NCBI RefSeq assembly: GCF_014218355.1
Contig: NZ_AP023368.1
Span: 3,476,001-3,540,000, forward strand
Source: Anaerocolumna chitinilytica
GTDB taxonomy: Bacteria; Bacillota; Clostridia; Lachnospirales; Lachnospiraceae
DNA length: 64,000 nucleotides
Reading direction: 5' to 3'
Shown here piece by piece: positions 1 through 64,000 of this stretch; the first letter of the stretch is position 1, and each line of letters begins with the position of its first letter. The notes under the pieces were generated by a model. That model ran no database searches. It saw nothing but the letters and a program-made list of their open reading frames with translations, and was not told the DNA's origin. Made by a program: the position numbers and the translations under genes.

Positions 1-459
1 TCTTTCCTTCACTTCTTCACTGCATACTTTTTGGGCGTTATTGAAAACATAAAACTTACTCCATATATAATTAATAACAATTACAATAACAGCCAATCCG
101 GCTTTTACTGCCATGTTATTAAAATGCAGCAGATTGACAAAAAGGAATAGTCCTCCCTCTTCCACTCCAAGAGAAAAAAGCCTTGCCAGGAAGAATTTTA
201 CCATCTTGGACAGTTCTTCCTTGATGGTTGTCCGCTTATCTCTGAATACCCAGCCTGCATTTACAAAATAGGCAAAGGTTACAGCCAGAATCCACGCTAT
301 GATATTTGCAATAAGGTGGTCCATCCTGACCCAGTAACATAGGATGTAATAAGTCACCATATTCACAGCTGTTGTCATAACACCGGCTATGACATAAACG
401 ATGGTTTCACGATTTATGAACTTGTCCATCAGATTCTTTAATTTCATTATCATTGACAT
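1..459 (-). CDS. GtrA-family membrane protein (partial, C-terminus outside window)
   Basis: The 153 codons visible here run off the left edge without a stop, so this is the N-terminal part. The translation has a short charged start followed by about four hydrophobic helices and the motif AYFVNAGWVF, typical of GtrA/DPMS-type small membrane proteins. Family members help move lipid-linked sugars across the membrane or anchor glycosyltransferases. The ATG at 459 is chosen because AAAGGAG sits six bases upstream; ATGs at 453 and 447 lack this. It is separated from the pilus operon by a terminator and has its own probable promoter. Its partner glycosyltransferase would be expected beyond the edge of the window. 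The family call is by eye; the exact sugar is unknown. Confidence 0.82.
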   Translation of the reverse strand, partial: MSMIMKLKNLMDKFINRETIVYVIAGVMTTAVNMVTYYILCYWVRMDHLIANIIAWILAVTFAYFVNAGWVFRDKRTTIKEELSKMVKFFLARLFSLGVEEGGLFLFVNLLHFNNMAVKAGLAVIVIVINYIWSKFYVFNNAQKVCSEEVKER

Positions 460-546
460 ACCTGTCTCCTTTATATAAATCCTATGATACATTTTAATTC
501 ATATTAACTCGATTGCTGCTCTTGGAAGAACATTTTTAAACTTCTC

Positions 547-600
547 ATAAGAAGTTCCTATAATAATTTCCTATAATATGTTCCCATAAGAACTTCTTAT
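547..600. repeat. 11-bp perfect inverted repeat in the gtrA leader
   Basis: ATAAGAAGTTC at 547-557 is exactly complementary to GAACTTCTTAT at 590-600, with 32 bases between them. The right arm is itself nearly palindromic. It lies between the probable gtrA promoter and the gtrA start codon, so it could be an operator pair or an mRNA leader hairpin. The rest of 460-772 is AT-rich and holds nothing else I recognise apart from the promoter and terminator listed separately. Confidence 0.5.
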
Positions 601-677
601 TCTAGTTTCTTAAGTATACTGTTATCCGTACCTTTCTTATAATACCACATTTTCCAATTATAATAAATTCATTTATC

Positions 678-705
678 ATAATATATGATTTTGTTCTAAT
701 TGCAA
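678..705 (-). promoter_or_regulatory. Putative sigma-A promoter of the gtrA-like gene
   Basis: On the minus strand TTGCAA (700-705) is followed after 16 bases by TATTAT (678-683). It is upstream of the gtrA-like start and just downstream of the pilus operon terminator. The boxes are only moderately close to consensus. Confidence 0.35.
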
Positions 706-730
706 CATTATATTAAAAGTTGAGCAATAC

Positions 731-759
731 AAAACACCTGCCGGTTGGTAGCAGGTGCT
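731..759 (-). terminator. Rho-independent terminator of the type IV pilus operon
   Basis: On the minus strand CACCTGC (757-751) pairs with GCAGGTG (741-735) around a nine-base loop and runs into TTTT (734-731). It begins about 15 bases after the stop codon of the last pilus-operon gene. Extra A-T pairs at the base lengthen the stem. Confidence 0.8.
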
Positions 760-772
760 TTATATCTCTAAA

Positions 773-3700
773 CTAATCTAAATCAAAAAACGGCTTTGTT
801 ATCAGATTCACTTGGGTCGTACTCTTCTGTTCAATCGTATTACCATCTTCATTAATGCCAACGGAGGTTAGTTCCATTTCTATCAGGAGCTTTCCTGCTC
901 CATTAAAATACTTTAGAGGTACATCAATAGAAAATTCATTGTCAGAGTTTAATTTGGTTCCTTTTCCGGGTACAATAGTGCAGGCCCCACCGGTATCTAT
1001 ATTTTTTGTAGGAAGTACCTCCGTGGAAGTTGAATTTCCCTGGGGATTTAGTTGAACCCGGATTGTTTTTGAACTATCCGCCGGATCCGGTACTACCGCA
1101 TAGTAAGAAGCATAATAGTCTCTGTCACTGGTACTGACAACACTTTCATCCTCTAATTTAAAGGTTATGGTCTTTACCTGTGTGGGATCCGTTGTTGTAA
1201 TGGTATCGGAATCCGCATTGATAAATAAATACTGTTGGTTGGAATCGCCTGTATAGACATCCTGATTTGTGATGATAATCTTAGCTTTTGCCGTACCTGC
1301 ACGGTATGAGCTTATCATTGTATTTATGAATAATTTCATTTCATCATCTGTCAGATTGACCGTATGTCCCAAACCGGTATAGGTGATATTCCCTTTATTA
1401 TAAATATAGTAGCTATTTCTGGAATCATTTTCTCTGGAAGAATAGAACCCGTTATTACTGCCGCCATTTAACCGGCTGCTGTTATCCGAAAGGTTATACC
1501 ACACAACCATATCACTTTGTTCCAAATCCAATTGATAATACTGGGTATGTGTTGTGGATATTCTTATCGTATCACCGATGGTAAAAGGATATTGAGTTAT
1601 CTGCCCCCTGTTGGCAACGGATACTCTGGTAGTTTCCATAAAGGAAAGTTCATTCCATTTCTTGTTGGAAGTATCGTCCTTTCTGTCATAATTATAACCG
1701 GAACCATATCTCCAGTATAGTTTGTTGCTATTATCCGTAAAAAACTTCCAGTACTTATCATTTCCGCTGGTCAGATTCGCACTATCATACATTTTAATTA
1801 AATTCTTTTTTAACTGATTGTTTGTATCATCATAATAAATAGGCTGCAAATTATCACTTACTCCGGTGGTAAAATGGTAACGATCCTGAGACATTACTTT
1901 TCGAAGTACATCATTATATAAGCGCTCCTGTCCGGCGTCTTTATCCCATATAACATCGTGACTGAATATAACACTCTTCCCCTGATTAATGAAATCCAGG
2001 ATATCCTGATTGGCATATGGGTTATTTGTATAACTACAGGTATCCCGAAATCCCAATATCAGCATATCATAATTATCCAGGACATCATATTTACCGGAAA
2101 CCACGCTCTGACCTTTGTATTTATTGTACTTACTCAAGAACGTCGCATTATCCATATAAGTAATACTTACCTTATATTCTGGAACCGAGCTTAAGAATTT
2201 CTGAAAGGTTGTATTAGTCTGCATGTTGAAATTGGAACTGGGAGAACCTGTTCCTGCATCAATTACCACTTGCAACACATTGATTTGAACTTTACTGGCT
2301 TCACTGATTTGCTTAATAACCGTATAATTAATCTCACTGGTTCTGATTGATGGATTGGCAATGGAATTCACTTCCAGCTTCCAGGGAATAATCCCCTGAT
2401 ATGTAGCATCCAGATGTCTGGTCAGGGTGTACCAGGTATTCGGTTTTAAGGAATTGACGTTAATACTGGTATTGGTATCATCCTTTACCGTCAGCCCGCT
2501 GATTACCTCCGATTTGGCACTTGTTGGTGTGTCCAGGGAACCATTATACTGTCCATCACCGTTGTTATCTATAAACAGCTTTACTGCGTAAGCATCCGCT
2601 GTACCTTTTATTCGAAATCGATATTTTAAGGTACTGCTTCCATTGTATTTCACAGAGGAGATGGAGCCGCTCGAATTCGTGGTATAACTATAGGTTACCG
2701 GATACATATTGTTATCACTTTTATCTGCGAATTCTAAACTGCATGAAGAATCCGATATTTTTCTCTCCAGAACATAACTGTTAAAATTATCCTCATAAAA
2801 GATCTTATCTATGAACTTGGCACGATAGTCTGCCTGTTCCGGTTCTGTGTTCACCGTAACATTGGGTTGTTTTATCACATCTGCAAGATCATACATATAA
2901 GTGGCCTTATCCACCGTTGGTGCTACTTTCGCCCTAGTTGTATCCGTATAAAAACCGCTGGCCAATACAACCGGTCTGCCTGAGAGCATAAAGTTTTTAA
3001 GCTGTGTTAATTTTCGGTTCGTCAGGTCATTGCCGGAATAGCGTACCGAATTATCCGTCGTTACTCTGTCTCCGATAGAGAGATATATTTTCCCTTTCAG
3101 GTTATCATCATTATATTTTGTTATATCCTTGTAAGCGGTATTCAGACCGATGAGTACCATATCATATTTTGCATTGATGTCCTCAATCTTTCCGATATAA
3201 TCATAGGTAGTCATCGTAGTGACATGAATATCAGATGCCGTCCCCATAAAATACGGGAAGAACTTCCGGTATCTAGCCTCCCAGCCGGTGGAACCATAGA
3301 TAAAGCTGTCATAAGGTTCTATCTCCAGAATATTTAATACCGTCTTATCCGCCCAGTCGAACTTTTGGTGCAGAATAAAATAGATTGCATCTACCGGTGA
3401 AAGGGAGGTCCTCCTGGGAGCATTTGGGTTAGCCCCCGCCTTCTCATATCTGTCATAATATTCATAAAAATCAAAGGCATCCTTTACAACAGTCCTTGTT
3501 GAATCTGTTTCATAGATGTTCTGCTGCTCCAAGTTCTCCAGTAGACTCATATCTCCGTTATAAGTATAGACTCCTTCACCAGCTGTAATATTGCTGGATG
3601 TAATATGGGGATTCTTAAATACTAGGTCACCATACTTAGTACCTTCACCATTATCTGGAAAAGTTTTCTGTCCCCACACAATGCTTTCATTCCCGCTCTT

Positions 3701-4810
3701 ACCAACATAATAACCTGTCACTCTTCCGTTAAAAGTAGTTGTCTTTATCTTATTGGTTGAGACAAATAAGCGGTTAAAATTGGCCGGACCCATCTGAAGC
3801 AGCATAATACAGAGCTTATGGGCATTATTATCAGAATCTCCACCAAGGTAAACGGAAGTTAAGTCCATTATAAGAGCTGCCCTGTTTTTGGATACCATAC
3901 GGTTGAAGATTGCCATAACCGCCTCCCAGGTTAAGTCATTCGCTCCCTGAAAATTAGATGGAGGATTTGATAGTGTCAATCCATCCTTGTTGAACTTATT
4001 CCATATACTGACCAAGCCGGAATCATGGGATTTACCGTTGATATAAATAATATCTGCTCTATTGATCAGTTCCAGATTAGCGGAATTCGCCAGATCAGAG
4101 GGATCTACTGTTATTACTACCGAATGGTAATCACTTAATCTGTTCGTTGGAACCTTAATCGCTTCTTTTAAAAATGTATTTTTATGAGTATAAACCATTT
4201 TTATTCTGGAATATAGCTTACGCGTAGTCCATACTTTGTCAGCTGTGTCGTCTGTTATCGTATTGTAATCACTATTATCCGGTACCCATTTATACTGTCC
4301 TAACCCTGCTCCTACATAGGTATAAGTATACTCTGTCCCATTCCTTACCTGTTTGATATTGCCGCTCCCATCTGTTACCTTTTGAAAGTATCCTCTTATA
4401 TTGTTAGGATCTTTCCATTTACCAGACCCGGAGTCTAACTCTGCTTTGTCAATTTCAAAATCATACTTCTGTTCCGTAGGAAATGTACAAACTGATAACC
4501 CTCTTGAATTATAGGTATATGCCAAGTCATCAAGGGTAAGCTTTTCCATGTCTACCGGCTCGCAGCCCGGAATCAAATACCCGATTTCTGAAAAACTTTT
4601 ATTCGGAACAATCTCTAAAATAAATAACGGATTGGCTGCTGTACCAAGTTCACTGACACCATCTTTCATAGGCGGAGTAATGGTTCTACCGGCATTGGAG
4701 GTTTCGGCGGACACCAATCCATAGATTCCGACAAACAGGCAGCCAATTACCAGGAATACAAAAACAGCAATCCATCTTGGTTTATTCTTCCTTCCAAACT
4801 TTTCTTTCAA
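773..4810 (-). CDS. Large exported protein (DUF5057-like) ending the pilus operon
   Basis: This 1345-residue protein begins with a basic stretch, one hydrophobic helix (about residues 13-34) and a GLVSAE-like junction, so it is a signal-peptide or N-anchored exported protein. No prepilin motif is present. The rest looks like a beta-rich mosaic with three segments of a Rossmann or class-I glutamine-amidotransferase-like pattern: a YD-hydrophobic-LIG strand, then a helix, then a G-R/K-hydrophobic strand (around residues 230-330, 545-625 and 910-950). I associate this architecture with DUF5057, from memory. It follows the PilW-like gene by 38 bases and is the last gene before the terminator. In gammaproteobacterial minor pilin operons this position is held by the tip adhesin PilY1, but I see no PilY1 beta-propeller motif. 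A pilus-associated adhesin or assembly factor is an inference. Confidence 0.75.
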   Translation of the reverse strand: MKEKFGRKNKPRWIAVFVFLVIGCLFVGIYGLVSAETSNAGRTITPPMKDGVSELGTAANPLFILEIVPNKSFSEIGYLIPGCEPVDMEKLTLDDLAYTYNSRGLSVCTFPTEQKYDFEIDKAELDSGSGKWKDPNNIRGYFQKVTDGSGNIKQVRNGTEYTYTYVGAGLGQYKWVPDNSDYNTITDDTADKVWTTRKLYSRIKMVYTHKNTFLKEAIKVPTNRLSDYHSVVITVDPSDLANSANLELINRADIIYINGKSHDSGLVSIWNKFNKDGLTLSNPPSNFQGANDLTWEAVMAIFNRMVSKNRAALIMDLTSVYLGGDSDNNAHKLCIMLLQMGPANFNRLFVSTNKIKTTTFNGRVTGYYVGKSGNESIVWGQKTFPDNGEGTKYGDLVFKNPHITSSNITAGEGVYTYNGDMSLLENLEQQNIYETDSTRTVVKDAFDFYEYYDRYEKAGANPNAPRRTSLSPVDAIYFILHQKFDWADKTVLNILEIEPYDSFIYGSTGWEARYRKFFPYFMGTASDIHVTTMTTYDYIGKIEDINAKYDMVLIGLNTAYKDITKYNDDNLKGKIYLSIGDRVTTDNSVRYSGNDLTNRKLTQLKNFMLSGRPVVLASGFYTDTTRAKVAPTVDKATYMYDLADVIKQPNVTVNTEPEQADYRAKFIDKIFYEDNFNSYVLERKISDSSCSLEFADKSDNNMYPVTYSYTTNSSGSISSVKYNGSSTLKYRFRIKGTADAYAVKLFIDNNGDGQYNGSLDTPTSAKSEVISGLTVKDDTNTSINVNSLKPNTWYTLTRHLDATYQGIIPWKLEVNSIANPSIRTSEINYTVIKQISEASKVQINVLQVVIDAGTGSPSSNFNMQTNTTFQKFLSSVPEYKVSITYMDNATFLSKYNKYKGQSVVSGKYDVLDNYDMLILGFRDTCSYTNNPYANQDILDFINQGKSVIFSHDVIWDKDAGQERLYNDVLRKVMSQDRYHFTTGVSDNLQPIYYDDTNNQLKKNLIKMYDSANLTSGNDKYWKFFTDNSNKLYWRYGSGYNYDRKDDTSNKKWNELSFMETTRVSVANRGQITQYPFTIGDTIRISTTHTQYYQLDLEQSDMVVWYNLSDNSSRLNGGSNNGFYSSRENDSRNSYYIYNKGNITYTGLGHTVNLTDDEMKLFINTMISSYRAGTAKAKIIITNQDVYTGDSNQQYLFINADSDTITTTDPTQVKTITFKLEDESVVSTSDRDYYASYYAVVPDPADSSKTIRVQLNPQGNSTSTEVLPTKNIDTGGACTIVPGKGTKLNSDNEFSIDVPLKYFNGAGKLLIEMELTSVGINEDGNTIEQKSTTQVNLITKPFFDLD

Positions 4811-4848
4811 ATTGCCCCTCCTTTATATTCTCTAACCTGTTTGCATTT

Positions 4849-5445
4849 CTATGGTATAGTAACAATTCTGTTTCGCAGTTTCATATCCTCAGTTAATGAA
4901 AAATCTCTGTTATTGTAACTCAATTGCAATTCCACCGTAATGGTTGTTCCTGTAGTTCCGGTACTGTCATATGTGAATAAATTCCCCGGGGTCACAGTAA
5001 AATCCTTTACATACTCTCCCATAAGATTATCAATATCTGTCAAACCGTTTCGGATATCCGTTAACACTGTATTTTTCTGGCTCATAGTGGTGTTGTAAAG
5101 ATACAAATGGTGATCAGCACTGTTAAACCATATAAGTTCCACCGGGTCTGTTGTGGTCCCGGGATTCCCATCACTGTGGTAAATTGTAAGAACCTTATCA
5201 GTCACATCAAACTGGGTGTTATTTCCTTCCAGAACATGTTCTCTTATCTGATTCATAATCGTCTGGGCTTCCGTCTGTAAAGATATCTCACTTTGGGCAG
5301 TCTGATATCCACGGCTTCCTGCTGCCATAAACATAACGATAGCTCCGATAACAATAGAGGAGATTGCCATGCCAATTATCAGCTCGATTAAGGTTATACC
5401 TTGATTACTTTTGATTCCCATATATTTATTATTAACCAGTCTCAT
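4849..5445 (-). CDS. Prepilin-type minor pilin, PilW-like
   Basis: A 198-residue protein with a type III (class A) prepilin signal: leader ending SNQG, then ITLIE with the conserved Glu at +5, followed by a continuous hydrophobic helix. The body carries a Q-rich alpha1 helix and a beta-rich C-terminus. Length and helix pattern fit PilW/PilJ-type minor pilins, which prime pilus assembly at the tip. It should be cleaved by the PilD encoded at 12249-13004. It starts 13 bases after the preceding minor pilin gene, so the two are translationally close. Assignment as PilW rather than another minor pilin is tentative. Confidence 0.8.
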   Translation of the reverse strand: MRLVNNKYMGIKSNQGITLIELIIGMAISSIVIGAIVMFMAAGSRGYQTAQSEISLQTEAQTIMNQIREHVLEGNNTQFDVTDKVLTIYHSDGNPGTTTDPVELIWFNSADHHLYLYNTTMSQKNTVLTDIRNGLTDIDNLMGEYVKDFTVTPGNLFTYDSTGTTGTTITVELQLSYNNRDFSLTEDMKLRNRIVTIP

Positions 5446-5458
5446 AAGCCCATGTTCC

Positions 5459-5977
5459 TTATTCTATAAAATGTTTACCGGATGCCTGAATCAACCGGAT
5501 TGTATAGAGAAGCGTACCGTCTCTGTCTGTAATAACTATTCTTTCATAATAACCGGTACCATTGCTGCTTAATTCTCCGGTACTCTTATCAAAGCCAAGA
5601 GTCATATAATTACCGGATGCATAATCTCCTACCGCTACATTCGTACCTGGGTGAGTACTGGCCTCATAGGATATTACAAATTGATTGTTTCCCAATTCGG
5701 TACCGTTACCATTCAGAAGAGCAGCTGTAGGACTAGAAGGGCTGACTCTCATATAATAGTGGCCACCATATTGGTAGATATATAGATTGGCCTTTTCGGC
5801 TTTGCTCATATTCTCAAGCCGGATCTTATTTAAGGCTGCATCTATTTCATATGCGCACCTTTTTGCATTTCCATATCTGAGATAATGTATACCGCCAAAG
5901 GTTGACACACCAAGAACGGAAAGAATTGCTATTACTATAATGATTTCAACCAGAGAAACACCCTTGTTGTTTTTCAT
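5459..5977 (-). CDS. Prepilin-type minor pilin, GspH/FimU-like
   Basis: A 172-residue pilin-like protein. The leader MKNNKG is very short and is followed by VSLVE, with Glu at +5 and a 20-residue hydrophobic segment. The region after the helix (cysteine, long amphipathic stretch, then beta-rich domain) resembles GspH/FimU pseudopilins, which sit near the fibre tip. It lies between the PilX-like and PilW-like genes with short gaps, matching the minor-pilin order of other type IV pilus operons. Confidence 0.8.
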   Translation of the reverse strand: MKNNKGVSLVEIIIVIAILSVLGVSTFGGIHYLRYGNAKRCAYEIDAALNKIRLENMSKAEKANLYIYQYGGHYYMRVSPSSPTAALLNGNGTELGNNQFVISYEASTHPGTNVAVGDYASGNYMTLGFDKSTGELSSNGTGYYERIVITDRDGTLLYTIRLIQASGKHFIE

Positions 5978-6013
5978 TCCCGCTCTCCTTTCTTGGCCAA
6001 TGATTAATCTGTC

Positions 6014-8374
6014 TTAATTTTTCTTAAAATTTTCATAATTGATATAGTTTGATATTTTTATCTGATCGATATTTTCTGCATTTGCATTGCTCTTACCAGC
6101 ATAAGCGGTAAAATAATGGGTAAACTGCATGGACTTATTCTCCAGCCAGCCTCCCTCGGAAGTTTTTTTCTGTTCCTGGTTCAAGGCATAGGAAAGAATA
6201 GCTTGAACCATATCCGGGTCAGAGTTGATTTGGGTTCCATTATCCGTTATAAGAATTGTAGCACCGGATATTATCAATCCTGAATAATTCCATCCTACCG
6301 TCAAACTGCCGGTCGTAATCAGTATTCCATCCTTTAGATTTCCACCCGTAGCATTCCTGATATCATTTGTCGTAATTGTACTGTCATTGCGGATAATGTA
6401 AACCGAATACTCTGCTGTTCCATCTCCGTCTAAATCAATGGGTACTCTTTTATAAAAGTTCCCATTATACTTTACAAATCCATTTGCTAAAGCGGTACTA
6501 TCATCTCTGGTCTCTTTCTCAATAACCGACTGGCTTCCATCCTGACTGATGATTGTTTTAAACAGCGGACTTTGAGTTTTATCCAGTCTGAAATCTCCGC
6601 TGTTGCCCCCGGCAGAGGCAGCTACCAGACATAACTGCCTGGATTTGTATTCTCTCGCAGTTCTGATAGCATCACTTAACAGAGAATTATCCGGTGAATC
6701 CGGATTCGCTAAAACTCCGCCGGTTAAGGAGAGATTACCATCACCGGCAGTCATAAGTCCATTCGCTGCTAAAAGAAGGGCTCCGCTTAATCGGATACCG
6801 TTTCCATAGAGATAACTTTTGGCATTCTTATTTAAAGTTGCTTTATTCGATGAGTTATTATAGTAATCCTTAAAGTATTGGTTGGCGCAGGTCTGGTCCT
6901 TAAAATCCAGATAATAATAGGTCATGGGAATCGTGCCGCCAATAAGATAGTGATATGCTTCAAACTGCTGTGCAGTCAATAAATTTGCCAATGCTCCAGG
7001 GGGTATGGTAACTGCCTTTTGTCCTGTCGGAAGTGCATCAAGCTCAGATTTCATTATCGGATTATGCTTCCAGTAAATATATTCGTCCGGTACCAGATAT
7101 GCCAGCTGATTACTCTTAACGGAGATAGACTCACCGGTCATAATATCATCCGCCACTGTAGCACCTGCTTGATTCTTCCTAGATATAAATGCTCTTCCCG
7201 CTACCGTCAGGCTTGTAAGTCCTGACATGTCCAAAGCAGAATTCTGCCCGTTAATCAAGATAGAGCTGCTGTAATTCGAATTAACAATACTATGTACTTC
7301 ACTGTCTTCTACCTTCTGATTGGTTTTATTATAATTATATCCATAGTAACTGCCGCCTATTGTTACAAAACTTCTGTCAGCGTCAAGGCTTAGATCATCC
7401 GCCACCTTGCAATTGCCATAGATATTTAGATAGGCTGTCTGGATGCCATTATCGTTACCGGAGGTTCTGATGTTTTCTGCCCATACATTCATTTTTCTTC
7501 CGGCAGCCTGATCTCCGATAAATAGTTTCGCATAATTCTCTACCAGGATATCTCCTCTGGTAATCAGGGTATCGCCAGCAATTTTCAGATTATAACCGGT
7601 CGGGTCATTCTGATTCGGAAGGGTTACCGTAGTCGCCTTGACCCGCAAGCCGTCAGCACCAGCGTAGAGATTACCATCAATACTGATACCGGTTCCGCTT
7701 TCCGCCGCTAATTGTTTATCCGCAATTAAGGCATACTTTGTAAACTCCGGATAGATATTAGCCGAATCAAAATTCAGATTCGGCGCTTCCAGCCGAATAT
7801 CCGTTGTAATCTGGGTATCGTAACCCTTACTGTCCTGAAATCTTACTTTTACCTTTTGCAGAACAACGGAATTCACCTTATCCGGATCAACGGTATCCAG
7901 ATTGATTTGTAAGACGTTGGTAGAAGTGTCCGTATCTCCATATAAAATATTGTCATCCGGAGTTCTGGAGGCGTTTAAGAAATTCTTTAAAACTCTTGGT
8001 TTGTAATAATATACTGTGCTTACCGGAGGGTTATAGGCACATCCGCACAAGGCCTGTACCAACCCGTTGATATAGATGCTGTCGAATTCACCTTTGACGG
8101 AACTGGAGGTATTCTGGGTAATCTCAGAATAATGCAGAAGAATATAATTATATGCCTGATACATACTGTCAGAAGAAACTCCCTCCAGTCCGGCATGGAG
8201 CTCCTCCAGAACTGCTTCTGTCTCATAGAAATTTTCTTTTGACCGGTAATCAATCTGTTTCATCTGGATATTTGTCATTGTCAGAGACAGAATAAGAGAA
8301 CCCAAAATAGCAATAAAACAGATTGCAATAATTACAAGTAATAATGCAGACCCTTTATTATTTTTTCTTAGCAT
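6014..8374 (-). CDS. Very large PilX/GspK-like minor pilin with beta-solenoid-like body
   Basis: A 786-residue protein starting MLRKNNKG then SALLLVI and a hydrophobic helix. The prepilin cleavage site is present but the +5 residue is not Glu, a known trait of PilX/GspK-type tip subunits. Residues about 210-400 are rich in short repeated beta strands (patterns such as ISIDGNLYAG and SFVTIGGSYYG), suggesting a solenoid; a similar stretch recurs at about 530-570. PilX and GspK proteins are usually much smaller (roughly 150-350 residues). It sits between the PilV-like and GspH-like genes. A surface-exposed tip role is inferred from the family and the insert. Confidence 0.75.
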   Translation of the reverse strand: MLRKNNKGSALLLVIIAICFIAILGSLILSLTMTNIQMKQIDYRSKENFYETEAVLEELHAGLEGVSSDSMYQAYNYILLHYSEITQNTSSSVKGEFDSIYINGLVQALCGCAYNPPVSTVYYYKPRVLKNFLNASRTPDDNILYGDTDTSTNVLQINLDTVDPDKVNSVVLQKVKVRFQDSKGYDTQITTDIRLEAPNLNFDSANIYPEFTKYALIADKQLAAESGTGISIDGNLYAGADGLRVKATTVTLPNQNDPTGYNLKIAGDTLITRGDILVENYAKLFIGDQAAGRKMNVWAENIRTSGNDNGIQTAYLNIYGNCKVADDLSLDADRSFVTIGGSYYGYNYNKTNQKVEDSEVHSIVNSNYSSSILINGQNSALDMSGLTSLTVAGRAFISRKNQAGATVADDIMTGESISVKSNQLAYLVPDEYIYWKHNPIMKSELDALPTGQKAVTIPPGALANLLTAQQFEAYHYLIGGTIPMTYYYLDFKDQTCANQYFKDYYNNSSNKATLNKNAKSYLYGNGIRLSGALLLAANGLMTAGDGNLSLTGGVLANPDSPDNSLLSDAIRTAREYKSRQLCLVAASAGGNSGDFRLDKTQSPLFKTIISQDGSQSVIEKETRDDSTALANGFVKYNGNFYKRVPIDLDGDGTAEYSVYIIRNDSTITTNDIRNATGGNLKDGILITTGSLTVGWNYSGLIISGATILITDNGTQINSDPDMVQAILSYALNQEQKKTSEGGWLENKSMQFTHYFTAYAGKSNANAENIDQIKISNYINYENFKKN

Positions 8375-8410
8375 TCTTCTCTGCTCCTTTCCGAATCCAG
8401 TTGATACTCT

Positions 8411-9688
8411 TTATTCTCCTTTTGCAGAAGTAATTGAAGCATATAAAAAGTTCGAATTTAAAAGCTTGCCAGCTCTGTAGATATCTACTCTTATATTCAT
8501 TATACGAAGCTTCGTTTCCCTTGGTATATAACCGCTTCCCACCATCATATTGCTGCCGTCGTTGTTTTTAGAAAACTTTTGAGCATTGGATAAGACTTTG
8601 TCTGCATACAATAAGGAATTTCCTACCGGGTTTATACTGGCATCAAAAGCAGGAATCGTATTACCTGATGCATCTATCGCCTGGCATAACAGGTAAAAGT
8701 TAATTTTATTTACAATATAAGAAGAGAGCCCTGCATCAATATCCAGATTAATCTGCTCCACTCCATGATTTCGTTGAAAAAAAACATAGATATTCTTCAG
8801 GTCAGTTAAAGAAACTGTTTCCTGATATAATGGGGGGTCTACTTCTACCCCATTGCTGCTAGTCTGTGGGCATCCATTGATACCCGGACAGTAATACTTA
8901 TAATATACCTTAACCTTTGCCTTAGTGGTGCTAATGACCGCCGGTGCAGTCTCAATTGGTTCCAGTTTGATATAGATATCCCTGTAAAGTACTGCTTGAA
9001 TCGCTGTTTCATTAACCGGAACCTTATAAGTCCAGGTACTATCACCTGCATGAGCTGCATTTTGCTGGTCACAAAAGTTTCTGTTTAAATCACTCATAGA
9101 GATTACCGCACGTGCATTCTGGGTAGTTTCCACAGCGGTAACATTCTGCGGTGATTGAATTGCTTTTATCTGATATAAAGTATTGTTCACATTCGTATCA
9201 TAATAAGTAGTACCGTGGGTTATGTTGGTATCAACGGTCAGTAAGGCATCATAATCATTGCCATCACCCTGAATATTTGTGATTGCATAGTACAGCAATC
9301 CATTTACAGAATTATGAAAGACACCATTAAGGATATCATAGCTCCCAACGCCTGATAAGGCAGTACCTGCGGAATCCACCTCGAAAGCACGGCTTCTGTC
9401 ATTATTAATACTTGCAAGAGGCACTAAGTTAAAGTTACTTAAGAATTCTATATTCTCTGCGTGAAAGCTCCTGGCTATTTCCTCAATGGATTTGTCCTTG
9501 CATTTCTCTATAATGCTTTGGGATAAAGCCACTGCTTCCTGAGTCGTTTTTGCCCTGGCATTGTAAGCGGCAGCAGATAGGAAATAACTAAGCAAAGGCA
9601 CGGTTATAATAGCCAGCATTACGATACTAACAATAAGCTCTACCAAGGTAAATCCCTTGTTTTTCTCCTTCCTGCCGGGCCTTCTCAT
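8411..9688 (-). CDS. Prepilin-type minor pilin, PilV-like
   Basis: A 425-residue protein with leader MRRPGRKEKNKG, then FTLVE (Glu +5) and a hydrophobic helix. The following TTQEAVALSQSIIEKCKD stretch is typical of PilV/GspI-type pilins. The C-terminal body is large for the family. It starts 28 bases after pilO and opens the minor-pilin block. AAAAGGAGGAACATT in front of the ATG gives a strong ribosome binding site. Confidence 0.8.
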   Translation of the reverse strand: MRRPGRKEKNKGFTLVELIVSIVMLAIITVPLLSYFLSAAAYNARAKTTQEAVALSQSIIEKCKDKSIEEIARSFHAENIEFLSNFNLVPLASINNDRSRAFEVDSAGTALSGVGSYDILNGVFHNSVNGLLYYAITNIQGDGNDYDALLTVDTNITHGTTYYDTNVNNTLYQIKAIQSPQNVTAVETTQNARAVISMSDLNRNFCDQQNAAHAGDSTWTYKVPVNETAIQAVLYRDIYIKLEPIETAPAVISTTKAKVKVYYKYYCPGINGCPQTSSNGVEVDPPLYQETVSLTDLKNIYVFFQRNHGVEQINLDIDAGLSSYIVNKINFYLLCQAIDASGNTIPAFDASINPVGNSLLYADKVLSNAQKFSKNNDGSNMMVGSGYIPRETKLRIMNIRVDIYRAGKLLNSNFLYASITSAKGE

Positions 9689-9716
9689 AATGTTCCTCCT
9701 TTTACACTTTCATTAC

Positions 9717-10487
9717 TTACTTTAAAGTTCCGAATATATTATCTTTTCCTGTCACAATATCCTCCAGATTCGGAGGTTCATAGGCCTTTTGTATTCCCAA
9801 GCCGCTTAAGATGTACATATTGATTACCATACTGCCTGATAGGTTGCCGGTGTCAGTATCATAGGTAGCATTCAATTCTCCTATGGTCATTCTGTCATGG
9901 TTTTTATTAATATAATCGATAGCCTTTTTTAATCCAGCATAGGTTGTTTTAAAGGAAATATTTACGGCTGATTTCATGCCGATATACTTATTGGATTGAA
10001 TAGCCGCCGATAGGCTCGAATCATCTGCTCCTGTTGTATCCGAGCCTTGTGGAGCTGCTGCATTGCTTTCCTCAGTCGTATCAGTAGTTTGAGACGATGC
10101 ATTTCCATCAGCCGATCCTCCATTAGGATAAAAAATCTGATGTTCCGTAAAACCAGCAGAGGATATCTTCATATCTGCTTCATGCTCTAATCCATCCAGT
10201 ATCAATATTATATCTGCAGTGCTTAAATCCACCGGAAATTCAGCCTTGATATCCTCTATTTCCTGCTTCATCTTTAAAGTTTCCGTCTTCTTATCCTCAG
10301 CCTGGGCCTGCATTTGTGTTAATTCCTGAACCTTTGCATTTAAGGTTTCATTGGAGGTCCTTATTGCCTCCGCTGCATTCATATTCTTTAGAAAAATAAG
10401 AAAATACGATACTACTAATAAACATATTGCTGCTGCTATTAGCAAGAGTTTTTTATCTCGTTGGGTTAGTTTTGTCTCTAATTTCAT
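9717..10487 (-). CDS. pilO: Type IV pilus alignment protein PilO-like
   Basis: A 256-residue protein with a short cytoplasmic start, one membrane helix (about 16-35), a coiled coil (about 38-85), and a C-terminal alpha/beta domain. A linker rich in Thr, Ser, Ala and Gly sits at about 117-150. This is the PilO layout: it pairs with PilN in the inner-membrane alignment complex and joins the platform to the pilus. It lies 9 bases downstream of the pilM-pilN fusion gene, in the usual order M-N-O. There is no outer membrane secretin or PilP gene, as expected in a Gram-positive cell. Confidence 0.85.
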   Translation of the reverse strand: MKLETKLTQRDKKLLLIAAAICLLVVSYFLIFLKNMNAAEAIRTSNETLNAKVQELTQMQAQAEDKKTETLKMKQEIEDIKAEFPVDLSTADIILILDGLEHEADMKISSAGFTEHQIFYPNGGSADGNASSQTTDTTEESNAAAPQGSDTTGADDSSLSAAIQSNKYIGMKSAVNISFKTTYAGLKKAIDYINKNHDRMTIGELNATYDTDTGNLSGSMVINMYILSGLGIQKAYEPPNLEDIVTGKDNIFGTLK

Positions 10488-10496
10488 ATGTGTCTC

Positions 10497-12143
10497 CTAC
10501 TTCGTATTCTCTGTATTTTCAACTGTTGTTTCTGCCACCTTCCCCTCATTACGATATTGGCAGTTCACAGCAAAGGTAACCATCTTGATTCCATTCTCAT
10601 CTTCAGATTCTGCAATCGAATCAATGGATACAATACTCAACCCCTCTAGATTTCCTAACTGCAGGTAAAGTTTAGCAGCACTAAGTTTACTGTTTGTGGT
10701 AATATTCATACTAAAGCCGGTCTCATTTACCGTTAACGCTGAAACCACCGCAGTGGACGGTAATCGTTCTTCCAGTCCGGTAATTAATTGGTTCAGCTTC
10801 TCGTTTTGAGATGTTGTATCAGAATATAGCTTTGTTATACTCTGATAATCACCTAAAACACTGTTATAATCATTGTAAACACTTTCTACTGAAGATAAGT
10901 CAGCTATCTGTGCCTGCAATTTCTTTTGTTCAGCCTTTGCACCCTGAAGACTTAAGACGGATACGGAGATTAATACAACAGATATTACAAGGGAAGCAGC
11001 CAATGTCAGCATTAGAACACTGCGGCCGCTTTTTTTTGCTTCTTTCTCAATGATATCCTTTGATAAAAAGCCTATAGGCTGAAGCACAGCACCAATAACG
11101 GACATATAAGCCGTTTCATCGATTTCATCCCGGTTAATATACTTTTGAAAGATTACAGAAGAAAACCGATCCAGCTTCTTTACACCATAACCGATTTCAT
11201 TTTGAAACAGTTCCGTGATACCTTTTCCCCTGCCACCTGGTCCGGTTATATATATCTGGTCAATCTTCTTCTCCGCGAACTTCGAATTGTAATAATCCAA
11301 TACTCTGATAACATTATTTATGAGATATTTCAGGGAATCAGCAAGCTCTTCCATATGACCATATGGATTGTCGGTAATAAGGTTGTCAACTTCCGCTGCT
11401 GCCAAAGCAACTGCTGCTTCCTCTTCAAAAGCATCAGAATAATTATCAAACTCCTCTTCTTTTTCTCTTATAACCGGTCTATTATCGGATTCGGTTTCCA
11501 TAACCGGATTTACTCCATAGGGTATGGTTCTTTGCAAAATTAAAGCTTCCTGATCGATAACATGTATCAGCGTATTCTGTTCGTTGAGCTGAATAATGAA
11601 CCTTACACCTTCATTTGCTTGTCTTTTAAGTAACTGATAACTGCTGTTGCCAATATAATCGATGGCATGTATGGTAAATTTCATAATCTCGGCAAAACTG
11701 TAATAATTCTTAATTAGATTATTAGGAGCAGCAAGTAACATTAGCTTTAACTTTCTGGTTTCTTTCGTAATTATCCTCTCCAGAATGCTGTAGGATATAA
11801 TATACTCCGAAATATCCACGGGAAAATAATCCTGTGCTCCGGCATCAATAACAGGCTGAATTAATCTATCCTTGACCATTGGTATGGTAACTTCACGATT
11901 GGCAATTTTACTGGAGGAAATCGTAAATACCACATCGGTCAGCTTCATATCTGCTTCATCTAGCTTCATACGCAGTATGGTAGCCAGTACTTGTTTATTT
12001 CTGATGTATCCATCCTCAATAACATTCTCCGGGGTGGAAAAACTAATACACTTGTATACATGAGGAGTCTTTTTGCCGTAATCAATCTCACAGACCCTTG
12101 TATTGGTAACTCCAATATCAATACTTAATACTCTCTTGGCCAT
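10497..12143 (-). CDS. pilM: PilM-PilN fusion protein of the pilus assembly platform
   Basis: 548 residues. Residues 1 to about 360 form an actin-like PilM fold, starting with the phosphate-1 motif SIDIGVTNTRV and containing TGPGGRGKG near 300. After a basic stretch comes one membrane helix (about 375-397), a coiled coil, and an alpha/beta domain of PilN type. PilM normally binds the cytoplasmic tail of PilN; here both seem to be one polypeptide. There is no separate pilN gene before pilO. An acidic Glu-rich insertion occurs at about residues 217-252. Fusion is called from layout and length (PilM alone is about 350 residues). Confidence 0.85.
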   Translation of the reverse strand: MAKRVLSIDIGVTNTRVCEIDYGKKTPHVYKCISFSTPENVIEDGYIRNKQVLATILRMKLDEADMKLTDVVFTISSSKIANREVTIPMVKDRLIQPVIDAGAQDYFPVDISEYIISYSILERIITKETRKLKLMLLAAPNNLIKNYYSFAEIMKFTIHAIDYIGNSSYQLLKRQANEGVRFIIQLNEQNTLIHVIDQEALILQRTIPYGVNPVMETESDNRPVIREKEEEFDNYSDAFEEEAAVALAAAEVDNLITDNPYGHMEELADSLKYLINNVIRVLDYYNSKFAEKKIDQIYITGPGGRGKGITELFQNEIGYGVKKLDRFSSVIFQKYINRDEIDETAYMSVIGAVLQPIGFLSKDIIEKEAKKSGRSVLMLTLAASLVISVVLISVSVLSLQGAKAEQKKLQAQIADLSSVESVYNDYNSVLGDYQSITKLYSDTTSQNEKLNQLITGLEERLPSTAVVSALTVNETGFSMNITTNSKLSAAKLYLQLGNLEGLSIVSIDSIAESEDENGIKMVTFAVNCQYRNEGKVAETTVENTENTK

Positions 12144-12248
12144 CTAATAGTCTCCTTATTGTTGCATCTCTCTTATTTTTCCATGGCAGAACATAGAACT
12201 AAGTCAACTAACTTTCTATACACTGCAACAAAAAAATACCTCTAACCT

Positions 12249-13004
12249 TTACCTCACGCCGCATATATGAAGATACCAGTTTATAAAGACTTCGCCATAC
12301 AGCATATTTACAAAGATGCCCATTGCCAGATAGGGGCCGAATGCCAATACCCTATCAGCCTTACTAACCTTCATGCGAATAACATGCAGAACAGAGCCAA
12401 GCAGGCATCCAAAAATAAAAGCTAGCAAGATCAGCTTCCATCCTAAAACCAGACCTGCCGCCGCCATTAATTTAATATCTCCTCCGCCGATTCCTCTTCC
12501 CTTTGTCAGGAAATATAACAACAGCAAAAAAAGACTGACGGTACAAAAGCCCAAAACGTAATTAACCCAGTCTGTCCAATCCAATCCCATACGGATTAGT
12601 CCCAATATTCCGATGAAAACATTAATTCCAAAAGGAATCTCATAAGTACGAAAATCAATGATACTAAGCACCAGCAAAGCAGAGGTCATCAGACAATAAA
12701 TAATACTGACGAAATTGAAGCCATTTACCAGGAAAATGCTACAATACAACAGTGCATTGAATAACTCTACCAAGGGGTACTGCAGGGACAGACGGGTTTT
12801 ACATTTTCTGCATTTTCCGCCTAATATTATAAAGCTAAAGAAAGGAACCAAATCATACCACTTTATCTGCGTTTTGCAGTGCATACAATGAGAGCGGGTC
12901 GTTACAATATTCTCATTCCGGGGTATCCGATAAATGCAGACATTTAGAAAGCTGCCGATAAGGAGACCATATAGGAAAATGATTATGTATAAGAATAGGA
13001 GCAT
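12249..13004 (-). CDS. pilD: Prepilin peptidase / N-methyltransferase PilD
   Basis: 251 residues, polytopic. It has the N-terminal methyltransferase-region signature (GSFLNVCIYRIPR), two zinc-binding Cys pairs (C40/C43 and C65/C68), and the two catalytic aspartates of GXGD-type aspartyl proteases: D117 in SIIDFRTYEIP and D176 in GIGGGDIKLM. The enzyme cleaves prepilin leaders after Gly and methylates the new N-terminus. All five pilin-like proteins in this operon are substrates by motif. It is encoded 26 bases after the major pilin gene and is complete. Confidence 0.93.
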   Translation of the reverse strand: MLLFLYIIIFLYGLLIGSFLNVCIYRIPRNENIVTTRSHCMHCKTQIKWYDLVPFFSFIILGGKCRKCKTRLSLQYPLVELFNALLYCSIFLVNGFNFVSIIYCLMTSALLVLSIIDFRTYEIPFGINVFIGILGLIRMGLDWTDWVNYVLGFCTVSLFLLLLYFLTKGRGIGGGDIKLMAAAGLVLGWKLILLAFIFGCLLGSVLHVIRMKVSKADRVLAFGPYLAMGIFVNMLYGEVFINWYLHICGVR

Positions 13005-13030
13005 GGTATGATTGGGTCCTTTCAGGATTA

Positions 13031-13543
13031 TTAGAGAGTTCCTACTACATCTTTAAATACATCATCATATGATGATGTTGCTTGTGATGTTGTTACAGTA
13101 ATTTTTTTATTTGTCAAATCTACTGTTATTGTTATTCCATTTATATCTTTACCTGCTTTGGAACTCAAGCTTGTTTTAAATGTTGTAATATTTGTATAAC
13201 CAGTTAAAGTCTTTACCTCATTATATATTATAAGAGCATCGCCTGTAGGTGCTGTTGTATCAGTTGTAGCATTTAATGTGAAACTTATAGTTCCTGTAGT
13301 TGCAGAAATATCAGCAGCATTTGATGCATAAGCAGTTGTTGCTGCAGTGCAAAAACCACTAATTACTTGAAAATCTTTTGCCTGTCTGGATTTCTCAATA
13401 TATGGCAACACCTGTGTACCAACAACACCAACCAGAATTGCCATAATAGCAATTACGATAATCAACTCCACTAATGAAAACCCTTTGTTTTTCTTCTTCT
13501 CTTTTGTTCCCTGAACCGGAATCATCTCAATTACTTTTTCCAT
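13031..13543 (-). CDS. pilA: Major type IV pilin (PilA-like)
   Basis: 170 residues from the ATG at 13543, chosen because AAGGAG lies nine bases upstream; an ATG at 13561 has no ribosome site. The 21-residue leader ends KNKG, followed by FSLVE with Glu at +5 and a typical alpha1-N helix (IIVIAIMAILVGVVGTQ). The body is Thr/Ser/Ala-rich with few charges, as in small clostridial pilins. Being the only short pilin directly followed by pilD and preceded by pilC, it is the likely major subunit. Its codon use (many GTT, GCT/GCA and ACA) looks more AT-rich than the neighbouring genes, which may reflect high expression or transfer. Confidence 0.85.
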   Translation of the reverse strand: MEKVIEMIPVQGTKEKKKNKGFSLVELIIVIAIMAILVGVVGTQVLPYIEKSRQAKDFQVISGFCTAATTAYASNAADISATTGTISFTLNATTDTTAPTGDALIIYNEVKTLTGYTNITTFKTSLSSKAGKDINGITITVDLTNKKITVTTSQATSSYDDVFKDVVGTL

Positions 13544-13611
13544 TATAAACTTCTCCTTCATTGTAATTTATTTATTAAAAATGGCTATCCTGGCAGCAGC
13601 CATGTTTAAAC

Positions 13612-14826
13612 TTAAGCCTTCTCGATACTGCTATACAGACTCATCATTGGCGACATAATTGCCATTATGATGGTTCCTACTACCAATGCTAATATGACAA
13701 TAATAAGAGGTTCTAAAACTGTGGTCAGAGCTTTTGTCGCAGCTTCTACTTCCTCATCATAGTAATCTGCCACACGATCCAGCATACTTTCCATGTTACC
13801 GGTTTCTTCTCCGATGTTTATCATGTGATAAACCATGGGAGGAAAGATGCCTGAATACTCCAAAGGTTTTGATAAGGGAACTCCTCTTGCTACCTCTTCA
13901 CTGGCATTTATAAGACATTTCTTCACAATAATATTGTCCATGGTTCTTGCGGTAATCTGAAGTGCTTCAATTAAAGGGATTCCTGCCGTTATCATGGTGC
14001 TAAGGGTTCTTGTAAGTCTTGCAGAGGAGGACTTAATAATCAAGCTACCAAACAGAGGGACCTTAAGAGCAATCCTTCCTAACACTTCAGCACTGGCTGG
14101 ATTTTTCCTCAAAGCGATAAATCCCCCGACAACGATGGCGATTATGAGTAAGAGCAGCCACCATTTACTTACCATAAAATTACTGATATTTACTACGAAC
14201 TGTGTGATGGCAGGTAATTTGGTTCCGATGCTGTCAAACATGGCTATAAAGTTTGGAACCACAACAGTCATCATAATACTAATTGCGCCAACAGCTACAA
14301 TACAGATTACCATGGGGTAAATCATTGCCTGCTTAATCAGCCCTTTTAATTTGGAATCCTTTTCAAAGTGCAGTGCCATTCGCTCAAAGGTAACCTCAAG
14401 ACTTCCTGTAGCTTCTCCAGCTTCTACCATATTCACGAGTATAGGGGGAAAGACTTTTGGCTGTAAACCCATAGACTGAGCCAGTGTCTCACCTTTTTCT
14501 ACGGAAGCCTGTATCTCCCGGATTGCATTCTTCATGCGCTTCTTTTCTGTCTGGTCGCCTAACATTTGTAAAGCGCTGATAATCGTAACACCGGCAGACA
14601 ATATACTGGCAAACTGTCTGCAAAATATGCTTAAATCTCTGGCTTTTACACCATTTCCGATATCAAAGTTTAAATCTTTGGTTAAAAGGGACTGTTCCTT
14701 CACAGATAGAGGTATCATCCCGTCTGCCTTAAGGGCGGAGGTTACTTTATCCGCACTATCTCCTACCATGGAACCATGTTTTTCTTTTCCCATGGGGTCT
14801 ATAATTACATAACTAAAACTTGCCAA
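13612..14826 (-). CDS. pilC: Type IV pilus inner-membrane platform protein PilC
   Basis: 404 residues, the usual length of PilC/GspF. Two homologous cytoplasmic domains (about 65-190 and 265-385) are each followed by hydrophobic helices (about 167-190, 215-235, 370-395). The GspF signatures FCRQFASILSAGVTI and LTRTLSTMITAGIPLI occur at the starts of the two domains, and each is followed by a GE-T-G-like motif (EAGEATGSLE and NIGEETGNME). PilC transfers ATPase motion to pilin addition and removal. It is 20 bases downstream of pilT and 68 bases upstream of the major pilin. Confidence 0.92.
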   Translation of the reverse strand: MASFSYVIIDPMGKEKHGSMVGDSADKVTSALKADGMIPLSVKEQSLLTKDLNFDIGNGVKARDLSIFCRQFASILSAGVTIISALQMLGDQTEKKRMKNAIREIQASVEKGETLAQSMGLQPKVFPPILVNMVEAGEATGSLEVTFERMALHFEKDSKLKGLIKQAMIYPMVICIVAVGAISIMMTVVVPNFIAMFDSIGTKLPAITQFVVNISNFMVSKWWLLLLIIAIVVGGFIALRKNPASAEVLGRIALKVPLFGSLIIKSSSARLTRTLSTMITAGIPLIEALQITARTMDNIIVKKCLINASEEVARGVPLSKPLEYSGIFPPMVYHMINIGEETGNMESMLDRVADYYDEEVEAATKALTTVLEPLIIVILALVVGTIIMAIMSPMMSLYSSIEKA

Positions 14827-14846
14827 GAACCTTCCTCCCTCCTATG

Positions 14847-15902
14847 TCAAAATAATTTTCTGTCCAATGCAGCGGGATCCTGAGCAAAGTTGATTGCCTT
14901 ATCAGCTGCAATCCTGCCCCTTAAATAAAGCTCATAGATTGCATCATCCATTGTCTGCATCCCTGCTTTTTTGCTGGTTTGTATGATGGATGGAATCTGG
15001 TGGGTCTTAGCCTCGCGGATTAAATTCCTGATTGCATTTGTAGCATGCATGACTTCATAAGCTGCTACTCTCCCCTTGCTGTCAGCGGTGGGAATTAACT
15101 GCTGGGAAATGACCGATTCAAGTACAGAAGCAAGCTGTATTCGTATCTGCTGCTGTTGATGAGGCGGGAAAACATCTATAACACGATCAATGGTGGCGGC
15201 AGCTCCTATGGTATGCAGGGTGGATAATACCAGATGTCCGGTTTCCGCAGCTGTGATTGCCGTAGCTATGGTATCCAGATCTCTCATCTCCCCTACCAGA
15301 ATAACATCCGGATCCTCTCTTAGAGCAGCTCTTAAGGCATTGGCGTAAGAATAGGTATCCAAACCGATTTCTCTCTGATTCACGACTGCTTTTTTATGAT
15401 TATGCAGGTATTCGATAGGATCTTCCAGGGTAATTACATGGGTGTTATAGGTACTGTTTATGATATCAATCAGTGAAGCCAAGGTGGTGGATTTACCACT
15501 GCCAGTAGGTCCGGTTACCAGAACCAGACCTCTTTTCTTCTTCGTTAATTCAATTACGGACTCCGGCACCCCTAAGTCGCTGGCCTGAGGTATAATTGTT
15601 CCCACAAGTCTCATTACCATTGCGACAGAGCCTCTCTGTTTAAATATATTTACACGGTATCTTCCTAGCCCTGGAATGGAATAAGAGAAGTCTGCTTCTC
15701 CTTTCTCCTCCAGAACTTTTTTAAAATGTTCCGGTGTAATTGACAGAACTAGTGCCATGGTATCATCCGGAAGCATTTTATTGTAATTTAAGTCCGTCAG
15801 TTCTCCATTAATTCTAACTTTCGGTGCTATCCCTACGGTCACATGAAGATCTGAGGCTCCGCATTGTTTTGCTATGGTCAATAATTCATTTATTGTTATC
15901 AT
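14847..15902 (-). CDS. pilT: Pilus retraction ATPase PilT
   Basis: 351 residues. It has a PAS-like N-terminal domain starting INELLTIAKQCGASDLHV, Walker A GPTGSGKSTT (about residue 130), an Asp box, Walker B DPDVILVGEMRD (about 198), a His box (LVLSTLHTIGA), and the AIRNLIREAKTHQI motif, close to the AIRNLIRE signature of PilT retraction ATPases. Its presence indicates dynamic, retractable pili and likely twitching or DNA uptake, not only static fibres. It lies 69 bases downstream of pilB. Confidence 0.95.
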   Translation of the reverse strand: MITINELLTIAKQCGASDLHVTVGIAPKVRINGELTDLNYNKMLPDDTMALVLSITPEHFKKVLEEKGEADFSYSIPGLGRYRVNIFKQRGSVAMVMRLVGTIIPQASDLGVPESVIELTKKKRGLVLVTGPTGSGKSTTLASLIDIINSTYNTHVITLEDPIEYLHNHKKAVVNQREIGLDTYSYANALRAALREDPDVILVGEMRDLDTIATAITAAETGHLVLSTLHTIGAAATIDRVIDVFPPHQQQQIRIQLASVLESVISQQLIPTADSKGRVAAYEVMHATNAIRNLIREAKTHQIPSIIQTSKKAGMQTMDDAIYELYLRGRIAADKAINFAQDPAALDRKLF

Positions 15903-15971
15903 TTTATGTACCTTATCCTAAGTTTGTTTATCAGATATTGAAATAACTAATAATCTTATACATGTACTTTA

Positions 15972-17696
15972 TTATTCAAAAGAAATCTTCTTCATTTCAT
16001 CAATGGTAGTGATTCCATCCAGAACATATCTGGTGGCACTCATTCGAATGGTGTCCATTCCTTCTCTTAGAGCAATCTGTTTGATTTCCTCCGCACCGGT
16101 ACGCTTACTGATAGCTTCCTTAAGCTGAGGGGAAACCGGCATTATTTCATATACACCGATACGTCCATAGAATCCGGTATTATTACAATGGTTACAACCG
16201 CAAGAACTGGCTTCATAAATTTGATGTTCCCGCTCTTTCGGTATTCCGAGTAACTCTCTCTCAAGCAGAGTGGTCTCCCTTAATACTTTACATTTCGGAC
16301 ATAGTCTCCTCACCAAACGCTGAGCTATAACTCCTACGGTGGAATCTGCTATCAGATATGGTTCCACCCCCATATCAACCAGACGGGTAATGGTACTGGC
16401 GGCACTATTGGTGTGCAGGGTACTAACTACCAGATGCCCTGTGATGGAAGCCTTAACGGCTATTTCTGCGGTTTCACTGTCACGTATCTCACCAATCATG
16501 ATGATATCCGGGTCTTGCCTTAAGATAGAACGCAGTGCCGATGCAAAGGTCAGCTCGGCTTTTGAATTCACCTGCACCTGATTTACCCCGTTGATATTCG
16601 CTTCAACGGGATCCTCAACAGTAACAATATTGACCCCTTCGGTGTTAAGTTCGCTCAATACGGTATATAAGGTAGTGGATTTACCGCTTCCGGTCGGACC
16701 GGTAACCAGTATCATACCATGCGGATTCTCCAGTATCCTGTCAAATCGCTTTAATTCTTCCTCTGAAAATCCCAATTCCCGCTTGTCCTTTGTAAGACCT
16801 TCCTTCGTGGTGAGACGCATAACTACTTTTTCACCGAATACGGTGGGAAGGATAGAAACACGGATATCATATTCTCTTCGGTCTACAATATGAGTAATAC
16901 GGCCATCCTGAGGTTTTCTTTTCTCAGAAATATCCATTCCGCCGATTATTTTTATTCTTGCTATAATTGCGGGTAAAAGTTCCACATCATAGCGCATGGC
17001 CTCTTTTAGTACCCCATCCACTCGAAAGCGAATTCTTACCTGCCTGCTCAAGGCTTCAATATGTATATCGCTGGCTCTCTGTCTTGCTGCCTGTTCTATT
17101 ATTTTAGTAACCAACTGCACGATAGGTGCATTGTTTACATCTTCATTTTGAGCATTCTCTTCCTTTTCCTTGGAAGCGTATTGTTCCTGACGTTCTCTGG
17201 TATACCGTTCAGCTACCTTCATGGCTTCTGCATTGCCATAATACCTGTCTATAGCAGCTGCTATATCTTTATGAGTGGATACCGCCGGTTCAATCTGATA
17301 ATTGGTAACAATGGAAATATCGTCGATCGCAATAATATCCAACGGGTCTGACATGGCGACCCTTAATATTCCCGGATTGTTTTTATTAAAGGCAAAAGGA
17401 ATAAGGGTATACCTTCTTAAAACAGATTCATCCACCAGAGCAATAATCTCTTCCGGGATACTGATATCGGATAAGGTGACCATATCGATATTCATTTGGT
17501 GGTGGAGTGCATTCGCAATCTGCTCCTCTGTTGTTATCCCCATATCTATAAGCGTCATGCCAAGCTTTTGCTGCTTCTCTTTTTGCTTCATTAGTGCCTC
17601 AGATAATTCTCGTTCACTAAGCACCCCGGCATCTACCAGAAGATCACCCAAACGTTTCTTCTTCCTAACAACTCCCTGAGTCAAATTGTTCAACAA
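15972..17696 (-). CDS. pilB: Pilus extension ATPase PilB
   Basis: 574 residues. An N-terminal GSPII_E_N/MshEN-type domain (about 1-160) is followed by the secretion ATPase core with Walker A GPTGSGKSTTLYT (about 332), Walker B DPDIIMIGEIRD (about 390) and a zinc-binding tetracysteine site (CPKC near 464 and CNHC near 499). It powers pilus extension. The start is a TTG at 17696, supported by AAGGTGG seven bases upstream; a second TTG follows at once. It is the first gene of the operon, about 95 bases after a strong promoter. MshEN domains in some PilB proteins bind c-di-GMP; I did not confirm the binding residues here. Confidence 0.94.
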   Translation of the reverse strand: MLNNLTQGVVRKKKRLGDLLVDAGVLSERELSEALMKQKEKQQKLGMTLIDMGITTEEQIANALHHQMNIDMVTLSDISIPEEIIALVDESVLRRYTLIPFAFNKNNPGILRVAMSDPLDIIAIDDISIVTNYQIEPAVSTHKDIAAAIDRYYGNAEAMKVAERYTRERQEQYASKEKEENAQNEDVNNAPIVQLVTKIIEQAARQRASDIHIEALSRQVRIRFRVDGVLKEAMRYDVELLPAIIARIKIIGGMDISEKRKPQDGRITHIVDRREYDIRVSILPTVFGEKVVMRLTTKEGLTKDKRELGFSEEELKRFDRILENPHGMILVTGPTGSGKSTTLYTVLSELNTEGVNIVTVEDPVEANINGVNQVQVNSKAELTFASALRSILRQDPDIIMIGEIRDSETAEIAVKASITGHLVVSTLHTNSAASTITRLVDMGVEPYLIADSTVGVIAQRLVRRLCPKCKVLRETTLLERELLGIPKEREHQIYEASSCGCNHCNNTGFYGRIGVYEIMPVSPQLKEAISKRTGAEEIKQIALREGMDTIRMSATRYVLDGITTIDEMKKISFE

Positions 17697-17779
17697 ATTT
17701 CTTCCACCTTCATCAGCCTAATCTATTAAATATAATCAATTTACAATTTATACCAAACATGTGTTCTAATAAAGTCAAT

Positions 17780-17793
17780 AGGACTTTAGTCCT
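17780..17793. promoter_or_regulatory. Palindromic operator-like site over the pil operon start point
   Basis: AGGACT (17780-17785) and AGTCCT (17788-17793) form a perfect six-base dyad with a TT centre. It begins six bases downstream of the -10 box of the pil promoter, so it should cover the transcription start. It could bind a repressor or form a short hairpin at the 5' end of the mRNA. Confidence 0.4.
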
Positions 17794-17798
17794 GTCTT

Positions 17799-17828
17799 AT
17801 TATACCTATTTAGCCTAATTTTTGTCAA
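17799..17828 (-). promoter_or_regulatory. Strong sigma-A promoter of the type IV pilus operon
   Basis: Consensus boxes on the minus strand: TTGACA (17828-17823), 18 bases, TATAAT (17804-17799). The expected start point is near 17792, giving a leader of about 95 bases before the pilB TTG codon. No c-di-GMP riboswitch is recognisable in this leader. The 515-base gap 17697-18211 contains this promoter, the dyad above, a terminator for the next operon, and otherwise AT-rich sequence. Confidence 0.75.
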
Positions 17829-18007
17829 TACTCCAATCCATAAAATACCAAATATTTTACTCATTTTTCCTTAATTTTATCCTGGAGCAAGTTTGCAAAG
17901 ATAGATATTTCAACGTGTTCAGGGTTTTTACATATTTTTACTATATTTATAAATGCCAATTTGCTTATAGAGCAAATATGAAATAACTTCTGAAATAATT
18001 ATGCGAC

Positions 18008-18057
18008 AAAAAATAGGGTATTAACATGAATTTATTGTAAAATTCCTGTAATACCCT
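18008..18057 (-). terminator. Terminator of the exopolysaccharide locus
   Basis: AGGGTATTA (18015-18023) pairs with TAATACCCT (18049-18057), and an inner GAATTT/AAATTC stem extends the hairpin. On the minus strand it is followed by six T residues (18013-18008). It is 155 bases downstream of the GT8 stop codon, with AT-rich sequence between. Confidence 0.75.
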
Positions 18058-18211
18058 TCCATATAAAAATTATATTTATTTTAAGATAATATTGTTATTT
18101 TATGATATGAAAAATAATATCTTATTAATTGCATCAGGACATAAATAACATACCAAAGCAAAACAACGGCTAAACTTTAGCTGCCTATTGACATATGAAA
18201 TTCATGTCTTC

Positions 18212-19198
18212 TTAATCTCTAACATGGCTAAGCAAACTAATAAAACGATAAACCAGCTCTGAGACAAACAGTGGTGCATGCCTATAAAAACTCGAAAATA
18301 ACTTCACAGAAAACTTCCTGCTATCCTGTTGAAGTGTTTCCTCCTTCCAGGGAGATGCTTTTGCAATCCTTCTATATTCCTTTCGCATAGGATGTGTACA
18401 GTTTTCTTCCCAGGGTCTGCCTACCAAACCTGTGGTAAAATGTAAAATAGCCGGATTTCTTTTTGCCTCTTCTAACTCTGCCTGTGTATAAAAGCTGTCC
18501 AAAAAGTATATACGCTTGATGGTCTTTGCAGAAAATGAATAGATATTAGCAAATGCATTGTACCTGGGAGCAAGAATGCGCTTTTTATTCCTGCAGACAC
18601 CATTGATGGTTCCCTGGTCATGGTGAGGCACATTACCATTGTGTTTTCGGATAAAATCCATAAACTGCTTCTCCATCTCCTCTTCCCGCCAACTGTACAG
18701 ATTGATCAGTATCGCCCCCGCATTCACATAAGATTCCTGAGGCTCCATTCCAATCTTCTTTAAGAAAAAGCTGTCTACGGTATCCCGAACTCCTGCGACC
18801 ATATACCCCTTCAAATCCACTGTCCATAAATCCTTCAGATTATCTCGGATAATGGTATCACAATCCAGATACAAAATTCTGTCATAAATCTTAGGAATAA
18901 TCGATGCTAAAAACAGCCTCGCATAAGAAGCAATTGCTATCTTTCTGGTTCCCATATTTAATTGAAGCCCTGAAACTGCCGCTTCCATTGATATAAAATT
19001 AATCTCTCTGTTATATTCCTTCGCAATCCATTCAAGTTTTTCTCTGTTAGGATTCCCTATTCCGCAATCCATCACAAATACTATGATTTCTGTGAAGTCT
19101 ATATTCGACTGAAACAATGACAGCATGGAAATACCAAGATATTTTGCATACTTATCATCAGCTGCATAAGCAACGCACAACTTTTGATTCTGATCCAT
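18212..19198 (-). CDS. Glycosyltransferase family 8 protein
   Basis: 328 residues from the ATG at 19198, preferred because AAAAGGAG lies six bases upstream; the ATG at 19216 has a poorly placed site. The GT8 features are an N-terminal CVAYAADDKYAKYLGISM strand-helix unit, the DxD metal site in RILYLDCDTI, the NAGAILINLYSWR motif, and HHDQGTIN. GT8 enzymes are retaining sugar transferases using UDP-glucose, UDP-galactose or similar donors. As the last gene of the locus it probably adds a side-chain sugar. It follows the acyltransferase gene by about 30 bases. Confidence 0.88.
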   Translation of the reverse strand: MDQNQKLCVAYAADDKYAKYLGISMLSLFQSNIDFTEIIVFVMDCGIGNPNREKLEWIAKEYNREINFISMEAAVSGLQLNMGTRKIAIASYARLFLASIIPKIYDRILYLDCDTIIRDNLKDLWTVDLKGYMVAGVRDTVDSFFLKKIGMEPQESYVNAGAILINLYSWREEEMEKQFMDFIRKHNGNVPHHDQGTINGVCRNKKRILAPRYNAFANIYSFSAKTIKRIYFLDSFYTQAELEEAKRNPAILHFTTGLVGRPWEENCTHPMRKEYRRIAKASPWKEETLQQDSRKFSVKLFSSFYRHAPLFVSELVYRFISLLSHVRD

Positions 19199-19228
19199 CC
19201 ATTTCTCCTTTTCCATAAACTCCCGGCC

Positions 19229-20287
19229 TTAACTTCTGTTTCCGGTTACGACAGAATAAAATTTAGGGCTTATTTTTTGCAATATTACTCCAAAGAAGAT
19301 ACACCCGATTATAATAATTACAGGTATCAACAAATATTCCAATAGCTGAACTAAAATAGTTTGAGGAAATACAAGGAGTGACAATTCTTTTAGCATTGAT
19401 AAATTCATTTCATGGAATACATATATAATAAAAGCATACTTTGATAACCAAATAATTCTATCGCATTTTTTATAAAAAGTAAGCTGACCTGACAATTTTA
19501 TAAAGAACAAAATTCCAATGATTACACTTAGATTATGAATAGCCGGAAGGTAAAAAGAAAAGGCATAATCCATAACAGTAAATCCTGCAAAGAGTATCAT
19601 CGCTAGAAATGAGTTTATACGATCTATTACTTTCACATCCAGTTGATATTTTACTACGTAATACCCCAGTGTAAAAAACACTATCGTCTGATTGTCCAGA
19701 AAAGGGATTGTGATATTACTAAACCAAAGACCCGCAAGCAAGGCCAGCAGGAGCACCGGTGCCTTATCAACTATTTTTTTAATGACAATTGCCAGTATAT
19801 TCAATAAGAATAAGTCTCTTAAAAACCATAAAGTATACAGATATGGATAGTTACCATTGAGATAGGTGTAAGCTTTAAGCCAATCCAGAAGACCATAATC
19901 TCTAACATAATAACTGTCTCTGGGAAAATATGCTGCGATTATTTTAATGGTCTGGGCACAATAACTAAACAATATCCAAAAACTATTCCAAAATAGATAT
20001 GGCAGCAGAACAGACCTGCATTTCTTTTTCATATTCGTAACCCACCTAAACTCTTTCGAGTAAAGCAAAATACTTGAAATAAGAAAGAATAACGGGACAG
20101 CTGTTCTTGAAATTGACTGTGATAGGATATAAATCAGAAAATCAAGGCATTGTTTTGATAAACTTCCTCCTGATAAGCTGTTATAAGCCGTTACCGCCGG
20201 ACTGCTGTGTATAAAAACCACCATAATTATGGATAGAAATTTCAAAATATTAATTCTGGCTGATAACCTTTCATCTATGCGATACAT
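19229..20287 (-). CDS. Acyltransferase 3 family membrane protein
   Basis: 352 residues with about ten membrane helices. The start RINILKFLSIIMVVFIHSSPAV carries the conserved His of the first helix in acyltransferase-3 proteins (OafA/WecH type), and a polar RDLF motif occurs after helix 4. These proteins O-acetylate or O-succinylate surface sugars on the outer side of the membrane. Here it likely modifies the polymer built by the surrounding genes. It starts 23 bases after the large membrane protein gene. Substrate and acyl group cannot be told from sequence. Confidence 0.85.
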   Translation of the reverse strand: MYRIDERLSARINILKFLSIIMVVFIHSSPAVTAYNSLSGGSLSKQCLDFLIYILSQSISRTAVPLFFLISSILLYSKEFRWVTNMKKKCRSVLLPYLFWNSFWILFSYCAQTIKIIAAYFPRDSYYVRDYGLLDWLKAYTYLNGNYPYLYTLWFLRDLFLLNILAIVIKKIVDKAPVLLLALLAGLWFSNITIPFLDNQTIVFFTLGYYVVKYQLDVKVIDRINSFLAMILFAGFTVMDYAFSFYLPAIHNLSVIIGILFFIKLSGQLTFYKKCDRIIWLSKYAFIIYVFHEMNLSMLKELSLLVFPQTILVQLLEYLLIPVIIIIGCIFFGVILQKISPKFYSVVTGNRS

Positions 20288-20310
20288 AAAATACCATACC
20301 TTTGCTACAA

Positions 20311-22644
20311 TTATTGTGTGCCATCCGCTTTCTTTTCGATTGCTTTGATTTCATCCGCATAATCAGACAAGTAATCAATTTGAGGATCATAAGGACTATA
20401 AACATTCTGCTTCATCATATAAACCACGTAGATATCATCCTCAAAATAAACCTTGAAATTGTCCGGATACCTCTTTTTAAATTCTTGTGCCCAATAATAT
20501 GCCTGGGATTCAATGACTGCACGTTGATAGTAATAGTCCTGCACATCCCCCAGATAAGCAAAATTCTTGGCTGCGTATTTCAGATTCACATCCACATAGC
20601 CATAGATGTAATCATTTAACACATGCTTTTCTATAAAAAAGAAAACATACTTGGTCGGAAAAGTAAAAAGTTTTTGATTCCCGTTTACCATATCCATAAA
20701 CTGAGCCAGCTGTGTATGGTAGCCATAGTCCAAAACATCATAGTATTCCTCGGTAGGAGAAACAATCGTATAAGTGTCTTTGGGATATGTCTTCTTAATA
20801 TTTCGCAGGACATACTCGGATTCGTTATAATATGCCTGATCAAAATAGAAGAAGCTGTGCACCCAGCCAAGCAGAATAATGGCAGATGCTATACCGACGC
20901 CAAGAAAGAGTGAAAACGTCCTAAGGAAGGCCTGGTAGTAGCGATTCTTCCAGCCTCCTGCTATACGAAATGCAAAATCCAGCGGAATTATATAGATAAA
21001 CCCGCTGATTGGCTCCGCAAAAGTTGCTATTCTAGCCACCTCAATCAACTGGACAATTCCCAATTTTTTAGCGGCTCCAAATATACAAAGAATAAACATA
21101 TTGATGATTATTGCCAAATACACCTGCCCAATACTTCTGGTCTTTTTTCGTAAAATCATTAGGATTGAACATAAAAATCCTAACAACATACACACAAACA
21201 GTACCAGTATTGCTTCCTCGTTATATATCGTTGTACTGGCAAAGCTGAATAAGGAATTACCTACATAGATTACAATTTCCTTTGCAGACATCTTTGAGTA
21301 GTCGATTTTTACCTTTGTTTCATCTTCTGCGGACGTATCCTCGTTGCCCTCGCCTGCAACATTTTCCCCTAATGCTTCATTCAGATTAGTTTCATACTTC
21401 GTTTCCGCTCCCTGCCATTTCTTACCCTCGATTACGCTGGTTGCCCAGTTCATGGAGCCATTGAAAGGGACTCCTCTGGCAAGAAAAGCTGCCATTGGAA
21501 GAACTGCTATCACTGCCCCCATTATTCCGCAAAACATCAGCGGAACAAAGTACTGTTTCTTTAAGACCTTTGGAAGGTAAGCCAGTCCAATTGCTATTAC
21601 CATAAAAATCGCTGCAATCGCGGTAAAAAAATGATATGCAATGACCAATGAGACACATATCATAACAAAAAGGGCATCGGAATTCAGATATCTCCGGTTG
21701 ATGTAGGAATTCATACGAAAGAAAGACCGAAGCCTTGAATCACTTTCAACCACAGATTTTTTTCTGTCCTGCTTCAGATAGCGGAACATAAAATAGGCAA
21801 GTCCGATAACAGCATACATGGCTGCCTCTTGCGGCAGGGCAGCTGCGTAACGGCTTTGATTCAGCATAAGGCTAACCACTACTGCAACCGTTATCGGTGT
21901 ATACTTCCCATAAAAAATCTGTTTTGCTAACAAAAATATTCCAATGATAAGGAGCACTGTTTGATATGTCCCCGAATAAAGCAGTATCTCACGCAGGTTT
22001 AGTTGAAAGAACGCACGAAGGATAAGTATCATAATATGCATTCCATAGGGATAGACTCCCTCGAAAAACATTTTGCCCTTTTCCATGCCATAAATCCAGG
22101 ATTGATGCACCGGTATATCCGGAAACTGATAGCTATGATACTTCATAACAAAGTGCGTGAGAAAATATATATTGTATAGAACCAGACTTGTTAAGAGAAT
22201 CGTTTCCAGCCAGTTCTTTCTAATATACTTCCATATTTTCCACTGCAGTAATGACCGCCATAAAGTCTTTGACCTTTCTCTAATCTTACGCGTTAAGTAT
22301 TTGACTAATCTTTCTTCATTACTTGCCTCCCATAATTCCAGAATGGTAACCTTACAGCGATAAAAAAACTGTTTATCAGAGAAATTCCAGATTATAAAGG
22401 AATAAATAAGTACATTGCTTCCAATGATTGAGAAACGATTTAAGATATTGAAAAACCCAAGGAGGTATACCAGGTTAATTTCCAGTGCTGCCTGGGTAAG
22501 CAAGCAAAACCAAAAACGATAACTATAGCTTTTATTTAAAAGATATTTTCTCCAAACAATCAGCGGAATCAGAAAATCCCGTACCACACTGCATAATAGT
22601 ACTAAAACCAAAGACACTATATATGCATTCGTATCAACTATCAT
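20311..22644 (-). CDS. Large polytopic membrane protein, GT-C-like
   Basis: 777 residues. The N-terminal part has four hydrophobic segments, then a basic cytoplasmic stretch (about 105-145), about ten further helices, and a soluble C-terminal domain (about 615-777). The first large outer loop, with DIPVHQSWIYG and GVYPYGMHIM, resembles the acidic loop of GT-C glycosyltransferases, which use lipid-linked sugars outside the membrane. An acidic insertion is found at about 410-440. I do not recognise a named family. The tandem repeat array lies immediately upstream. A role as polymer-modifying transferase or polymerase is inferred from layout and neighbours. Confidence 0.6.
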   Translation of the reverse strand: MIVDTNAYIVSLVLVLLCSVVRDFLIPLIVWRKYLLNKSYSYRFWFCLLTQAALEINLVYLLGFFNILNRFSIIGSNVLIYSFIIWNFSDKQFFYRCKVTILELWEASNEERLVKYLTRKIRERSKTLWRSLLQWKIWKYIRKNWLETILLTSLVLYNIYFLTHFVMKYHSYQFPDIPVHQSWIYGMEKGKMFFEGVYPYGMHIMILILRAFFQLNLREILLYSGTYQTVLLIIGIFLLAKQIFYGKYTPITVAVVVSLMLNQSRYAAALPQEAAMYAVIGLAYFMFRYLKQDRKKSVVESDSRLRSFFRMNSYINRRYLNSDALFVMICVSLVIAYHFFTAIAAIFMVIAIGLAYLPKVLKKQYFVPLMFCGIMGAVIAVLPMAAFLARGVPFNGSMNWATSVIEGKKWQGAETKYETNLNEALGENVAGEGNEDTSAEDETKVKIDYSKMSAKEIVIYVGNSLFSFASTTIYNEEAILVLFVCMLLGFLCSILMILRKKTRSIGQVYLAIIINMFILCIFGAAKKLGIVQLIEVARIATFAEPISGFIYIIPLDFAFRIAGGWKNRYYQAFLRTFSLFLGVGIASAIILLGWVHSFFYFDQAYYNESEYVLRNIKKTYPKDTYTIVSPTEEYYDVLDYGYHTQLAQFMDMVNGNQKLFTFPTKYVFFFIEKHVLNDYIYGYVDVNLKYAAKNFAYLGDVQDYYYQRAVIESQAYYWAQEFKKRYPDNFKVYFEDDIYVVYMMKQNVYSPYDPQIDYLSDYADEIKAIEKKADGTQ

Positions 22645-22701
22645 CTTCTTTTCTCACCTCACTTCTCTCATTTATACAAACAACCATTCCAGTCTCTATG
22701 G

Positions 22702-22959
22702 GCCTCATGTTTGCGCTGAGGATTACACAGGCACAAACATGTGTGTGAAAATTGCCTTTTAATTTTCACACTACAATCATACCTTCCCAACGCGCCTCAT
22801 GTTTGCGCCGAGGATTACGCAGGCACAAACATGTGTGTGAAAATTGCCTTTTAATTTTCACACTACAATCATGCCTTCCCAACGCGCCTCATGTTTATGC
22901 CGAGGATTACGCAGGCACAAACATGTGTGTGAAAATTGCCTTTTAATTTTCACACTACA
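22702..22959. repeat. Three tandem copies of a 92-bp double-hairpin repeat
   Basis: Copies start at 22702, 22794 and 22886, an exact 92-base period; the third copy is cut short and overlaps the stop codon of the flippase gene (22955-22957). Each unit contains two dyads. The first is CATGTTTG...CAAACATG with a further GCC/GGC pairing inside. The second is GTGTGAAAATT/AATTTTCACAC with a seven-base loop. Copies differ by only a few bases, and the differences keep the pairing. The array fills most of the 310-base gap between the flippase and the large membrane protein, so it is probably transcribed within the operon. Confidence 0.9.
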
Positions 22960-24406
22960 TACTATCTTTCAATCCACTTATAATATTCCCGACTGAGCGG
23001 TATTCCTTACTGATAAAGATAACATAAATGCAACATCCAGCCAGATATACAAAACCTCCGGCACAAATCTGAAGAAGCAATCTTAGGAAATTATTGAAAG
23101 GAAGACCACCCAAAGAATATACCGCTGCAAATTCTAACACACCGCAAATCACAAAAGGCCTCAAGGTCTTAAACAGCTGATTCACCTTGTAGATATGCCG
23201 TATATAAACCATCTGATATGTGCATACAACTAATTCAGCCCCAAATGTACCAATAACAGTTCCGCTAGCTCCTAGCCCTGGAATAAGCAAAAGATTTAAT
23301 ATAATGTTAGTCAGTGCTCCCAAAGACACGGACCACATATATACATGCTCCCTATGAAATGGAATTAGATATTGTGTCTGTACAACGTTAACGATACTCA
23401 TGGGAATCATAACCATAGCAAGCTCCATGGTGAGAAGAATCGTAGGTTCATATTCCTTTCCAAAAAACCAGGGTACAAAGTTTGATGCCACTCCAGCAAT
23501 TCCAAAACAGAGTGCACAGCAGACGAAACTGTTAAATCTGATGGAATTCTTCATCTTCTGCACACCTTCCTCTATTCTGTTATTTGCAACCAGATTTGAG
23601 ATTCTTGGCAGCATAACCGTATCCAGTGCTGATAGAATTCCCTTGGGGAGGTTAATGATATTTTCAGCAAAAGCATAAAAAGCTACTACAGTGGTGCTCT
23701 TAACAAGAACACCAAGCATAATTTTATCCAGCCAGTTATAGATGCTTAAAGCAAAGAGCGGAACAAACAGTTTCAAATTCGGTACAATATGACAGGTGAT
23801 ATCTTCTTTTTTCAGAGTTACCCTCTTAACTAAGGGGAACAGAAACGGAATAAGCTGTACCTGCTCCAGCAAAAAACAAACTGACATTACGCAGGTATAT
23901 ATCCAAAGGTCCCTGTCAGAATGTACAAAAGTAAAAACGCAGACAATAATCAGTGTTCGGGATATCAGACTTCTTATAGTAGTTAACCGAAACCTTTCCA
24001 TGCCGTAAAAGAACCAGCTGACATCAAAAAGGATGGAGGCTACATAGATTAGCTGCATCCAATATACTCTCCGGTCTTCTTTAAAAACTGTCAGCACCAG
24101 CAAAATAAAGATTAGGATAGAGAGAATAGAAGTTAGAATTTGTATGGTAAAAATCCCCCAAAAGACTCTGCTTCTCTTCCCGATATCCTCTCTGCAGGCA
24201 GCGATGCTTCGGTTTCCGTAATTATCAAGTCCCAGCTTTCCAAACATTATAAAATAGCAGGCAACCGTGCTGGAAAAGGTATACACTCCAACCTGCTCCG
24301 CTCCCAGCACACGAGCTATATAAGGTGTAACAATAAGCGGCAAAATGCAAATGGACAAGCGGTATATGACATTGTATATATAGTTTTTCTTAATATCTAT
24401 GCCCAT
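22955..24406 (-). CDS. Wzx-type polysaccharide flippase
   Basis: 483 residues with about 14 membrane helices, starting MGIDIKKNYIYNVIYRLSIC and continuing LPLIVTPYIARVLGAEQVGVYTF, the classic N-terminus of oligosaccharide flippases of the MOP superfamily (Wzx/RfbX). It would move lipid-linked repeat units across the membrane. It is distinct from PelG (30402-31850), so the locus encodes two exporters of the same superfamily. The TAG stop lies inside the third copy of the 92-bp repeat. It starts 15 bases after the GT2-LRR gene. Confidence 0.88.
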   Translation of the reverse strand: MGIDIKKNYIYNVIYRLSICILPLIVTPYIARVLGAEQVGVYTFSSTVACYFIMFGKLGLDNYGNRSIAACREDIGKRSRVFWGIFTIQILTSILSILIFILLVLTVFKEDRRVYWMQLIYVASILFDVSWFFYGMERFRLTTIRSLISRTLIIVCVFTFVHSDRDLWIYTCVMSVCFLLEQVQLIPFLFPLVKRVTLKKEDITCHIVPNLKLFVPLFALSIYNWLDKIMLGVLVKSTTVVAFYAFAENIINLPKGILSALDTVMLPRISNLVANNRIEEGVQKMKNSIRFNSFVCCALCFGIAGVASNFVPWFFGKEYEPTILLTMELAMVMIPMSIVNVVQTQYLIPFHREHVYMWSVSLGALTNIILNLLLIPGLGASGTVIGTFGAELVVCTYQMVYIRHIYKVNQLFKTLRPFVICGVLEFAAVYSLGGLPFNNFLRLLLQICAGGFVYLAGCCIYVIFISKEYRSVGNIISGLKDSM

Positions 24407-24421
24407 TTTTTCATTCCTCTA

Positions 24422-26344
24422 CTAGTTAGAAGTATTCTCTTCCTCAATATTTTCCTGCATCTGAAACTCTACACGCTTTTCAAAAGCTGTCGGTGAAATT
24501 GCAATATCTCCTGATAAAATAATTACTTTTACAAGGGAAGTACATTTGGCAAAGGCCTGATGATTAATAGAAAGCACTTTCTTAGGTATCTTAATCTGCT
24601 TTAGGCCGGAACATCCGTAGAAAGTTCGTTCATAAATCCGTCCGATCTGGGTCGGCAGCTGAAAATAAGTTAAAGCTTCACAATGCATAAAGGCACTTTT
24701 GCCCATATATTTTAATGTATCAATCTGTGGTAATACTGCTGTCTCAAGCTGTTTACAATATGCAAAAGCATAACTTCCCAAAACCTTTACTTTTCCCGTC
24801 AGAAATATTTTCTTAAGCCTGCCGCATCCCATAAAAGCACCTCTTCCCACAAATTCCAGCATACTGCCCTGTCCAAACTCTACTGCACCAAGATTCGTAC
24901 ATCCAGCAAAGGTGAATCGAGGAATTTTTACAAGGGCTGTAGGGAAAATATTGCCGGTAAAATTCAACTTTTTTAAAGAACAACACTCGGCAAAGGCAGC
25001 TTTTCCAATTTCAACTATACTGGAGGGCAGCCAGAGATTCTCCAGAGCACTGCAGCCCGCAAAGGCATAGTCACCGATTTTTCCAAGGCGGCTTCCTTCC
25101 TTCACAAAAATATTTTGTAAGCTCTTGCAATTTTGAAAAGCATGGGCCTGAATCTCTTGTACCGTATTCGGTATTTCAACAGAAATAAGCTGGTCACAAC
25201 CATAGAACATGCTTTTTTTTATAACCGTTACATATTCAGGAATTACGATATTTTTCAACCTGTGATTAAACATAAAATCAAGAGGATTCTCCTCGTTATA
25301 TTGGCGGGCAGAAGAAAAAAGTATATTTTCCTCCTTCGTTACGTTCTGCAGAATTGAGGGCTTTAACGCTTTTACCCTTTCAAACTTGCCTTTCCGGAAA
25401 AGACGGAGATCATTGCTGATTCGTATATTCTCATATACCTGGGACATAGTTCTTAACAGCCATTTTAGCAGATACCTGAAAGCTTTTCCAAGGTTTCGAA
25501 GCAACAGGAAAACGGAATGAATAGGGGCCTTCATAAAATATACCAGGATATATCCCGCATAATTCAGCCACAGATAATTAGCCCTTGCCAGACGTATCAT
25601 TCTGCTATACATACTCTGTGACATTTTTTTGTCGACCAAAAGGAGGTCCATGTATTTATAGAAAATATTTTGGCAATCCTTTAGGTCATTAAACTCATAC
25701 TCTTTATTATCTGAAGTAATACTGCATTCACATAAATTAACAGGGGTAATCAACACTTTTTTCTTCTTACTCAGTCTGATAAGCATATCTCCGTCAATAA
25801 AATTTGTAAACCGACTATCAAACCCCCCTGCCTCTTTCACAGCTTCTCTTTTGTATATGACCTGAGCAGACATTTTCCCAGGGTTATCCAAAATCCATCT
25901 TGAGGGTTCGAAGGTCAGATGTTCAATCAACGGCTCTGCTGCAACATGAGCCTCCCTCTTATCAAGAAGCAGCCCATTACTGCTGGAAGCCGCAGCCTCT
26001 GTATTATTCTTAAGTTGTTCCAGCTGCAACAACACCTTAGTAGAGTCCCAGGAATCATTGCTGTTTAAGAAGGCGATATATTCTCCTGTCACATAATCCA
26101 GGGTAAAATTACGAATCTCAGCAGCAGACAGCAGCTGGTCCATCTTAAGATATTCCACATTAGGATAAGCAGTCAAATCCTCCTGCAAGCTGAGGCTATA
26201 GATACTGTTTGGTTCATTTGCATCTGCCACCAACACTCTGATTGGCGAATATATTTGATTAAGAATACTATTTAGCGTTTTTAAAATACTCAAGGTGGTA
26301 TCTCTTCTTGCAATTAAAACAACGCTTAGTAACGAATTTTCCAT
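24422..26344 (-). CDS. GT2 glycosyltransferase fused to BspA-type leucine-rich repeats
   Basis: 640 residues from the ATG at 26344. An upstream in-frame ATG at 26404 lies in a repeat element and adds residues foreign to the family. Residues 1 to about 230 form a GT-A family 2 domain (SVVLIARRDTTLSILKTLNS, FDSRFTNFIDGDMLIRL), but the metal-site region reads FLNSNDSW instead of the usual LDSDD. A basic, amphipathic stretch (about 265-320) may touch the membrane. From about 345 to 625 come some eleven LRR_5 repeats of the pattern AF-x-x-C-x-x-L-x-x-hydrophobic. There is no signal peptide. LRR_5 repeats usually occur on secreted proteins, so the fusion is odd. Confidence 0.82.
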   Translation of the reverse strand: MENSLLSVVLIARRDTTLSILKTLNSILNQIYSPIRVLVADANEPNSIYSLSLQEDLTAYPNVEYLKMDQLLSAAEIRNFTLDYVTGEYIAFLNSNDSWDSTKVLLQLEQLKNNTEAAASSSNGLLLDKREAHVAAEPLIEHLTFEPSRWILDNPGKMSAQVIYKREAVKEAGGFDSRFTNFIDGDMLIRLSKKKKVLITPVNLCECSITSDNKEYEFNDLKDCQNIFYKYMDLLLVDKKMSQSMYSRMIRLARANYLWLNYAGYILVYFMKAPIHSVFLLLRNLGKAFRYLLKWLLRTMSQVYENIRISNDLRLFRKGKFERVKALKPSILQNVTKEENILFSSARQYNEENPLDFMFNHRLKNIVIPEYVTVIKKSMFYGCDQLISVEIPNTVQEIQAHAFQNCKSLQNIFVKEGSRLGKIGDYAFAGCSALENLWLPSSIVEIGKAAFAECCSLKKLNFTGNIFPTALVKIPRFTFAGCTNLGAVEFGQGSMLEFVGRGAFMGCGRLKKIFLTGKVKVLGSYAFAYCKQLETAVLPQIDTLKYMGKSAFMHCEALTYFQLPTQIGRIYERTFYGCSGLKQIKIPKKVLSINHQAFAKCTSLVKVIILSGDIAISPTAFEKRVEFQMQENIEEENTSN

Positions 26345-26357
26345 ATTAATTCCCACG

Positions 26358-26421
26358 CCTTTCCAACGCTCATTAGGTTTGGGCCGAGGATTACCCGGGC
26401 ACAAACATGTGTGTGAAAATT
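26358..26421. repeat. Degenerate single copy of the 92-bp repeat
   Basis: This stretch shares most of its bases with the units at 22702-22959, including GCCGAGGATTAC and GGCACAAACATGTGTGTG. The left arm of hairpin one is reduced to GTTTG, and the right arm of hairpin two is lost. It lies between the DUF4832 gene and the GT2-LRR gene, just upstream of the latter's start. Confidence 0.85.
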
Positions 26422-26435
26422 ATCCATACTCGGTT

Positions 26436-27815
26436 TTAATTACCAAGGATGAAATTACCAAGGCTATAGACTCCGGTATAATCAAGCGCTGCGAAGGTGT
26501 TTGCAATCTTTATAGGCTGCTCGGACAGCGGATCATAAATCCCCATGCAGAGACTGTATTGGTATTGCTTGTGTTCCTTCTCTGTAAGCCACTCTGCTGC
26601 AGGTAACACCGCCTCTAATAATACCTTCTCGTTCGGCAGCCATTTACGGGTATCTGTATCAGCAGTACATTTATGCACCACGAAAAGGGCAGCAGTTCGA
26701 ATTATAAGCTTTACTTCAAATTTATGATAACAAGGGGAAAATCCCATGTTGGTGATTTTTATAGATACTTTTATATTACCGCTCTTATCAGAGGCAAGGG
26801 ACAGATCGACCTCTTCTAAGGTAAAACGATAACCCAGATGAGCTGTAATGTAGTCATATGCCGTTTTCTCTTTCCACAGGGCAAAACCACACTTACTTTT
26901 TTTCCATTTATGAAGCACCTGTTCGTCATACTCACTATGCAGATAAGAAACTTTCATTTCCCTCAAAGTGCTTATTGCCAGCGTTGGGTCATTATAGGCA
27001 CATTCATTAATAACCTCACCACCATTGGAAACGTAGTTGCATAACTCACTCTGAAACTTAAGTTCATCCTCACGTACCCATTTATCGCTATATTCTTTGG
27101 AATCAATCGCCTTGATATCTCCATAGGTACCAAAATCAACTTCTGAGGCCATCATACCGTCATTGAAGAGTGAAAACCTGGCCTTTTGAATATCTGTATA
27201 ACCAGTCTCTGCGTCCAAGGGTTTATATGTTTGAAATAACATCCGCCAGAAACTGGGACATCGCAGTGCTATTTGCGTATTTTCCCCGGTACATTCGTAC
27301 AGCTGTTTTGCCAGCCGTGCCATATTGCGGTCACTTAAATATCTTGAACTGTGCATTTCTCCCCAACTGCCGATGAAAAGTCCCTGCACGATGTAAATAT
27401 TATTCGCATATTCTTTCAGAAGTAATGATAGCTGCTTCATATGATTTAGGATGATTGTGATGTCCTTGGGTTCATTTAAAATACCTTTCCCTTCCCAATC
27501 ATATACAAAACGAACAATCATTTGCTTTTTTTGGATAATAAAATATTGAAAGATACGCTCTATATTATTAATAGCTTTTTCTGATAATGGCATTTCATTA
27601 TAAGGAAGGAGATTGATTTCCACGAGACATAGTTGATGAGCAGTATTAATTGAAATCTGTTCTACCATCTTCCCTTCCGGCTGCAGCATTGCAGAATCAG
27701 CATAAAAACGATAGATTGCGTATAATCCGCAATAGGGATTATTCAGAGACTCCGCTTTTTCTGTTTTTGGAAGCGGCATCCACTTAAATTTAGTAACAGG
27801 ACCCTTTCGTGACAT
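26436..27815 (-). CDS. DUF4874/DUF4832 protein (glycosidase-like barrel, unknown function)
   Basis: 459 residues from the ATG at 27815, which has GGAAGGTG seven bases upstream; an in-frame start at 27851 would overlap the previous gene. The N-terminal part (NPYCGLYAIYRFYADS, then QLCLVEINLLPYNEMPLS and MIVRFVYDWEGKG) matches my memory of DUF4874, and the central part with LFIGSWGEMHSSRY, ALRCPSFWR and FNDGMMASEVDFGTYG matches DUF4832. These pairs look like a TIM-barrel glycoside hydrolase with a C-terminal beta-sandwich, and occur in exopolysaccharide loci. No signal peptide is visible, which is unusual if it acts on an extracellular polymer. Substrate unknown. Confidence 0.8.
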   Translation of the reverse strand: MSRKGPVTKFKWMPLPKTEKAESLNNPYCGLYAIYRFYADSAMLQPEGKMVEQISINTAHQLCLVEINLLPYNEMPLSEKAINNIERIFQYFIIQKKQMIVRFVYDWEGKGILNEPKDITIILNHMKQLSLLLKEYANNIYIVQGLFIGSWGEMHSSRYLSDRNMARLAKQLYECTGENTQIALRCPSFWRMLFQTYKPLDAETGYTDIQKARFSLFNDGMMASEVDFGTYGDIKAIDSKEYSDKWVREDELKFQSELCNYVSNGGEVINECAYNDPTLAISTLREMKVSYLHSEYDEQVLHKWKKSKCGFALWKEKTAYDYITAHLGYRFTLEEVDLSLASDKSGNIKVSIKITNMGFSPCYHKFEVKLIIRTAALFVVHKCTADTDTRKWLPNEKVLLEAVLPAAEWLTEKEHKQYQYSLCMGIYDPLSEQPIKIANTFAALDYTGVYSLGNFILGN

Positions 27816-27834
27816 ATATGAACACCTTCCATGA

Positions 27835-28578
27835 TTATTTCTGTAACCCATTTTTTACACGTTTTATAACAGTCATGATACTAAGGGGCATAATCATCAT
27901 ATAAAGCATCTGTTTTAACAGTCCTGTGTGCATGCTTAAGCCGGCCTTTCTTTCATGCATAACAGATGCTGTTTCTACTACATTAAATCCTAAGAGCAGC
28001 ATCTGGATAATCATATTGGCATCGGGATAAAAATAATCAAAATTTCCATATATAGAATAATATGTAAATGTTTTTTTGTTCAAGCCTTGCAGCCCCGAGG
28101 TAGGATCGGTTATTGTCTTGCCGGTTGTTCTCTTAATCACCCAGGAAAACATAGCAAGGGATATTTTCTTGATTCCTGAAATCTTAAAAGACTGGCTTCC
28201 CTCTACAAAACGAGAACCAATTACGATATCAGGTAAGTTACCCTCCTCATCCTTTGTCGTCAGACATTGATAAATGTGCGCGATATTAGAGGGGTTATGC
28301 TGACCATCCGCATCTATCTGGATGACATAATCATACCCTCGGCGAACAGCATATTTATAGCCAACCTGCAGGGCAGAACCATACCCCAGATTAAATACAT
28401 GGGTAACCAAAGAGACATGATATTTTTTTGCAATAAGTCCCGTCTGATCCATAGACGCATCATTTACAACCAGAATATCTGCAAAGCTTCGGATTTCAGG
28501 TGTGCACAAATCATTAAATAATGCTGTCATATTCGCTTCTTCATTAAATGCAGGAACTATAATCAATACTTTATTCAT
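27835..28578 (-). CDS. GT2 glycosyltransferase, dolichol-phosphate-mannose-synthase-like
   Basis: 247 residues. It has the GT-A signature VLIIVPAFNEEANMTALF, the DILVVNDASMDQT strand and YVIQIDADGQHNP with a clear DAD metal site, then GSRFVEGSQSFK and an amphipathic C-terminus. This subgroup transfers a sugar to a polyprenyl phosphate carrier. In this locus it would supply lipid-linked sugar to GT-C-like enzymes such as the protein at 20311-22644, in the same way as GtrB. The start codon overlaps the stop of the GT4 gene by four bases, which suggests coupled translation. Confidence 0.88.
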   Translation of the reverse strand: MNKVLIIVPAFNEEANMTALFNDLCTPEIRSFADILVVNDASMDQTGLIAKKYHVSLVTHVFNLGYGSALQVGYKYAVRRGYDYVIQIDADGQHNPSNIAHIYQCLTTKDEEGNLPDIVIGSRFVEGSQSFKISGIKKISLAMFSWVIKRTTGKTITDPTSGLQGLNKKTFTYYSIYGNFDYFYPDANMIIQMLLLGFNVVETASVMHERKAGLSMHTGLLKQMLYMMIMPLSIMTVIKRVKNGLQK

Positions 28579-29801
28579 ACCTTCTTCTCCTTGTTAAGCA
28601 TAGCCAGCATGCCTTCCAAATCTCCAGGATACTCCAATTGTTTTTCCAGTACATGCTCTGCATATTCCTTTTGTTTTTTCGGGTCTTCTATAAGCCGCTT
28701 AAGTTCATAAACTAAATTTTCCACATTCAATGACAGTAAGATGCCATCGTATCCTGATATAATCTGCTCCGTATTACCGGTACAATCCGATGCCACAATT
28801 GGCTTTCCTAATATCTGTGCTTCTTCAATTGCCAGACTCTTTCCTTCAAAACGAGTTGCATGGACATAGATATCTGCCTGCTTCATAAATGGATAGGGAT
28901 TATCCTTGGCTCCCATTAGGATAAAGTATTCCTCCACACCGTATTTCTTAATCAGCATCTCCAGATTTCTTCTTTCCATACCCTCGCCTATAACATACCA
29001 GCGCACAGGATAACCAGCCTTACGCAGCTCTGCCAGCGCAGCGACAGCAATATCATAACCTTTCTGATAATGGAGGCGCCCCACCGTTAAAAGGCGAATA
29101 CCTTTAAAACCATCCGTAAACCCGGTTCCACTTTCCGCTTTCTTAACAATACTTTCCTTATCCAGCAGATTGCGAAACAAGGTGACCTTATTCCTATACT
29201 TTGGATAAACACTGCAGAATTTCTCTCCGACCTCTTTAGAAACCACAAAAATCTTCTCCATTTTCTCATAACAGTCTTTGTCCATGAAAGGTGTATACCC
29301 GGCTTTTTGATAATCAATATGGATAAATGCCGCCTTATGGTCTGCTTTTACTTTATCCGCAAGATAATAGGCTGCTGCTCCCTCAAGATAAGCCACCGCT
29401 AAATCATATTTTTCTGTTAAAGCCGGCCGCCCGTCTGAGAGAAGCCTCCACAAAAGCTTATCATATTGTAGTTTTCTGCCGGAAGCTTTCTGTTCTCTGA
29501 TATTCTTTCCCATTGTTCCAAGTGCCCGAAAGCCCGTCATCTTATAAAAAAAAGAGTAAAGGATTGTTCTTAGTATCTGCACCCGCCCGGAAAAAGACAG
29601 CACCGAATGACTGTTCACATGCTTATTCAGAAGATGCACGCTTTTAGGCACCCTGTCAAACAGTTCTCCGCAGGGAATGATCGCAAGCAGAGAAAGCTCA
29701 TATTCTCCCATGGAATCCAGCTTTTTAAGCAGCTCTATCAAGGCGGTCTCAGCACCGGCTCTGCCCATCGTATTAATAATAAACAAGAGTTTCTTTCTCA
29801 T
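28575..29801 (-). CDS. GT4-family glycosyltransferase
   Basis: 408 residues from the ATG at 29801 (MRKKLLFIINTMGRAGAE). A longer in-frame reading to 29966 overlaps the DUF2304 gene and begins with a Leu/Pro-rich stretch unlike the family, so I rejected it. GT-B features: the N-terminal glycine loop GRAGAETALIEL, a C-terminal RLLTVGRLHYQKGYDIAV domain, and the donor-site motif EGKSLAIEEAQILGKPIV (EX7E type). It probably adds a sugar from a nucleotide donor to a growing lipid-linked chain. Donor unknown. Confidence 0.88.
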   Translation of the reverse strand: MRKKLLFIINTMGRAGAETALIELLKKLDSMGEYELSLLAIIPCGELFDRVPKSVHLLNKHVNSHSVLSFSGRVQILRTILYSFFYKMTGFRALGTMGKNIREQKASGRKLQYDKLLWRLLSDGRPALTEKYDLAVAYLEGAAAYYLADKVKADHKAAFIHIDYQKAGYTPFMDKDCYEKMEKIFVVSKEVGEKFCSVYPKYRNKVTLFRNLLDKESIVKKAESGTGFTDGFKGIRLLTVGRLHYQKGYDIAVAALAELRKAGYPVRWYVIGEGMERRNLEMLIKKYGVEEYFILMGAKDNPYPFMKQADIYVHATRFEGKSLAIEEAQILGKPIVASDCTGNTEQIISGYDGILLSLNVENLVYELKRLIEDPKKQKEYAEHVLEKQLEYPGDLEGMLAMLNKEKKV

Positions 29802-29844
29802 AACAATATGATTCTCCCTAGTAATTTTTCCGGAATAAGATATA

Positions 29845-30327
29845 TCAGCAAAATGGGGTTCCAATAGTAAAGGGCATTCCATCAGAGGAGGAAATTCCTT
29901 TAGGGGAAGACATCTCAGTGGAAGGAGACGTCTGAGTGGAGGAAGACCGCTCAAGAGTAGCAGCATACTCCCTTGTAATCAGATCTTTCAAATGACTGTT
30001 CTCTTCATTTAGCAAAGATACCTGCATGGCAAGCTCTTGTACCCGAGCAGATAATTCAGCATTAGCCTTGTAGCAGTTAAAAATCCCATAGGTTGCCAGA
30101 ATAATGGCGATTGCAAATATAATGGACGGCGGGTATTGTACTGAGAACTGGTCGGATATAAAATACACCAATCCGGGAACCAAACCAAATATAATTATTA
30201 TGATACCACCCATAATCCAGAACAAACTTTGTTTTTCTGTCATTTTACGGACAACGCTGGCTTTTCTCGCCATATAAATCAGAATCAAACCCGAAGCGCA
30301 AATAAAAAGCTGAAGTAATAACGACAT
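29845..30327 (-). CDS. DUF2304 small membrane protein
   Basis: 160 residues. Three hydrophobic helices (about 3-19, 33-57, 66-86) are followed by a coiled coil (about 90-125) and a Ser/Thr/Pro-rich tail. The helix-loop-helix layout with YMARKASVVRKMTEKQSLFWI fits DUF2304, a family commonly found beside DPM-synthase-like GT2 genes in cell-wall glycan loci. It may anchor or regulate the neighbouring GT2. TTAGGAGGAATTAT gives a strong ribosome site at the ATG. Function unknown. Confidence 0.8.
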   Translation of the reverse strand: MSLLLQLFICASGLILIYMARKASVVRKMTEKQSLFWIMGGIIIIIFGLVPGLVYFISDQFSVQYPPSIIFAIAIILATYGIFNCYKANAELSARVQELAMQVSLLNEENSHLKDLITREYAATLERSSSTQTSPSTEMSSPKGISSSDGMPFTIGTPFC

Positions 30328-30401
30328 ATAATTCCTCCTAATGTACTTTTGTCAACTATACCCCTACATGCTAATACAACCCCAAATTCAATAGTTTATC
30401 G

Positions 30402-31850
30402 CTAACCTTGTTTATATACATTATAAACATCCGCCCTTGGCATCTCCTCGTATACCTGCTTTAGGACCGTACCACGGCAGAATACATGGCTGTCCAGATT
30501 TTTCTCGATCCAGCGCAGCCTGAAATAAGAGAATGTAAACGAGCAAAAAGCACCTGCCGTAAACCCTGCTCCATACCAGATAGCAGACAGCTGTGTTGCC
30601 AGAAGAGAACCGGCTAAGGTAACACTTGCAAAAATCACACCATTGATCACGGCACCTTTTAAGTCATCAAAATAATACAGGAACAGCAATTCAGAATACA
30701 TTAAAAATGCTATGAAATAACCTACTGCCAATTGGGGATATATCTCCATAATCATTCCGGAAAATCCGATAATCGGCAGAATTACAATGGCAATTAGATA
30801 AACCACCACCGAAACAATAAACTGAATATGTGTAAGAGACAAAAGCTGTGAAGAAAGTCCTCGAAACATCCTTTTCTTCGTCTTCTCAATACTGTCAAGT
30901 TTACCTCCGATGACAGCTTGCGTATAATCCTTGTACCTGTCATGGAAGTGCATCTCCACTCTGGATATAAACAAAACACTGGCAGATATATTGGTAAACA
31001 TAGCAAGACAGGTAGCCATATCATAGGATTGGTTACAGACATAGGTGTCGCGAACTACCAGATGGGTCGGATGGGTCCAAAATACAAAATTGTGAATAAA
31101 CAGTCCCAGCGTATATAAAAAATTAGAGACAATTAACCTCCAATACACCTTATAATAGTGCAGTACATCCCCGTATTTACGGCTGTTCGCAGGAAAATAC
31201 CGCATTACATTACCTATCTCCAGGGAAGCAATCAGTAAAAAACCAATACTTAAAGCAAGCAGCATACTATAGGTAATGGAAAACTTCAGAAGAAGGCGAA
31301 AAATCACGGACAATAAAAACGTCAGCACCATACTGCTTAAAAAGTACAAAGAAACTTTCTTATATTGCTTTAAAATTGAATTATAAACCATAGAGGAAAA
31401 TGTCAGCGTCAATCCCAAATAAGCCATATAGGTTGTAAACACATAGTAAATAGCTACCTGGCCGATAACCACCTCATAAATATAAAAGGGGATTGCTATC
31501 AGGGAGGAAAGGGTAAGGTTTGTGATTGTTCCCACAAAAACACATGGTCTAATATCTTCATAATGCTGCTCATATATCCTATCCGTCTGAAATTTGGAAA
31601 GTACCGAGTTAAAAGGAGAGGAAGTTAAAAGGGAAAAGATAAATATATACAGAATACTGCTTGAAAAGGTTTCCCTTTCCAAATACCCAACCTGATCAAA
31701 ACCTAATACACGATACATTCCAAAAAGGCATCCTATCACTACCAGCATTGGTGCAATCGTATTAACAAAGCTAAAGCCAATGCCATAAAGAGAAGCAGTT
31801 AATGTATGTTTATCAAATATTCTGTTTAGCTGAACACCAATACCAGCCAT
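30402..31850 (-). CDS. pelG: Pel exopolysaccharide transporter PelG
   Basis: 482 residues from the ATG at 31850 (MAGIGVQLNRIFDK), the standard PelG start; a GTG at 31862 is less likely. About 12 membrane helices. Motifs such as LLTSSPFNSVLSKFQTDRIYEQHYEDI match PelG, a MOP-superfamily member that moves Pel polymer across the membrane together with PelD and PelE. It follows pelF by about 33 bases, as in other Pel loci. No pelB or pelC is present, as expected without an outer membrane. Confidence 0.92.
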   Translation of the reverse strand: MAGIGVQLNRIFDKHTLTASLYGIGFSFVNTIAPMLVVIGCLFGMYRVLGFDQVGYLERETFSSSILYIFIFSLLTSSPFNSVLSKFQTDRIYEQHYEDIRPCVFVGTITNLTLSSLIAIPFYIYEVVIGQVAIYYVFTTYMAYLGLTLTFSSMVYNSILKQYKKVSLYFLSSMVLTFLLSVIFRLLLKFSITYSMLLALSIGFLLIASLEIGNVMRYFPANSRKYGDVLHYYKVYWRLIVSNFLYTLGLFIHNFVFWTHPTHLVVRDTYVCNQSYDMATCLAMFTNISASVLFISRVEMHFHDRYKDYTQAVIGGKLDSIEKTKKRMFRGLSSQLLSLTHIQFIVSVVVYLIAIVILPIIGFSGMIMEIYPQLAVGYFIAFLMYSELLFLYYFDDLKGAVINGVIFASVTLAGSLLATQLSAIWYGAGFTAGAFCSFTFSYFRLRWIEKNLDSHVFCRGTVLKQVYEEMPRADVYNVYKQG

Positions 31851-31883
31851 ATCCGTTCTCACCTCTCTTTTTACTAAATTGAA

Positions 31884-33350
31884 TTACTGCTTCTTTTTAA
31901 CCACAAATGCTTCTTCCGTATAAGTAACATCACTCATTTCAGCCAGGGTTTTATAAATCTTTCTATAGTTGTTTTCCATATACACATTTTTATATTTCGC
32001 CATAAGACGATTATAACCATTCATGCCCATCTTCTTTCGTAAAGCAGGATCAACAGCCAACTTTAAAATTGCGTTGGTTATTTCTGCAATATTCATAACA
32101 GGTACGATAATACCTGCCTCACCAAAGGAATCCCCTTCTCCGTAAACCAAGCCATAACAGTTACCTACATTCGTAGCAATACACGGTTTTTTTGCAGCAA
32201 ACCCTTCCAAAATCGTAAGTGGCTGGCCTTCGCTGATACTGGTAAGTATGGTCATATCCATTTTTCCGATATACTCAGTCGTACGTATGCTGCCTGTAAA
32301 TACGATATTTTCAGCATTCAGAGCTTTTATCAATTCATGGCAGTCTGCAGCATATTCCGGATCCTCATCATCCGGTCCCATAATCCATAGCTTTAGCTTC
32401 GGCTCTTTCTGATGTGCATAGTAAAATGCATTAATCAAGGTCTTTACATCCTTGATCGGTGTAACACGAAGGATTGCCCCAACATTAATATTCACATCCT
32501 CCGGATCTTTCATAGGAATGTCCTCGAAATGCTTTGCATCAATGCCATTGGGTGTAATGATTGCCTTTTCCTCCGGGCAGCCTAACTCTATTTGCAAGGA
32601 GTGAGCCTGTTTAAAGAGAGAAGTTACCAGATCTGCAAAATAGTATGCGCATTTTGACATTTTATGAAACTGCTCAATCCATATATTTTTATAAATCCCT
32701 TGAACCCATTTTGCTTTGATAATCTCCTCTTCCCTCTCACGGGTATAAATACCATGCTCACTGATAAGCAATTTTGCATTGGTGTAGATGGACAGGGCTT
32801 TGCTGCCAATAATACCTGCATAGCCGGTGGATACGCAGTGGTAAATATCAGCTTTTGGCGGCATACATTTTAACGCGAAGAAAAGCGGTAGATAGATAGA
32901 GCGCATGGTCCACAGGAAATCTGAAAAGGTAATATCATAATACCGCAGAGAATAATAGTCTTTTGTGACCTCCAGGAATTCCGGACTCATCAGAATATTG
33001 TTAATGGAGACATTCTTCCGGCTAAACATTCTAAACACCGTCAGCCAGTCTACCTCTTGTCCGATAATCAGGCTTCTCAGTGCATCCAATTCTTTTTTCT
33101 TTAGATGTACCCTTTTTTCGGTCCTGTATTTTCCGACCCAGTCCACATCCTGTAAATAGACCTCATGGACTTCTGTCAGATTATCCGGCAGACTGTAGGC
33201 AAACTTGCCTCTGATGCTCCGATCTGCCACAATTGTAATGAGATTGAACTCAATATTGGGAAATAATTTTATGATGCTGTGTATCCAGCTGGATACACCG
33301 CCAACAACATAGGGGTAACATCCCTCCGCTATTAAACAAACCTTCATCAT
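31884..33350 (-). CDS. pelF: Pel polysaccharide glycosyltransferase PelF
   Basis: 488 residues, cytoplasmic GT4. It starts MMKVCLIAEGCYPYVVGGVSSW, diagnostic for PelF, and contains the ISEHGIYTREREEEI motif, the donor-site segment ISEGQPLTILEGFAAKKP, and a C-terminal GT-B domain with GAILRVTPIKDVKTLI. PelF is the polymerase that uses UDP-GlcNAc/GalNAc-type donors to make Pel. GGGAGG lies just before the start. Neighbours are the DUF2194 gene upstream and pelG downstream. Confidence 0.93.
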   Translation of the reverse strand: MMKVCLIAEGCYPYVVGGVSSWIHSIIKLFPNIEFNLITIVADRSIRGKFAYSLPDNLTEVHEVYLQDVDWVGKYRTEKRVHLKKKELDALRSLIIGQEVDWLTVFRMFSRKNVSINNILMSPEFLEVTKDYYSLRYYDITFSDFLWTMRSIYLPLFFALKCMPPKADIYHCVSTGYAGIIGSKALSIYTNAKLLISEHGIYTREREEEIIKAKWVQGIYKNIWIEQFHKMSKCAYYFADLVTSLFKQAHSLQIELGCPEEKAIITPNGIDAKHFEDIPMKDPEDVNINVGAILRVTPIKDVKTLINAFYYAHQKEPKLKLWIMGPDDEDPEYAADCHELIKALNAENIVFTGSIRTTEYIGKMDMTILTSISEGQPLTILEGFAAKKPCIATNVGNCYGLVYGEGDSFGEAGIIVPVMNIAEITNAILKLAVDPALRKKMGMNGYNRLMAKYKNVYMENNYRKIYKTLAEMSDVTYTEEAFVVKKKQ

Positions 33351-33394
33351 AGCCTCCCTCTGCCTTCCAGTAATATATTTTATTTACAGGCAGT

Positions 33395-35305
33395 TTATTT
33401 CGGGTTACTTGGTATTAATTTATTATTTTTCGGCTTCTGAAGAAGATTCTTTTCACTCATATGAAGCCTTACTTCTTTCCCTTGTGCTTTAATCAGATAG
33501 AAGGTATCAGATATCTTCTTGGCTGTCCCATTCTCCACAGAATCAATTTGCTTATTACTGGTATTAAATATAAAGTAAGCTTCCTTCTCGAAATGATCTA
33601 TATGAATATCAACATCCTCTGCATTATAATCCCAGGTGTAGTCCAATGCCAGAAAGCGTCTCACCCGGTTTTCCATTTCATAGACTGATACCATGTCCAT
33701 CATAGAATAATCATTAAAATACGTACTGCCCTTAGACAATTTAAGGCTTAACTCATTCCATTCATCAGAGAGATTCTGCGGATACAGGACTCGTTTAATA
33801 TCCACTCCCATATTGCACATGCCCAGTGCATTTTCTATGGCATTCATTCTCAGGTCATCCATGGTTTCATGCCGGTAACCATCCAGAGTATATTTTACGG
33901 AAAGTACATCGGCATTTAAAAAGCCCAATAGATTATCCCCCTCTTTGTAGTCTGACATAACCAGATTAATATCATGCAGGAAAGCACTATTAAGCACACT
34001 CTCCACTTCCCCTTCACGAAAACCTGCCGTATACAATGCTGTAAAATGATAATCCGGCAGAAATTTTCTAAAAAACAATTCATTTTTCTTAAGCATATCA
34101 TTTATATCAACTCCAGACACCTGACCTAAGGATAGGCCCAATCCTCCTGAAAGTTTTTCAATCTCCTCCAAGTAAAATACAAGATAATCCTCCTTTGAAG
34201 CAGCATTATTTTGATAATCCAACTGAGGCGCTGCGAAAAAGTTATAGGAACCACCATATTTTTTTAATATTTGAATAATATTAGGCCACAGCAGGTCTCT
34301 GGCCACTGCCTCTGAATTCCGGCTATACAATTGATTCATCACATCATAATTCTCATCAGAGAAATAGGGGTAACTTAGCAGGGAAATTGTTTGTGCATTT
34401 ATAATAGGATAGAGATAATATTCACTTTGATGGGCCATAAATCCTGTCAATATACCAAGTAGAGATGTACCATCAAAAATATCGCAGTTTACAACACATA
34501 CAAATGAATTTCTCGTTGTCGTCCTCCAAAGCAGCGGCGGAAGATCCTTATCTTCGATTTTAAGATTCTTTTGATTTTTAAAGATTCCTACTGCGTATAC
34601 CTCATAACCTGCTGCCAGTGAATAATAGGGGACATCGACTTTGGTATCATCCTTCTCACCAAAATAGTCACCCTTTGTATAAATTCGTTCTTTGTTTATC
34701 ATGAAATTAGAAAATATCTTAATTCCGTCAGCTGTCACATTCTCAGCCACCTCAGCCTTTATACCAAAAAAGGCGGCAAGTTCCTTGCTCTTAGAAATGG
34801 TCCCATAATCAGGAAGCTCCGGAAAGATCATGGTCTTACCCAGATCAGCATAAGCGTAAAGGTCTGCCAAATCCTCTGCTGTAATCTTGTAATCACCAAA
34901 AATTACTGTATCATAGCCAGATATCTCTTCTTTTTTAGGCAGAGAATGAAAGACCTTGTACAAATATTTATTATATACGCACCACTGAATCAGAACCTGG
35001 GTATTCGTACTTTCTTTGTCTAAGGACATATCCTTGGACATATCCTGGGATATAATAGCGATGCGTAGCTTTCCTCTTTTATCTACAACTTCTCTTCCCT
35101 TCGCAGGTGCTAATGAGGCAGAAAGCTCCAGATTCAGAGAATCAGCCGTTATCGTATCGCTGATAGTAATATCTGATTTATCTGTCTCCTTTATATTCTT
35201 AGAAGTACCTGACAAAATATTTGTAGAGACGCCAATAAACATAAACATTACAAATACCATTAACATTAATATAAAAATTGTAAAGTAATTTTTTATAGAA
35301 ACCAT
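33395..35305 (-). CDS. DUF2194 membrane-anchored protein of the Pel locus (possible PelA counterpart)
   Basis: 636 residues with one N-terminal membrane helix (about 8-30) and a large outer region. Residues about 80-240 show a Rossmann-like or amidotransferase-like pattern (KLRIAIISQD, YDTVIFGDY, GKTMIFPELPDYG). A second domain from about 350 to 600 has barrel-like features (YGGSYNFFAAPQLDY, HFTALYTAGFREGE). The family name DUF2194 is from memory. In Gram-positive Pel loci the gene between pelE and pelF encodes a membrane-anchored PelA deacetylase domain, so by position this may play that role. I cannot point to a firm set of catalytic residues. Confidence 0.75.
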   Translation of the reverse strand: MVSIKNYFTIFILMLMVFVMFMFIGVSTNILSGTSKNIKETDKSDITISDTITADSLNLELSASLAPAKGREVVDKRGKLRIAIISQDMSKDMSLDKESTNTQVLIQWCVYNKYLYKVFHSLPKKEEISGYDTVIFGDYKITAEDLADLYAYADLGKTMIFPELPDYGTISKSKELAAFFGIKAEVAENVTADGIKIFSNFMINKERIYTKGDYFGEKDDTKVDVPYYSLAAGYEVYAVGIFKNQKNLKIEDKDLPPLLWRTTTRNSFVCVVNCDIFDGTSLLGILTGFMAHQSEYYLYPIINAQTISLLSYPYFSDENYDVMNQLYSRNSEAVARDLLWPNIIQILKKYGGSYNFFAAPQLDYQNNAASKEDYLVFYLEEIEKLSGGLGLSLGQVSGVDINDMLKKNELFFRKFLPDYHFTALYTAGFREGEVESVLNSAFLHDINLVMSDYKEGDNLLGFLNADVLSVKYTLDGYRHETMDDLRMNAIENALGMCNMGVDIKRVLYPQNLSDEWNELSLKLSKGSTYFNDYSMMDMVSVYEMENRVRRFLALDYTWDYNAEDVDIHIDHFEKEAYFIFNTSNKQIDSVENGTAKKISDTFYLIKAQGKEVRLHMSEKNLLQKPKNNKLIPSNPK

Positions 35306-35320
35306 TGTCCCTTTCCAGGA

Positions 35321-36217
35321 TTATGAGCCATCATACAATCGGAACAAGTTCATAATCTCTTCATCAACAATAATATTCGATTCTCTTAATTCATCCAGAC
35401 AATCAAAAAAAGCTGTTTTATTTTGCTGTTCAAAATATAAATGCAGAAAAGCCTTGTACGTATCCAGCATATGCTGGCGGTACAAACCGGCTCTGGAAGC
35501 CCATTTATCAGCCATATTATAATTCTTAATGGATAGGAACAAATCCGTCATCCATAAATAATGGGTAGCCGTCATGTACCAAAGATTATGTTGAAAGAGA
35601 TTCTCCGCAACATTGTCCATAATATAAATATAGGACCTCTGTTCCACTTCATTCATAATCTTCATACTTAGAATTTCATGAATATAATCAAGGGAAAGAA
35701 GATTAAGCTCCACATCTTCCGGATGCCTTTGCATTTGATCAATCATATTTTGTGCCGTAGTACGGCATTCCGACAATGCATCCAAAATGATAGATGCCGC
35801 ATAATGTGAGGTTTCGGTATCCTCACTATTCATAGCTACCACAATGCTGGAAACCGTTTTTTTCGCATTGTTGCGCAGAGTATCTAAAAGAAGTCTCCTA
35901 AGACTTGAGGTATCTGAGACTGCCATCGCATCCTGAATCGGTACATAATTCATCTCCATTTCACTATTTGGTGGCAGTATTATCTTCTCCCTTTCCTGGT
36001 TAAAGCTTATATCATTCATATCAATATTCTTTTTCCGGCTTAAGAAACTAAACAATAAACCTAGTAAAATATATAACAATCCGAAAAATGGTACGATAAA
36101 TATAAACCAGGAAAGCATAACTTGTGTACTTCGTTGACCTTTTTTTCGAAAGAAAGCCGTCACAAATACGATTACTGCAATCAGTGAATTCAATATCAAA
36201 ATAAGCAGAACCGGCAT
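35321..36217 (-). CDS. pelE: PelE-like membrane protein with TPR-type helices
   Basis: 298 residues from the ATG at 36217, which has AAAGGAG seven bases upstream and sits just beyond the previous stop codon. Two membrane helices at about 2-21 and 33-56 are followed by a soluble all-helical region with TPR-like repeats (about 115-290). PelE has two membrane helices and TPRs and links PelD to PelF and PelG. Sequence similarity is weak; the call rests on topology, the TPR pattern, and position between pelD and the other pel genes. Confidence 0.7.
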   Translation of the reverse strand: MPVLLILILNSLIAVIVFVTAFFRKKGQRSTQVMLSWFIFIVPFFGLLYILLGLLFSFLSRKKNIDMNDISFNQEREKIILPPNSEMEMNYVPIQDAMAVSDTSSLRRLLLDTLRNNAKKTVSSIVVAMNSEDTETSHYAASIILDALSECRTTAQNMIDQMQRHPEDVELNLLSLDYIHEILSMKIMNEVEQRSYIYIMDNVAENLFQHNLWYMTATHYLWMTDLFLSIKNYNMADKWASRAGLYRQHMLDTYKAFLHLYFEQQNKTAFFDCLDELRESNIIVDEEIMNLFRLYDGS

Positions 36218-36218
36218 C

Positions 36219-38396
36219 TTAATACTCCTTTTCCGGATAAGTCGTAATATTCTTCTCCTCCAAACGTTTTCTGACATAGACCGACTCGGATTCATTTGTA
36301 TTGGTCAGCAGAACGGCAAGGTTCCCGTCCGGCATGATACCGATATAATCCGACTCCCGCAATAATGGTTTAATAGTATCGCTCATTTCCTTTATAGATC
36401 TATAATCTCTTTGGATATAGATAACGCTTTGCTCTGCATATCCTTTTTCGCTGGCATGCTTGTATATATCCAGCATCCCACGAAATGCAGCTTCCTGAAG
36501 GATTGCTGTTTCAGGAATGAATCTGCGATTAGCTAAAGCATCCAGATAATCTGCATCTCGAACGATAACAGAATAAATCAATGCGCCAACGATTGTAAGC
36601 AGATTGGCCTGGTATAGAGTCATTTGCTCGTAGGGAATACCCCACAATAATATTAAAATTCTCATTTTATCATTATTATCAAAAAGAGCGCTGGCCATCA
36701 TCGGCAATGCACTGTCTAAGGAACGATTAATGTATACCTGCTTTCCCGCTAAGACTTCAAAAATCATTTTATAATTCTTCATTGGAATTGATTTGCCCAG
36801 AGAACGGGCTTTTTCGCTGGAAGCAGATGCCAGCCTGCAGTACTCTGCATTTGACACAATATAAATCGAAACATCCTTTGTATTCATGATATCCGAAAGC
36901 GTATCCAATGACGCAAACATCACTTCACCCGTTGCAGCCTTGTCCAATTTAGAGGTAATCTCATAAATACGGCCGATACTCTCCGAGCTGCTGATTATCT
37001 TATCCGCAAAATAATTCTTGATTTTCATATTACTGGAATTGATGACAGTAATATCCTCCAACCGTTCTGTAAGGAAATCTATCTCCTCGTTTTTATCCAA
37101 TTTCATCTCAATAAATCTGTCTTTTAAATGCCCCACTGTCAGAGCCACAACAAAAATCTGAGCTATCCAAATGTAAGTGTTAATATCTATTAATATGGAA
37201 AAACCTGAGGTTGTATACGTTTGACGGAAGCAATATCCAACAACACTGAGAAGGGAGGCTAAAATAGCCTGTTGCCTGCCATGAATCACCGCAAATAATA
37301 ACACATATAGTAAATAGAAGTTAATTCCACTGAAATAAGGATTGCTCACCATACTATTATTCAGTATAAAAAAAGGGATAAAGAAAACCAGACATTCAAT
37401 AAAAGGAAAACTCTTTCGAAGCAAGCGAAATATTCTCTCTCTTAATCCATCCCCTCTGTATCTTTCATCCTTATGCAAAAACAGATTCTTATGATTGTTC
37501 ATATAAGAAATAATTTTAGGAACTACATCTTTATAGCTATTTCTGATTTCAAAAGGAAACTCCTTGCAAAATCTTTCATTTGATAAAATGGTTCTATGTT
37601 TAAGGCCTACTGTTTGGTCCACAATATCAATTTGCCTTGAATATTTTTCTTGAATTAACCTGGCAACTGCATCTCCTGTGATCTCTTCCATAGAAGAAAT
37701 ATGATAAAGATGCTGCTTTCTCTCAGGTGCTTTAATTAACAATGCTATCGCTTCCACTGCATCCTTTACATAAAGCGCTGATAATATCTTTTTTGCATTT
37801 ACCTGCAAACGACCGGTAATCAATGCCTTTAGACATATGCCTGAAAGAATATCCGTACATGCTTCTCTGTCAGCAGGAATACCATACATACCCGCAACTC
37901 TCAAAACCGTTACTTCCATCTGTGTTACCTGATTAAAATGTAAGGAGAGATTCTCTCCCTGAGAAATCGTCATACCTTTCATACTATTAGGGGATGCCGG
38001 TACATCCTCATTGATATCTATAATATATTCATCTTCATAGACAGCCTCAGAAGATACATAGATAAAATGCCTGACACCAAACATTCCTGCACACATGAGC
38101 AGGTTATTGAGCCCGGTTATATACTTTGAGGATTCCTCAAACATACTTTTATCATCCCACTTATATAATGGATCATAAGCCCCTGTAAAAAGAATAGCAT
38201 CCGGACGGCTGCTGCTAATAAGAGATCTAACACTGTCACTGTCATAATGAAAGATATATTGTTCGAACACATGGGCAGGCTTTTTTGACTTTTTATTACT
38301 ATTTAATGTATAAATATCCCATTTTTCTTTATAGAATTTATGAATAATTTCATTGGTAAAAGTGCCATAACTTCCAACTATTAGGATGCTGCCCAT
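36219..38396 (-). CDS. pelD: PelD-like c-di-GMP receptor fused to a degenerate NAD-epimerase domain
   Basis: 725 residues from the ATG at 38396; a GTG at 38420 has no ribosome site. Residues 1 to about 300 form an extended-SDR fold (ILIVGSYGTFTNEII, FIYVSSEAVYEDE, LRVAGMYGIP). By hand alignment the catalytic Tyr and Lys of the usual YxxxK are replaced (K140 and I144), so it is probably not an active epimerase. Four membrane helices follow (about 331-422), then a GAF domain (about 480-615) and a degenerate GGDEF domain. The I-site motif RESD (680-683) lies six residues before the altered signature PDGNL (689-693), the same spacing as in true diguanylate cyclases. This is the PelD layout plus an extra N-terminal domain. 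It is the first gene of the locus. Confidence 0.85.
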   Translation of the reverse strand: MGSILIVGSYGTFTNEIIHKFYKEKWDIYTLNSNKKSKKPAHVFEQYIFHYDSDSVRSLISSSRPDAILFTGAYDPLYKWDDKSMFEESSKYITGLNNLLMCAGMFGVRHFIYVSSEAVYEDEYIIDINEDVPASPNSMKGMTISQGENLSLHFNQVTQMEVTVLRVAGMYGIPADREACTDILSGICLKALITGRLQVNAKKILSALYVKDAVEAIALLIKAPERKQHLYHISSMEEITGDAVARLIQEKYSRQIDIVDQTVGLKHRTILSNERFCKEFPFEIRNSYKDVVPKIISYMNNHKNLFLHKDERYRGDGLRERIFRLLRKSFPFIECLVFFIPFFILNNSMVSNPYFSGINFYLLYVLLFAVIHGRQQAILASLLSVVGYCFRQTYTTSGFSILIDINTYIWIAQIFVVALTVGHLKDRFIEMKLDKNEEIDFLTERLEDITVINSSNMKIKNYFADKIISSSESIGRIYEITSKLDKAATGEVMFASLDTLSDIMNTKDVSIYIVSNAEYCRLASASSEKARSLGKSIPMKNYKMIFEVLAGKQVYINRSLDSALPMMASALFDNNDKMRILILLWGIPYEQMTLYQANLLTIVGALIYSVIVRDADYLDALANRRFIPETAILQEAAFRGMLDIYKHASEKGYAEQSVIYIQRDYRSIKEMSDTIKPLLRESDYIGIMPDGNLAVLLTNTNESESVYVRKRLEEKNITTYPEKEY

Positions 38397-38448
38397 ACTG
38401 TTATTCTCTCTCCTAAACACAAAATTACAAAAATCAGCCTTGAACCTT

Positions 38449-38477
38449 ACTATAATATAAATTCTATGTCATTTCAA
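38449..38477 (-). promoter_or_regulatory. Putative promoter of the pel/exopolysaccharide locus
   Basis: On the minus strand TTGAAA (38477-38472), 17 bases, TATAGT (38454-38449). The expected start is near 38442, about 45 bases before the pelD-like ATG. A perfect plus-strand TATAAT overlaps it (38451-38456). Confidence 0.5.
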
Positions 38478-38555
38478 GTAAAATTAGTCTGTAAGTGTTC
38501 ATTTCTTGTATAAAAAAGCCTTATAAAATCAACATTTTCCTTAATATGTCACCTC

Positions 38556-38599
38556 TTCCATTAATAGGTATTTTTACCTATTAATGGAACAATTTTTTT
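38556..38599 (+). terminator. Perfect 15-bp hairpin followed by T7 in the divergent pel intergenic region
   Basis: TTCCATTAATAGGTA (38556-38570) and its exact complement (38575-38589) flank a TTTT loop. On the plus strand CAA and seven T residues follow (38593-38599). It has the form of a terminator, but no annotated plus-strand gene ends here; both neighbours point away from it. It could end a small RNA or act as a protein-binding dyad. The rest of 38397-38832 holds the two divergent promoters and AT-rich sequence. Confidence 0.65.
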
Positions 38600-38705
38600 A
38601 TGACAAAGAGCACGCTGCTTATTTCCTTTATTTAGTATATTTATACATTATGCAACAAATAAACACAATTCTTCCTATGCATATAATGGATATCCTTGTC
38701 TTTAG

Positions 38706-38734
38706 TTGACAAATAAAGTTACATAAGCTAATAT
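38706..38734 (+). promoter_or_regulatory. Putative promoter of the DivIVA-like coiled-coil gene
   Basis: TTGACA (38706-38711), 17 bases, TAATAT (38729-38734). A TATAAT also occurs at 38732-38737 but at 20-base spacing. The leader to the ATG is about 90 bases. Confidence 0.5.
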
Positions 38735-38832
38735 AATTAGCGTAAGAAAGAAATACAGGATACCTTTTAAGGTTTATTAGTCGCAACAGCAGACCCAATT
38801 AATATATATTATGTAGTGAAAGGATGGATGGC

Positions 38833-39660
38833 ATGAAAAAAACCTTTTGGGGATATAGCGTTTCTGAGGTTGATATCATTATAAACACTCTACGTGAAGA
38901 AAACGAAAGCCTGAACGCTACTATTACTACATTAAAGACACAGATAAAGAATAGCGAGACCAGCGGAGCAAAAGCTAATCTCTTAGAAGCTGATTTAAGA
39001 ATGCTTGAAGAGGATCTTAATAAACTGAATGAAGAGAAACTTGAGCTACTTTCCCAGATTTCTTCCTTCAAAGAAGAATCTGAAGCTTTGAAGCAGCAGA
39101 ATGAAAGTTTAAATCTCCAGCTTTCCCAACTACAACTACAAAATGCAAAGCAAATAGACCTCCAGCATACGGAAGACCCCTCCTTTGATAAAGTAGTGCA
39201 GACGGAGCAAGAGCTTCAAGATATGACAGATGAAATAATATCTGCTGAGAGCGAATTGAAAGAAGCAATCGTTCCAATAAAAGAAATTATGAAAGTACAA
39301 TTAGAAATAGATACCATGAAGGATGAAGTTGCCATCTCTAATAATACAGCTTTTGAACAGTTAAGGGCTAAAACTATTGATTGCAATTCACAGGATAATT
39401 TGAACCAGATGTCTGAGATTTCTTTACACGCCTATGGTGAAATGTCTAAGATGAGAAATGAAGTTATTGATTATATCCATACCCAGATGAAGGAATATTA
39501 TAAAATGCTTGATGAAAACAATGCCAAGCTATATAAAGTTTCTAATACAATGGATGCAATTATGGCTGATTTTATTAAGAAATCCAATGATTATTTAAAA
39601 ACAGACGACACTGTAAGGCCGTTCAAGTATGAATATCAACCTGATGAAATCATAAAATAA
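38833..39660 (+). CDS. DivIVA-like coiled-coil protein
   Basis: 275 residues from the ATG at 38833; AAAGGA is eight bases upstream, while an in-frame ATG at 38824 is too close to it. The start MKKTFWGYSVSEVDIIINTL resembles the membrane-curvature-binding head of DivIVA/GpsB proteins (GYxxxEVD). The rest is a long coiled coil (about 17-110), an acidic linker, and more helix. Proteins of this kind mark cell poles or division sites and recruit partners. It is divergent from the pel locus and near the pilus operon, so a role in placing surface machinery is possible but not shown. A strong terminator follows. Confidence 0.6.
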   Translation: MKKTFWGYSVSEVDIIINTLREENESLNATITTLKTQIKNSETSGAKANLLEADLRMLEEDLNKLNEEKLELLSQISSFKEESEALKQQNESLNLQLSQLQLQNAKQIDLQHTEDPSFDKVVQTEQELQDMTDEIISAESELKEAIVPIKEIMKVQLEIDTMKDEVAISNNTAFEQLRAKTIDCNSQDNLNQMSEISLHAYGEMSKMRNEVIDYIHTQMKEYYKMLDENNAKLYKVSNTMDAIMADFIKKSNDYLKTDDTVRPFKYEYQPDEIIK

Positions 39661-39685
39661 TGCAAATAATTTATATTTCATATGT

Positions 39686-39724
39686 AAAAAAGTCTTGTAA
39701 ACGCTGGTTTATAAGACTTTTTTT
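39686..39724 (+). terminator. Terminator of the DivIVA-like gene
   Basis: AAAAAAGTCTTGTAAAC pairs with GTTTATAAGACTTTTTT around a GCTG loop with one G-T wobble, ending in a run of seven T (39718-39724). It starts 26 bases after the stop codon. Confidence 0.92.
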
Positions 39725-40375
39725 GCATCGATTACACTGATTATGCAAATGTGAAGCCTGAATCCTGTACGGAAGAAATTATTTTTATTATTTTCCTTTT
39801 TGCATAGCTTCCTAAAGTTAGCAAATATTGATAATAAAATAGCAATTTATGGAAAGTAAAATACTGCTCTATGAGGTATTATAAAATAAAGAAAAGGTTA
39901 GATGATATTGCATATAATAAATCTTTCTACATAATTACACATTTTATTTGAACACTCTTTCTTGATAGCTTTACTGCATTTGTTTGATACATCTTTATAT
40001 TAAGAAATACCAGATACGATTTTCATATAACTTTGCAATTGTTTAAAAGCCTCTATCAGAATTGTATCTGGGACTTATAATCTTACTAGTTTATCTAAAT
40101 ACTTCAATGTATTTCTAGTTCAAGTTACTATCATAATAATAAACTCTAAATGACTTAAATTCCAATCACAAAACTTCTTATGCAAAACCACATTCATAAT
40201 CGACAGACAAAAATGGTACAACCTGTATTATTTTAATTCATTGTATTATTTTAATTCATTGTACTATTTTTAATTTACTGTTCTTATTTAAGGCTTTTAA
40301 TTGATTTTAAAAGCAGCAATATTTAGATGGTATGTAGGTAAGTGTAACTATAAACTATATATTGGAGGGGTCAAT
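39725..40375. other. Long AT-rich intergenic region before the xylanase gene
   Basis: About 650 bases with no plausible coding frame on either strand. It holds a 12-bp wobble-containing inverted repeat (CCAGATACGATT at 40010-40021 with AATTGTATCTGG at 40060-40071), the 18-bp tandem repeat listed separately, and a small GCTTTTAA/TTAAAAGC hairpin (40293-40314) just upstream of the gene. The length suggests complex control of the xylanase. Confidence 0.6.
40225..40278. repeat. 18-bp tandem repeat upstream of the xylanase gene
   Basis: The unit GTATTATTTTAATTCATT occurs at 40225-40242 and again, exactly, at 40243-40260. A third, diverged copy (GTACTATTTTTAATTTAC) occupies 40261-40278. The array ends about 100 bases before the xylanase ATG and may be a set of regulator binding sites or slippage-derived sequence. 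Confidence 0.85.
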
Positions 40376-41014
40376 ATGAACAAATTAACAAAGAAGGTTT
40401 TGGCATTTTTATGTGCAGCTGCAATGAGTATTACAGGATTATTTACAGGAACAGTATCCGCTGCTACGGATTACTGGCAGAATTGGACTGATGGAGGAGG
40501 TACCGTTAATGCTACCAATGGTTCCAATGGAAATTTCAGCGTTAGTTGGACAAACTGCGGAAATTTTGTTGTAGGTAAGGGCTGGAATACCGGTAATGCT
40601 TCCAGAGTAGCTAATTACAATGCAGGTGCCTTTTCGCCATCCGGTAATGGTTATCTGACTTTATATGGATGGACAAGAAACTCTCTTATTGAATATTACG
40701 TTGTAGACAGCTGGGGTACATACAGGCCAACCGGAACCTATAAAGGAACGGTAACAAGTGATGGCGGTACATATGATATTTATACAGCTATGAGATATAA
40801 CGCCCCATCTATTGACGGTACTCAGACGTTCCAGCAGTTCTGGAGTGTAAGACAGGCAAAGAGAGCTACCGGCAGCAATGTACAGATCAATTTCGCCAAC
40901 CATGTTAATGCATGGAGAAATAATGGGATGAATCTGGGAAGCAGTTGGTCTTATCAGGCCGTATGCGTAGAGGGATATCAAAGCAGTGGTTATGCAAATG
41001 TAACCGTTTGGTAA
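40376..41014 (+). CDS. xynA: Secreted endo-1,4-beta-xylanase, GH11
   Basis: 212 residues from the ATG at 40376 with GGAGGGG five bases upstream; a longer frame from 40301 is not supported. A signal peptide ends at about VSA-A (residues 29/30). The GH11 catalytic nucleophile is E106 in [13 protein letters not shown] and the acid/base is E199 in [17 protein letters not shown]; the conserved thumb region around [20 protein letters not shown] is intact. The enzyme hydrolyses xylan chains outside the cell. There is no carbohydrate-binding module, so the catalytic jelly roll stands alone. It is monocistronic, with a terminator downstream. Confidence 0.97.
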
Positions 41015-41178
41015 AAGGATTGATAAAGGGTTCGGCAAAGAATAATATAACTCGTTAAAATCAAGTTATGAATTCTAAACTGTCCGGTTAGATAACCGGC
41101 AGAACAGTAAAAAACTTACCTACATACTATATAAATATTATTACATTGGTACATATTTGAATAAATCCTTTGATTTAT

Positions 41179-41209
41179 GGCCGTTTCTAATAAAAAGGAA
41201 CGGCCTTTT
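41179..41209 (+). terminator. Terminator downstream of the xylanase gene
   Basis: GGCCGTTTCT (41179-41188) pairs with AGGAACGGCC (41196-41205), with one T-G wobble, followed by TTTT. A CCGGTTA/TAACCGG hairpin lies closer to the stop, near 41083-41098, but lacks a T tract. Confidence 0.8.
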
Positions 41210-41307
41210 CAAAAGTACTTTCCAATACTATTTTTTCATATATCTGATAAAGCAATATTTTACATGATTGCCACATAACGATTCAATCAGTTCGGAAGGA
41301 GAGACGA

Positions 41308-42150
41308 ATGAAAAAAATATTGTTTTTATTCATTTTGCAAATCATACTGCTGACTTTGTGCTCATGCTCACAAAAAAAGTCTGATGGTTTTGTATTAGTA
41401 AAAGGCGGAACATTTATAAATACCAACTCAAATTATTACGGAACGGATGTTACAATAAAAGATTTTTATATCGGGAAATATGAGGTAACGCAAAAAGAAT
41501 GGACGGAAATAATGGGTAACAACCCTTCTCAGTTTAAAGGACAAGATTTACCGGTCGAATCAGTTAGTTGGTATGACTGTATAGAATATTGTAATGAAAG
41601 AAGTATAAAGGAAGGGCTTGAGCCATATTACAATATAGACAAAGAGAAGAAAGATTCAGATAATAAGAGCGAATATGATAATATCAGGTGGACGGTCACA
41701 ACCAATGAAGCTGCAGGTGGCTACCGGCTGCCGACAGAAGCAGAATGGGAATATGCTGCAGGCGGAGGGCAGTTAAGCAAAAGTTATTTATACAGTGGTG
41801 ATAACAATCCAGATAAAGCAGCCTGGTATTGGAGAAATGCCGGTGATAACTATCTAACAGTCGATTGGAACTGGTCTACCATTGATAGTAATAAAACTAA
41901 GACCCATCCTGTCGGCTTACAAAAACCAAATGAACTGGGTATATATGATATGTCAGGGAACGTCAGGGAATGGTGCTGGGATTGGTATGGAGAAAATGAT
42001 AAAGACAAGGTAACATTTGGCTCACAAAGAGTCTGGAAAGGCGGTGGATGGATCGGTGATGTTAGTTGCTGTGAGCCTGTTTACCGAGGAAAATTTGAAG
42101 CAAACGGCTTTGGTCCTGACCAGGGGATGCGTGTATGCCGCGGGGAGTAA
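41308..42150 (+). CDS. SUMF1/FGE-domain lipoprotein
   Basis: 280 residues. The signal peptide ends in a lipobox LCSC (probable lipidated C20). The remaining sequence is a formylglycine-generating-enzyme-like (SUMF1) fold: VLVKGGTF, YIGKYEVTQKEWTEIMG, LPVESVSWYDCIEYCN, YRLPTEAEWEYAA, ELGIYDMSGNVREWCWDWY and a C-terminal GMRVCRGE. The region that holds the two active cysteines in true FGE reads VSCCEPVYRG, without their normal spacing, so catalysis is doubtful. Such lipoproteins often bind surface partners or sugars. It lies next to the xylanase gene but has its own leader. Confidence 0.85.
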   Translation: MKKILFLFILQIILLTLCSCSQKKSDGFVLVKGGTFINTNSNYYGTDVTIKDFYIGKYEVTQKEWTEIMGNNPSQFKGQDLPVESVSWYDCIEYCNERSIKEGLEPYYNIDKEKKDSDNKSEYDNIRWTVTTNEAAGGYRLPTEAEWEYAAGGGQLSKSYLYSGDNNPDKAAWYWRNAGDNYLTVDWNWSTIDSNKTKTHPVGLQKPNELGIYDMSGNVREWCWDWYGENDKDKVTFGSQRVWKGGGWIGDVSCCEPVYRGKFEANGFGPDQGMRVCRGE

Positions 42151-42170
42151 AATAAGAATATAAAACAAGA

Positions 42171-42207
42171 ATTCCCTGGCAGCTCAAAGAAAAGGCTATC
42201 AGGGAAT
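42171..42207. terminator. Bidirectional terminator between the SUMF1 and sigK genes
   Basis: ATTCCCTG (42171-42178) and CAGGGAAT (42200-42207) form a perfect stem between two convergent genes. T-rich tracts follow on both strands (TCTTATTTTATTT on plus, TCTTGTTTTATAT on minus). Confidence 0.75.
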
Positions 42208-42229
42208 GTCTTATTTTATTTATTAGGAT

Positions 42230-42868
42230 TTAATGGTCCTTGTATTCCTTCTCGAAATTTTCCCGTAATTTCTTTAATGCTTTTTTTTCAATTCTTGATA
42301 CGTAGGATCTTGAAATTCCTATTTTACTTGCTATTTCACGCTGAGTTACTTCCTCCTGTGCATTCAACCCATAGCGCATTTCAATAATCTGCTTTTCCCT
42401 TTTACTTAGAACCTTATTAACCAGCTCATAGAGCCGCTTGACATTCCCCTGCAGTTCAATATCCTCAATAATATCCGCTTCCGAGCTTTCAATAATATCC
42501 AAAAGATTTATCTCATGCCCTTCTTTATCAGAACCAATGGGTTCGTACAAGTAGACTTCTTTTGCCTGTCTCTTGCCGCTTCTTAGCATCATAAGCAGTT
42601 CATTATCAATACACCTTGAGGCATAGGTGGCAAGCCGTATACCTTTATCCGGGTCAAAGGTGTCGATTGCTTTTATCAGACCAATTGTGCCAATGGATAT
42701 TAAGTCATCTATTTCTCTATCCGCCGTGTTATATTTTTTTACTATATGTGCTACCAGACGGAGATTACGTTCAATCAGGACATCCCTTGCTTCTTTACTG
42801 CCTTCCATACATTGGCATAGGATCTCCGTTTCTTCCTTGGCGCTCAGTGGCTTAGGAAAAGATTTCAC
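42230..42868 (-). CDS. sigK: Sporulation sigma factor SigK
   Basis: 212 residues from a GTG at 42868 with GAGGTG about ten bases upstream. Region 2 contains NLRLVAHIVKKY, ISIGTIGLIKAIDTFDPDKG and LATYASRCIDNE; region 4 has LSKREKQIIEMRYGL and a helix-turn-helix TQREIASKIGISRSYVSRIEKKAL. The FPKPLS start and the overall sequence match SigK, the late mother-cell sigma factor, better than SigE, SigF or SigG. There is no long pro-sequence and no skin element interrupting the gene. It is monocistronic, convergent with the SUMF1 gene. Confidence 0.88.
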   Translation of the reverse strand: MKSFPKPLSAKEETEILCQCMEGSKEARDVLIERNLRLVAHIVKKYNTADREIDDLISIGTIGLIKAIDTFDPDKGIRLATYASRCIDNELLMMLRSGKRQAKEVYLYEPIGSDKEGHEINLLDIIESSEADIIEDIELQGNVKRLYELVNKVLSKREKQIIEMRYGLNAQEEVTQREIASKIGISRSYVSRIEKKALKKLRENFEKEYKDH

Positions 42869-42902
42869 TGTAAAAGCACCTCAACGATTGGGGGGTTATT
42901 AT

Positions 42903-42931
42903 TAATCTATGCCCTGTGCTTATTTTAAGTG
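42903..42931 (-). promoter_or_regulatory. Possible SigK-type promoter of sigK
   Basis: On the minus strand CATAGATTA (42911-42903) fits the SigK -10 consensus CATANNNTA, and CAC (42931-42929) lies 17 bases upstream where an AC-containing -35 is expected. It would give autoregulation. The motifs are short, so this is weak evidence. Confidence 0.3.
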
Positions 42932-42972
42932 CCTTTCCTATAAAAAAGATTTTGTAAACTTCTGAAAGCTCT

Positions 42973-43014
42973 AAATAAAAATGGCAGGAAACAGCTGAAT
43001 ACTTGTTTCCTGCC
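42973..43014 (-). terminator. Terminator of the polyamine operon
   Basis: GGCAGGAAACA (42983-42993) and TGTTTCCTGCC (43004-43014) form a perfect 11-bp stem with a ten-base loop. On the minus strand ATTTTTATTT follows (42982-42973). It starts 25 bases after the nspC stop. Confidence 0.93.
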
Positions 43015-43039
43015 GAAGTAAATATACGAACTAACTTTT

Positions 43040-44188
43040 TTAAGATAATCTCATCTTAAAATCTTCATAACCAAATTCTTTAATAATCTCAGTTCCTTTC
43101 GCTTCGCTCCAAAGAGCAATCGAGGGAAGTCCCATGCCATTAAATGTATTATTCTTCACCATTGTGTAGTGACCCATGTCGCAGAACACCAGCGTATCTC
43201 CTACCTTTAATGGTTCTTCAAAAGAATAATCACCAATAATATCGCCTGATAAACAGGTTGGACCACCAAGGCGATAAGTATATGCATACTCTCCCGGTTT
43301 TCCGGCACCTATTACCTCCGGTCTGTAAGGCATCTCCAGGACATCCGGCATATGGCAGGCAGCTGATGTATCAAGAATCGCCAAATCCATCCCATTATGC
43401 ATCGTATCCAATACCCTTGTAACCAGAAAACCTGTATTAAGAGCTACTGCTTCTCCCGGTTCCAAATACACCTCTATATGGTATTTATTCTTAATAAATA
43501 GAATGCATTCAATCAAGGTCTCAAGGTCATAATCTTTTCTGGTAATATGATGCCCTCCACCAAAATTTAACCATTTCATCTTACTGATATATTGTCCGAA
43601 CTTCTCATCTACCACAGCTAAAGTACGTTTTAAGACATCAGAATTCTGCTCGCACATAGTATGAAAATGAAGGCCATCAATACCCTCTAATTCTTCCGGT
43701 TTAAATTGGCTTAAAGTTACACCCATACGAGAGCCGGTAAAACAAGGGTTATACATATCCGTTTCTATCTCGGAATACTCCGGATTAATACGAATTCCGC
43801 AAGAAATATGCCTGCTGCTATTTCTTACGATCTCTTTATACTTTCCCCACTGTGAAAAGGAATTAAAGACTATATGGTCACATAAGGAAAGAATTTCTCC
43901 CATCTCTTCTTCTTTATAGGCCGGAGAGAAAATATGTACCTCTCCCTCCATTTCTTCCCTGCCCAGCTTAGCCTCATAAAGTGAACTGGCAGTAGTTCCC
44001 TGCAAGTATTTTCCTATCAGAGGATATACTGAAAACATGGAGAAAGCCTTTTGGGCAAGTAATATCTTGCAGCCTGTTTTATCAATAACGTATTTTAACG
44101 TTTCAAGATTTTTCTTTAGAAGAGATTCATCCATGATGTAAACCGGTGTCTTTAAGCTCTTCGGTTCAAAGTTTAATACACCTTTCAT
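43040..44188 (-). CDS. nspC: Carboxy(nor)spermidine decarboxylase
   Basis: 382 residues from the ATG at 44188 with GGAGG six bases upstream. A PLP-dependent fold-III (alanine racemase-like) decarboxylase: Lys47 in LLAQKAFSMF is the expected Schiff-base residue, with HFHTMCEQN, a glycine loop GGGHH, EPGEAVALNTGF and the cross-subunit Cys in AACHMPDVLEMPYRPE. It removes CO2 from carboxyspermidine, carboxynorspermidine, or carboxyaminopropylagmatine. Last gene of the operon, 70 bases after the dehydrogenase gene. The exact substrate depends on the amine supplied in this cell. Confidence 0.92.
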   Translation of the reverse strand: MKGVLNFEPKSLKTPVYIMDESLLKKNLETLKYVIDKTGCKILLAQKAFSMFSVYPLIGKYLQGTTASSLYEAKLGREEMEGEVHIFSPAYKEEEMGEILSLCDHIVFNSFSQWGKYKEIVRNSSRHISCGIRINPEYSEIETDMYNPCFTGSRMGVTLSQFKPEELEGIDGLHFHTMCEQNSDVLKRTLAVVDEKFGQYISKMKWLNFGGGHHITRKDYDLETLIECILFIKNKYHIEVYLEPGEAVALNTGFLVTRVLDTMHNGMDLAILDTSAACHMPDVLEMPYRPEVIGAGKPGEYAYTYRLGGPTCLSGDIIGDYSFEEPLKVGDTLVFCDMGHYTMVKNNTFNGMGLPSIALWSEAKGTEIIKEFGYEDFKMRLS

Positions 44189-44258
44189 TTTAATCCTCCC
44201 TATGATGCATCTTGCCGGTTGAAAGCAACCTGCAAGCATTAATCAAAAGTAAAATTAC

Positions 44259-45491
44259 TTAATCCACTAACTCCGGTGTAAAGGATTCTTGCCAAGGAAG
44301 TCCGCAGCGGTTTAACTCATCCATAAAAGGATCGGGATCGAATTCTTCCACATTATAGACACCCGGTTTTTTCCACAATCCTTTTAATACCATCATTGCA
44401 CCAATCATAGCAGGCACACCTGTGGTATAAGAAATTGCCTGTGAGCCTACTTCTTTATAGCATTCTTCATGGTCGCAAACATTATAGAGATAGTAATTCT
44501 TCTCTTTGCCATCCTTTACACCCTGGAAGATACAGCCGATATTCGTCTTTCCTTTGGTTCTCGGTCCTAAAGAAGCCGGGTCCGGAAGAACTGCTTTTAA
44601 GAACTGAAGCGGTACAATCTGCTTTCCTTCGAATTCTATGGGTTCTATGGATGTCATACCAACATTCTCTAATACTTTTAAGTGTGTAAGATATCTTTCT
44701 GAAAATGTCATAAAGAAACGTATCTTCTTGATACCCTTGATATTTAGAGCAAGGGATTCCATTTCCTCATGATGTAATAGGTACATATCCTTCTCTCCGA
44801 TTTCGGGGAAGTTATAAACTCTCTTAATACTGATAGGTTCTGTTTCAATAAATTTGCCATTTTCAAAATAGCTTCCGTTAGCGGTTACTTCACGGATGTT
44901 GATCTCCGGATTAAAGTTCGTTGCAAAGGGATAGCCATGGTCACCTGCATTGGCATCCAGGATATCAAGCTGATGGATTTCATCAAATTCATGTTTCATT
45001 GCATAGGCAGAGAATACGCCGGTTACGCCCGGGTCAAAACCGCAGCCAAGAACTGCTGTGATTCCTGCTTTCTCAAATCTATCTCTGTATTCCCACTGCC
45101 ATTTATATTCAAACTTAGCGGTATCAAGCGGTTCATAGTTAGCTGTATCCAGATAATCGGTTTTTGTGGCAAGGCAGGCATCCATAATCGTAAGATCCTG
45201 ATAAGGCAGAGCAACATTAATGACAATATCCGGTTTATAACTGTTTATTAATTGAATCAGTTCTTCCGTATTATCTGCATCCACCTGTGCAGTCGTTATT
45301 TTTGTGAAGCTATCCTTCCCATAAATAGGATTGCTCCCCTGTTCTTTCTCTATCTTTTCTTTATAAGCATCACACTTGGACACAGTTCTGCTTGCAATTA
45401 ATATTTCTGTAAATACCTCTGGGTTCTGGCAGCATTTGTGGATTACTACTCCTGCTACTCCTCCGGCACCGATTATTAATGCTTTTGACAT
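44259..45491 (-). CDS. Carboxy(nor)spermidine dehydrogenase (saccharopine-dehydrogenase family)
   Basis: 410 residues. It has an N-terminal Rossmann motif ALIIGAGGVAGVVIHK, then NVALPYQDLTIMDACL, DTANYEP, and AVLGCGFDPGVTGVFSAYA, as in carboxynorspermidine synthase (CANSDH/CASDH). The enzyme condenses aspartate semialdehyde with a diamine (putrescine, diaminopropane or agmatine) and reduces the imine with NAD(P)H. It is directly followed by its partner decarboxylase. It differs from lysine-pathway saccharopine dehydrogenases by this pairing. Confidence 0.9.
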   Translation of the reverse strand: MSKALIIGAGGVAGVVIHKCCQNPEVFTEILIASRTVSKCDAYKEKIEKEQGSNPIYGKDSFTKITTAQVDADNTEELIQLINSYKPDIVINVALPYQDLTIMDACLATKTDYLDTANYEPLDTAKFEYKWQWEYRDRFEKAGITAVLGCGFDPGVTGVFSAYAMKHEFDEIHQLDILDANAGDHGYPFATNFNPEINIREVTANGSYFENGKFIETEPISIKRVYNFPEIGEKDMYLLHHEEMESLALNIKGIKKIRFFMTFSERYLTHLKVLENVGMTSIEPIEFEGKQIVPLQFLKAVLPDPASLGPRTKGKTNIGCIFQGVKDGKEKNYYLYNVCDHEECYKEVGSQAISYTTGVPAMIGAMMVLKGLWKKPGVYNVEEFDPDPFMDELNRCGLPWQESFTPELVD

Positions 45492-45537
45492 CGTAAGACC
45501 TCCTTTGTAATCTGTTTATATTTCAACATGTTTAGGG

Positions 45538-46392
45538 TTATTCCATAGACTCTTCCAGTTGTTCTTTCACATAATTAGGAATTGCAAAAGAACCCAAGTG
45601 AAGCTCTGTATTATAATATCTGGTTTTAAGACCTAATTTATTCCATTCTTCGGCTTTTAAATCCTCAACCGGATCATATTTTTTAGAGGCAAAGCCAAAC
45701 AGCCAATGTCCGGATGGATAGGTGGGAATATGAGCCTGATAAATTTTTGCTACAGGGAAAGTATCCTGAATCCTTTTATGCGCCCTGGTCATGGAGGCCG
45801 CATAGGAGGAGTAATACATACTCTCATGCTGATTTACCAAGATTCCGTTCTCTTTTAACGCCCTGTAACAATTACCATAAAATTCTTTTGTAAATAAACC
45901 TTCACCGGGACCGAAAGGATCTGTTGAATCTACGATAATCAGATCATATTCACTTTCTTTTCCTCTGACAAACCGAAGACCATCCTCAAAGTACAGATGT
46001 ACCTTTGGATCTGTTAATTTACAGGCAGTCTGGGGCAGATACTCCTTGCATAGTTTTACAACATCTTCGTCTATCTCGACCATATCAATATGCTCAATCG
46101 TTTCATAACGCAGAAGTTCTCTTATGGTACCGCCGTCTCCGGCACCAATTACCAATATCTTGCGTATCTCTGGATTTACTGCCATTGGTACATGGGTAAT
46201 CATATCATGATAAATAAATTCATCTTTCTCTGTAACCATAAGGCAGCCGTCAAGTGTCAGGATTCTTCCGAATTCTTTCGATTCAAAAATATCAATTCTT
46301 TGAAAGTCACTCTGAAGGCTTACCAACTGCTTGTCAATCTTAATGGAGAAACGAGCTTCCTCCGTATGGTTTTCCGTATACCACAGCTCCAT
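45538..46392 (-). CDS. speE: Spermidine synthase-like aminopropyltransferase
   Basis: 284 residues from the ATG at 46392; AAAGGG is well spaced for it but too close to an ATG at 46398. It shows a complete SpeE fold: MELWYTENHTEEARFSIKI, the beta-hairpin start QRIDIFESKEFGRILTLDG, YHDMITHVP, VIGAGDGGTIREL (decarboxy-SAM site), VEIDEDVV, VDSTDPFGPGEGLF, and the gatekeeping region. It transfers an aminopropyl group from decarboxylated SAM to putrescine or a similar amine. It lies between the SpeA-like and dehydrogenase genes. Confidence 0.94.
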   Translation of the reverse strand: MELWYTENHTEEARFSIKIDKQLVSLQSDFQRIDIFESKEFGRILTLDGCLMVTEKDEFIYHDMITHVPMAVNPEIRKILVIGAGDGGTIRELLRYETIEHIDMVEIDEDVVKLCKEYLPQTACKLTDPKVHLYFEDGLRFVRGKESEYDLIIVDSTDPFGPGEGLFTKEFYGNCYRALKENGILVNQHESMYYSSYAASMTRAHKRIQDTFPVAKIYQAHIPTYPSGHWLFGFASKKYDPVEDLKAEEWNKLGLKTRYYNTELHLGSFAIPNYVKEQLEESME

Positions 46393-46488
46393 TTTCATGC
46401 CCTTTCACGTATATTAGAATTCTCTTGTTTCTAATTCTAATTACCTTTTTCTGTCCTCAAATCTTTCTATGAATTATATCTTTCTATC

Positions 46489-47943
46489 TCATACAACTAC
46501 GACATTAATATTATTAACCGCCATATCCTCTGTACCGGTAAGGAGACATCCTTTCTCCTTGGCATAAAGGATATAGTTAACAATATCCTCTGTGATTCTC
46601 TCCCCCGGTGCCAGAATCGGAATTCCCGGAGGATAGCACATAACAAATTCTCCGCATATCTGACCAACGGACTTCTTTATAGGTAAAGACTTCTTTTCAC
46701 TATAAAATGCCTGCTGTGGTGCGATGATGACCTCCGGATTAATATATTCATGGTCAAACATACCGGATTTATCGTCCTTACCATATAATCTTTTAATCTC
46801 TGACAGGGAAGCAATTAAACGCTCTATTTCCATGGCTCTGTCACCGGCAGAAATGATAGCAAGAAAATTACTGATATCTCCGAATTCAATCTGGATACCA
46901 TATTCATCTCTTAATAAGTCATATACCTCAATTCCGGCAAGCCCCACATCTCTTGTATGAACGGATAGCTTTGTAGGATCAAAGTCAAAAATGCAGTCAT
47001 AGTCAATCAGCTCATTTCCAAAGGCATAATAGCCTCCAAGCTTATTTATCTCGTCTCTGGCATACTCTGCATATTCCACGGTTTTTGCAAATATTTCTTT
47101 TCCGTTCAGACTTAAATTCTTTCTTGCAACATCAAGAGATACCAGTAAAAGATAGGAACCACTGGTGGTTTGCGTTAAATTAAGTACCTGCCTTACATGA
47201 TGGGGATTTATGCCTTCCCCGCACAATAAAAAGGAACTCTGTGTCAGGGAGCCGCCTGTCTTATGCATACTGACAGCTGCCATATCTGCACCTGCTGCCA
47301 TAGCAGAAACCGGCATATTATCTCCAAAATAAAAATGGGTTCCATGAGCCTCGTCCACTAATACTTTTACATTATGTTCATGTGCAAAGGATACAATGCC
47401 CCTAAGATCTGAACATACACCATAATAAGTTGGATTATTTACAAGTATTGCTTTGGCATCCGGATTCTCAATAATTGCTTTTTTTACTTCCTCTAAGGAC
47501 ATACCAAGAGGAATACCAAGTTCTTTGTTGACACCGGGATTTACATACACCGGAACAGCGCCGCATACTACCAGCGCATTGATCGCACTGCGGTGAACAT
47601 TTCGCGGCATGATTACTTTATCACCTGTCTTACAGACAGACATAATCATCCCCTGTACCGCTGCCGTCGTTCCGTTTACAATAAAAAAGGCGGCCTCCGC
47701 CCCAAAAGCATCGGCTGCAATCTGCTCTGCTTCGCGGATTACCGAAGTAGGATGACAAAGGTTGTCCAAAGGCTTCATGGAGTTTACATCCACCTTCATA
47801 CAATTCTCACCTAAAAATTCTGTGAGTTCTTTATTTCCTCTTCCGCCCTTATGTCCGGGAACATCAAAGGGTACTACCCTGTTCCCCTTATGTTTCTTCA
47901 AAGCTTCAAAAATTGGTGCCTTTTGTTGAAGGAATAAGTTCAT
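46489..47943 (-). CDS. speA: Orn/Lys/Arg decarboxylase, probably arginine decarboxylase
   Basis: 484 residues from the ATG at 47943 with GGGAG eight bases upstream; a TTG at 47961 is not needed. Fold-I PLP decarboxylase of the short form (YaaO/SpeA type): PFDVPGHKGG, VNGTTAAVQGMI, LVDEAHGTHF (D197, H200), and SMHKTGGSLTQ with the PLP Lys228. B. subtilis SpeA, of the same form, makes agmatine from arginine. Lysine or ornithine as substrate cannot be excluded from sequence. It begins 18 bases after the speD stop. Confidence 0.88.
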   Translation of the reverse strand: MNLFLQQKAPIFEALKKHKGNRVVPFDVPGHKGGRGNKELTEFLGENCMKVDVNSMKPLDNLCHPTSVIREAEQIAADAFGAEAAFFIVNGTTAAVQGMIMSVCKTGDKVIMPRNVHRSAINALVVCGAVPVYVNPGVNKELGIPLGMSLEEVKKAIIENPDAKAILVNNPTYYGVCSDLRGIVSFAHEHNVKVLVDEAHGTHFYFGDNMPVSAMAAGADMAAVSMHKTGGSLTQSSFLLCGEGINPHHVRQVLNLTQTTSGSYLLLVSLDVARKNLSLNGKEIFAKTVEYAEYARDEINKLGGYYAFGNELIDYDCIFDFDPTKLSVHTRDVGLAGIEVYDLLRDEYGIQIEFGDISNFLAIISAGDRAMEIERLIASLSEIKRLYGKDDKSGMFDHEYINPEVIIAPQQAFYSEKKSLPIKKSVGQICGEFVMCYPPGIPILAPGERITEDIVNYILYAKEKGCLLTGTEDMAVNNINVVVV

Positions 47944-47961
47944 TTTAACATCTCCCTTCAA

Positions 47962-48777
47962 CTAATATATATTCATACCGCTGAATATCTCAATCATCTC
48001 TTTGCGTAAGTTGCTGGTAATATCAAGCCTTTGTTTTGGCGGCAGCTCATACACGTCCAGATTGAAAAGATAATTCTGCAGTTCTATTTCTTTTATGAGC
48101 ATCTTGGTGTGAAAAATATTTGATTGATATACATTCACATCAATAGCATCGTATTTGGTCAGCGTTACATCGTCTATATAATCCTGAATGGAAGTTATAT
48201 CATGATCAATGTAGTATTTTTTGCCCTCAACATCCCTGGTAAAACCCCTGACTCTATAATCAATCGTAATAATATCAGAGTCAAAGCTCCCAATCAGATA
48301 ATCCAGCGCATTAAGCGGTGATATTTCCCCGCAGGTAGACACATCAATATCTACACGAAAAGTGGATATGGAGTTATCGGGATGATACTCCGGAAAAGTA
48401 TGAACTGTAACATGACTTTTATCCAGATGCCCATGTACCGTATCTCTTAAATGATCAGTATATTTCCCCTGATTGCAGGACTCATCAATATGCTCCGAAG
48501 AAAGGTCTCCTTCTGCAATTAAAATATTAACAGAAGCTCCCTGCGGATCATAATCCTGTTTCGAGATATTCAGTATATGTGCTCCAATCATCTGTGTTAC
48601 ATCACATAAGATTTTTGTTAATCTTTCGGAATTATATTGGTCATCAATGTAAGCAATATAATCCTTTTGTTCTCTCTCACTTTTTGCATAGCAAACATCA
48701 TAGATGTTGAAGCTAAGTGTTTTTGTGAGGTTGTTAAAGCCATACAAAGTCAGCTTTTTCTCCAACCCTAACATCAC
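47962..48777 (-). CDS. speD: S-adenosylmethionine decarboxylase proenzyme
   Basis: 271 residues, E. coli-type (class 1A) SpeD. The self-cleavage site is K120-S121 in [14 protein letters not shown]; Ser121 becomes the pyruvoyl cofactor. Other matches are [31 protein letters not shown], and [19 protein letters not shown]. It provides decarboxylated SAM for SpeE. It is the first gene of the polyamine operon, with AAAGG just upstream and a good promoter. Confidence 0.96.
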
Positions 48778-48804
48778 AACCTTTCTATTACATAATCGGC
48801 TTAC

Positions 48805-48833
48805 ATTGTAGCATGTTTACACATAAAAATCAA
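48805..48833 (-). promoter_or_regulatory. Sigma-A promoter of the polyamine operon
   Basis: On the minus strand TTGATT (48833-48828), 17 bases, TACAAT (48810-48805). The leader to the speD ATG is only about 20 bases, so no riboswitch fits there. Confidence 0.65.
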
Positions 48834-48888
48834 TGTGATTTTCTATAAGGTCTGTTTAAATCAATGTAAAAGATTTCTGGTATTTTAA

Positions 48889-48927
48889 AAGCAGTATATC
48901 CATGTTAAATACACGGATATACTGCTT
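48889..48927 (-). terminator. Terminator of the efflux operon
   Basis: AAGCAGTATATCC (48889-48901) pairs perfectly with GGATATACTGCTT (48915-48927), followed on the minus strand by TTAAAA. It is 27 bases downstream of the permease stop and ends the operon before the speD promoter. Confidence 0.85.
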
Positions 48928-48954
48928 ATTATTAATTCCTTATTTTTCTATTAT

Positions 48955-50133
48955 TTATTCACTTCTTAAGGCTTCTATGGGGTTTAGTTTGGCAGCCTTG
49001 TTAGCCGGTAAATATCCAAAGGTAATACCAATACCGGCAGATATACCAAAGGATATTAGGACGACGGAAAGAGAAGGTGCTGCATTAAACCCTATTGCAT
49101 TTCCGATTTGAATACTCGCAAAAGCTCCCAGTAGAATACCTGCAATTCCTCCGATACCACTGGTCATTCCGGCTTCCATTACAAATTGACGCATAATATC
49201 CCGTTTCTTTGCACCAAGAGATTTTCTGATTCCGATTTCTCTGGTTCTTTCTGTTACGGATACCAGCATGATATTCATAATACCGATTCCGGCTACCAAT
49301 AGTGAAATACCTGCAATGCCCGCTAAAAGCGCTGTCATCATACCAAGCTGAAGGTTTATTTCCTTTAGCATATTTATCAGATTCGTAGCTGAATAGAACT
49401 TTTTATCATGATATATTTTGAATAGGTAATCGTTGATTTCCGAGGTTACCTTTTCCACCAGGTTGGTATCCTTTGCCATAAGCGAATAGCTGCCAATACT
49501 TCCGATTCTGGCTTGCCTGGCTGCTGTGGTATATGGTATATAGATACAATTATCCTCTGACCATTCCACATTATCGGCAGTTTCTTTTAAGATACCTTTT
49601 ATGATATATTCTTCACCGTCAATCTTTAAGATATCTCCAATCTCCGCCTTTTGCTTAAATACCTTTAAATCAATATAACTGCCGATTACACAGGTTTTCT
49701 CAAGGTTCGAGACATCCATATAGTTGATGAAGCTGCCCTTGTCTAGTTCTTTCTCATTTAACTTGGCATATTGTTCATCAACACCGGTAATATTTACTCC
49801 TTCCATCTTATCGGCAGTGCCTTTTATAGTTGTCTGGAATCCAACATTAGGCATAACAGCTTTTATTGTGTCCTTATGCTTCTTGGCATAATCATACATA
49901 TCCTTTTCGGTAAGTATAACGTCCCCGTTACGTCCCATTAAATTTACGGTGACATTGTTAACTCCCATGGAACCAAAGGAGGATTTCATTTCCCTGGTCA
50001 TGCCCTGCATCAGGCTTACCATGATAATAACAGAGGCAACACCGATAATCATACCAAGCATGGTGAGGAAAGAGCGCATCTTATTGCTTACAATGCTGCT
50101 CCAGGATAGCTTAAATACCTGTATCGGATTCAT
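48955..50133 (-). CDS. MacB/YknZ-like ABC transporter permease
   Basis: 392 residues from the ATG at 50133 with GAGG upstream; a GTG at 50145 is possible. Layout: one membrane helix (about 15-38, in MRSFLTMLGMIIGVASVIIM), an extracytoplasmic MacB_PCD domain (about 45-250), and three C-terminal FtsX-type helices with the motif ERTREIGIRKSLGAKKRDIMRQF. It overlaps the ATPase gene by 23 bases. With the adaptor and ATPase it forms a YknXYZ-type system, which in B. subtilis protects against a toxic peptide. Substrate here unknown. Confidence 0.92.
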   Translation of the reverse strand: MNPIQVFKLSWSSIVSNKMRSFLTMLGMIIGVASVIIMVSLMQGMTREMKSSFGSMGVNNVTVNLMGRNGDVILTEKDMYDYAKKHKDTIKAVMPNVGFQTTIKGTADKMEGVNITGVDEQYAKLNEKELDKGSFINYMDVSNLEKTCVIGSYIDLKVFKQKAEIGDILKIDGEEYIIKGILKETADNVEWSEDNCIYIPYTTAARQARIGSIGSYSLMAKDTNLVEKVTSEINDYLFKIYHDKKFYSATNLINMLKEINLQLGMMTALLAGIAGISLLVAGIGIMNIMLVSVTERTREIGIRKSLGAKKRDIMRQFVMEAGMTSGIGGIAGILLGAFASIQIGNAIGFNAAPSLSVVLISFGISAGIGITFGYLPANKAAKLNPIEALRSE

Positions 50134-50860
50134 TTTCTTCCTCACTCTCCCCTAAAATGGCTTTATATTTTTCCACTTGTCCGTCAAAGGTAATCTTTCC
50201 ATCCATGATACGGATAACCCTTCTGGCTTCGGAAGCAATGGCATTATCATGGGTTATCAGGATAATGGTATTGCCTTCCTGGTTCAGCTCTTCTAATAAA
50301 TCCAAAACTTCTCTACTGGTACGAGAATCCAGGGCTCCTGTGGGTTCGTCTGCCAATATAAGAGAAGGATTACCCGCCAGTGCTCTTGCTATTGAAACTC
50401 TCTGCTGCTGACCACCTGATAACTGGTTGGGAAGATTTCTCCATTTTTCCTTAATCCCTACCTTGTCTAAAACCTCCAGTGCCCTTTTTTTTCGCTTACC
50501 TTCACTCATTCCGGCATATAACAGGGGAAGGGATACATTCTCTAACAGATTCTGCTTCGGCAGCAGGTTATATTGCTGAAAAACAAAACCAATCATTTTA
50601 TTTCGTATCTCTGCTAGATAATCCCCTTTCATTTTACTTACATCCTGGCCATTTAAAATGTACTGGCCACTGCTTGGTGTATCCAGAGCTCCGATAATAT
50701 TCATCAGTGTAGACTTTCCGCTGCCGGATTTACCAACAATGGCTACAAATTCACCTTGATGAATTCTCAAATTGATGCCGTCATTCGCCCGAACCTCTGT
50801 GTCTCCCATATTGTAAATCTTATGTATATCTATCAAATCAATTAACGCTTCTGCCTCCAT
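50111..50860 (-). CDS. MacB/LolD-type ABC transporter ATP-binding protein
   Basis: 249 residues from the ATG at 50860, which has AGGAGGAGAC in front; a longer frame from 50896 lacks support. Motifs in order: Walker A GKSGSGKSTL, Q-loop FVFQQYNLLP, signature LSGGQQQR, Walker B LILADEPTGAL, and the switch His in LITHDN. It drives the mechanotransmission-type exporter formed with the permease. It is 37 bases after the adaptor gene. Confidence 0.95.
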   Translation of the reverse strand: MEAEALIDLIDIHKIYNMGDTEVRANDGINLRIHQGEFVAIVGKSGSGKSTLMNIIGALDTPSSGQYILNGQDVSKMKGDYLAEIRNKMIGFVFQQYNLLPKQNLLENVSLPLLYAGMSEGKRKKRALEVLDKVGIKEKWRNLPNQLSGGQQQRVSIARALAGNPSLILADEPTGALDSRTSREVLDLLEELNQEGNTIILITHDNAIASEARRVIRIMDGKITFDGQVEKYKAILGESEEENESDTGI

Positions 50861-50897
50861 GTCTCCTCCTGCCTTTATAGGCGCACATTCACGCACA

Positions 50898-52571
50898 TTA
50901 CTCCGAAACGGTTACTGTATCGCTATCGCTGCTATAATAATCACCGCCTGCACCGGTTCCGCTGGTGTCAACATAGGGTACATACACTTCGTCGCCTTCT
51001 TTTAGGCCGGATTTGATTTCAACATTAGTTCCGTCACTGATGCCTACCTCGACCTTAACCTCATGGAAGCCTTCCGGTATGCCATCGGCATTAACCGGCT
51101 GATTCTTATCCTTTTTACTGTCCTTCTTTTCACCTTCTGCTGATTTTACATACACTACATTATCACGCATAATGGAACCAGACGGAACGGTAAGGACATT
51201 ATCTGCTTTTGCAAGGATTATCTTACCGGTTACATTCATACCTGGAAGCAGATTTCCAGTCTTATCAATTCGGATGGTTACAGGATAAGTACTTACACCA
51301 TTGGTAGTAGTGCTATTTAACCCGATCTTTTCAACTTTTCCTTCTATTATTTCACCGGGAAGAGCTTCCGCTGTAATTTTTACTTTTTGTCCAAGGGAAA
51401 TATTTCTTATTTGCAGTTCATCAATATTCATGCGAAAGGTCATAGCGGATAAATCGTAAACAATTGCCAGGGCACCTTTGGCATTGTCTGTCTGAGGATC
51501 TATGGTATCGCCCTTTTTCTTATTCTTTAATATTACCTCACCGGATATAGGTGACTTAATACTGTAGCTGTCAAGTTGATTTTCTTGGTTTTTTAGCGTC
51601 AGTTCTGCTTCCTTAACGGCTATTTTACTGTCTTCAACCGCATTGCTAACGTCCTTCGCTGATAAGGTATACATGATACTTCCCTTTTTTACATATTTTC
51701 CTTCAACAAGCTTTAAGCTGTCGATCTTACCTGAATTCACAGCTGTTATTGTCTGTTCGGTAACTGCACGGAATGTTCCGTTGTCTGCACTCTGTTCTTT
51801 TCCGATGCTTGCCAGAGCGGTTGCTCCCGCTGTTAATCCTCCGGGATTCTTCACCTTTATAGTAACTTTTCTGACAGAGATGCCTCCTGAAAGTGTCTCT
51901 GTCATGGCACTGGCTGCCGTAACTTTACCTTTCAACTCTTCCATGGTAGCGGCTATGTAAACAGTTGCCTGTTTTCCGATTAAATCATCAGATACCAAGG
52001 CAGATAAAAATGGTATATCAAGATACATGTAATCACTATCATAGACATCAGCAATATTAGAACCGGCTTGAATGTTATCTCCTTCTTTTACATAAAGCTT
52101 CTTTATATAGCCCGATAAGGGAGAAGTCCCTTTTAAGTCGTCTAATTTTGTAACTGTGTCCTGATAACTTTTCTGAGCTTTTTCAAGAGAAAGGGAAGCA
52201 CTCTCAATTCCGTTTTCCACATCTTTGGTACTTACCTGATAAAGTATATCTCCCTTTTTTACTGTATCTCCTTCTTCAAAAGGTGCGTCCAATACTTCAC
52301 CTTTTACAAGAGCATTGACTTCATACTTATCCAAAGGTTCTATGGTTCCCTTACCGCTAAGCATACTTTCTATATTGCCCTTTGCAGCTGCTTGGGTCTG
52401 AACTGCCATATTGATATTGGCCTTTCCATGTTTAATGGTACTGTATATCTTTCCTCCGATGATTGCAATGACAATTAGAATAAGGCTATACTTTATGACC
52501 TTCTTCCATTTTATATTTTTAAAACTCCTCTTTTTCTTTTGCTTCTCATTGTTACTTTCCTGTTTAGCCAT
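50898..52571 (-). CDS. HlyD/RND-type adaptor protein of the ABC efflux system
   Basis: 557 residues. A basic N-terminus and one membrane helix (about 26-46) are followed by two lipoyl-like halves flanking coiled-coil hairpins (NALVKGEVLDAPFEEGDTVKKGDILYQV and a second copy ending GKYVKKGSIMYTLSAKDV), a beta-barrel domain (MTFRMNIDELQIRNI) and a C-terminal domain with a Lys-rich insert. It has two biotinyl-lipoyl repeats in series, longer than the 380-400 residues of YknX or MacA. It heads the adaptor-ATPase-permease operon. It probably bridges the membrane pump and the cell wall. Confidence 0.88.
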   Translation of the reverse strand: MAKQESNNEKQKKKRSFKNIKWKKVIKYSLILIVIAIIGGKIYSTIKHGKANINMAVQTQAAAKGNIESMLSGKGTIEPLDKYEVNALVKGEVLDAPFEEGDTVKKGDILYQVSTKDVENGIESASLSLEKAQKSYQDTVTKLDDLKGTSPLSGYIKKLYVKEGDNIQAGSNIADVYDSDYMYLDIPFLSALVSDDLIGKQATVYIAATMEELKGKVTAASAMTETLSGGISVRKVTIKVKNPGGLTAGATALASIGKEQSADNGTFRAVTEQTITAVNSGKIDSLKLVEGKYVKKGSIMYTLSAKDVSNAVEDSKIAVKEAELTLKNQENQLDSYSIKSPISGEVILKNKKKGDTIDPQTDNAKGALAIVYDLSAMTFRMNIDELQIRNISLGQKVKITAEALPGEIIEGKVEKIGLNSTTTNGVSTYPVTIRIDKTGNLLPGMNVTGKIILAKADNVLTVPSGSIMRDNVVYVKSAEGEKKDSKKDKNQPVNADGIPEGFHEVKVEVGISDGTNVEIKSGLKEGDEVYVPYVDTSGTGAGGDYYSSDSDTVTVSE

Positions 52572-52709
52572 CTCTAAACCTCCATCCTGCTAATTCAAAA
52601 CTTTATTTGTGCAAGAGATTCTATTTTCCTGCACCTCTCTTCTCTACCGGTAATTTCAAATGTGCATAGAAAAAGTTTTATACCAACCCTTTTCCAGCAT
52701 CCGGCAGAA

Positions 52710-55046
52710 TTATTTCTTTGTTGCTACAATAACCCTTACTACTCCGCCCAGCAGGTTAATCTTATCGGTGTAGGCATCCATATTATAGTTTTTTTGGTTA
52801 TTGATCTCAGAAAGCTTTGCAGGATAATACTGATTACCATCATAAACATATACAGCCACATTATCGGAAATAGGATATACTTCGTCTCCTGTTCGAATTT
52901 GATTCTTATCTATCGAAGTGACTTGAACCCGGTATAAATCTTTAAAAACTTTGATTTCGCCGTTTTGTATTAAGAATCCCTTTGGTCCCGGAGTTGTATT
53001 TAACAGTACTGACTGAGATGTATTAGTATACTTGCTACCATTTAAATCATAGGTGTAATTCCCGGATATCACTCCGTCCTGTTCCATCATAAAGGATGTC
53101 AATAATATACCGTACTGGAACAGGTCTCCTGTGGCATCCCATAATATCATATCCGTAATTTCATAATACTTATTTAAAGAATAATATAAGACATTCCCGC
53201 TGTTTAATTCTATATCAGCCAGCTTATTTACATTAATTCTTTTGTAACTGCCCTTTGCCACATCAAGTATTCTGGCTCCGGAGGCAAAGGTCATTCCCGA
53301 AACACGAGTTGCATCACTGCTTACTTTTCCCTTAATAGAAGCAGGTGTGACCTTGGACAGGACTGCTTCTCCTGAAACATAATTAACCTGCACAACATCA
53401 CCTTCCATAAGATTGGTAAGCTTTGTGTCATATTCCTGCTCTGTGCCGGTGGTATCCACGATACGCACATAATTATGCAGATCCGATTTACCGCTGCTAT
53501 CTTTTGATACATGCATACCGGATTTCAGTACATATCCTACTACTACTGTCTGAATACTTTCTGCCGGCATAATTCCTGCCACACTGCCATCATCTCCTAA
53601 AAGCAGTACTACCCTCATACCTTCCTTAATGCTTCCCTGAGCGGATAGGTCATACCCTACTCTGTCACTGCCAATCTGATAGGAACTGCCTGCTACGGTA
53701 ATTTCTACAGGTGCTACCTTATTGGGTTTTGCTCCTTCATAAACGCCATATACTTTGTTGTCGTAATCCCAGATAGTCTTTAACTCTTCGGAATAATAGA
53801 TAACATCATAATCTGCGATTACTCCTGATTCACTTAATTCACCATTCTTATATACTCTACCATTCCTTACATCCTGGGGCAGACTTGATAAAAGATTATC
53901 CTTTACTATGTAGGGACCCTTTTTATTCTGATTAATGATACTTAGATAATCTATCTTCCCATTCTCATCATAAGCCCAGATTGTTCTAGCATCTTTGGAA
54001 TAGTAGATAATATCTTTATTCCCTATGTCTGATTCCTTCGCCAGCTTATCGTTTTTATATATTAAAGCATTTACCGTAGAAAATGGTATCTTTTCTTTCC
54101 AGCTGTTACCGTAAAGGTAAGGACCTTTTCTGGTATTCTCAAGGAGTGCCTTATAATTAATATCACTATTAGAGTCAAAAGCCCATACTGTCTTTAAGTT
54201 CTTTGAATAATAGAAAATATCACCGGTATTAATATCAGAAATACTGCAGAGATTATTATTTTTATACAATCTGGCAGTATTTATCTTAAAGGGAACTGCA
54301 TTTCTCCAGGCAGATCCTGCAAAAAATGGTCCGTTCAAAGATTCATTTACCTTCTTGTCATAATCGATATCACCTTTTGTATTGAGGGTAAAACCAAAGA
54401 TTCCACCATAAAGGGTTCCGTCTTTTGCCTTTGTACGCAAAAGATTGTAAAACAGGTTCTTACAGTCTTTTCTGTTTAAAGGAGCCGTACGCTTCAGGTT
54501 AATCTTACTGTCCAATCCCCAATCTAAAAAAGCGGCATACTTAGCATCGGAGATATTTCCTTCAAAGTCTCCATTGGTATAACCTAATAGTGATATAACC
54601 GCATTTATTGCTTCTTCCAAGGTCACCGCTTGCTTTGGTTTGAATTTTCCTCCCAAATAGCCACTCATCAGCCCCTTACTTACAGCAAATTTAATATATC
54701 CCGAAAATTTGCTGCCACCTGACACATCGGTAAAAATTCTTGCATTATCACTGTTGCTAACTTTTCCCGCATAACTTGATACCTGTACCAGCATTTTTGC
54801 AAATTCTTCACGGGTTACCCTTTTATCTGCTCCCCAGGTTCCCATGGAATCAACTGTGATTACACCAAGCATTTCCATAACTTTTACTGAAATATCAGAA
54901 TTGCCGGATTCATAGATAAAACCTGCTGCAGACTCTGCTTTTTTATCTGTATCAGAAGCAGCCTCCACCTTCCCTGTTGTTACTGTTGTCACTGTCATCA
55001 CCGTTAATATCAAAGCCATGATGAGAGAAAGCATTTTCTTTTTCAC
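52710..55046 (-). CDS. S-layer-homology domain surface protein
   Basis: 778 residues from a GTG at 55046 with AAGGAG eight bases upstream. A signal peptide ends near VEAA (about residue 30). Three SLH domains follow (about 46-95, 105-156, 167-206), which anchor proteins to pyruvylated wall polymers. Residues 239-434 contain three tandem repeats of about 65-70 residues, each with GP[FY], LYKN/VYKN and YYS-x-x-x-[KR]-T-[IV]-W motifs. The C-terminal half (about 440-778) is beta-rich without a recognised domain. It is a single-gene unit between the efflux and MFS genes. Function beyond wall attachment unknown. Confidence 0.85.
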   Translation of the reverse strand: MKKKMLSLIMALILTVMTVTTVTTGKVEAASDTDKKAESAAGFIYESGNSDISVKVMEMLGVITVDSMGTWGADKRVTREEFAKMLVQVSSYAGKVSNSDNARIFTDVSGGSKFSGYIKFAVSKGLMSGYLGGKFKPKQAVTLEEAINAVISLLGYTNGDFEGNISDAKYAAFLDWGLDSKINLKRTAPLNRKDCKNLFYNLLRTKAKDGTLYGGIFGFTLNTKGDIDYDKKVNESLNGPFFAGSAWRNAVPFKINTARLYKNNNLCSISDINTGDIFYYSKNLKTVWAFDSNSDINYKALLENTRKGPYLYGNSWKEKIPFSTVNALIYKNDKLAKESDIGNKDIIYYSKDARTIWAYDENGKIDYLSIINQNKKGPYIVKDNLLSSLPQDVRNGRVYKNGELSESGVIADYDVIYYSEELKTIWDYDNKVYGVYEGAKPNKVAPVEITVAGSSYQIGSDRVGYDLSAQGSIKEGMRVVLLLGDDGSVAGIMPAESIQTVVVGYVLKSGMHVSKDSSGKSDLHNYVRIVDTTGTEQEYDTKLTNLMEGDVVQVNYVSGEAVLSKVTPASIKGKVSSDATRVSGMTFASGARILDVAKGSYKRINVNKLADIELNSGNVLYYSLNKYYEITDMILWDATGDLFQYGILLTSFMMEQDGVISGNYTYDLNGSKYTNTSQSVLLNTTPGPKGFLIQNGEIKVFKDLYRVQVTSIDKNQIRTGDEVYPISDNVAVYVYDGNQYYPAKLSEINNQKNYNMDAYTDKINLLGGVVRVIVATKK

Positions 55047-55227
55047 ACTTATATCTCCTTGCTAAATTTTATAGTAGAAACATAAATACTTATTTTCGAA
55101 AGTATCTATTGCATCTAGAACATAAAAACATTAATATTTTAACATATATGGTAATTAAAGTTATTAAAAAAACATTACCGTTCGCTTATAATTCTCTAAA
55201 GAAATCCAAAAGAAATGGGTAAAAATG

Positions 55228-55263
55228 AAAAAAAGCCCTAAACCACCCATGCCCAATAAGGGC
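55228..55263 (-). terminator. Probable terminator of the MFS gene
   Basis: On the minus strand GCCCT (55263-55259) pairs with AGGGC (55239-55235), followed by seven T (55234-55228). A competing GCCC-AATAA-GGGC hairpin is nested in it. It is about 50 bases after the MFS stop codon. Confidence 0.55.
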
Positions 55264-55314
55264 CTAGTAGTCAAGTGCTTCTTTTCATCACTATATTTTC
55301 ATGAAAATATGTAT

Positions 55315-56496
55315 TCAAATCTGTTTCTTGCTTTTTGGTAAAAGCCCAATAAAAAGTATGATAGGGAATATAATAGCTGCAAGTATCCCTGCTTTTAGAT
55401 TATTATGAAAGTCAGCAGAAACATTTCCAACCAGGGTGGGTCCCACGGAACATCCCAAGTCTCCTGCAAGTGCAAGAAAAGCGAACATAGCAGTACCTCC
55501 GCCATTGATTGACAGTGCAGCTAAGCTAAAGGTCCCCGGCCAAAGAATACCTACGGAAAATCCGCATAATCCACAGCCGATAAGCCCTAATACAGGAAGT
55601 GGAGCTAAGGAGATCACCAGATACGATAGCATACAAAGGATACTGCTATACAACATAAACCGTTTCAAATTTATCTTATCACCATATTTTCCATAGAAGA
55701 CTCTTGCTATACCCATCATTACCGCGAACATCATAGGGCCGGCCAGATCACCTATGGTCTTGCTTACTGATAAGCCTCGTTCTGCAAAGGCAGATGCCCA
55801 TTGGCTGACCGACTGCTCGCTTGCCCCGGCACATACCATAAAAAGCATTAAAATCCAAAACATTTTATTTCTTATGAGTTTTCTAAAGCCTATTTCTTCA
55901 TTTCCTTCCGAAATTAATGGAGCAATTGGGACCTTCAGAAAAATAATTCCATTCATTATCGGAATTAGTGCCCAAAGAATAGCAAGCACCTTCCAGTGGT
56001 GAATACCTGCTAATCGGAAAAATAAAGTTGATAACAGAACCACCCCTACCTGTCCCCAGCAATAGAAGGAATGTAAAATGCTCATAGCCTTTTCCTTGTT
56101 GTCTGTAGGGCATGCTACAACAATAGGGCTGATTAAAACCTCCAAAAGACCGCCGCCAACCGCATATACCATAACAGCTATTAAAAGTCCCATAAAAGGG
56201 TCAGACAGCATTTCCGGCAGTACAGTTAGCAATATAAGCCCGGCTGCTGACAGAACATGAGCTGCTACTGCGGAGGCCCTATATCCGATTTTATCAATAA
56301 ATCCTGCTGAGAGCAGGTCCACCAGTAACTGCAGCCCAAAGTTAAAGGTTACAAGAAGCGTAATACGGCTTAGTGAGATAGAGTAGCTGGTCTGTAAAGT
56401 GATAAATAACAGAGGTGTAAAATTATTTACGATTGCTTGCACTATATATCCTACAAAGCAGGCCTTGACAGTTCTGTTGAAATTCTGATTCATCAT
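55315..56496 (-). CDS. Major facilitator superfamily transporter
   Basis: 393 residues with 12 membrane helices. The loop after helix 2 reads LSAGFIDKIGYRAS, a variant of the MFS motif A, and the central loop and second half (FYGKYGDKINLKRFMLYSS) repeat it. The overall pattern, with short loops and Gly-rich helices 4, 5 and 11, resembles the FHS/sugar-permease-like MFS members (YfkF/FucP style), but I cannot name the substrate. It stands alone between the SLH gene and a very AT-rich spacer. Confidence 0.85.
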   Translation of the reverse strand: MMNQNFNRTVKACFVGYIVQAIVNNFTPLLFITLQTSYSISLSRITLLVTFNFGLQLLVDLLSAGFIDKIGYRASAVAAHVLSAAGLILLTVLPEMLSDPFMGLLIAVMVYAVGGGLLEVLISPIVVACPTDNKEKAMSILHSFYCWGQVGVVLLSTLFFRLAGIHHWKVLAILWALIPIMNGIIFLKVPIAPLISEGNEEIGFRKLIRNKMFWILMLFMVCAGASEQSVSQWASAFAERGLSVSKTIGDLAGPMMFAVMMGIARVFYGKYGDKINLKRFMLYSSILCMLSYLVISLAPLPVLGLIGCGLCGFSVGILWPGTFSLAALSINGGGTAMFAFLALAGDLGCSVGPTLVGNVSADFHNNLKAGILAAIIFPIILFIGLLPKSKKQI

Positions 56497-56558
56497 GCTT
56501 CTCCCTGTAAGTCTGTATTCTGTATTACTATCTGTTTTACCTCTATATTTAATTATTG

Positions 56559-56653
56559 ATAATTTTATTTTTTACTTTAATTTATAACTTTAATTTTTTC
56601 TTATAATTTTTACTTTTATACTTTAAACTTTATTTTAACCTTTATTTTTTAAC
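56559..56653. repeat. 95-bp low-complexity tract without G on the plus strand
   Basis: Between G558 and G654 there is no G on the plus strand, and only scattered C. The tract is built from variants of ACTTTAA and TTTTTA. It lies between the MFS start and the U32 peptidase stop, so on the transcribed strand it is C-free and A-rich. No hairpin or terminator is visible. Confidence 0.7.
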
Positions 56654-56675
56654 GATTGATTTTACTTTTTATTCT

Positions 56676-57920
56676 TTATTCTTTTCTTCTTAAGATATCG
56701 TTCTCTTCCAGCCCTTCCCCCAAATCTACGTATATCACCTGTTTCGGATGAGGGCAGCTATCCATTTCATTTCCTTCTTCGTCACGGATACCCTTTACCT
56801 TTAGCATAAGATTTCTGCCGTCGGGTTTCATGACTTCAATTTCATCTCCTACAGAAAACTTATTCCTCTGCTCCAGTTTATAGTATCCCTTTTGATTCTT
56901 CTCACCGATAATTCCAAGATAAGTATATTCCTTGATGTAAGTGTTATTATCATAGATCTGGGCATCGGAATCAGGTTTTCCAAAGAAAAATCCGGTCGTA
57001 AACTGACGATAGGTGCATTTTGAGATTTCTTCTTTATAATAGGGAATATTCTTTTCATAAAGAGCAGGATTTTCAAAGAAGTCATCTATAGCCCTCCGGT
57101 AAGTCCTGGCTACTGAAGCAACATAAAGAGCAGTTTTCATCCTGCCTTCAACTTTAAAGCTGTCAATTCCAGCATCTACTAACTGAGGAATATATTCAAT
57201 CATGCACAAGTCCTTTGAATTAAAGATATAGGTTCCTCTCTCATTCTCTTCCACCGGAAGATATTCCCCCGGTCTTGTCTCTTCTACAAGATAATATTTC
57301 CAGCGGCAGGGATGAGTACAAGCCCCTCTGTTGGCATCTCTTCCGGTAAAATAATTGCTGAGAAGGCATCTGCCGGAATGTGCCATACACATTGCACCAT
57401 GAACAAAGGATTCTATCTCCAAATCCTCCGGAATATTATCTCTGATACCTTTAATTTCTTCAAGAGATAATTCTCTTGCGGATACTACTCTTTTGGCTCC
57501 CAAGCGGTGCCAGAAACGGTAGGTGGCGTAGTTGACATTGTTTGCTTGGGTACTGATATGAAGTTCCATATCCGGCATAACTTCTTTCGCTATCTCAAAT
57601 ACACCTGGATCTGAAATGATTACGGCATCCGGTTTTATTTCCTTTAACTCTTCAAAGTACTTCTCTATTCCGGTCAGATCTTCGTTATGTGCAGTGATAT
57701 TAGCAGTTACATACACCTTTTTGCCATGGGTATGCGCATAATCTATACCCTCTTTCATATCTTCCTTGGAGAAATTTTTGGCTTTTGCACGAAGACCATA
57801 CATCTCTCCTCCAATATATACTGCATCGGCACCATAAAGTACCGCTATTTTTAATACTTCCAGGTTACTTGCCGGAATAAGTAATTCCGGCTTTTTATAT
57901 CCTAAATCCTCCATTAACAT
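56676..57920 (-). CDS. trhP: Peptidase U32-family tRNA hydroxylation protein TrhP
   Basis: 414 residues, the length of the TrhP/YrrO subgroup. It has PELLIPASNLEVLKIAVLYGADAVYIGG at the start, the U32 signature ESFVHGAMCMAHSGRCLLSNY, Fe-S-type cysteines (CMAHSGRC, GACTHPCRW), and the FKVEGRMKTALYVA motif. TrhP hydroxylates U34 of certain tRNAs using prephenate. Downstream of the trmR gene, as in B. subtilis yrrM-yrrN-yrrO, so the two should act in series to make 5-methoxyuridine. Only one U32 gene is present, where B. subtilis has two. Confidence 0.92.
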   Translation of the reverse strand: MLMEDLGYKKPELLIPASNLEVLKIAVLYGADAVYIGGEMYGLRAKAKNFSKEDMKEGIDYAHTHGKKVYVTANITAHNEDLTGIEKYFEELKEIKPDAVIISDPGVFEIAKEVMPDMELHISTQANNVNYATYRFWHRLGAKRVVSARELSLEEIKGIRDNIPEDLEIESFVHGAMCMAHSGRCLLSNYFTGRDANRGACTHPCRWKYYLVEETRPGEYLPVEENERGTYIFNSKDLCMIEYIPQLVDAGIDSFKVEGRMKTALYVASVARTYRRAIDDFFENPALYEKNIPYYKEEISKCTYRQFTTGFFFGKPDSDAQIYDNNTYIKEYTYLGIIGEKNQKGYYKLEQRNKFSVGDEIEVMKPDGRNLMLKVKGIRDEEGNEMDSCPHPKQVIYVDLGEGLEENDILRRKE

Positions 57921-58127
57921 CTGTTCGTCCTAACCTTTCTTTCTGGGGTTATAACTCTTACAATAAATTTAATTATAATAGTTATAGTAACTGACTCTAA
58001 TTTACCTGATCAGTTTAATCTAAGTGTAACGAAATTAACTGGGTTATTATGGTGTATATCTTCTTTGCTCAACATATTATTTATGACGATATTCTATATA
58101 CTTAACCATCTGTTTACCATGAATTAT

Positions 58128-58781
58128 TTATTCTTTTATACTTAAGGTGACTCCGTCTCCAACAGACAAAATGGTTGTTTTTAATAAGTCTGAATGGGTA
58201 AGGGTATATAGATATTCTCTCATTCGGGTGTGGATTGTCCGATCTCTTCTGGTGATTCCATATCTGGACTGGGCTACCGTCCCATCCTGTAGTACATTAT
58301 CCGTTACCAGCAGACCTCCCACTGTTAAGAGCTTTAATACTTCCGGAAGGTAATTCATATATTGCGCTTTTGCAGCATCCATAAAAATAAAATCATACCG
58401 TTCTGATTCCTTATCCGCCAATTCTTTCAGCACATCCAGTGCATCACCTTCAATTAAACGAATCTTATCCGCCTGCTTTGTGCTTTTTAAGTTCACTCTG
58501 GCTTTTACCAGGCGCATCTCTACCTTTTCAACAGTAGTGATATCACAGTTCTCCGGCATACATTCACTCATAAAGAGTGCCGAAAATCCTACTGCTGTCC
58601 CTACCTCAAGAATATGCGCCGGTTTTCTCATAGCAATTAAAAACTGTAGAAGAGACTGGGTTTCCTTTTTTATAATGGGTACTTCTTCTCTATGTGCCTC
58701 TTTTTCTAAATTGCTAAGATAAGGAGGTAACTCGCTGCTTAAGGAATTAATGTATGCTGTTATACGTTCATCTACTATCAT
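58128..58781 (-). CDS. trmR: tRNA 5-hydroxyuridine methyltransferase TrmR (O-methyltransferase family 3)
   Basis: 217 residues from the ATG at 58781, which has GGAG six bases upstream; a TTG at 58793 is less likely. A class I SAM-dependent fold: HILEVGTAVGFSALFM (motif I), VEKVEMRLVKARVNL, YDFIFMDAAKAQYMNYL, GGLLVTDNVL and NLK-like metal-site residues of the catechol-O-methyltransferase group. TrmR methylates 5-hydroxyuridine made by TrhP. A weak terminator separates it from the mltG-like gene. The 207-base gap to trhP holds only AT-rich sequence. Confidence 0.9.
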   Translation of the reverse strand: MIVDERITAYINSLSSELPPYLSNLEKEAHREEVPIIKKETQSLLQFLIAMRKPAHILEVGTAVGFSALFMSECMPENCDITTVEKVEMRLVKARVNLKSTKQADKIRLIEGDALDVLKELADKESERYDFIFMDAAKAQYMNYLPEVLKLLTVGGLLVTDNVLQDGTVAQSRYGITRRDRTIHTRMREYLYTLTHSDLLKTTILSVGDGVTLSIKE

Positions 58782-58805
58782 AAGGTACTCCAATCCTAGT
58801 CCAAT

Positions 58806-58852
58806 AAAAAAGCTGACTTCATCAATGATTTAGAATCATAAATAAAGACAGC
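58806..58852 (-). terminator. Terminator after the mltG-like gene
   Basis: On the minus strand GCTGTCTT (58852-58845) pairs with AAGTCAGC (58819-58812) with one T-T mismatch and an inner ATGATT/AATCAT stem, followed by six T (58811-58806). It lies between the mltG-like stop and the trmR start. Confidence 0.6.
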
Positions 58853-58944
58853 CTCTTATAATCATTTTCGTATATAGAAACTAAGGTTTCCCTTGTTCCA
58901 TTCATTCATTAATACATTATTAACTTATAACTTATCATTGTATA

Positions 58945-59457
58945 TTACTGACCTGCACCCTGATCGCCAGAGGTAGAGTCCTTGGTTGTGGAATCTTTGG
59001 TTCCTGAATCCTTGGTTCCGGCTGAACTCTTTCCGCCAGTATCCTTAGTATTCTTTTTATCCTGGCTATCATCAGCACTAGGTACCGTTAATATACTAAA
59101 AATTTCATCATATGTCATGGATGTATTTAAATTATAAGTTCCAGGCATAAGATTATATTTCTTAAGTTTTGCTTTCAGGAAAAAGGAGTATTTATTAACG
59201 ATTACGCCATTTAGTTCCAGTTTGCTGGCGATATTCATAGTCGATTCCCCTTTATCGATCTCTATGGTGGTATCATGACCGGGAGCTTCCGAAGCTGTTA
59301 CCTTACCAAAAACCTGATACCCAAAATCATGCGCCACACCGCTTATTTTAACCAAAAGTACGATTACAATGGAATAAAATAATATATTCAAGAGAATCTT
59401 CAATATCGTGCTTATTACCTTTAATGCCACACGTGATGAGGTTGATCTTACTGCCAT
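58945..59457 (-). CDS. MltG-like protein lacking the catalytic domain
   Basis: 170 residues. A basic N-terminus and one membrane helix (about 16-40) are followed by a LysM-like subdomain (about 62-125) with IEIDKGESTMNIASKLE, NGVIVNKYSFFL and PGTYNLNTSMTYDEIFSIL, as in the N-terminal part of MltG/YceG. The rest is a hydrophilic tail rich in Lys, Asp, Ser, Thr and Gly with repeated KDS/TKDS units. The lytic transglycosylase domain with its catalytic Glu is absent. It occupies the place of mltG (yrrL) next to trmR, as in B. subtilis. AGGAGACAG lies before the ATG. The stop is clean with no downstream remnant of the enzyme domain. Confidence 0.8.
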   Translation of the reverse strand: MAVRSTSSRVALKVISTILKILLNILFYSIVIVLLVKISGVAHDFGYQVFGKVTASEAPGHDTTIEIDKGESTMNIASKLELNGVIVNKYSFFLKAKLKKYNLMPGTYNLNTSMTYDEIFSILTVPSADDSQDKKNTKDTGGKSSAGTKDSGTKDSTTKDSTSGDQGAGQ

Positions 59458-59536
59458 ACAAACTGTCTCCTTTATTCAATAAGCTGTGAGCAACGAAAGA
59501 GACTGCCTAATTACAACTTACTTTCCTTCAGATTTC

Positions 59537-61210
59537 TTAGTTTACTTCCATAATAATGGGTAGTATCATCGGATTACGTTTTGTCTTTTTCCATAAGTAA
59601 TCACTTAAAGAATCTTTGATTTCATTCTTCATCTTGCCCCAGTCCGTCGTATTTTTGCTTAAGCATTTTTCTAAAGCATCGCTTACAACATTTCTGGCTT
59701 CATCCATAAGATTCTCTGATTCTCTGACGTATACAAAACCTCTTGATACAATATCAGGACCTGCAAGAACCTGGTTGGTATATTTCTCTAAGGTAACTAC
59801 AACAATTAATAATCCGTTCTCAGACAGATGCTGTCTGTCGCGAAGAACAATATTCCCAACATCCCCGACACCAAGGCCATCTACAAAGATTCCCTGAGCA
59901 GGCACTTTACCAACTACGCCTGCTTTCTCCTCAGATAATTCAAGTACATCTCCTGAGGATATAACAAAGACATTATCTTTTTGAACTCCCATAGTCTGAG
60001 CCAGTTCCTTATGCTTAATCAAATGCCTGTATTCACCGTGGATAGGTATTGCATACTTCGGTTTGGTGAGTGCGTAGATTAACTTGATTTCCTCCTGGCA
60101 GGCATGACCGGATACGTGGGTATCCTGAAAAATTACTTTCGCGCCTTTCATAGATAAATCATTTATTACTTTAAATACCGATTTTTCATTGCCGGGAATC
60201 GGTGTTGAACTAAATATTACTGTATCACCCGGTTTAATAGATACTTTCTTATGAATGGAAGCAGCCATTCTGGGAAGTGCTGCCATCACTTCTCCCTGAC
60301 TTCCGGTAGTAATTAATACAATCCTTTCATCCGGATAATTCTTCATCTGTTCAATATCAATCAGCAAATTATTCGGAATGGTGATATAACCAAGCTCTGA
60401 AGCAGTAGTAATGATATTTACCATGCTTCTGCCTTCAATAACTACCTTTCGATCATACTTTTCAGCAGAGTTAACAATCTGCTGTATACGATCTACGTTG
60501 GAAGCAAACGTTGCTACAATGATACGGTTTTTGGAATTCTCAGCAAAAATATTATCAAAGGTCTTACCTACTGTCCGTTCAGACATGGTATAACCTGGTC
60601 TCTCCACATTAGTACTTTCACACATAAGTGCTAAAACGCCCTTTTTGCCAAGTTCTGCAAAGCGAGGCAAGTCAATAGTACTTCCGAATACTGGTGTATA
60701 ATCTACCTTAAAGTCACCGGTGTGAACAATAATGCCTGCCGGTGTAAAAATTGCAAGGGATGCCGCATCTGCAATACTGTGATTCGTACGGATAAATTCG
60801 ATACGAAAACAACCAAGATTAATGGACTGTCCATATTTTATAACTTTTCTCTTTGTTGACTTTAACAGATTATGCTCTTTTAATTTATTTTCAATAATGC
60901 CTATTGTAAGCTTGGTCGCATAAATCGGTACGTTAACATCCTTTAATACGTAAGGTAATGATCCTATATGATCTTCGTGGCCATGGGTTATTACAAATCC
61001 TTTTACCTTGCTTATGTTGTCTTTCAAATAAGTAACATCCGGTATTACCAAATCAATTCCAAGCATATCATCCTCGGGAAATGATAAACCGCAATCTACT
61101 ACAATAATACTATCCTCATATTCAAAGGCAGTAATATTCATTCCTATTTGCTCAAGACCGCCTAAAGGGATTATTTTTACTCCCTTTTTATTTGTATTTT
61201 CTTCTTTCAA
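59537..61210 (-). CDS. rnj: Ribonuclease J
   Basis: 557 residues from a TTG at 61210 (MKEENTNKKGVKIIPLGGLEQIG), because GGAGGTG lies six bases upstream. The ATG at 61225 would place this ribosome site inside the gene. A metallo-beta-lactamase/beta-CASP nuclease: HGHEDHIG metal motif, HTGDFKVDYTP, CESTNVERPGYTMSE, ITTGSQGE, and HVSGHA. It has 5'-3' exo- and endonuclease activity in mRNA decay and rRNA processing. It lies between fur and the mltG-like gene. Confidence 0.96.
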   Translation of the reverse strand: MKEENTNKKGVKIIPLGGLEQIGMNITAFEYEDSIIVVDCGLSFPEDDMLGIDLVIPDVTYLKDNISKVKGFVITHGHEDHIGSLPYVLKDVNVPIYATKLTIGIIENKLKEHNLLKSTKRKVIKYGQSINLGCFRIEFIRTNHSIADAASLAIFTPAGIIVHTGDFKVDYTPVFGSTIDLPRFAELGKKGVLALMCESTNVERPGYTMSERTVGKTFDNIFAENSKNRIIVATFASNVDRIQQIVNSAEKYDRKVVIEGRSMVNIITTASELGYITIPNNLLIDIEQMKNYPDERIVLITTGSQGEVMAALPRMAASIHKKVSIKPGDTVIFSSTPIPGNEKSVFKVINDLSMKGAKVIFQDTHVSGHACQEEIKLIYALTKPKYAIPIHGEYRHLIKHKELAQTMGVQKDNVFVISSGDVLELSEEKAGVVGKVPAQGIFVDGLGVGDVGNIVLRDRQHLSENGLLIVVVTLEKYTNQVLAGPDIVSRGFVYVRESENLMDEARNVVSDALEKCLSKNTTDWGKMKNEIKDSLSDYLWKKTKRNPMILPIIMEVN

Positions 61211-61297
61211 ACAATGCACCTCCAATGGTTTAATTATGTAATAAAGTCCATTCTATTTAAAGTGCACAGAGTATTTAATTAGATTTAATTTTCAGGA

Positions 61298-61762
61298 TTA
61301 CTCCTTTCCTCTTTCAGCTGCACAGTCTTTACAATAACCGTACATCTTCACCTCGTGATCAACTACTTCAAATCCCATGGTCTTTTGTATCTGCCCTTCC
61401 AGAGTATCTAAGAGATCTCCCTGAAATGTCAGTACATTTCCACAGCCTAAACAAATCAAGTGATGGTGATGATGATGTGTTTTCTGTTCCTCATCCATAT
61501 TTCCGATTTCGTATCGGACATATCCGTCTCCCAAATTTAATTTGTCAATCAGATTTAACTCGGCTAATAACTGTATCGTTCTGTATACTGTTGCTAAACC
61601 AATATCTGGATTCTTTTCTTTCACAATTTCGTAAATTTCTTCAGCTGTTAAATGCTTATCCGGCCTAATTTCCAAAGCTTCCAAAATATCAACTCGCTGC
61701 GTGGTAACCTTAAGGCCCTTTTCTTTTAACAGCATTTTAAACCGATCTTTTTTATCAGGCAT
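61298..61762 (-). CDS. fur: Fur-family transcriptional regulator
   Basis: 154 residues from the ATG at 61762 with AAGGTG seven bases upstream. The winged-helix part has LKVTTQRVDILEAL, HLTAEEIYEIVKEKNPDIGLATVYRTIQLLAE, and the metal part has a six-His run (96-101), C105/C108 and a second pair C144/C147 for structural zinc. Ferric uptake regulator is the best guess; Zur or PerR cannot be excluded. No Fur box was searched for systematically. Between ruvX/DUF1292 and rnj, as in other Lachnospiraceae. Confidence 0.9.
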   Translation of the reverse strand: MPDKKDRFKMLLKEKGLKVTTQRVDILEALEIRPDKHLTAEEIYEIVKEKNPDIGLATVYRTIQLLAELNLIDKLNLGDGYVRYEIGNMDEEQKTHHHHHHLICLGCGNVLTFQGDLLDTLEGQIQKTMGFEVVDHEVKMYGYCKDCAAERGKE

Positions 61763-61934
61763 TTCCAATCACCTTCCGCTTCCATGATAAGTAACAATAT
61801 CGCTGAAACCCTATAATCTAACTAAATATTTGCACCTATATATCGCTTCATTACATATTATTTCTTTTATTTTTCTTAATTAACAGATGCCGCATTAGCA
61901 TCTTGTTGATAAATACCTTTAATAATCCTTCAAA

Positions 61935-62210
61935 TTATGATTCGAACTCAATATCCTCTAAGAGTTCTTCAAATATATCTGCTATGAGATTCAGTTCTTC
62001 TTCCTCTTCGACAAGTGTATATAAGGAGGACTCATCTCCTTCAGCTGACATATCCTTTAAAATATATGCTACTCCGTCATCTCCTTCACCCTGTGAATCG
62101 GTAACAAGTAAATAGGTATATCCATTCAATTTAGTCTGCTCAATCACTTGAAATGTAACTTCTTCATTATCATCTGTAATAAAGGTTACCTGATTCTTCT
62201 GTTCTTCCAT
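61935..62210 (-). CDS. DUF1292 small acidic protein
   Basis: 91 residues from the ATG at 62210 with GGAGG five bases upstream; an ATG at 62222 is also possible. VTFITDDNEEVTFQVIEQTKLNGYTYLLVTD is the DUF1292 (YrzB) signature, followed by an acidic Glu/Asp-rich tail. The family is small, cytoplasmic, and conserved beside ruvX and ireB. Function unknown. The 170-base gap to fur has no feature I can name. Confidence 0.9.
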   Translation of the reverse strand: MEEQKNQVTFITDDNEEVTFQVIEQTKLNGYTYLLVTDSQGEGDDGVAYILKDMSAEGDESSLYTLVEEEEELNLIADIFEELLEDIEFES

Positions 62211-62264
62211 CCTAACCTCCATACTAACCTCAGTATGGTAGGAAAAATGCTCTTTATTTTTTTC

Positions 62265-62717
62265 CTACTCTTTTGACGGTAAATTAAATTTAGCTTGATT
62301 GCTCAAATAATCCAAATAGCCTTGAAGAATCAACACTGCTGCTAATTTATCAACAACAGCTTTTCTGTCCTCTCTTCTGACATTCCCTAGTATTAAGGTC
62401 TGGCTGGCTGCTGCTGTGGTAAGTCTTTCATCCCATAATATTACGGGAAGTCCGGTTCTTCTTTCCAGCATTTCTTTGAATTCTTCTGATTTAACTGCCC
62501 GCTCTCCAATCGTATTATTCATGTTCTTAGGATATCCTAACACAATACGGTCAACATTGTATTCCTTAATCAACTCTTCTATTCTAGCCAGAGTTTGTCT
62601 TAATTTGTTTTCCTGCTTACGATTTATTGTTTCAATACCTTGTGCTGTAATTAACAGCTCATCACTGATTGCGACTCCTACTGTTACAGAGCCATAATCC
62701 AATCCCATAATTCTCAT
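62265..62717 (-). CDS. ruvX: Putative pre-16S rRNA nuclease / Holliday junction resolvase RuvX (YqgF)
   Basis: 150 residues with an RNase H-like fold: [20 protein letters not shown] (first catalytic Asp, D6), [19 protein letters not shown], and LWDERLTT and [15 protein letters not shown] (later acidic residues). It trims 16S rRNA precursors in E. coli and has been proposed as a resolvase. About 40 bases upstream of the DUF1292 gene, the standard arrangement. Confidence 0.94.
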
Positions 62718-62847
62718 ACAGTATAAATTCTATTATACCAAAAATCCGTATAATAACTCCTTTCGCACATACCAAAATATGGTATTCCTGTTACATAAAA
62801 AATTATACATACATTATTTCATACAAAAAAATACGGACTTCTGATAT

Positions 62848-63108
62848 TTATTTCAGATTTCGGTCAATGTAATCGTTCAGTAATTGTTCCAGAATTTCAT
62901 CACGTTCTACCTTCATAATCAAGCTCCTGGCACCTTTATGGTTTGTTATGTAGGTAGGGTCTCCAGACATGATATATCCCACTATTTGATTTACCGGATT
63001 ATAGCCCTTCTCCGTCATGGCTGTATATACGGTCGATATTATCTCTCGCACGGATATCTCATTTTCCTTTTGAACCTTAAAAAATTGTGTATTATCTATC
63101 TCCTGCAT
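62848..63108 (-). CDS. ireB: IreB family regulatory phosphoprotein (YrzL)
   Basis: 86 residues from the ATG at 63108 with AAAGGA upstream; a longer frame from 63141 adds atypical residues. It has [53 protein letters not shown] and a helical C-terminus, which match IreB. In Enterococcus it is phosphorylated by the Ser/Thr kinase IreK and influences cephalosporin resistance. It lies upstream of ruvX, in conserved order, with about 130 bases between them. Confidence 0.93.
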
Positions 63109-63181
63109 AACTTCACGTCCTTTGCTGATACTGTTTCGCACAATGTATTTAACTATATATTAATATAAAATGGAGCAAATT

Positions 63182-64000
63182 TCAATCCATACTTTCACAA
63201 ATCATCATTTCTTTGTTAAGAACTTCCTTCACTGTCACAAAAAGTATTTTATTTGACAGGTTTTCTTCTGACTTTACTGCTAGTTTTAAATACCTTTCAT
63301 TATGACCAACCTGATACTTTATACCATCAATTTCAATTTCTTCTTCCACTAATAGTTTTTCGGTATTACCAAGGAAAAGTGTTCTATATTCCTTTCTCAT
63401 TTCTTCCGACAAAGAAATCAGTATATTACTGCGCTCCGCTTTTTTCTCTTCTTTAACCTGTTCCGGCATAAGAGCGGCTTTGGTACCTTTCCTGGGAGAA
63501 AATTTAAAAATGTGCATCTGTGAGAAATTTATCTTCCTGAGAAATTCTCTTGTCTGTTCAAATTCCTCTTCCGTTTCTCCCGGAAAACCAACAATAACAT
63601 CTGTAGTTATAGCCGGATTTTTAAAGTAGCTTCGAATCAGGGAGCATCTATTATAGTAATCCTTCGTTGTGTATTTGCGGTTCATCCTCACTAAAGTTGC
63701 ATCACAGCCGCTTTGCAGAGATAAATGAAAGTGAGGGCAGAATGTTCGCAGTTCGCTGAGTCCCTTAACAAAATCTTCGGTAATGATTCTCGGTTCCAAT
63801 GAACCAAGTCTTATTCTCTCCAGTCCTTCCAATCCGTCAAGGCACTTTATCAATTCAAGCAGGTGATGATTTTCAGCAATTGTACTGTTATCAAAATCAA
63901 TCCCGTAGGAGGAAAGATGAATTCCCGTCAGAACTACTTCTTTATAACCTTTTTCCACAAGACTGCCGGCTTCCTTCAGAATCGATTCCGTTTTTCTGCT
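63182..64000 (-). CDS. mtaB: tRNA (N6-threonylcarbamoyladenosine37-C2) methylthiotransferase MtaB (partial, N-terminus outside window)
   Basis: 273 codons are visible and the frame continues past the right edge; an internal GTG at 63958 is not the true start. KGYKEVVLTGIHLSSYGIDFD, LGSLEPRIITEDFV, FHLSLQSGCDATLVRMNRKYT and TDVIVGFPGETEEEFEQT belong to the radical-SAM part of MtaB, followed by FKFSPRKGTKAA and a C-terminal TRAM-like domain. The CxxxCxxC cluster motif should lie just beyond the edge. The enzyme converts t6A37 to ms2t6A37. Its stop is about 70 bases upstream of the ireB ATG. Confidence 0.92.
   Translation of the reverse strand, partial: SRKTESILKEAGSLVEKGYKEVVLTGIHLSSYGIDFDNSTIAENHHLLELIKCLDGLEGLERIRLGSLEPRIITEDFVKGLSELRTFCPHFHLSLQSGCDATLVRMNRKYTTKDYYNRCSLIRSYFKNPAITTDVIVGFPGETEEEFEQTREFLRKINFSQMHIFKFSPRKGTKAALMPEQVKEEKKAERSNILISLSEEMRKEYRTLFLGNTEKLLVEEEIEIDGIKYQVGHNERYLKLAVKSEENLSNKILFVTVKEVLNKEMMICESMD

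Follow-up and report, generated by a model that had tools for sequence, protein, structure and literature searches.

A PelD protein of Anaerocolumna chitinilytica joined to a catalytically dead-looking SDR domain

The pel operon and its surroundings

Within the window (the whole 64,000-nucleotide stretch of Anaerocolumna chitinilytica DNA that we analyzed), a run of pel genes on the minus strand begins with pelD, whose product joins an N-terminal extended-SDR domain to a PelD-type receptor (Table 1). Translation of the pelD frame ends after 725 residues at a stop codon, and an AGGAGAG box lies 5' of its ATG. An alternative upstream GTG start would give 733 residues, though the close relatives, among the best 120 of 444 matches, are mostly of about 725. 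When searched against its own genome of 5.62 Mb, the PelD protein returned a single match, this being pelD itself.

Table 1. Features of the pel region and of the PelD protein, with positions in the window
Feature	Position	Strand	Basis
777-aa membrane-type protein	20311-22644	(-)	0 Pfam matches at E 0.01
DUF4874+DUF4832 protein	26436-27851	(-)	Pfam; same gene run as pel
pelG	30402..31862	(-)	PF16933, E 9.8e-135
pelF, glycosyltransferase	31884..33350	(-)	NF038011, E 1.2e-104, over cut-off
pelA, deacetylase-type (DUF2194), named by position	33395..35305	(-)	PF09960, E 7.8e-22; 45/45 loci
pelE	35321..36217	(-)	Position and relatives beside pelD in 45/45 loci; no Pfam family over cut-off
pelD, SDR-TM-GAF-degenerate GGDEF fusion, 725 aa	36219..38396	(-)	ORF translation, Pfam, relatives, predicted structure
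Degenerate GGDEF domain, residues 627-725	36222..36518	(-)	Weak profile matches
R711, matched by spacing to B. cereus R395 / P. aeruginosa R402	36264..36266	(-)	Alignment
RESD, residues 680-683, RxxD of putative c-di-GMP site	36348..36359	(-)	Alignment
GAF-like domain, residues 471-612	36561..36986	(-)	Predicted alpha/beta order
Membrane segment, residues 317-445	37062..37448	(-)	Predicted helices
N-terminal extended-SDR (epimerase-like) pseudoenzyme domain, residues 1-303	37488..38396	(-)	
K140-G-M-T-I144 replacing catalytic YxxxK	37965..37979	(-)	Alignment
Class-III-specific conserved patch, residues 44-80	38157..38267	(-)	11/19 class-III-specific positions
Gene with DivIVA match under cut-off, divergent from pelD	38824-39660	(+)	
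GH11-family glycoside hydrolase	40301-41011	(+)	E 7.2e-71

The original prediction had read a membrane, GAF and degenerate GGDEF order behind the SDR part, and this same order is present in the secondary structure of the predicted model (mean pLDDT 83.6). Here, helices are predicted at residues 317-349, 360-372, 374-395 and 405-468, and a DUF4118 match at residues 358-427 falls under its curated cut-off, while the Pfam GAF families (PF01590 and PF13492) are assigned in some relatives but not in this PelD. A profile of the GGDEF part gave weak matches among PDB sequences (best E 0.03), four of the five being diguanylate cyclases or GGDEF proteins, and in the three alignments shown its RxxD was aligned on RxxD. 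The PF16963 (PelD_GGDEF) profile found no match in the genome, but also none in any of the 14 controls, and HMMER likewise misses it in the PelD of B. cereus, according to the available text of PMC7112168. At the N-terminal end, a fold comparison with the whole-protein model, in which the lists are dominated by the SDR domain, gave a Rossmann-like fold of the GalE type. Judged from its sequence, the description of the protein as a PelD joined to a catalytically dead-looking SDR is a supported one.

Downstream of pelD, the start of pelE lies one base past the pelD stop. To compare gene order, we took the best 80 of 318 genome loci, from which 45 had flanks long enough (at least 17.9 kb). In all 45 of these the genes for D, E, A and F are found, with G in 44, and the D-E-A-F order is kept in 44. 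In the one with a different arrangement, L051, the best matches to PelE and PelF precede pelD and sit on the opposite strand, which may reflect a second pel-like set or else a rearrangement. Past pelG, and on the same strand, there follow genes for a DUF2304 protein, two glycosyltransferases and the DUF4874/DUF4832 protein, with DUF4832 among the accessory genes that the accessible part of PMC7112168 lists for the pel loci of clostridia. Among the 17 window proteins scanned with Pfam, none was a match to CotH, polyphosphate polymerase or DUF4956. Relatives of the 777-residue membrane-type protein (23-36% identity over the best pieces) occur in 26 of the 45 pel loci of at least 17.9 kb, L019 (11390-13750) and L025 (11178-13756) being examples, and in 25 of those 26 they lie between pelE and pelA(DA). 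In 6/45 loci, a relative of the divergent gene with the DivIVA match precedes pelD on the opposite strand. Farther off, at 773-17696 on the minus strand, ORF translations inspected by eye suggest a type IV pilus-like cluster with prepilin-like proteins, a peptidase and assembly ATPases.

As for control elements, a c-di-GMP riboswitch was looked for 5' of pelD and not found: none of the Rfam families attained its gathering score anywhere in the window, and the one match near pelD was at chance level. Promoter-like sites over 30000-39000 numbered 36 versus 35.1 in shuffles, and hence showed no excess.

Relatives of the protein and the c-di-GMP site

Fusions of an SDR to PelD are already published, and this protein belongs to that kind. 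In the text available for PMC7112168, the extended PelDs of streptococci, clostridia and actinobacteria are described with an N-terminal epimerase-like domain that has altered residues and is likely inactive, and in that available for PMC12345266, four PelD classes are cited, with the function of the degenerate domain given as unknown. Our own literature search, which covered titles and abstract openings of papers mostly outside subscription, found none that gives the degenerate SDR domain a function. As far as these sources could be compared (PMC7112168, PMC12345266), the degenerate-SDR PelDs have the same inactive-looking N-terminal SDR, membrane, GAF and GGDEF parts (the GGDEF in those outside the streptococci only), and their pelD likewise heads a pelDEADAFG operon; we found no difference in kind, with the present protein being a Lachnospiraceae-type member. 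In this PelD the SDR is present, its cofactor and catalytic residues are altered, and a GGDEF domain is present, from which we infer, following the published scheme, that it falls into class III (degenerate SDR with GGDEF).

The rows that we compared came from homology lists of the best 120 of 444 matches (this PelD as query), the best 120 of 786 (L096 as query) and the best 120 of 206. From these and the genome loci, we obtained 198 class III rows, in which the query is included and proteins and loci overlap (137 are left at 85% identity), together with 117 class II rows (PelDs of the Paenibacillaceae type), or 118 after adding L096. Dropped by length were P0076, P0078, P0159, P0175 and P0204, which stayed out of the Selenomonas-type count as well, and P0341 was left out ahead of that count; L001 and L095 were removed as copies from the own genome, and L100, L101 and L102 were too short. 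A look for the fusion beyond the source genome, as had been suggested with the original prediction, did find it elsewhere: from 299 genomes of the phylum, seven (the own genome among them) gave a match, one of which (G117) has a short PelD that is without the SDR part. Uncovered in the same survey was L096, whose domains follow the same order and whose SDR is intact, and which as a query led to Paenibacillus, Cohnella, Brevibacillus and others (among the best 120 of 786 matches). These PelDs with an apparently active SDR share with this protein the domain order and the c-di-GMP residues, whereas the YxxxK and GxxGxxG motifs that they carry are lost here. The entries P0121-P0240 are apparently intact epimerase-PelD fusions, many from Paenibacillus, Cohnella and Brevibacillus, and such fusions would put the supply of UDP-GalNAc and a c-di-GMP receptor into one protein. 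In the accessible portions of the literature, Brevibacillus alone is named for a PelD with a likely functional SDR (PMC7112168), a pelD of Paenibacillus mucilaginosus is listed as 'NAD-dependent epimerase dehydratase', and pel genes are described as uncommon in a set of 41 Paenibacillus strains (PMC9956331).

For the receptor part, the binding of c-di-GMP requires R363, D366 and R395 in the PelD of B. cereus (PMC7112168) and R367, D370 and R402 in that of P. aeruginosa (PMC2170427), as stated in the available text of these papers. Both proteins have the membrane, GAF and degenerate GGDEF parts and the R/D/R residues as here, though without an SDR domain. By motif and spacing, the counterparts in this PelD are R680, D683 and R711, the last of which the original prediction had not named; from the RxxD arginine to the last arginine the distance is +31, as against +32 in B. 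cereus and +35 in P. aeruginosa. The three residues are invariant in 60/60 homologs, and among best-match rows each is found in 198/198 of class III, which supports the earlier reading of RESD as the RxxD of a putative c-di-GMP site, while in class II they are retained in 117, 117 and 116 of 118. In the Selenomonas-type rows, a third group that covers Selenomonas and its relatives, all three occur in 119/119, and hence the c-di-GMP residues are nearly unchanged across the three groups. Moreover, the genome has 25 GGDEF matches, so that c-di-GMP is likely made. From its sequence, this PelD is therefore a likely binder of c-di-GMP.

Residues lost from the SDR domain

By hand alignment, K140 and I144 had been placed at the sites of the catalytic Tyr and Lys, and the comparison agrees with this to the residue. 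Among best-match rows, Tyr and Lys stand exactly at 140 and 144 in 118/118 of class II versus 0/198 of class III, and a Tyr/Lys pair sought at residues 132-150 was seen in none of the 198 class III rows. Similarly, this PelD has GSYGTFT where GxxGxxG would be expected, with the latter present in 0/198 class III rows versus 116/118 of class II (the remaining two are without that stretch). For the Selenomonas-type rows, YxxxK is found in 0/119 and GxxGxxG in 1/119.

The positions beyond the catalytic pair follow the same trend. At position 32, the end of strand 2, Asp occurs in 117/118 class II rows, while Asp or Glu occurs in 0/198 of class III. Residues N169, R205, D206, R262 and D265 are found in 117, 118, 118, 109 and 112 of the 118 class II rows, as compared with 40, 6, 0, 0 and 5 of the 198 class III rows, where no row (0/198) has at least three of them together. 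By analogy with GalE as applied to the aligned columns, we take those of N169, R205, R262 and D265 to serve in UDP-sugar binding and that of the strand-2 acid in NAD binding. With the UDP-sugar set mostly lost and the strand-2 acid absent in class III, canonical NAD or UDP-sugar sensing by the SDR part appears unlikely.

A pyridine nucleotide or a nucleotide sugar had been proposed as the ligand of the SDR part, and precursor supply was thought able in this way to gate Pel synthesis together with c-di-GMP. These losses speak against both proposals, and we regard an NAD(P)H or UDP-sugar sensor as improbable, even if the SDR fold is intact, the fold residues N98, S115, S116, E148, R166 and D212 are retained in class III, G8 is found in 196/198 rows, and the intact relatives suggest an original tie to UDP-sugar supply. 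The comparison names the residues concerned and weakens the case for a sensor of the simplest sort. Alternatively, the SDR part might still be catalytic by way of an altered mechanism, for which one could point to Ser115 (198/198 class III rows) and Ser/Thr116 (196/198), but the Tyr/Lys pair and GxxGxxG are both absent from all 198 rows, and we give this reading next to no credence.

Elsewhere in the genome, and far from the window, two GalE-type matches are over the family cut-off, so UDP-GalNAc can be supplied independently of the fused SDR. A linked galE that compensates for the dead SDR was considered as a rule and rejected, given that a match of more than 150 bits to these two GalE proteins occurs in 1/45 loci of at least 17.9 kb (L058), where it lies just ahead of pelD. 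As a separate observation, L100 (genome G220) has an intact-looking galE just ahead of an SDR-pelD, and its pelD is split into two open frames. As a separate active enzyme, the UDP-GlcNAc C4-epimerase of Pseudomonas protegens (PDB 6wjb), which we take to be PelX, is unlike the fused SDR here.

The history of these losses was followed with quick tree searches, in which support was by SH-aLRT only. The PelD-core tree clusters the Lachnospiraceae rows with the active-SDR rows and apart from those of Selenomonas, though a single clade of all dead forms was not rejected by the AU test (p 0.67), and the SDR-only tree places the dead forms together (87% SH-aLRT). Still, P0360, which retains GxxGxxG, is nested within the Selenomonas group in both of these trees (99 and 96% SH-aLRT), and the Lachnospiraceae group is its own unit in both (100 and 99% SH-aLRT); on the strength of these two placements, we limit our claim to GxxGxxG, the erosion of which took place independently in the two lineages, that of Lachnospiraceae and that of Selenomonas. 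Also carrying GxxGxxG is L098, the placement of which is less certain.

Selection on the SDR domain and its possible role

The same fused domain is intact-looking in one PelD branch, and dead-looking but selected in others, a contrast that sharpens the question of why a dead SDR domain is kept. Over 21 pairs of related loci, in which some loci recur from pair to pair and the window's own pelD does not figure, the median dN/dS was 0.076 for the SDR (range 0.028-0.164), 0.051 for the membrane part, 0.045 for the GAF and 0.13 for the GGDEF, these values being approximate with synonymous distances of up to 1.4 over the whole gene. By this measure, the dead-looking SDR domain is under purifying selection in the relatives. 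Moreover, at 40 positions of the SDR the conservation within class III reaches at least 90%, and at 19 of these class II has a different or less conserved residue. As read from the alignments, such a pattern is not that of a decaying leftover. A functionless remnant would fit the lower mean pairwise identity of the SDR (0.42 in class III versus 0.62 in class II) and the shortened active-site region in many Selenomonas-type SDRs; set against this are an SDR identity in class III that still exceeds that of its GGDEF part (0.38), the dN/dS values, the 40 conserved positions, and an SDR that keeps its full length across the 80 loci that served as rows (though these were chosen as best matches to a full-length profile), and we consider a remnant very improbable.

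Eleven of the 19 class-III-specific positions fall within residues 44-80 (F44, E45, F49, Y51, S62, P65, F70, G72, Y74, D75 and W80), a clustering with a hypergeometric probability of 8e-7 for a region that was picked after inspecting the data. In the predicted secondary structure, this patch lies around strands 3 and 4, which from SDR topology we take to be the cofactor side of the Rossmann fold.

We lean, with confidence a little above even, toward a c-di-GMP-gated PelD whose inherited and now dead epimerase domain serves in the docking or assembly of the synthase. Here, c-di-GMP would bind at the I-site (R680, D683 and R711) of the degenerate GGDEF and turn on the PelD-E-F-G synthase of the biofilm sugar Pel, a switch of the kind shown for B. 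cereus (PMC7112168) and P. aeruginosa (PMC2170427) in the available text. The N-terminal domain would share common descent with the epimerase-like SDR of Paenibacillaceae PelDs, which remains intact and probably produces UDP-GalNAc next to PelF. The present lineage would have lost catalysis along with the canonical binding of both NAD and UDP-sugars, and selection would have preserved the fold as a module for the docking or assembly of the synthase, most probably via the patch at 44-80. Counted against docking is that the median dN/dS of the SDR exceeds those of the membrane and GAF parts.

The same conservation would be expected from a new small-molecule ligand, and a patch on the old cofactor side could mean just that. 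Several of its residues are polar or aromatic (E45, Y51, Y74, D75 and W80), as would suit an SDR part that binds a different small molecule at a rebuilt cofactor side and adds a second signal beside c-di-GMP. However, a protein contact fits the same pattern, no ligand is indicated, and the choice of region after inspection weighs here too, which makes this other ligand rather unlikely in our estimation. Put more broadly, it is conceivable, though we are doubtful, that the dead epimerase was rebuilt as a binding module in which F44, E45, Y51, G72, Y74, D75 and W80 bind either a ligand or a partner, and so provide a second input to Pel beside c-di-GMP. Since GxxGxxG was lost independently in two lineages while the domain was kept, this second input would need no NAD or UDP-sugar chemistry.

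In S. thermophilus JIM8232, pelD is without the SDR part and biofilm formation is pel-dependent, as reported in the accessible part of PMC7112168. By analogy with this strain, the SDR part may be dispensable in some settings. An SDR fold that acts as a regulatory subunit has a precedent in MAT2B, which matches the SDR part in both sequence (E ~6e-5) and fold (9qpp). MAT2B is the regulatory SDR-fold subunit of human methionine adenosyltransferase, and differs from the domain here as a separate subunit of an unrelated enzyme.
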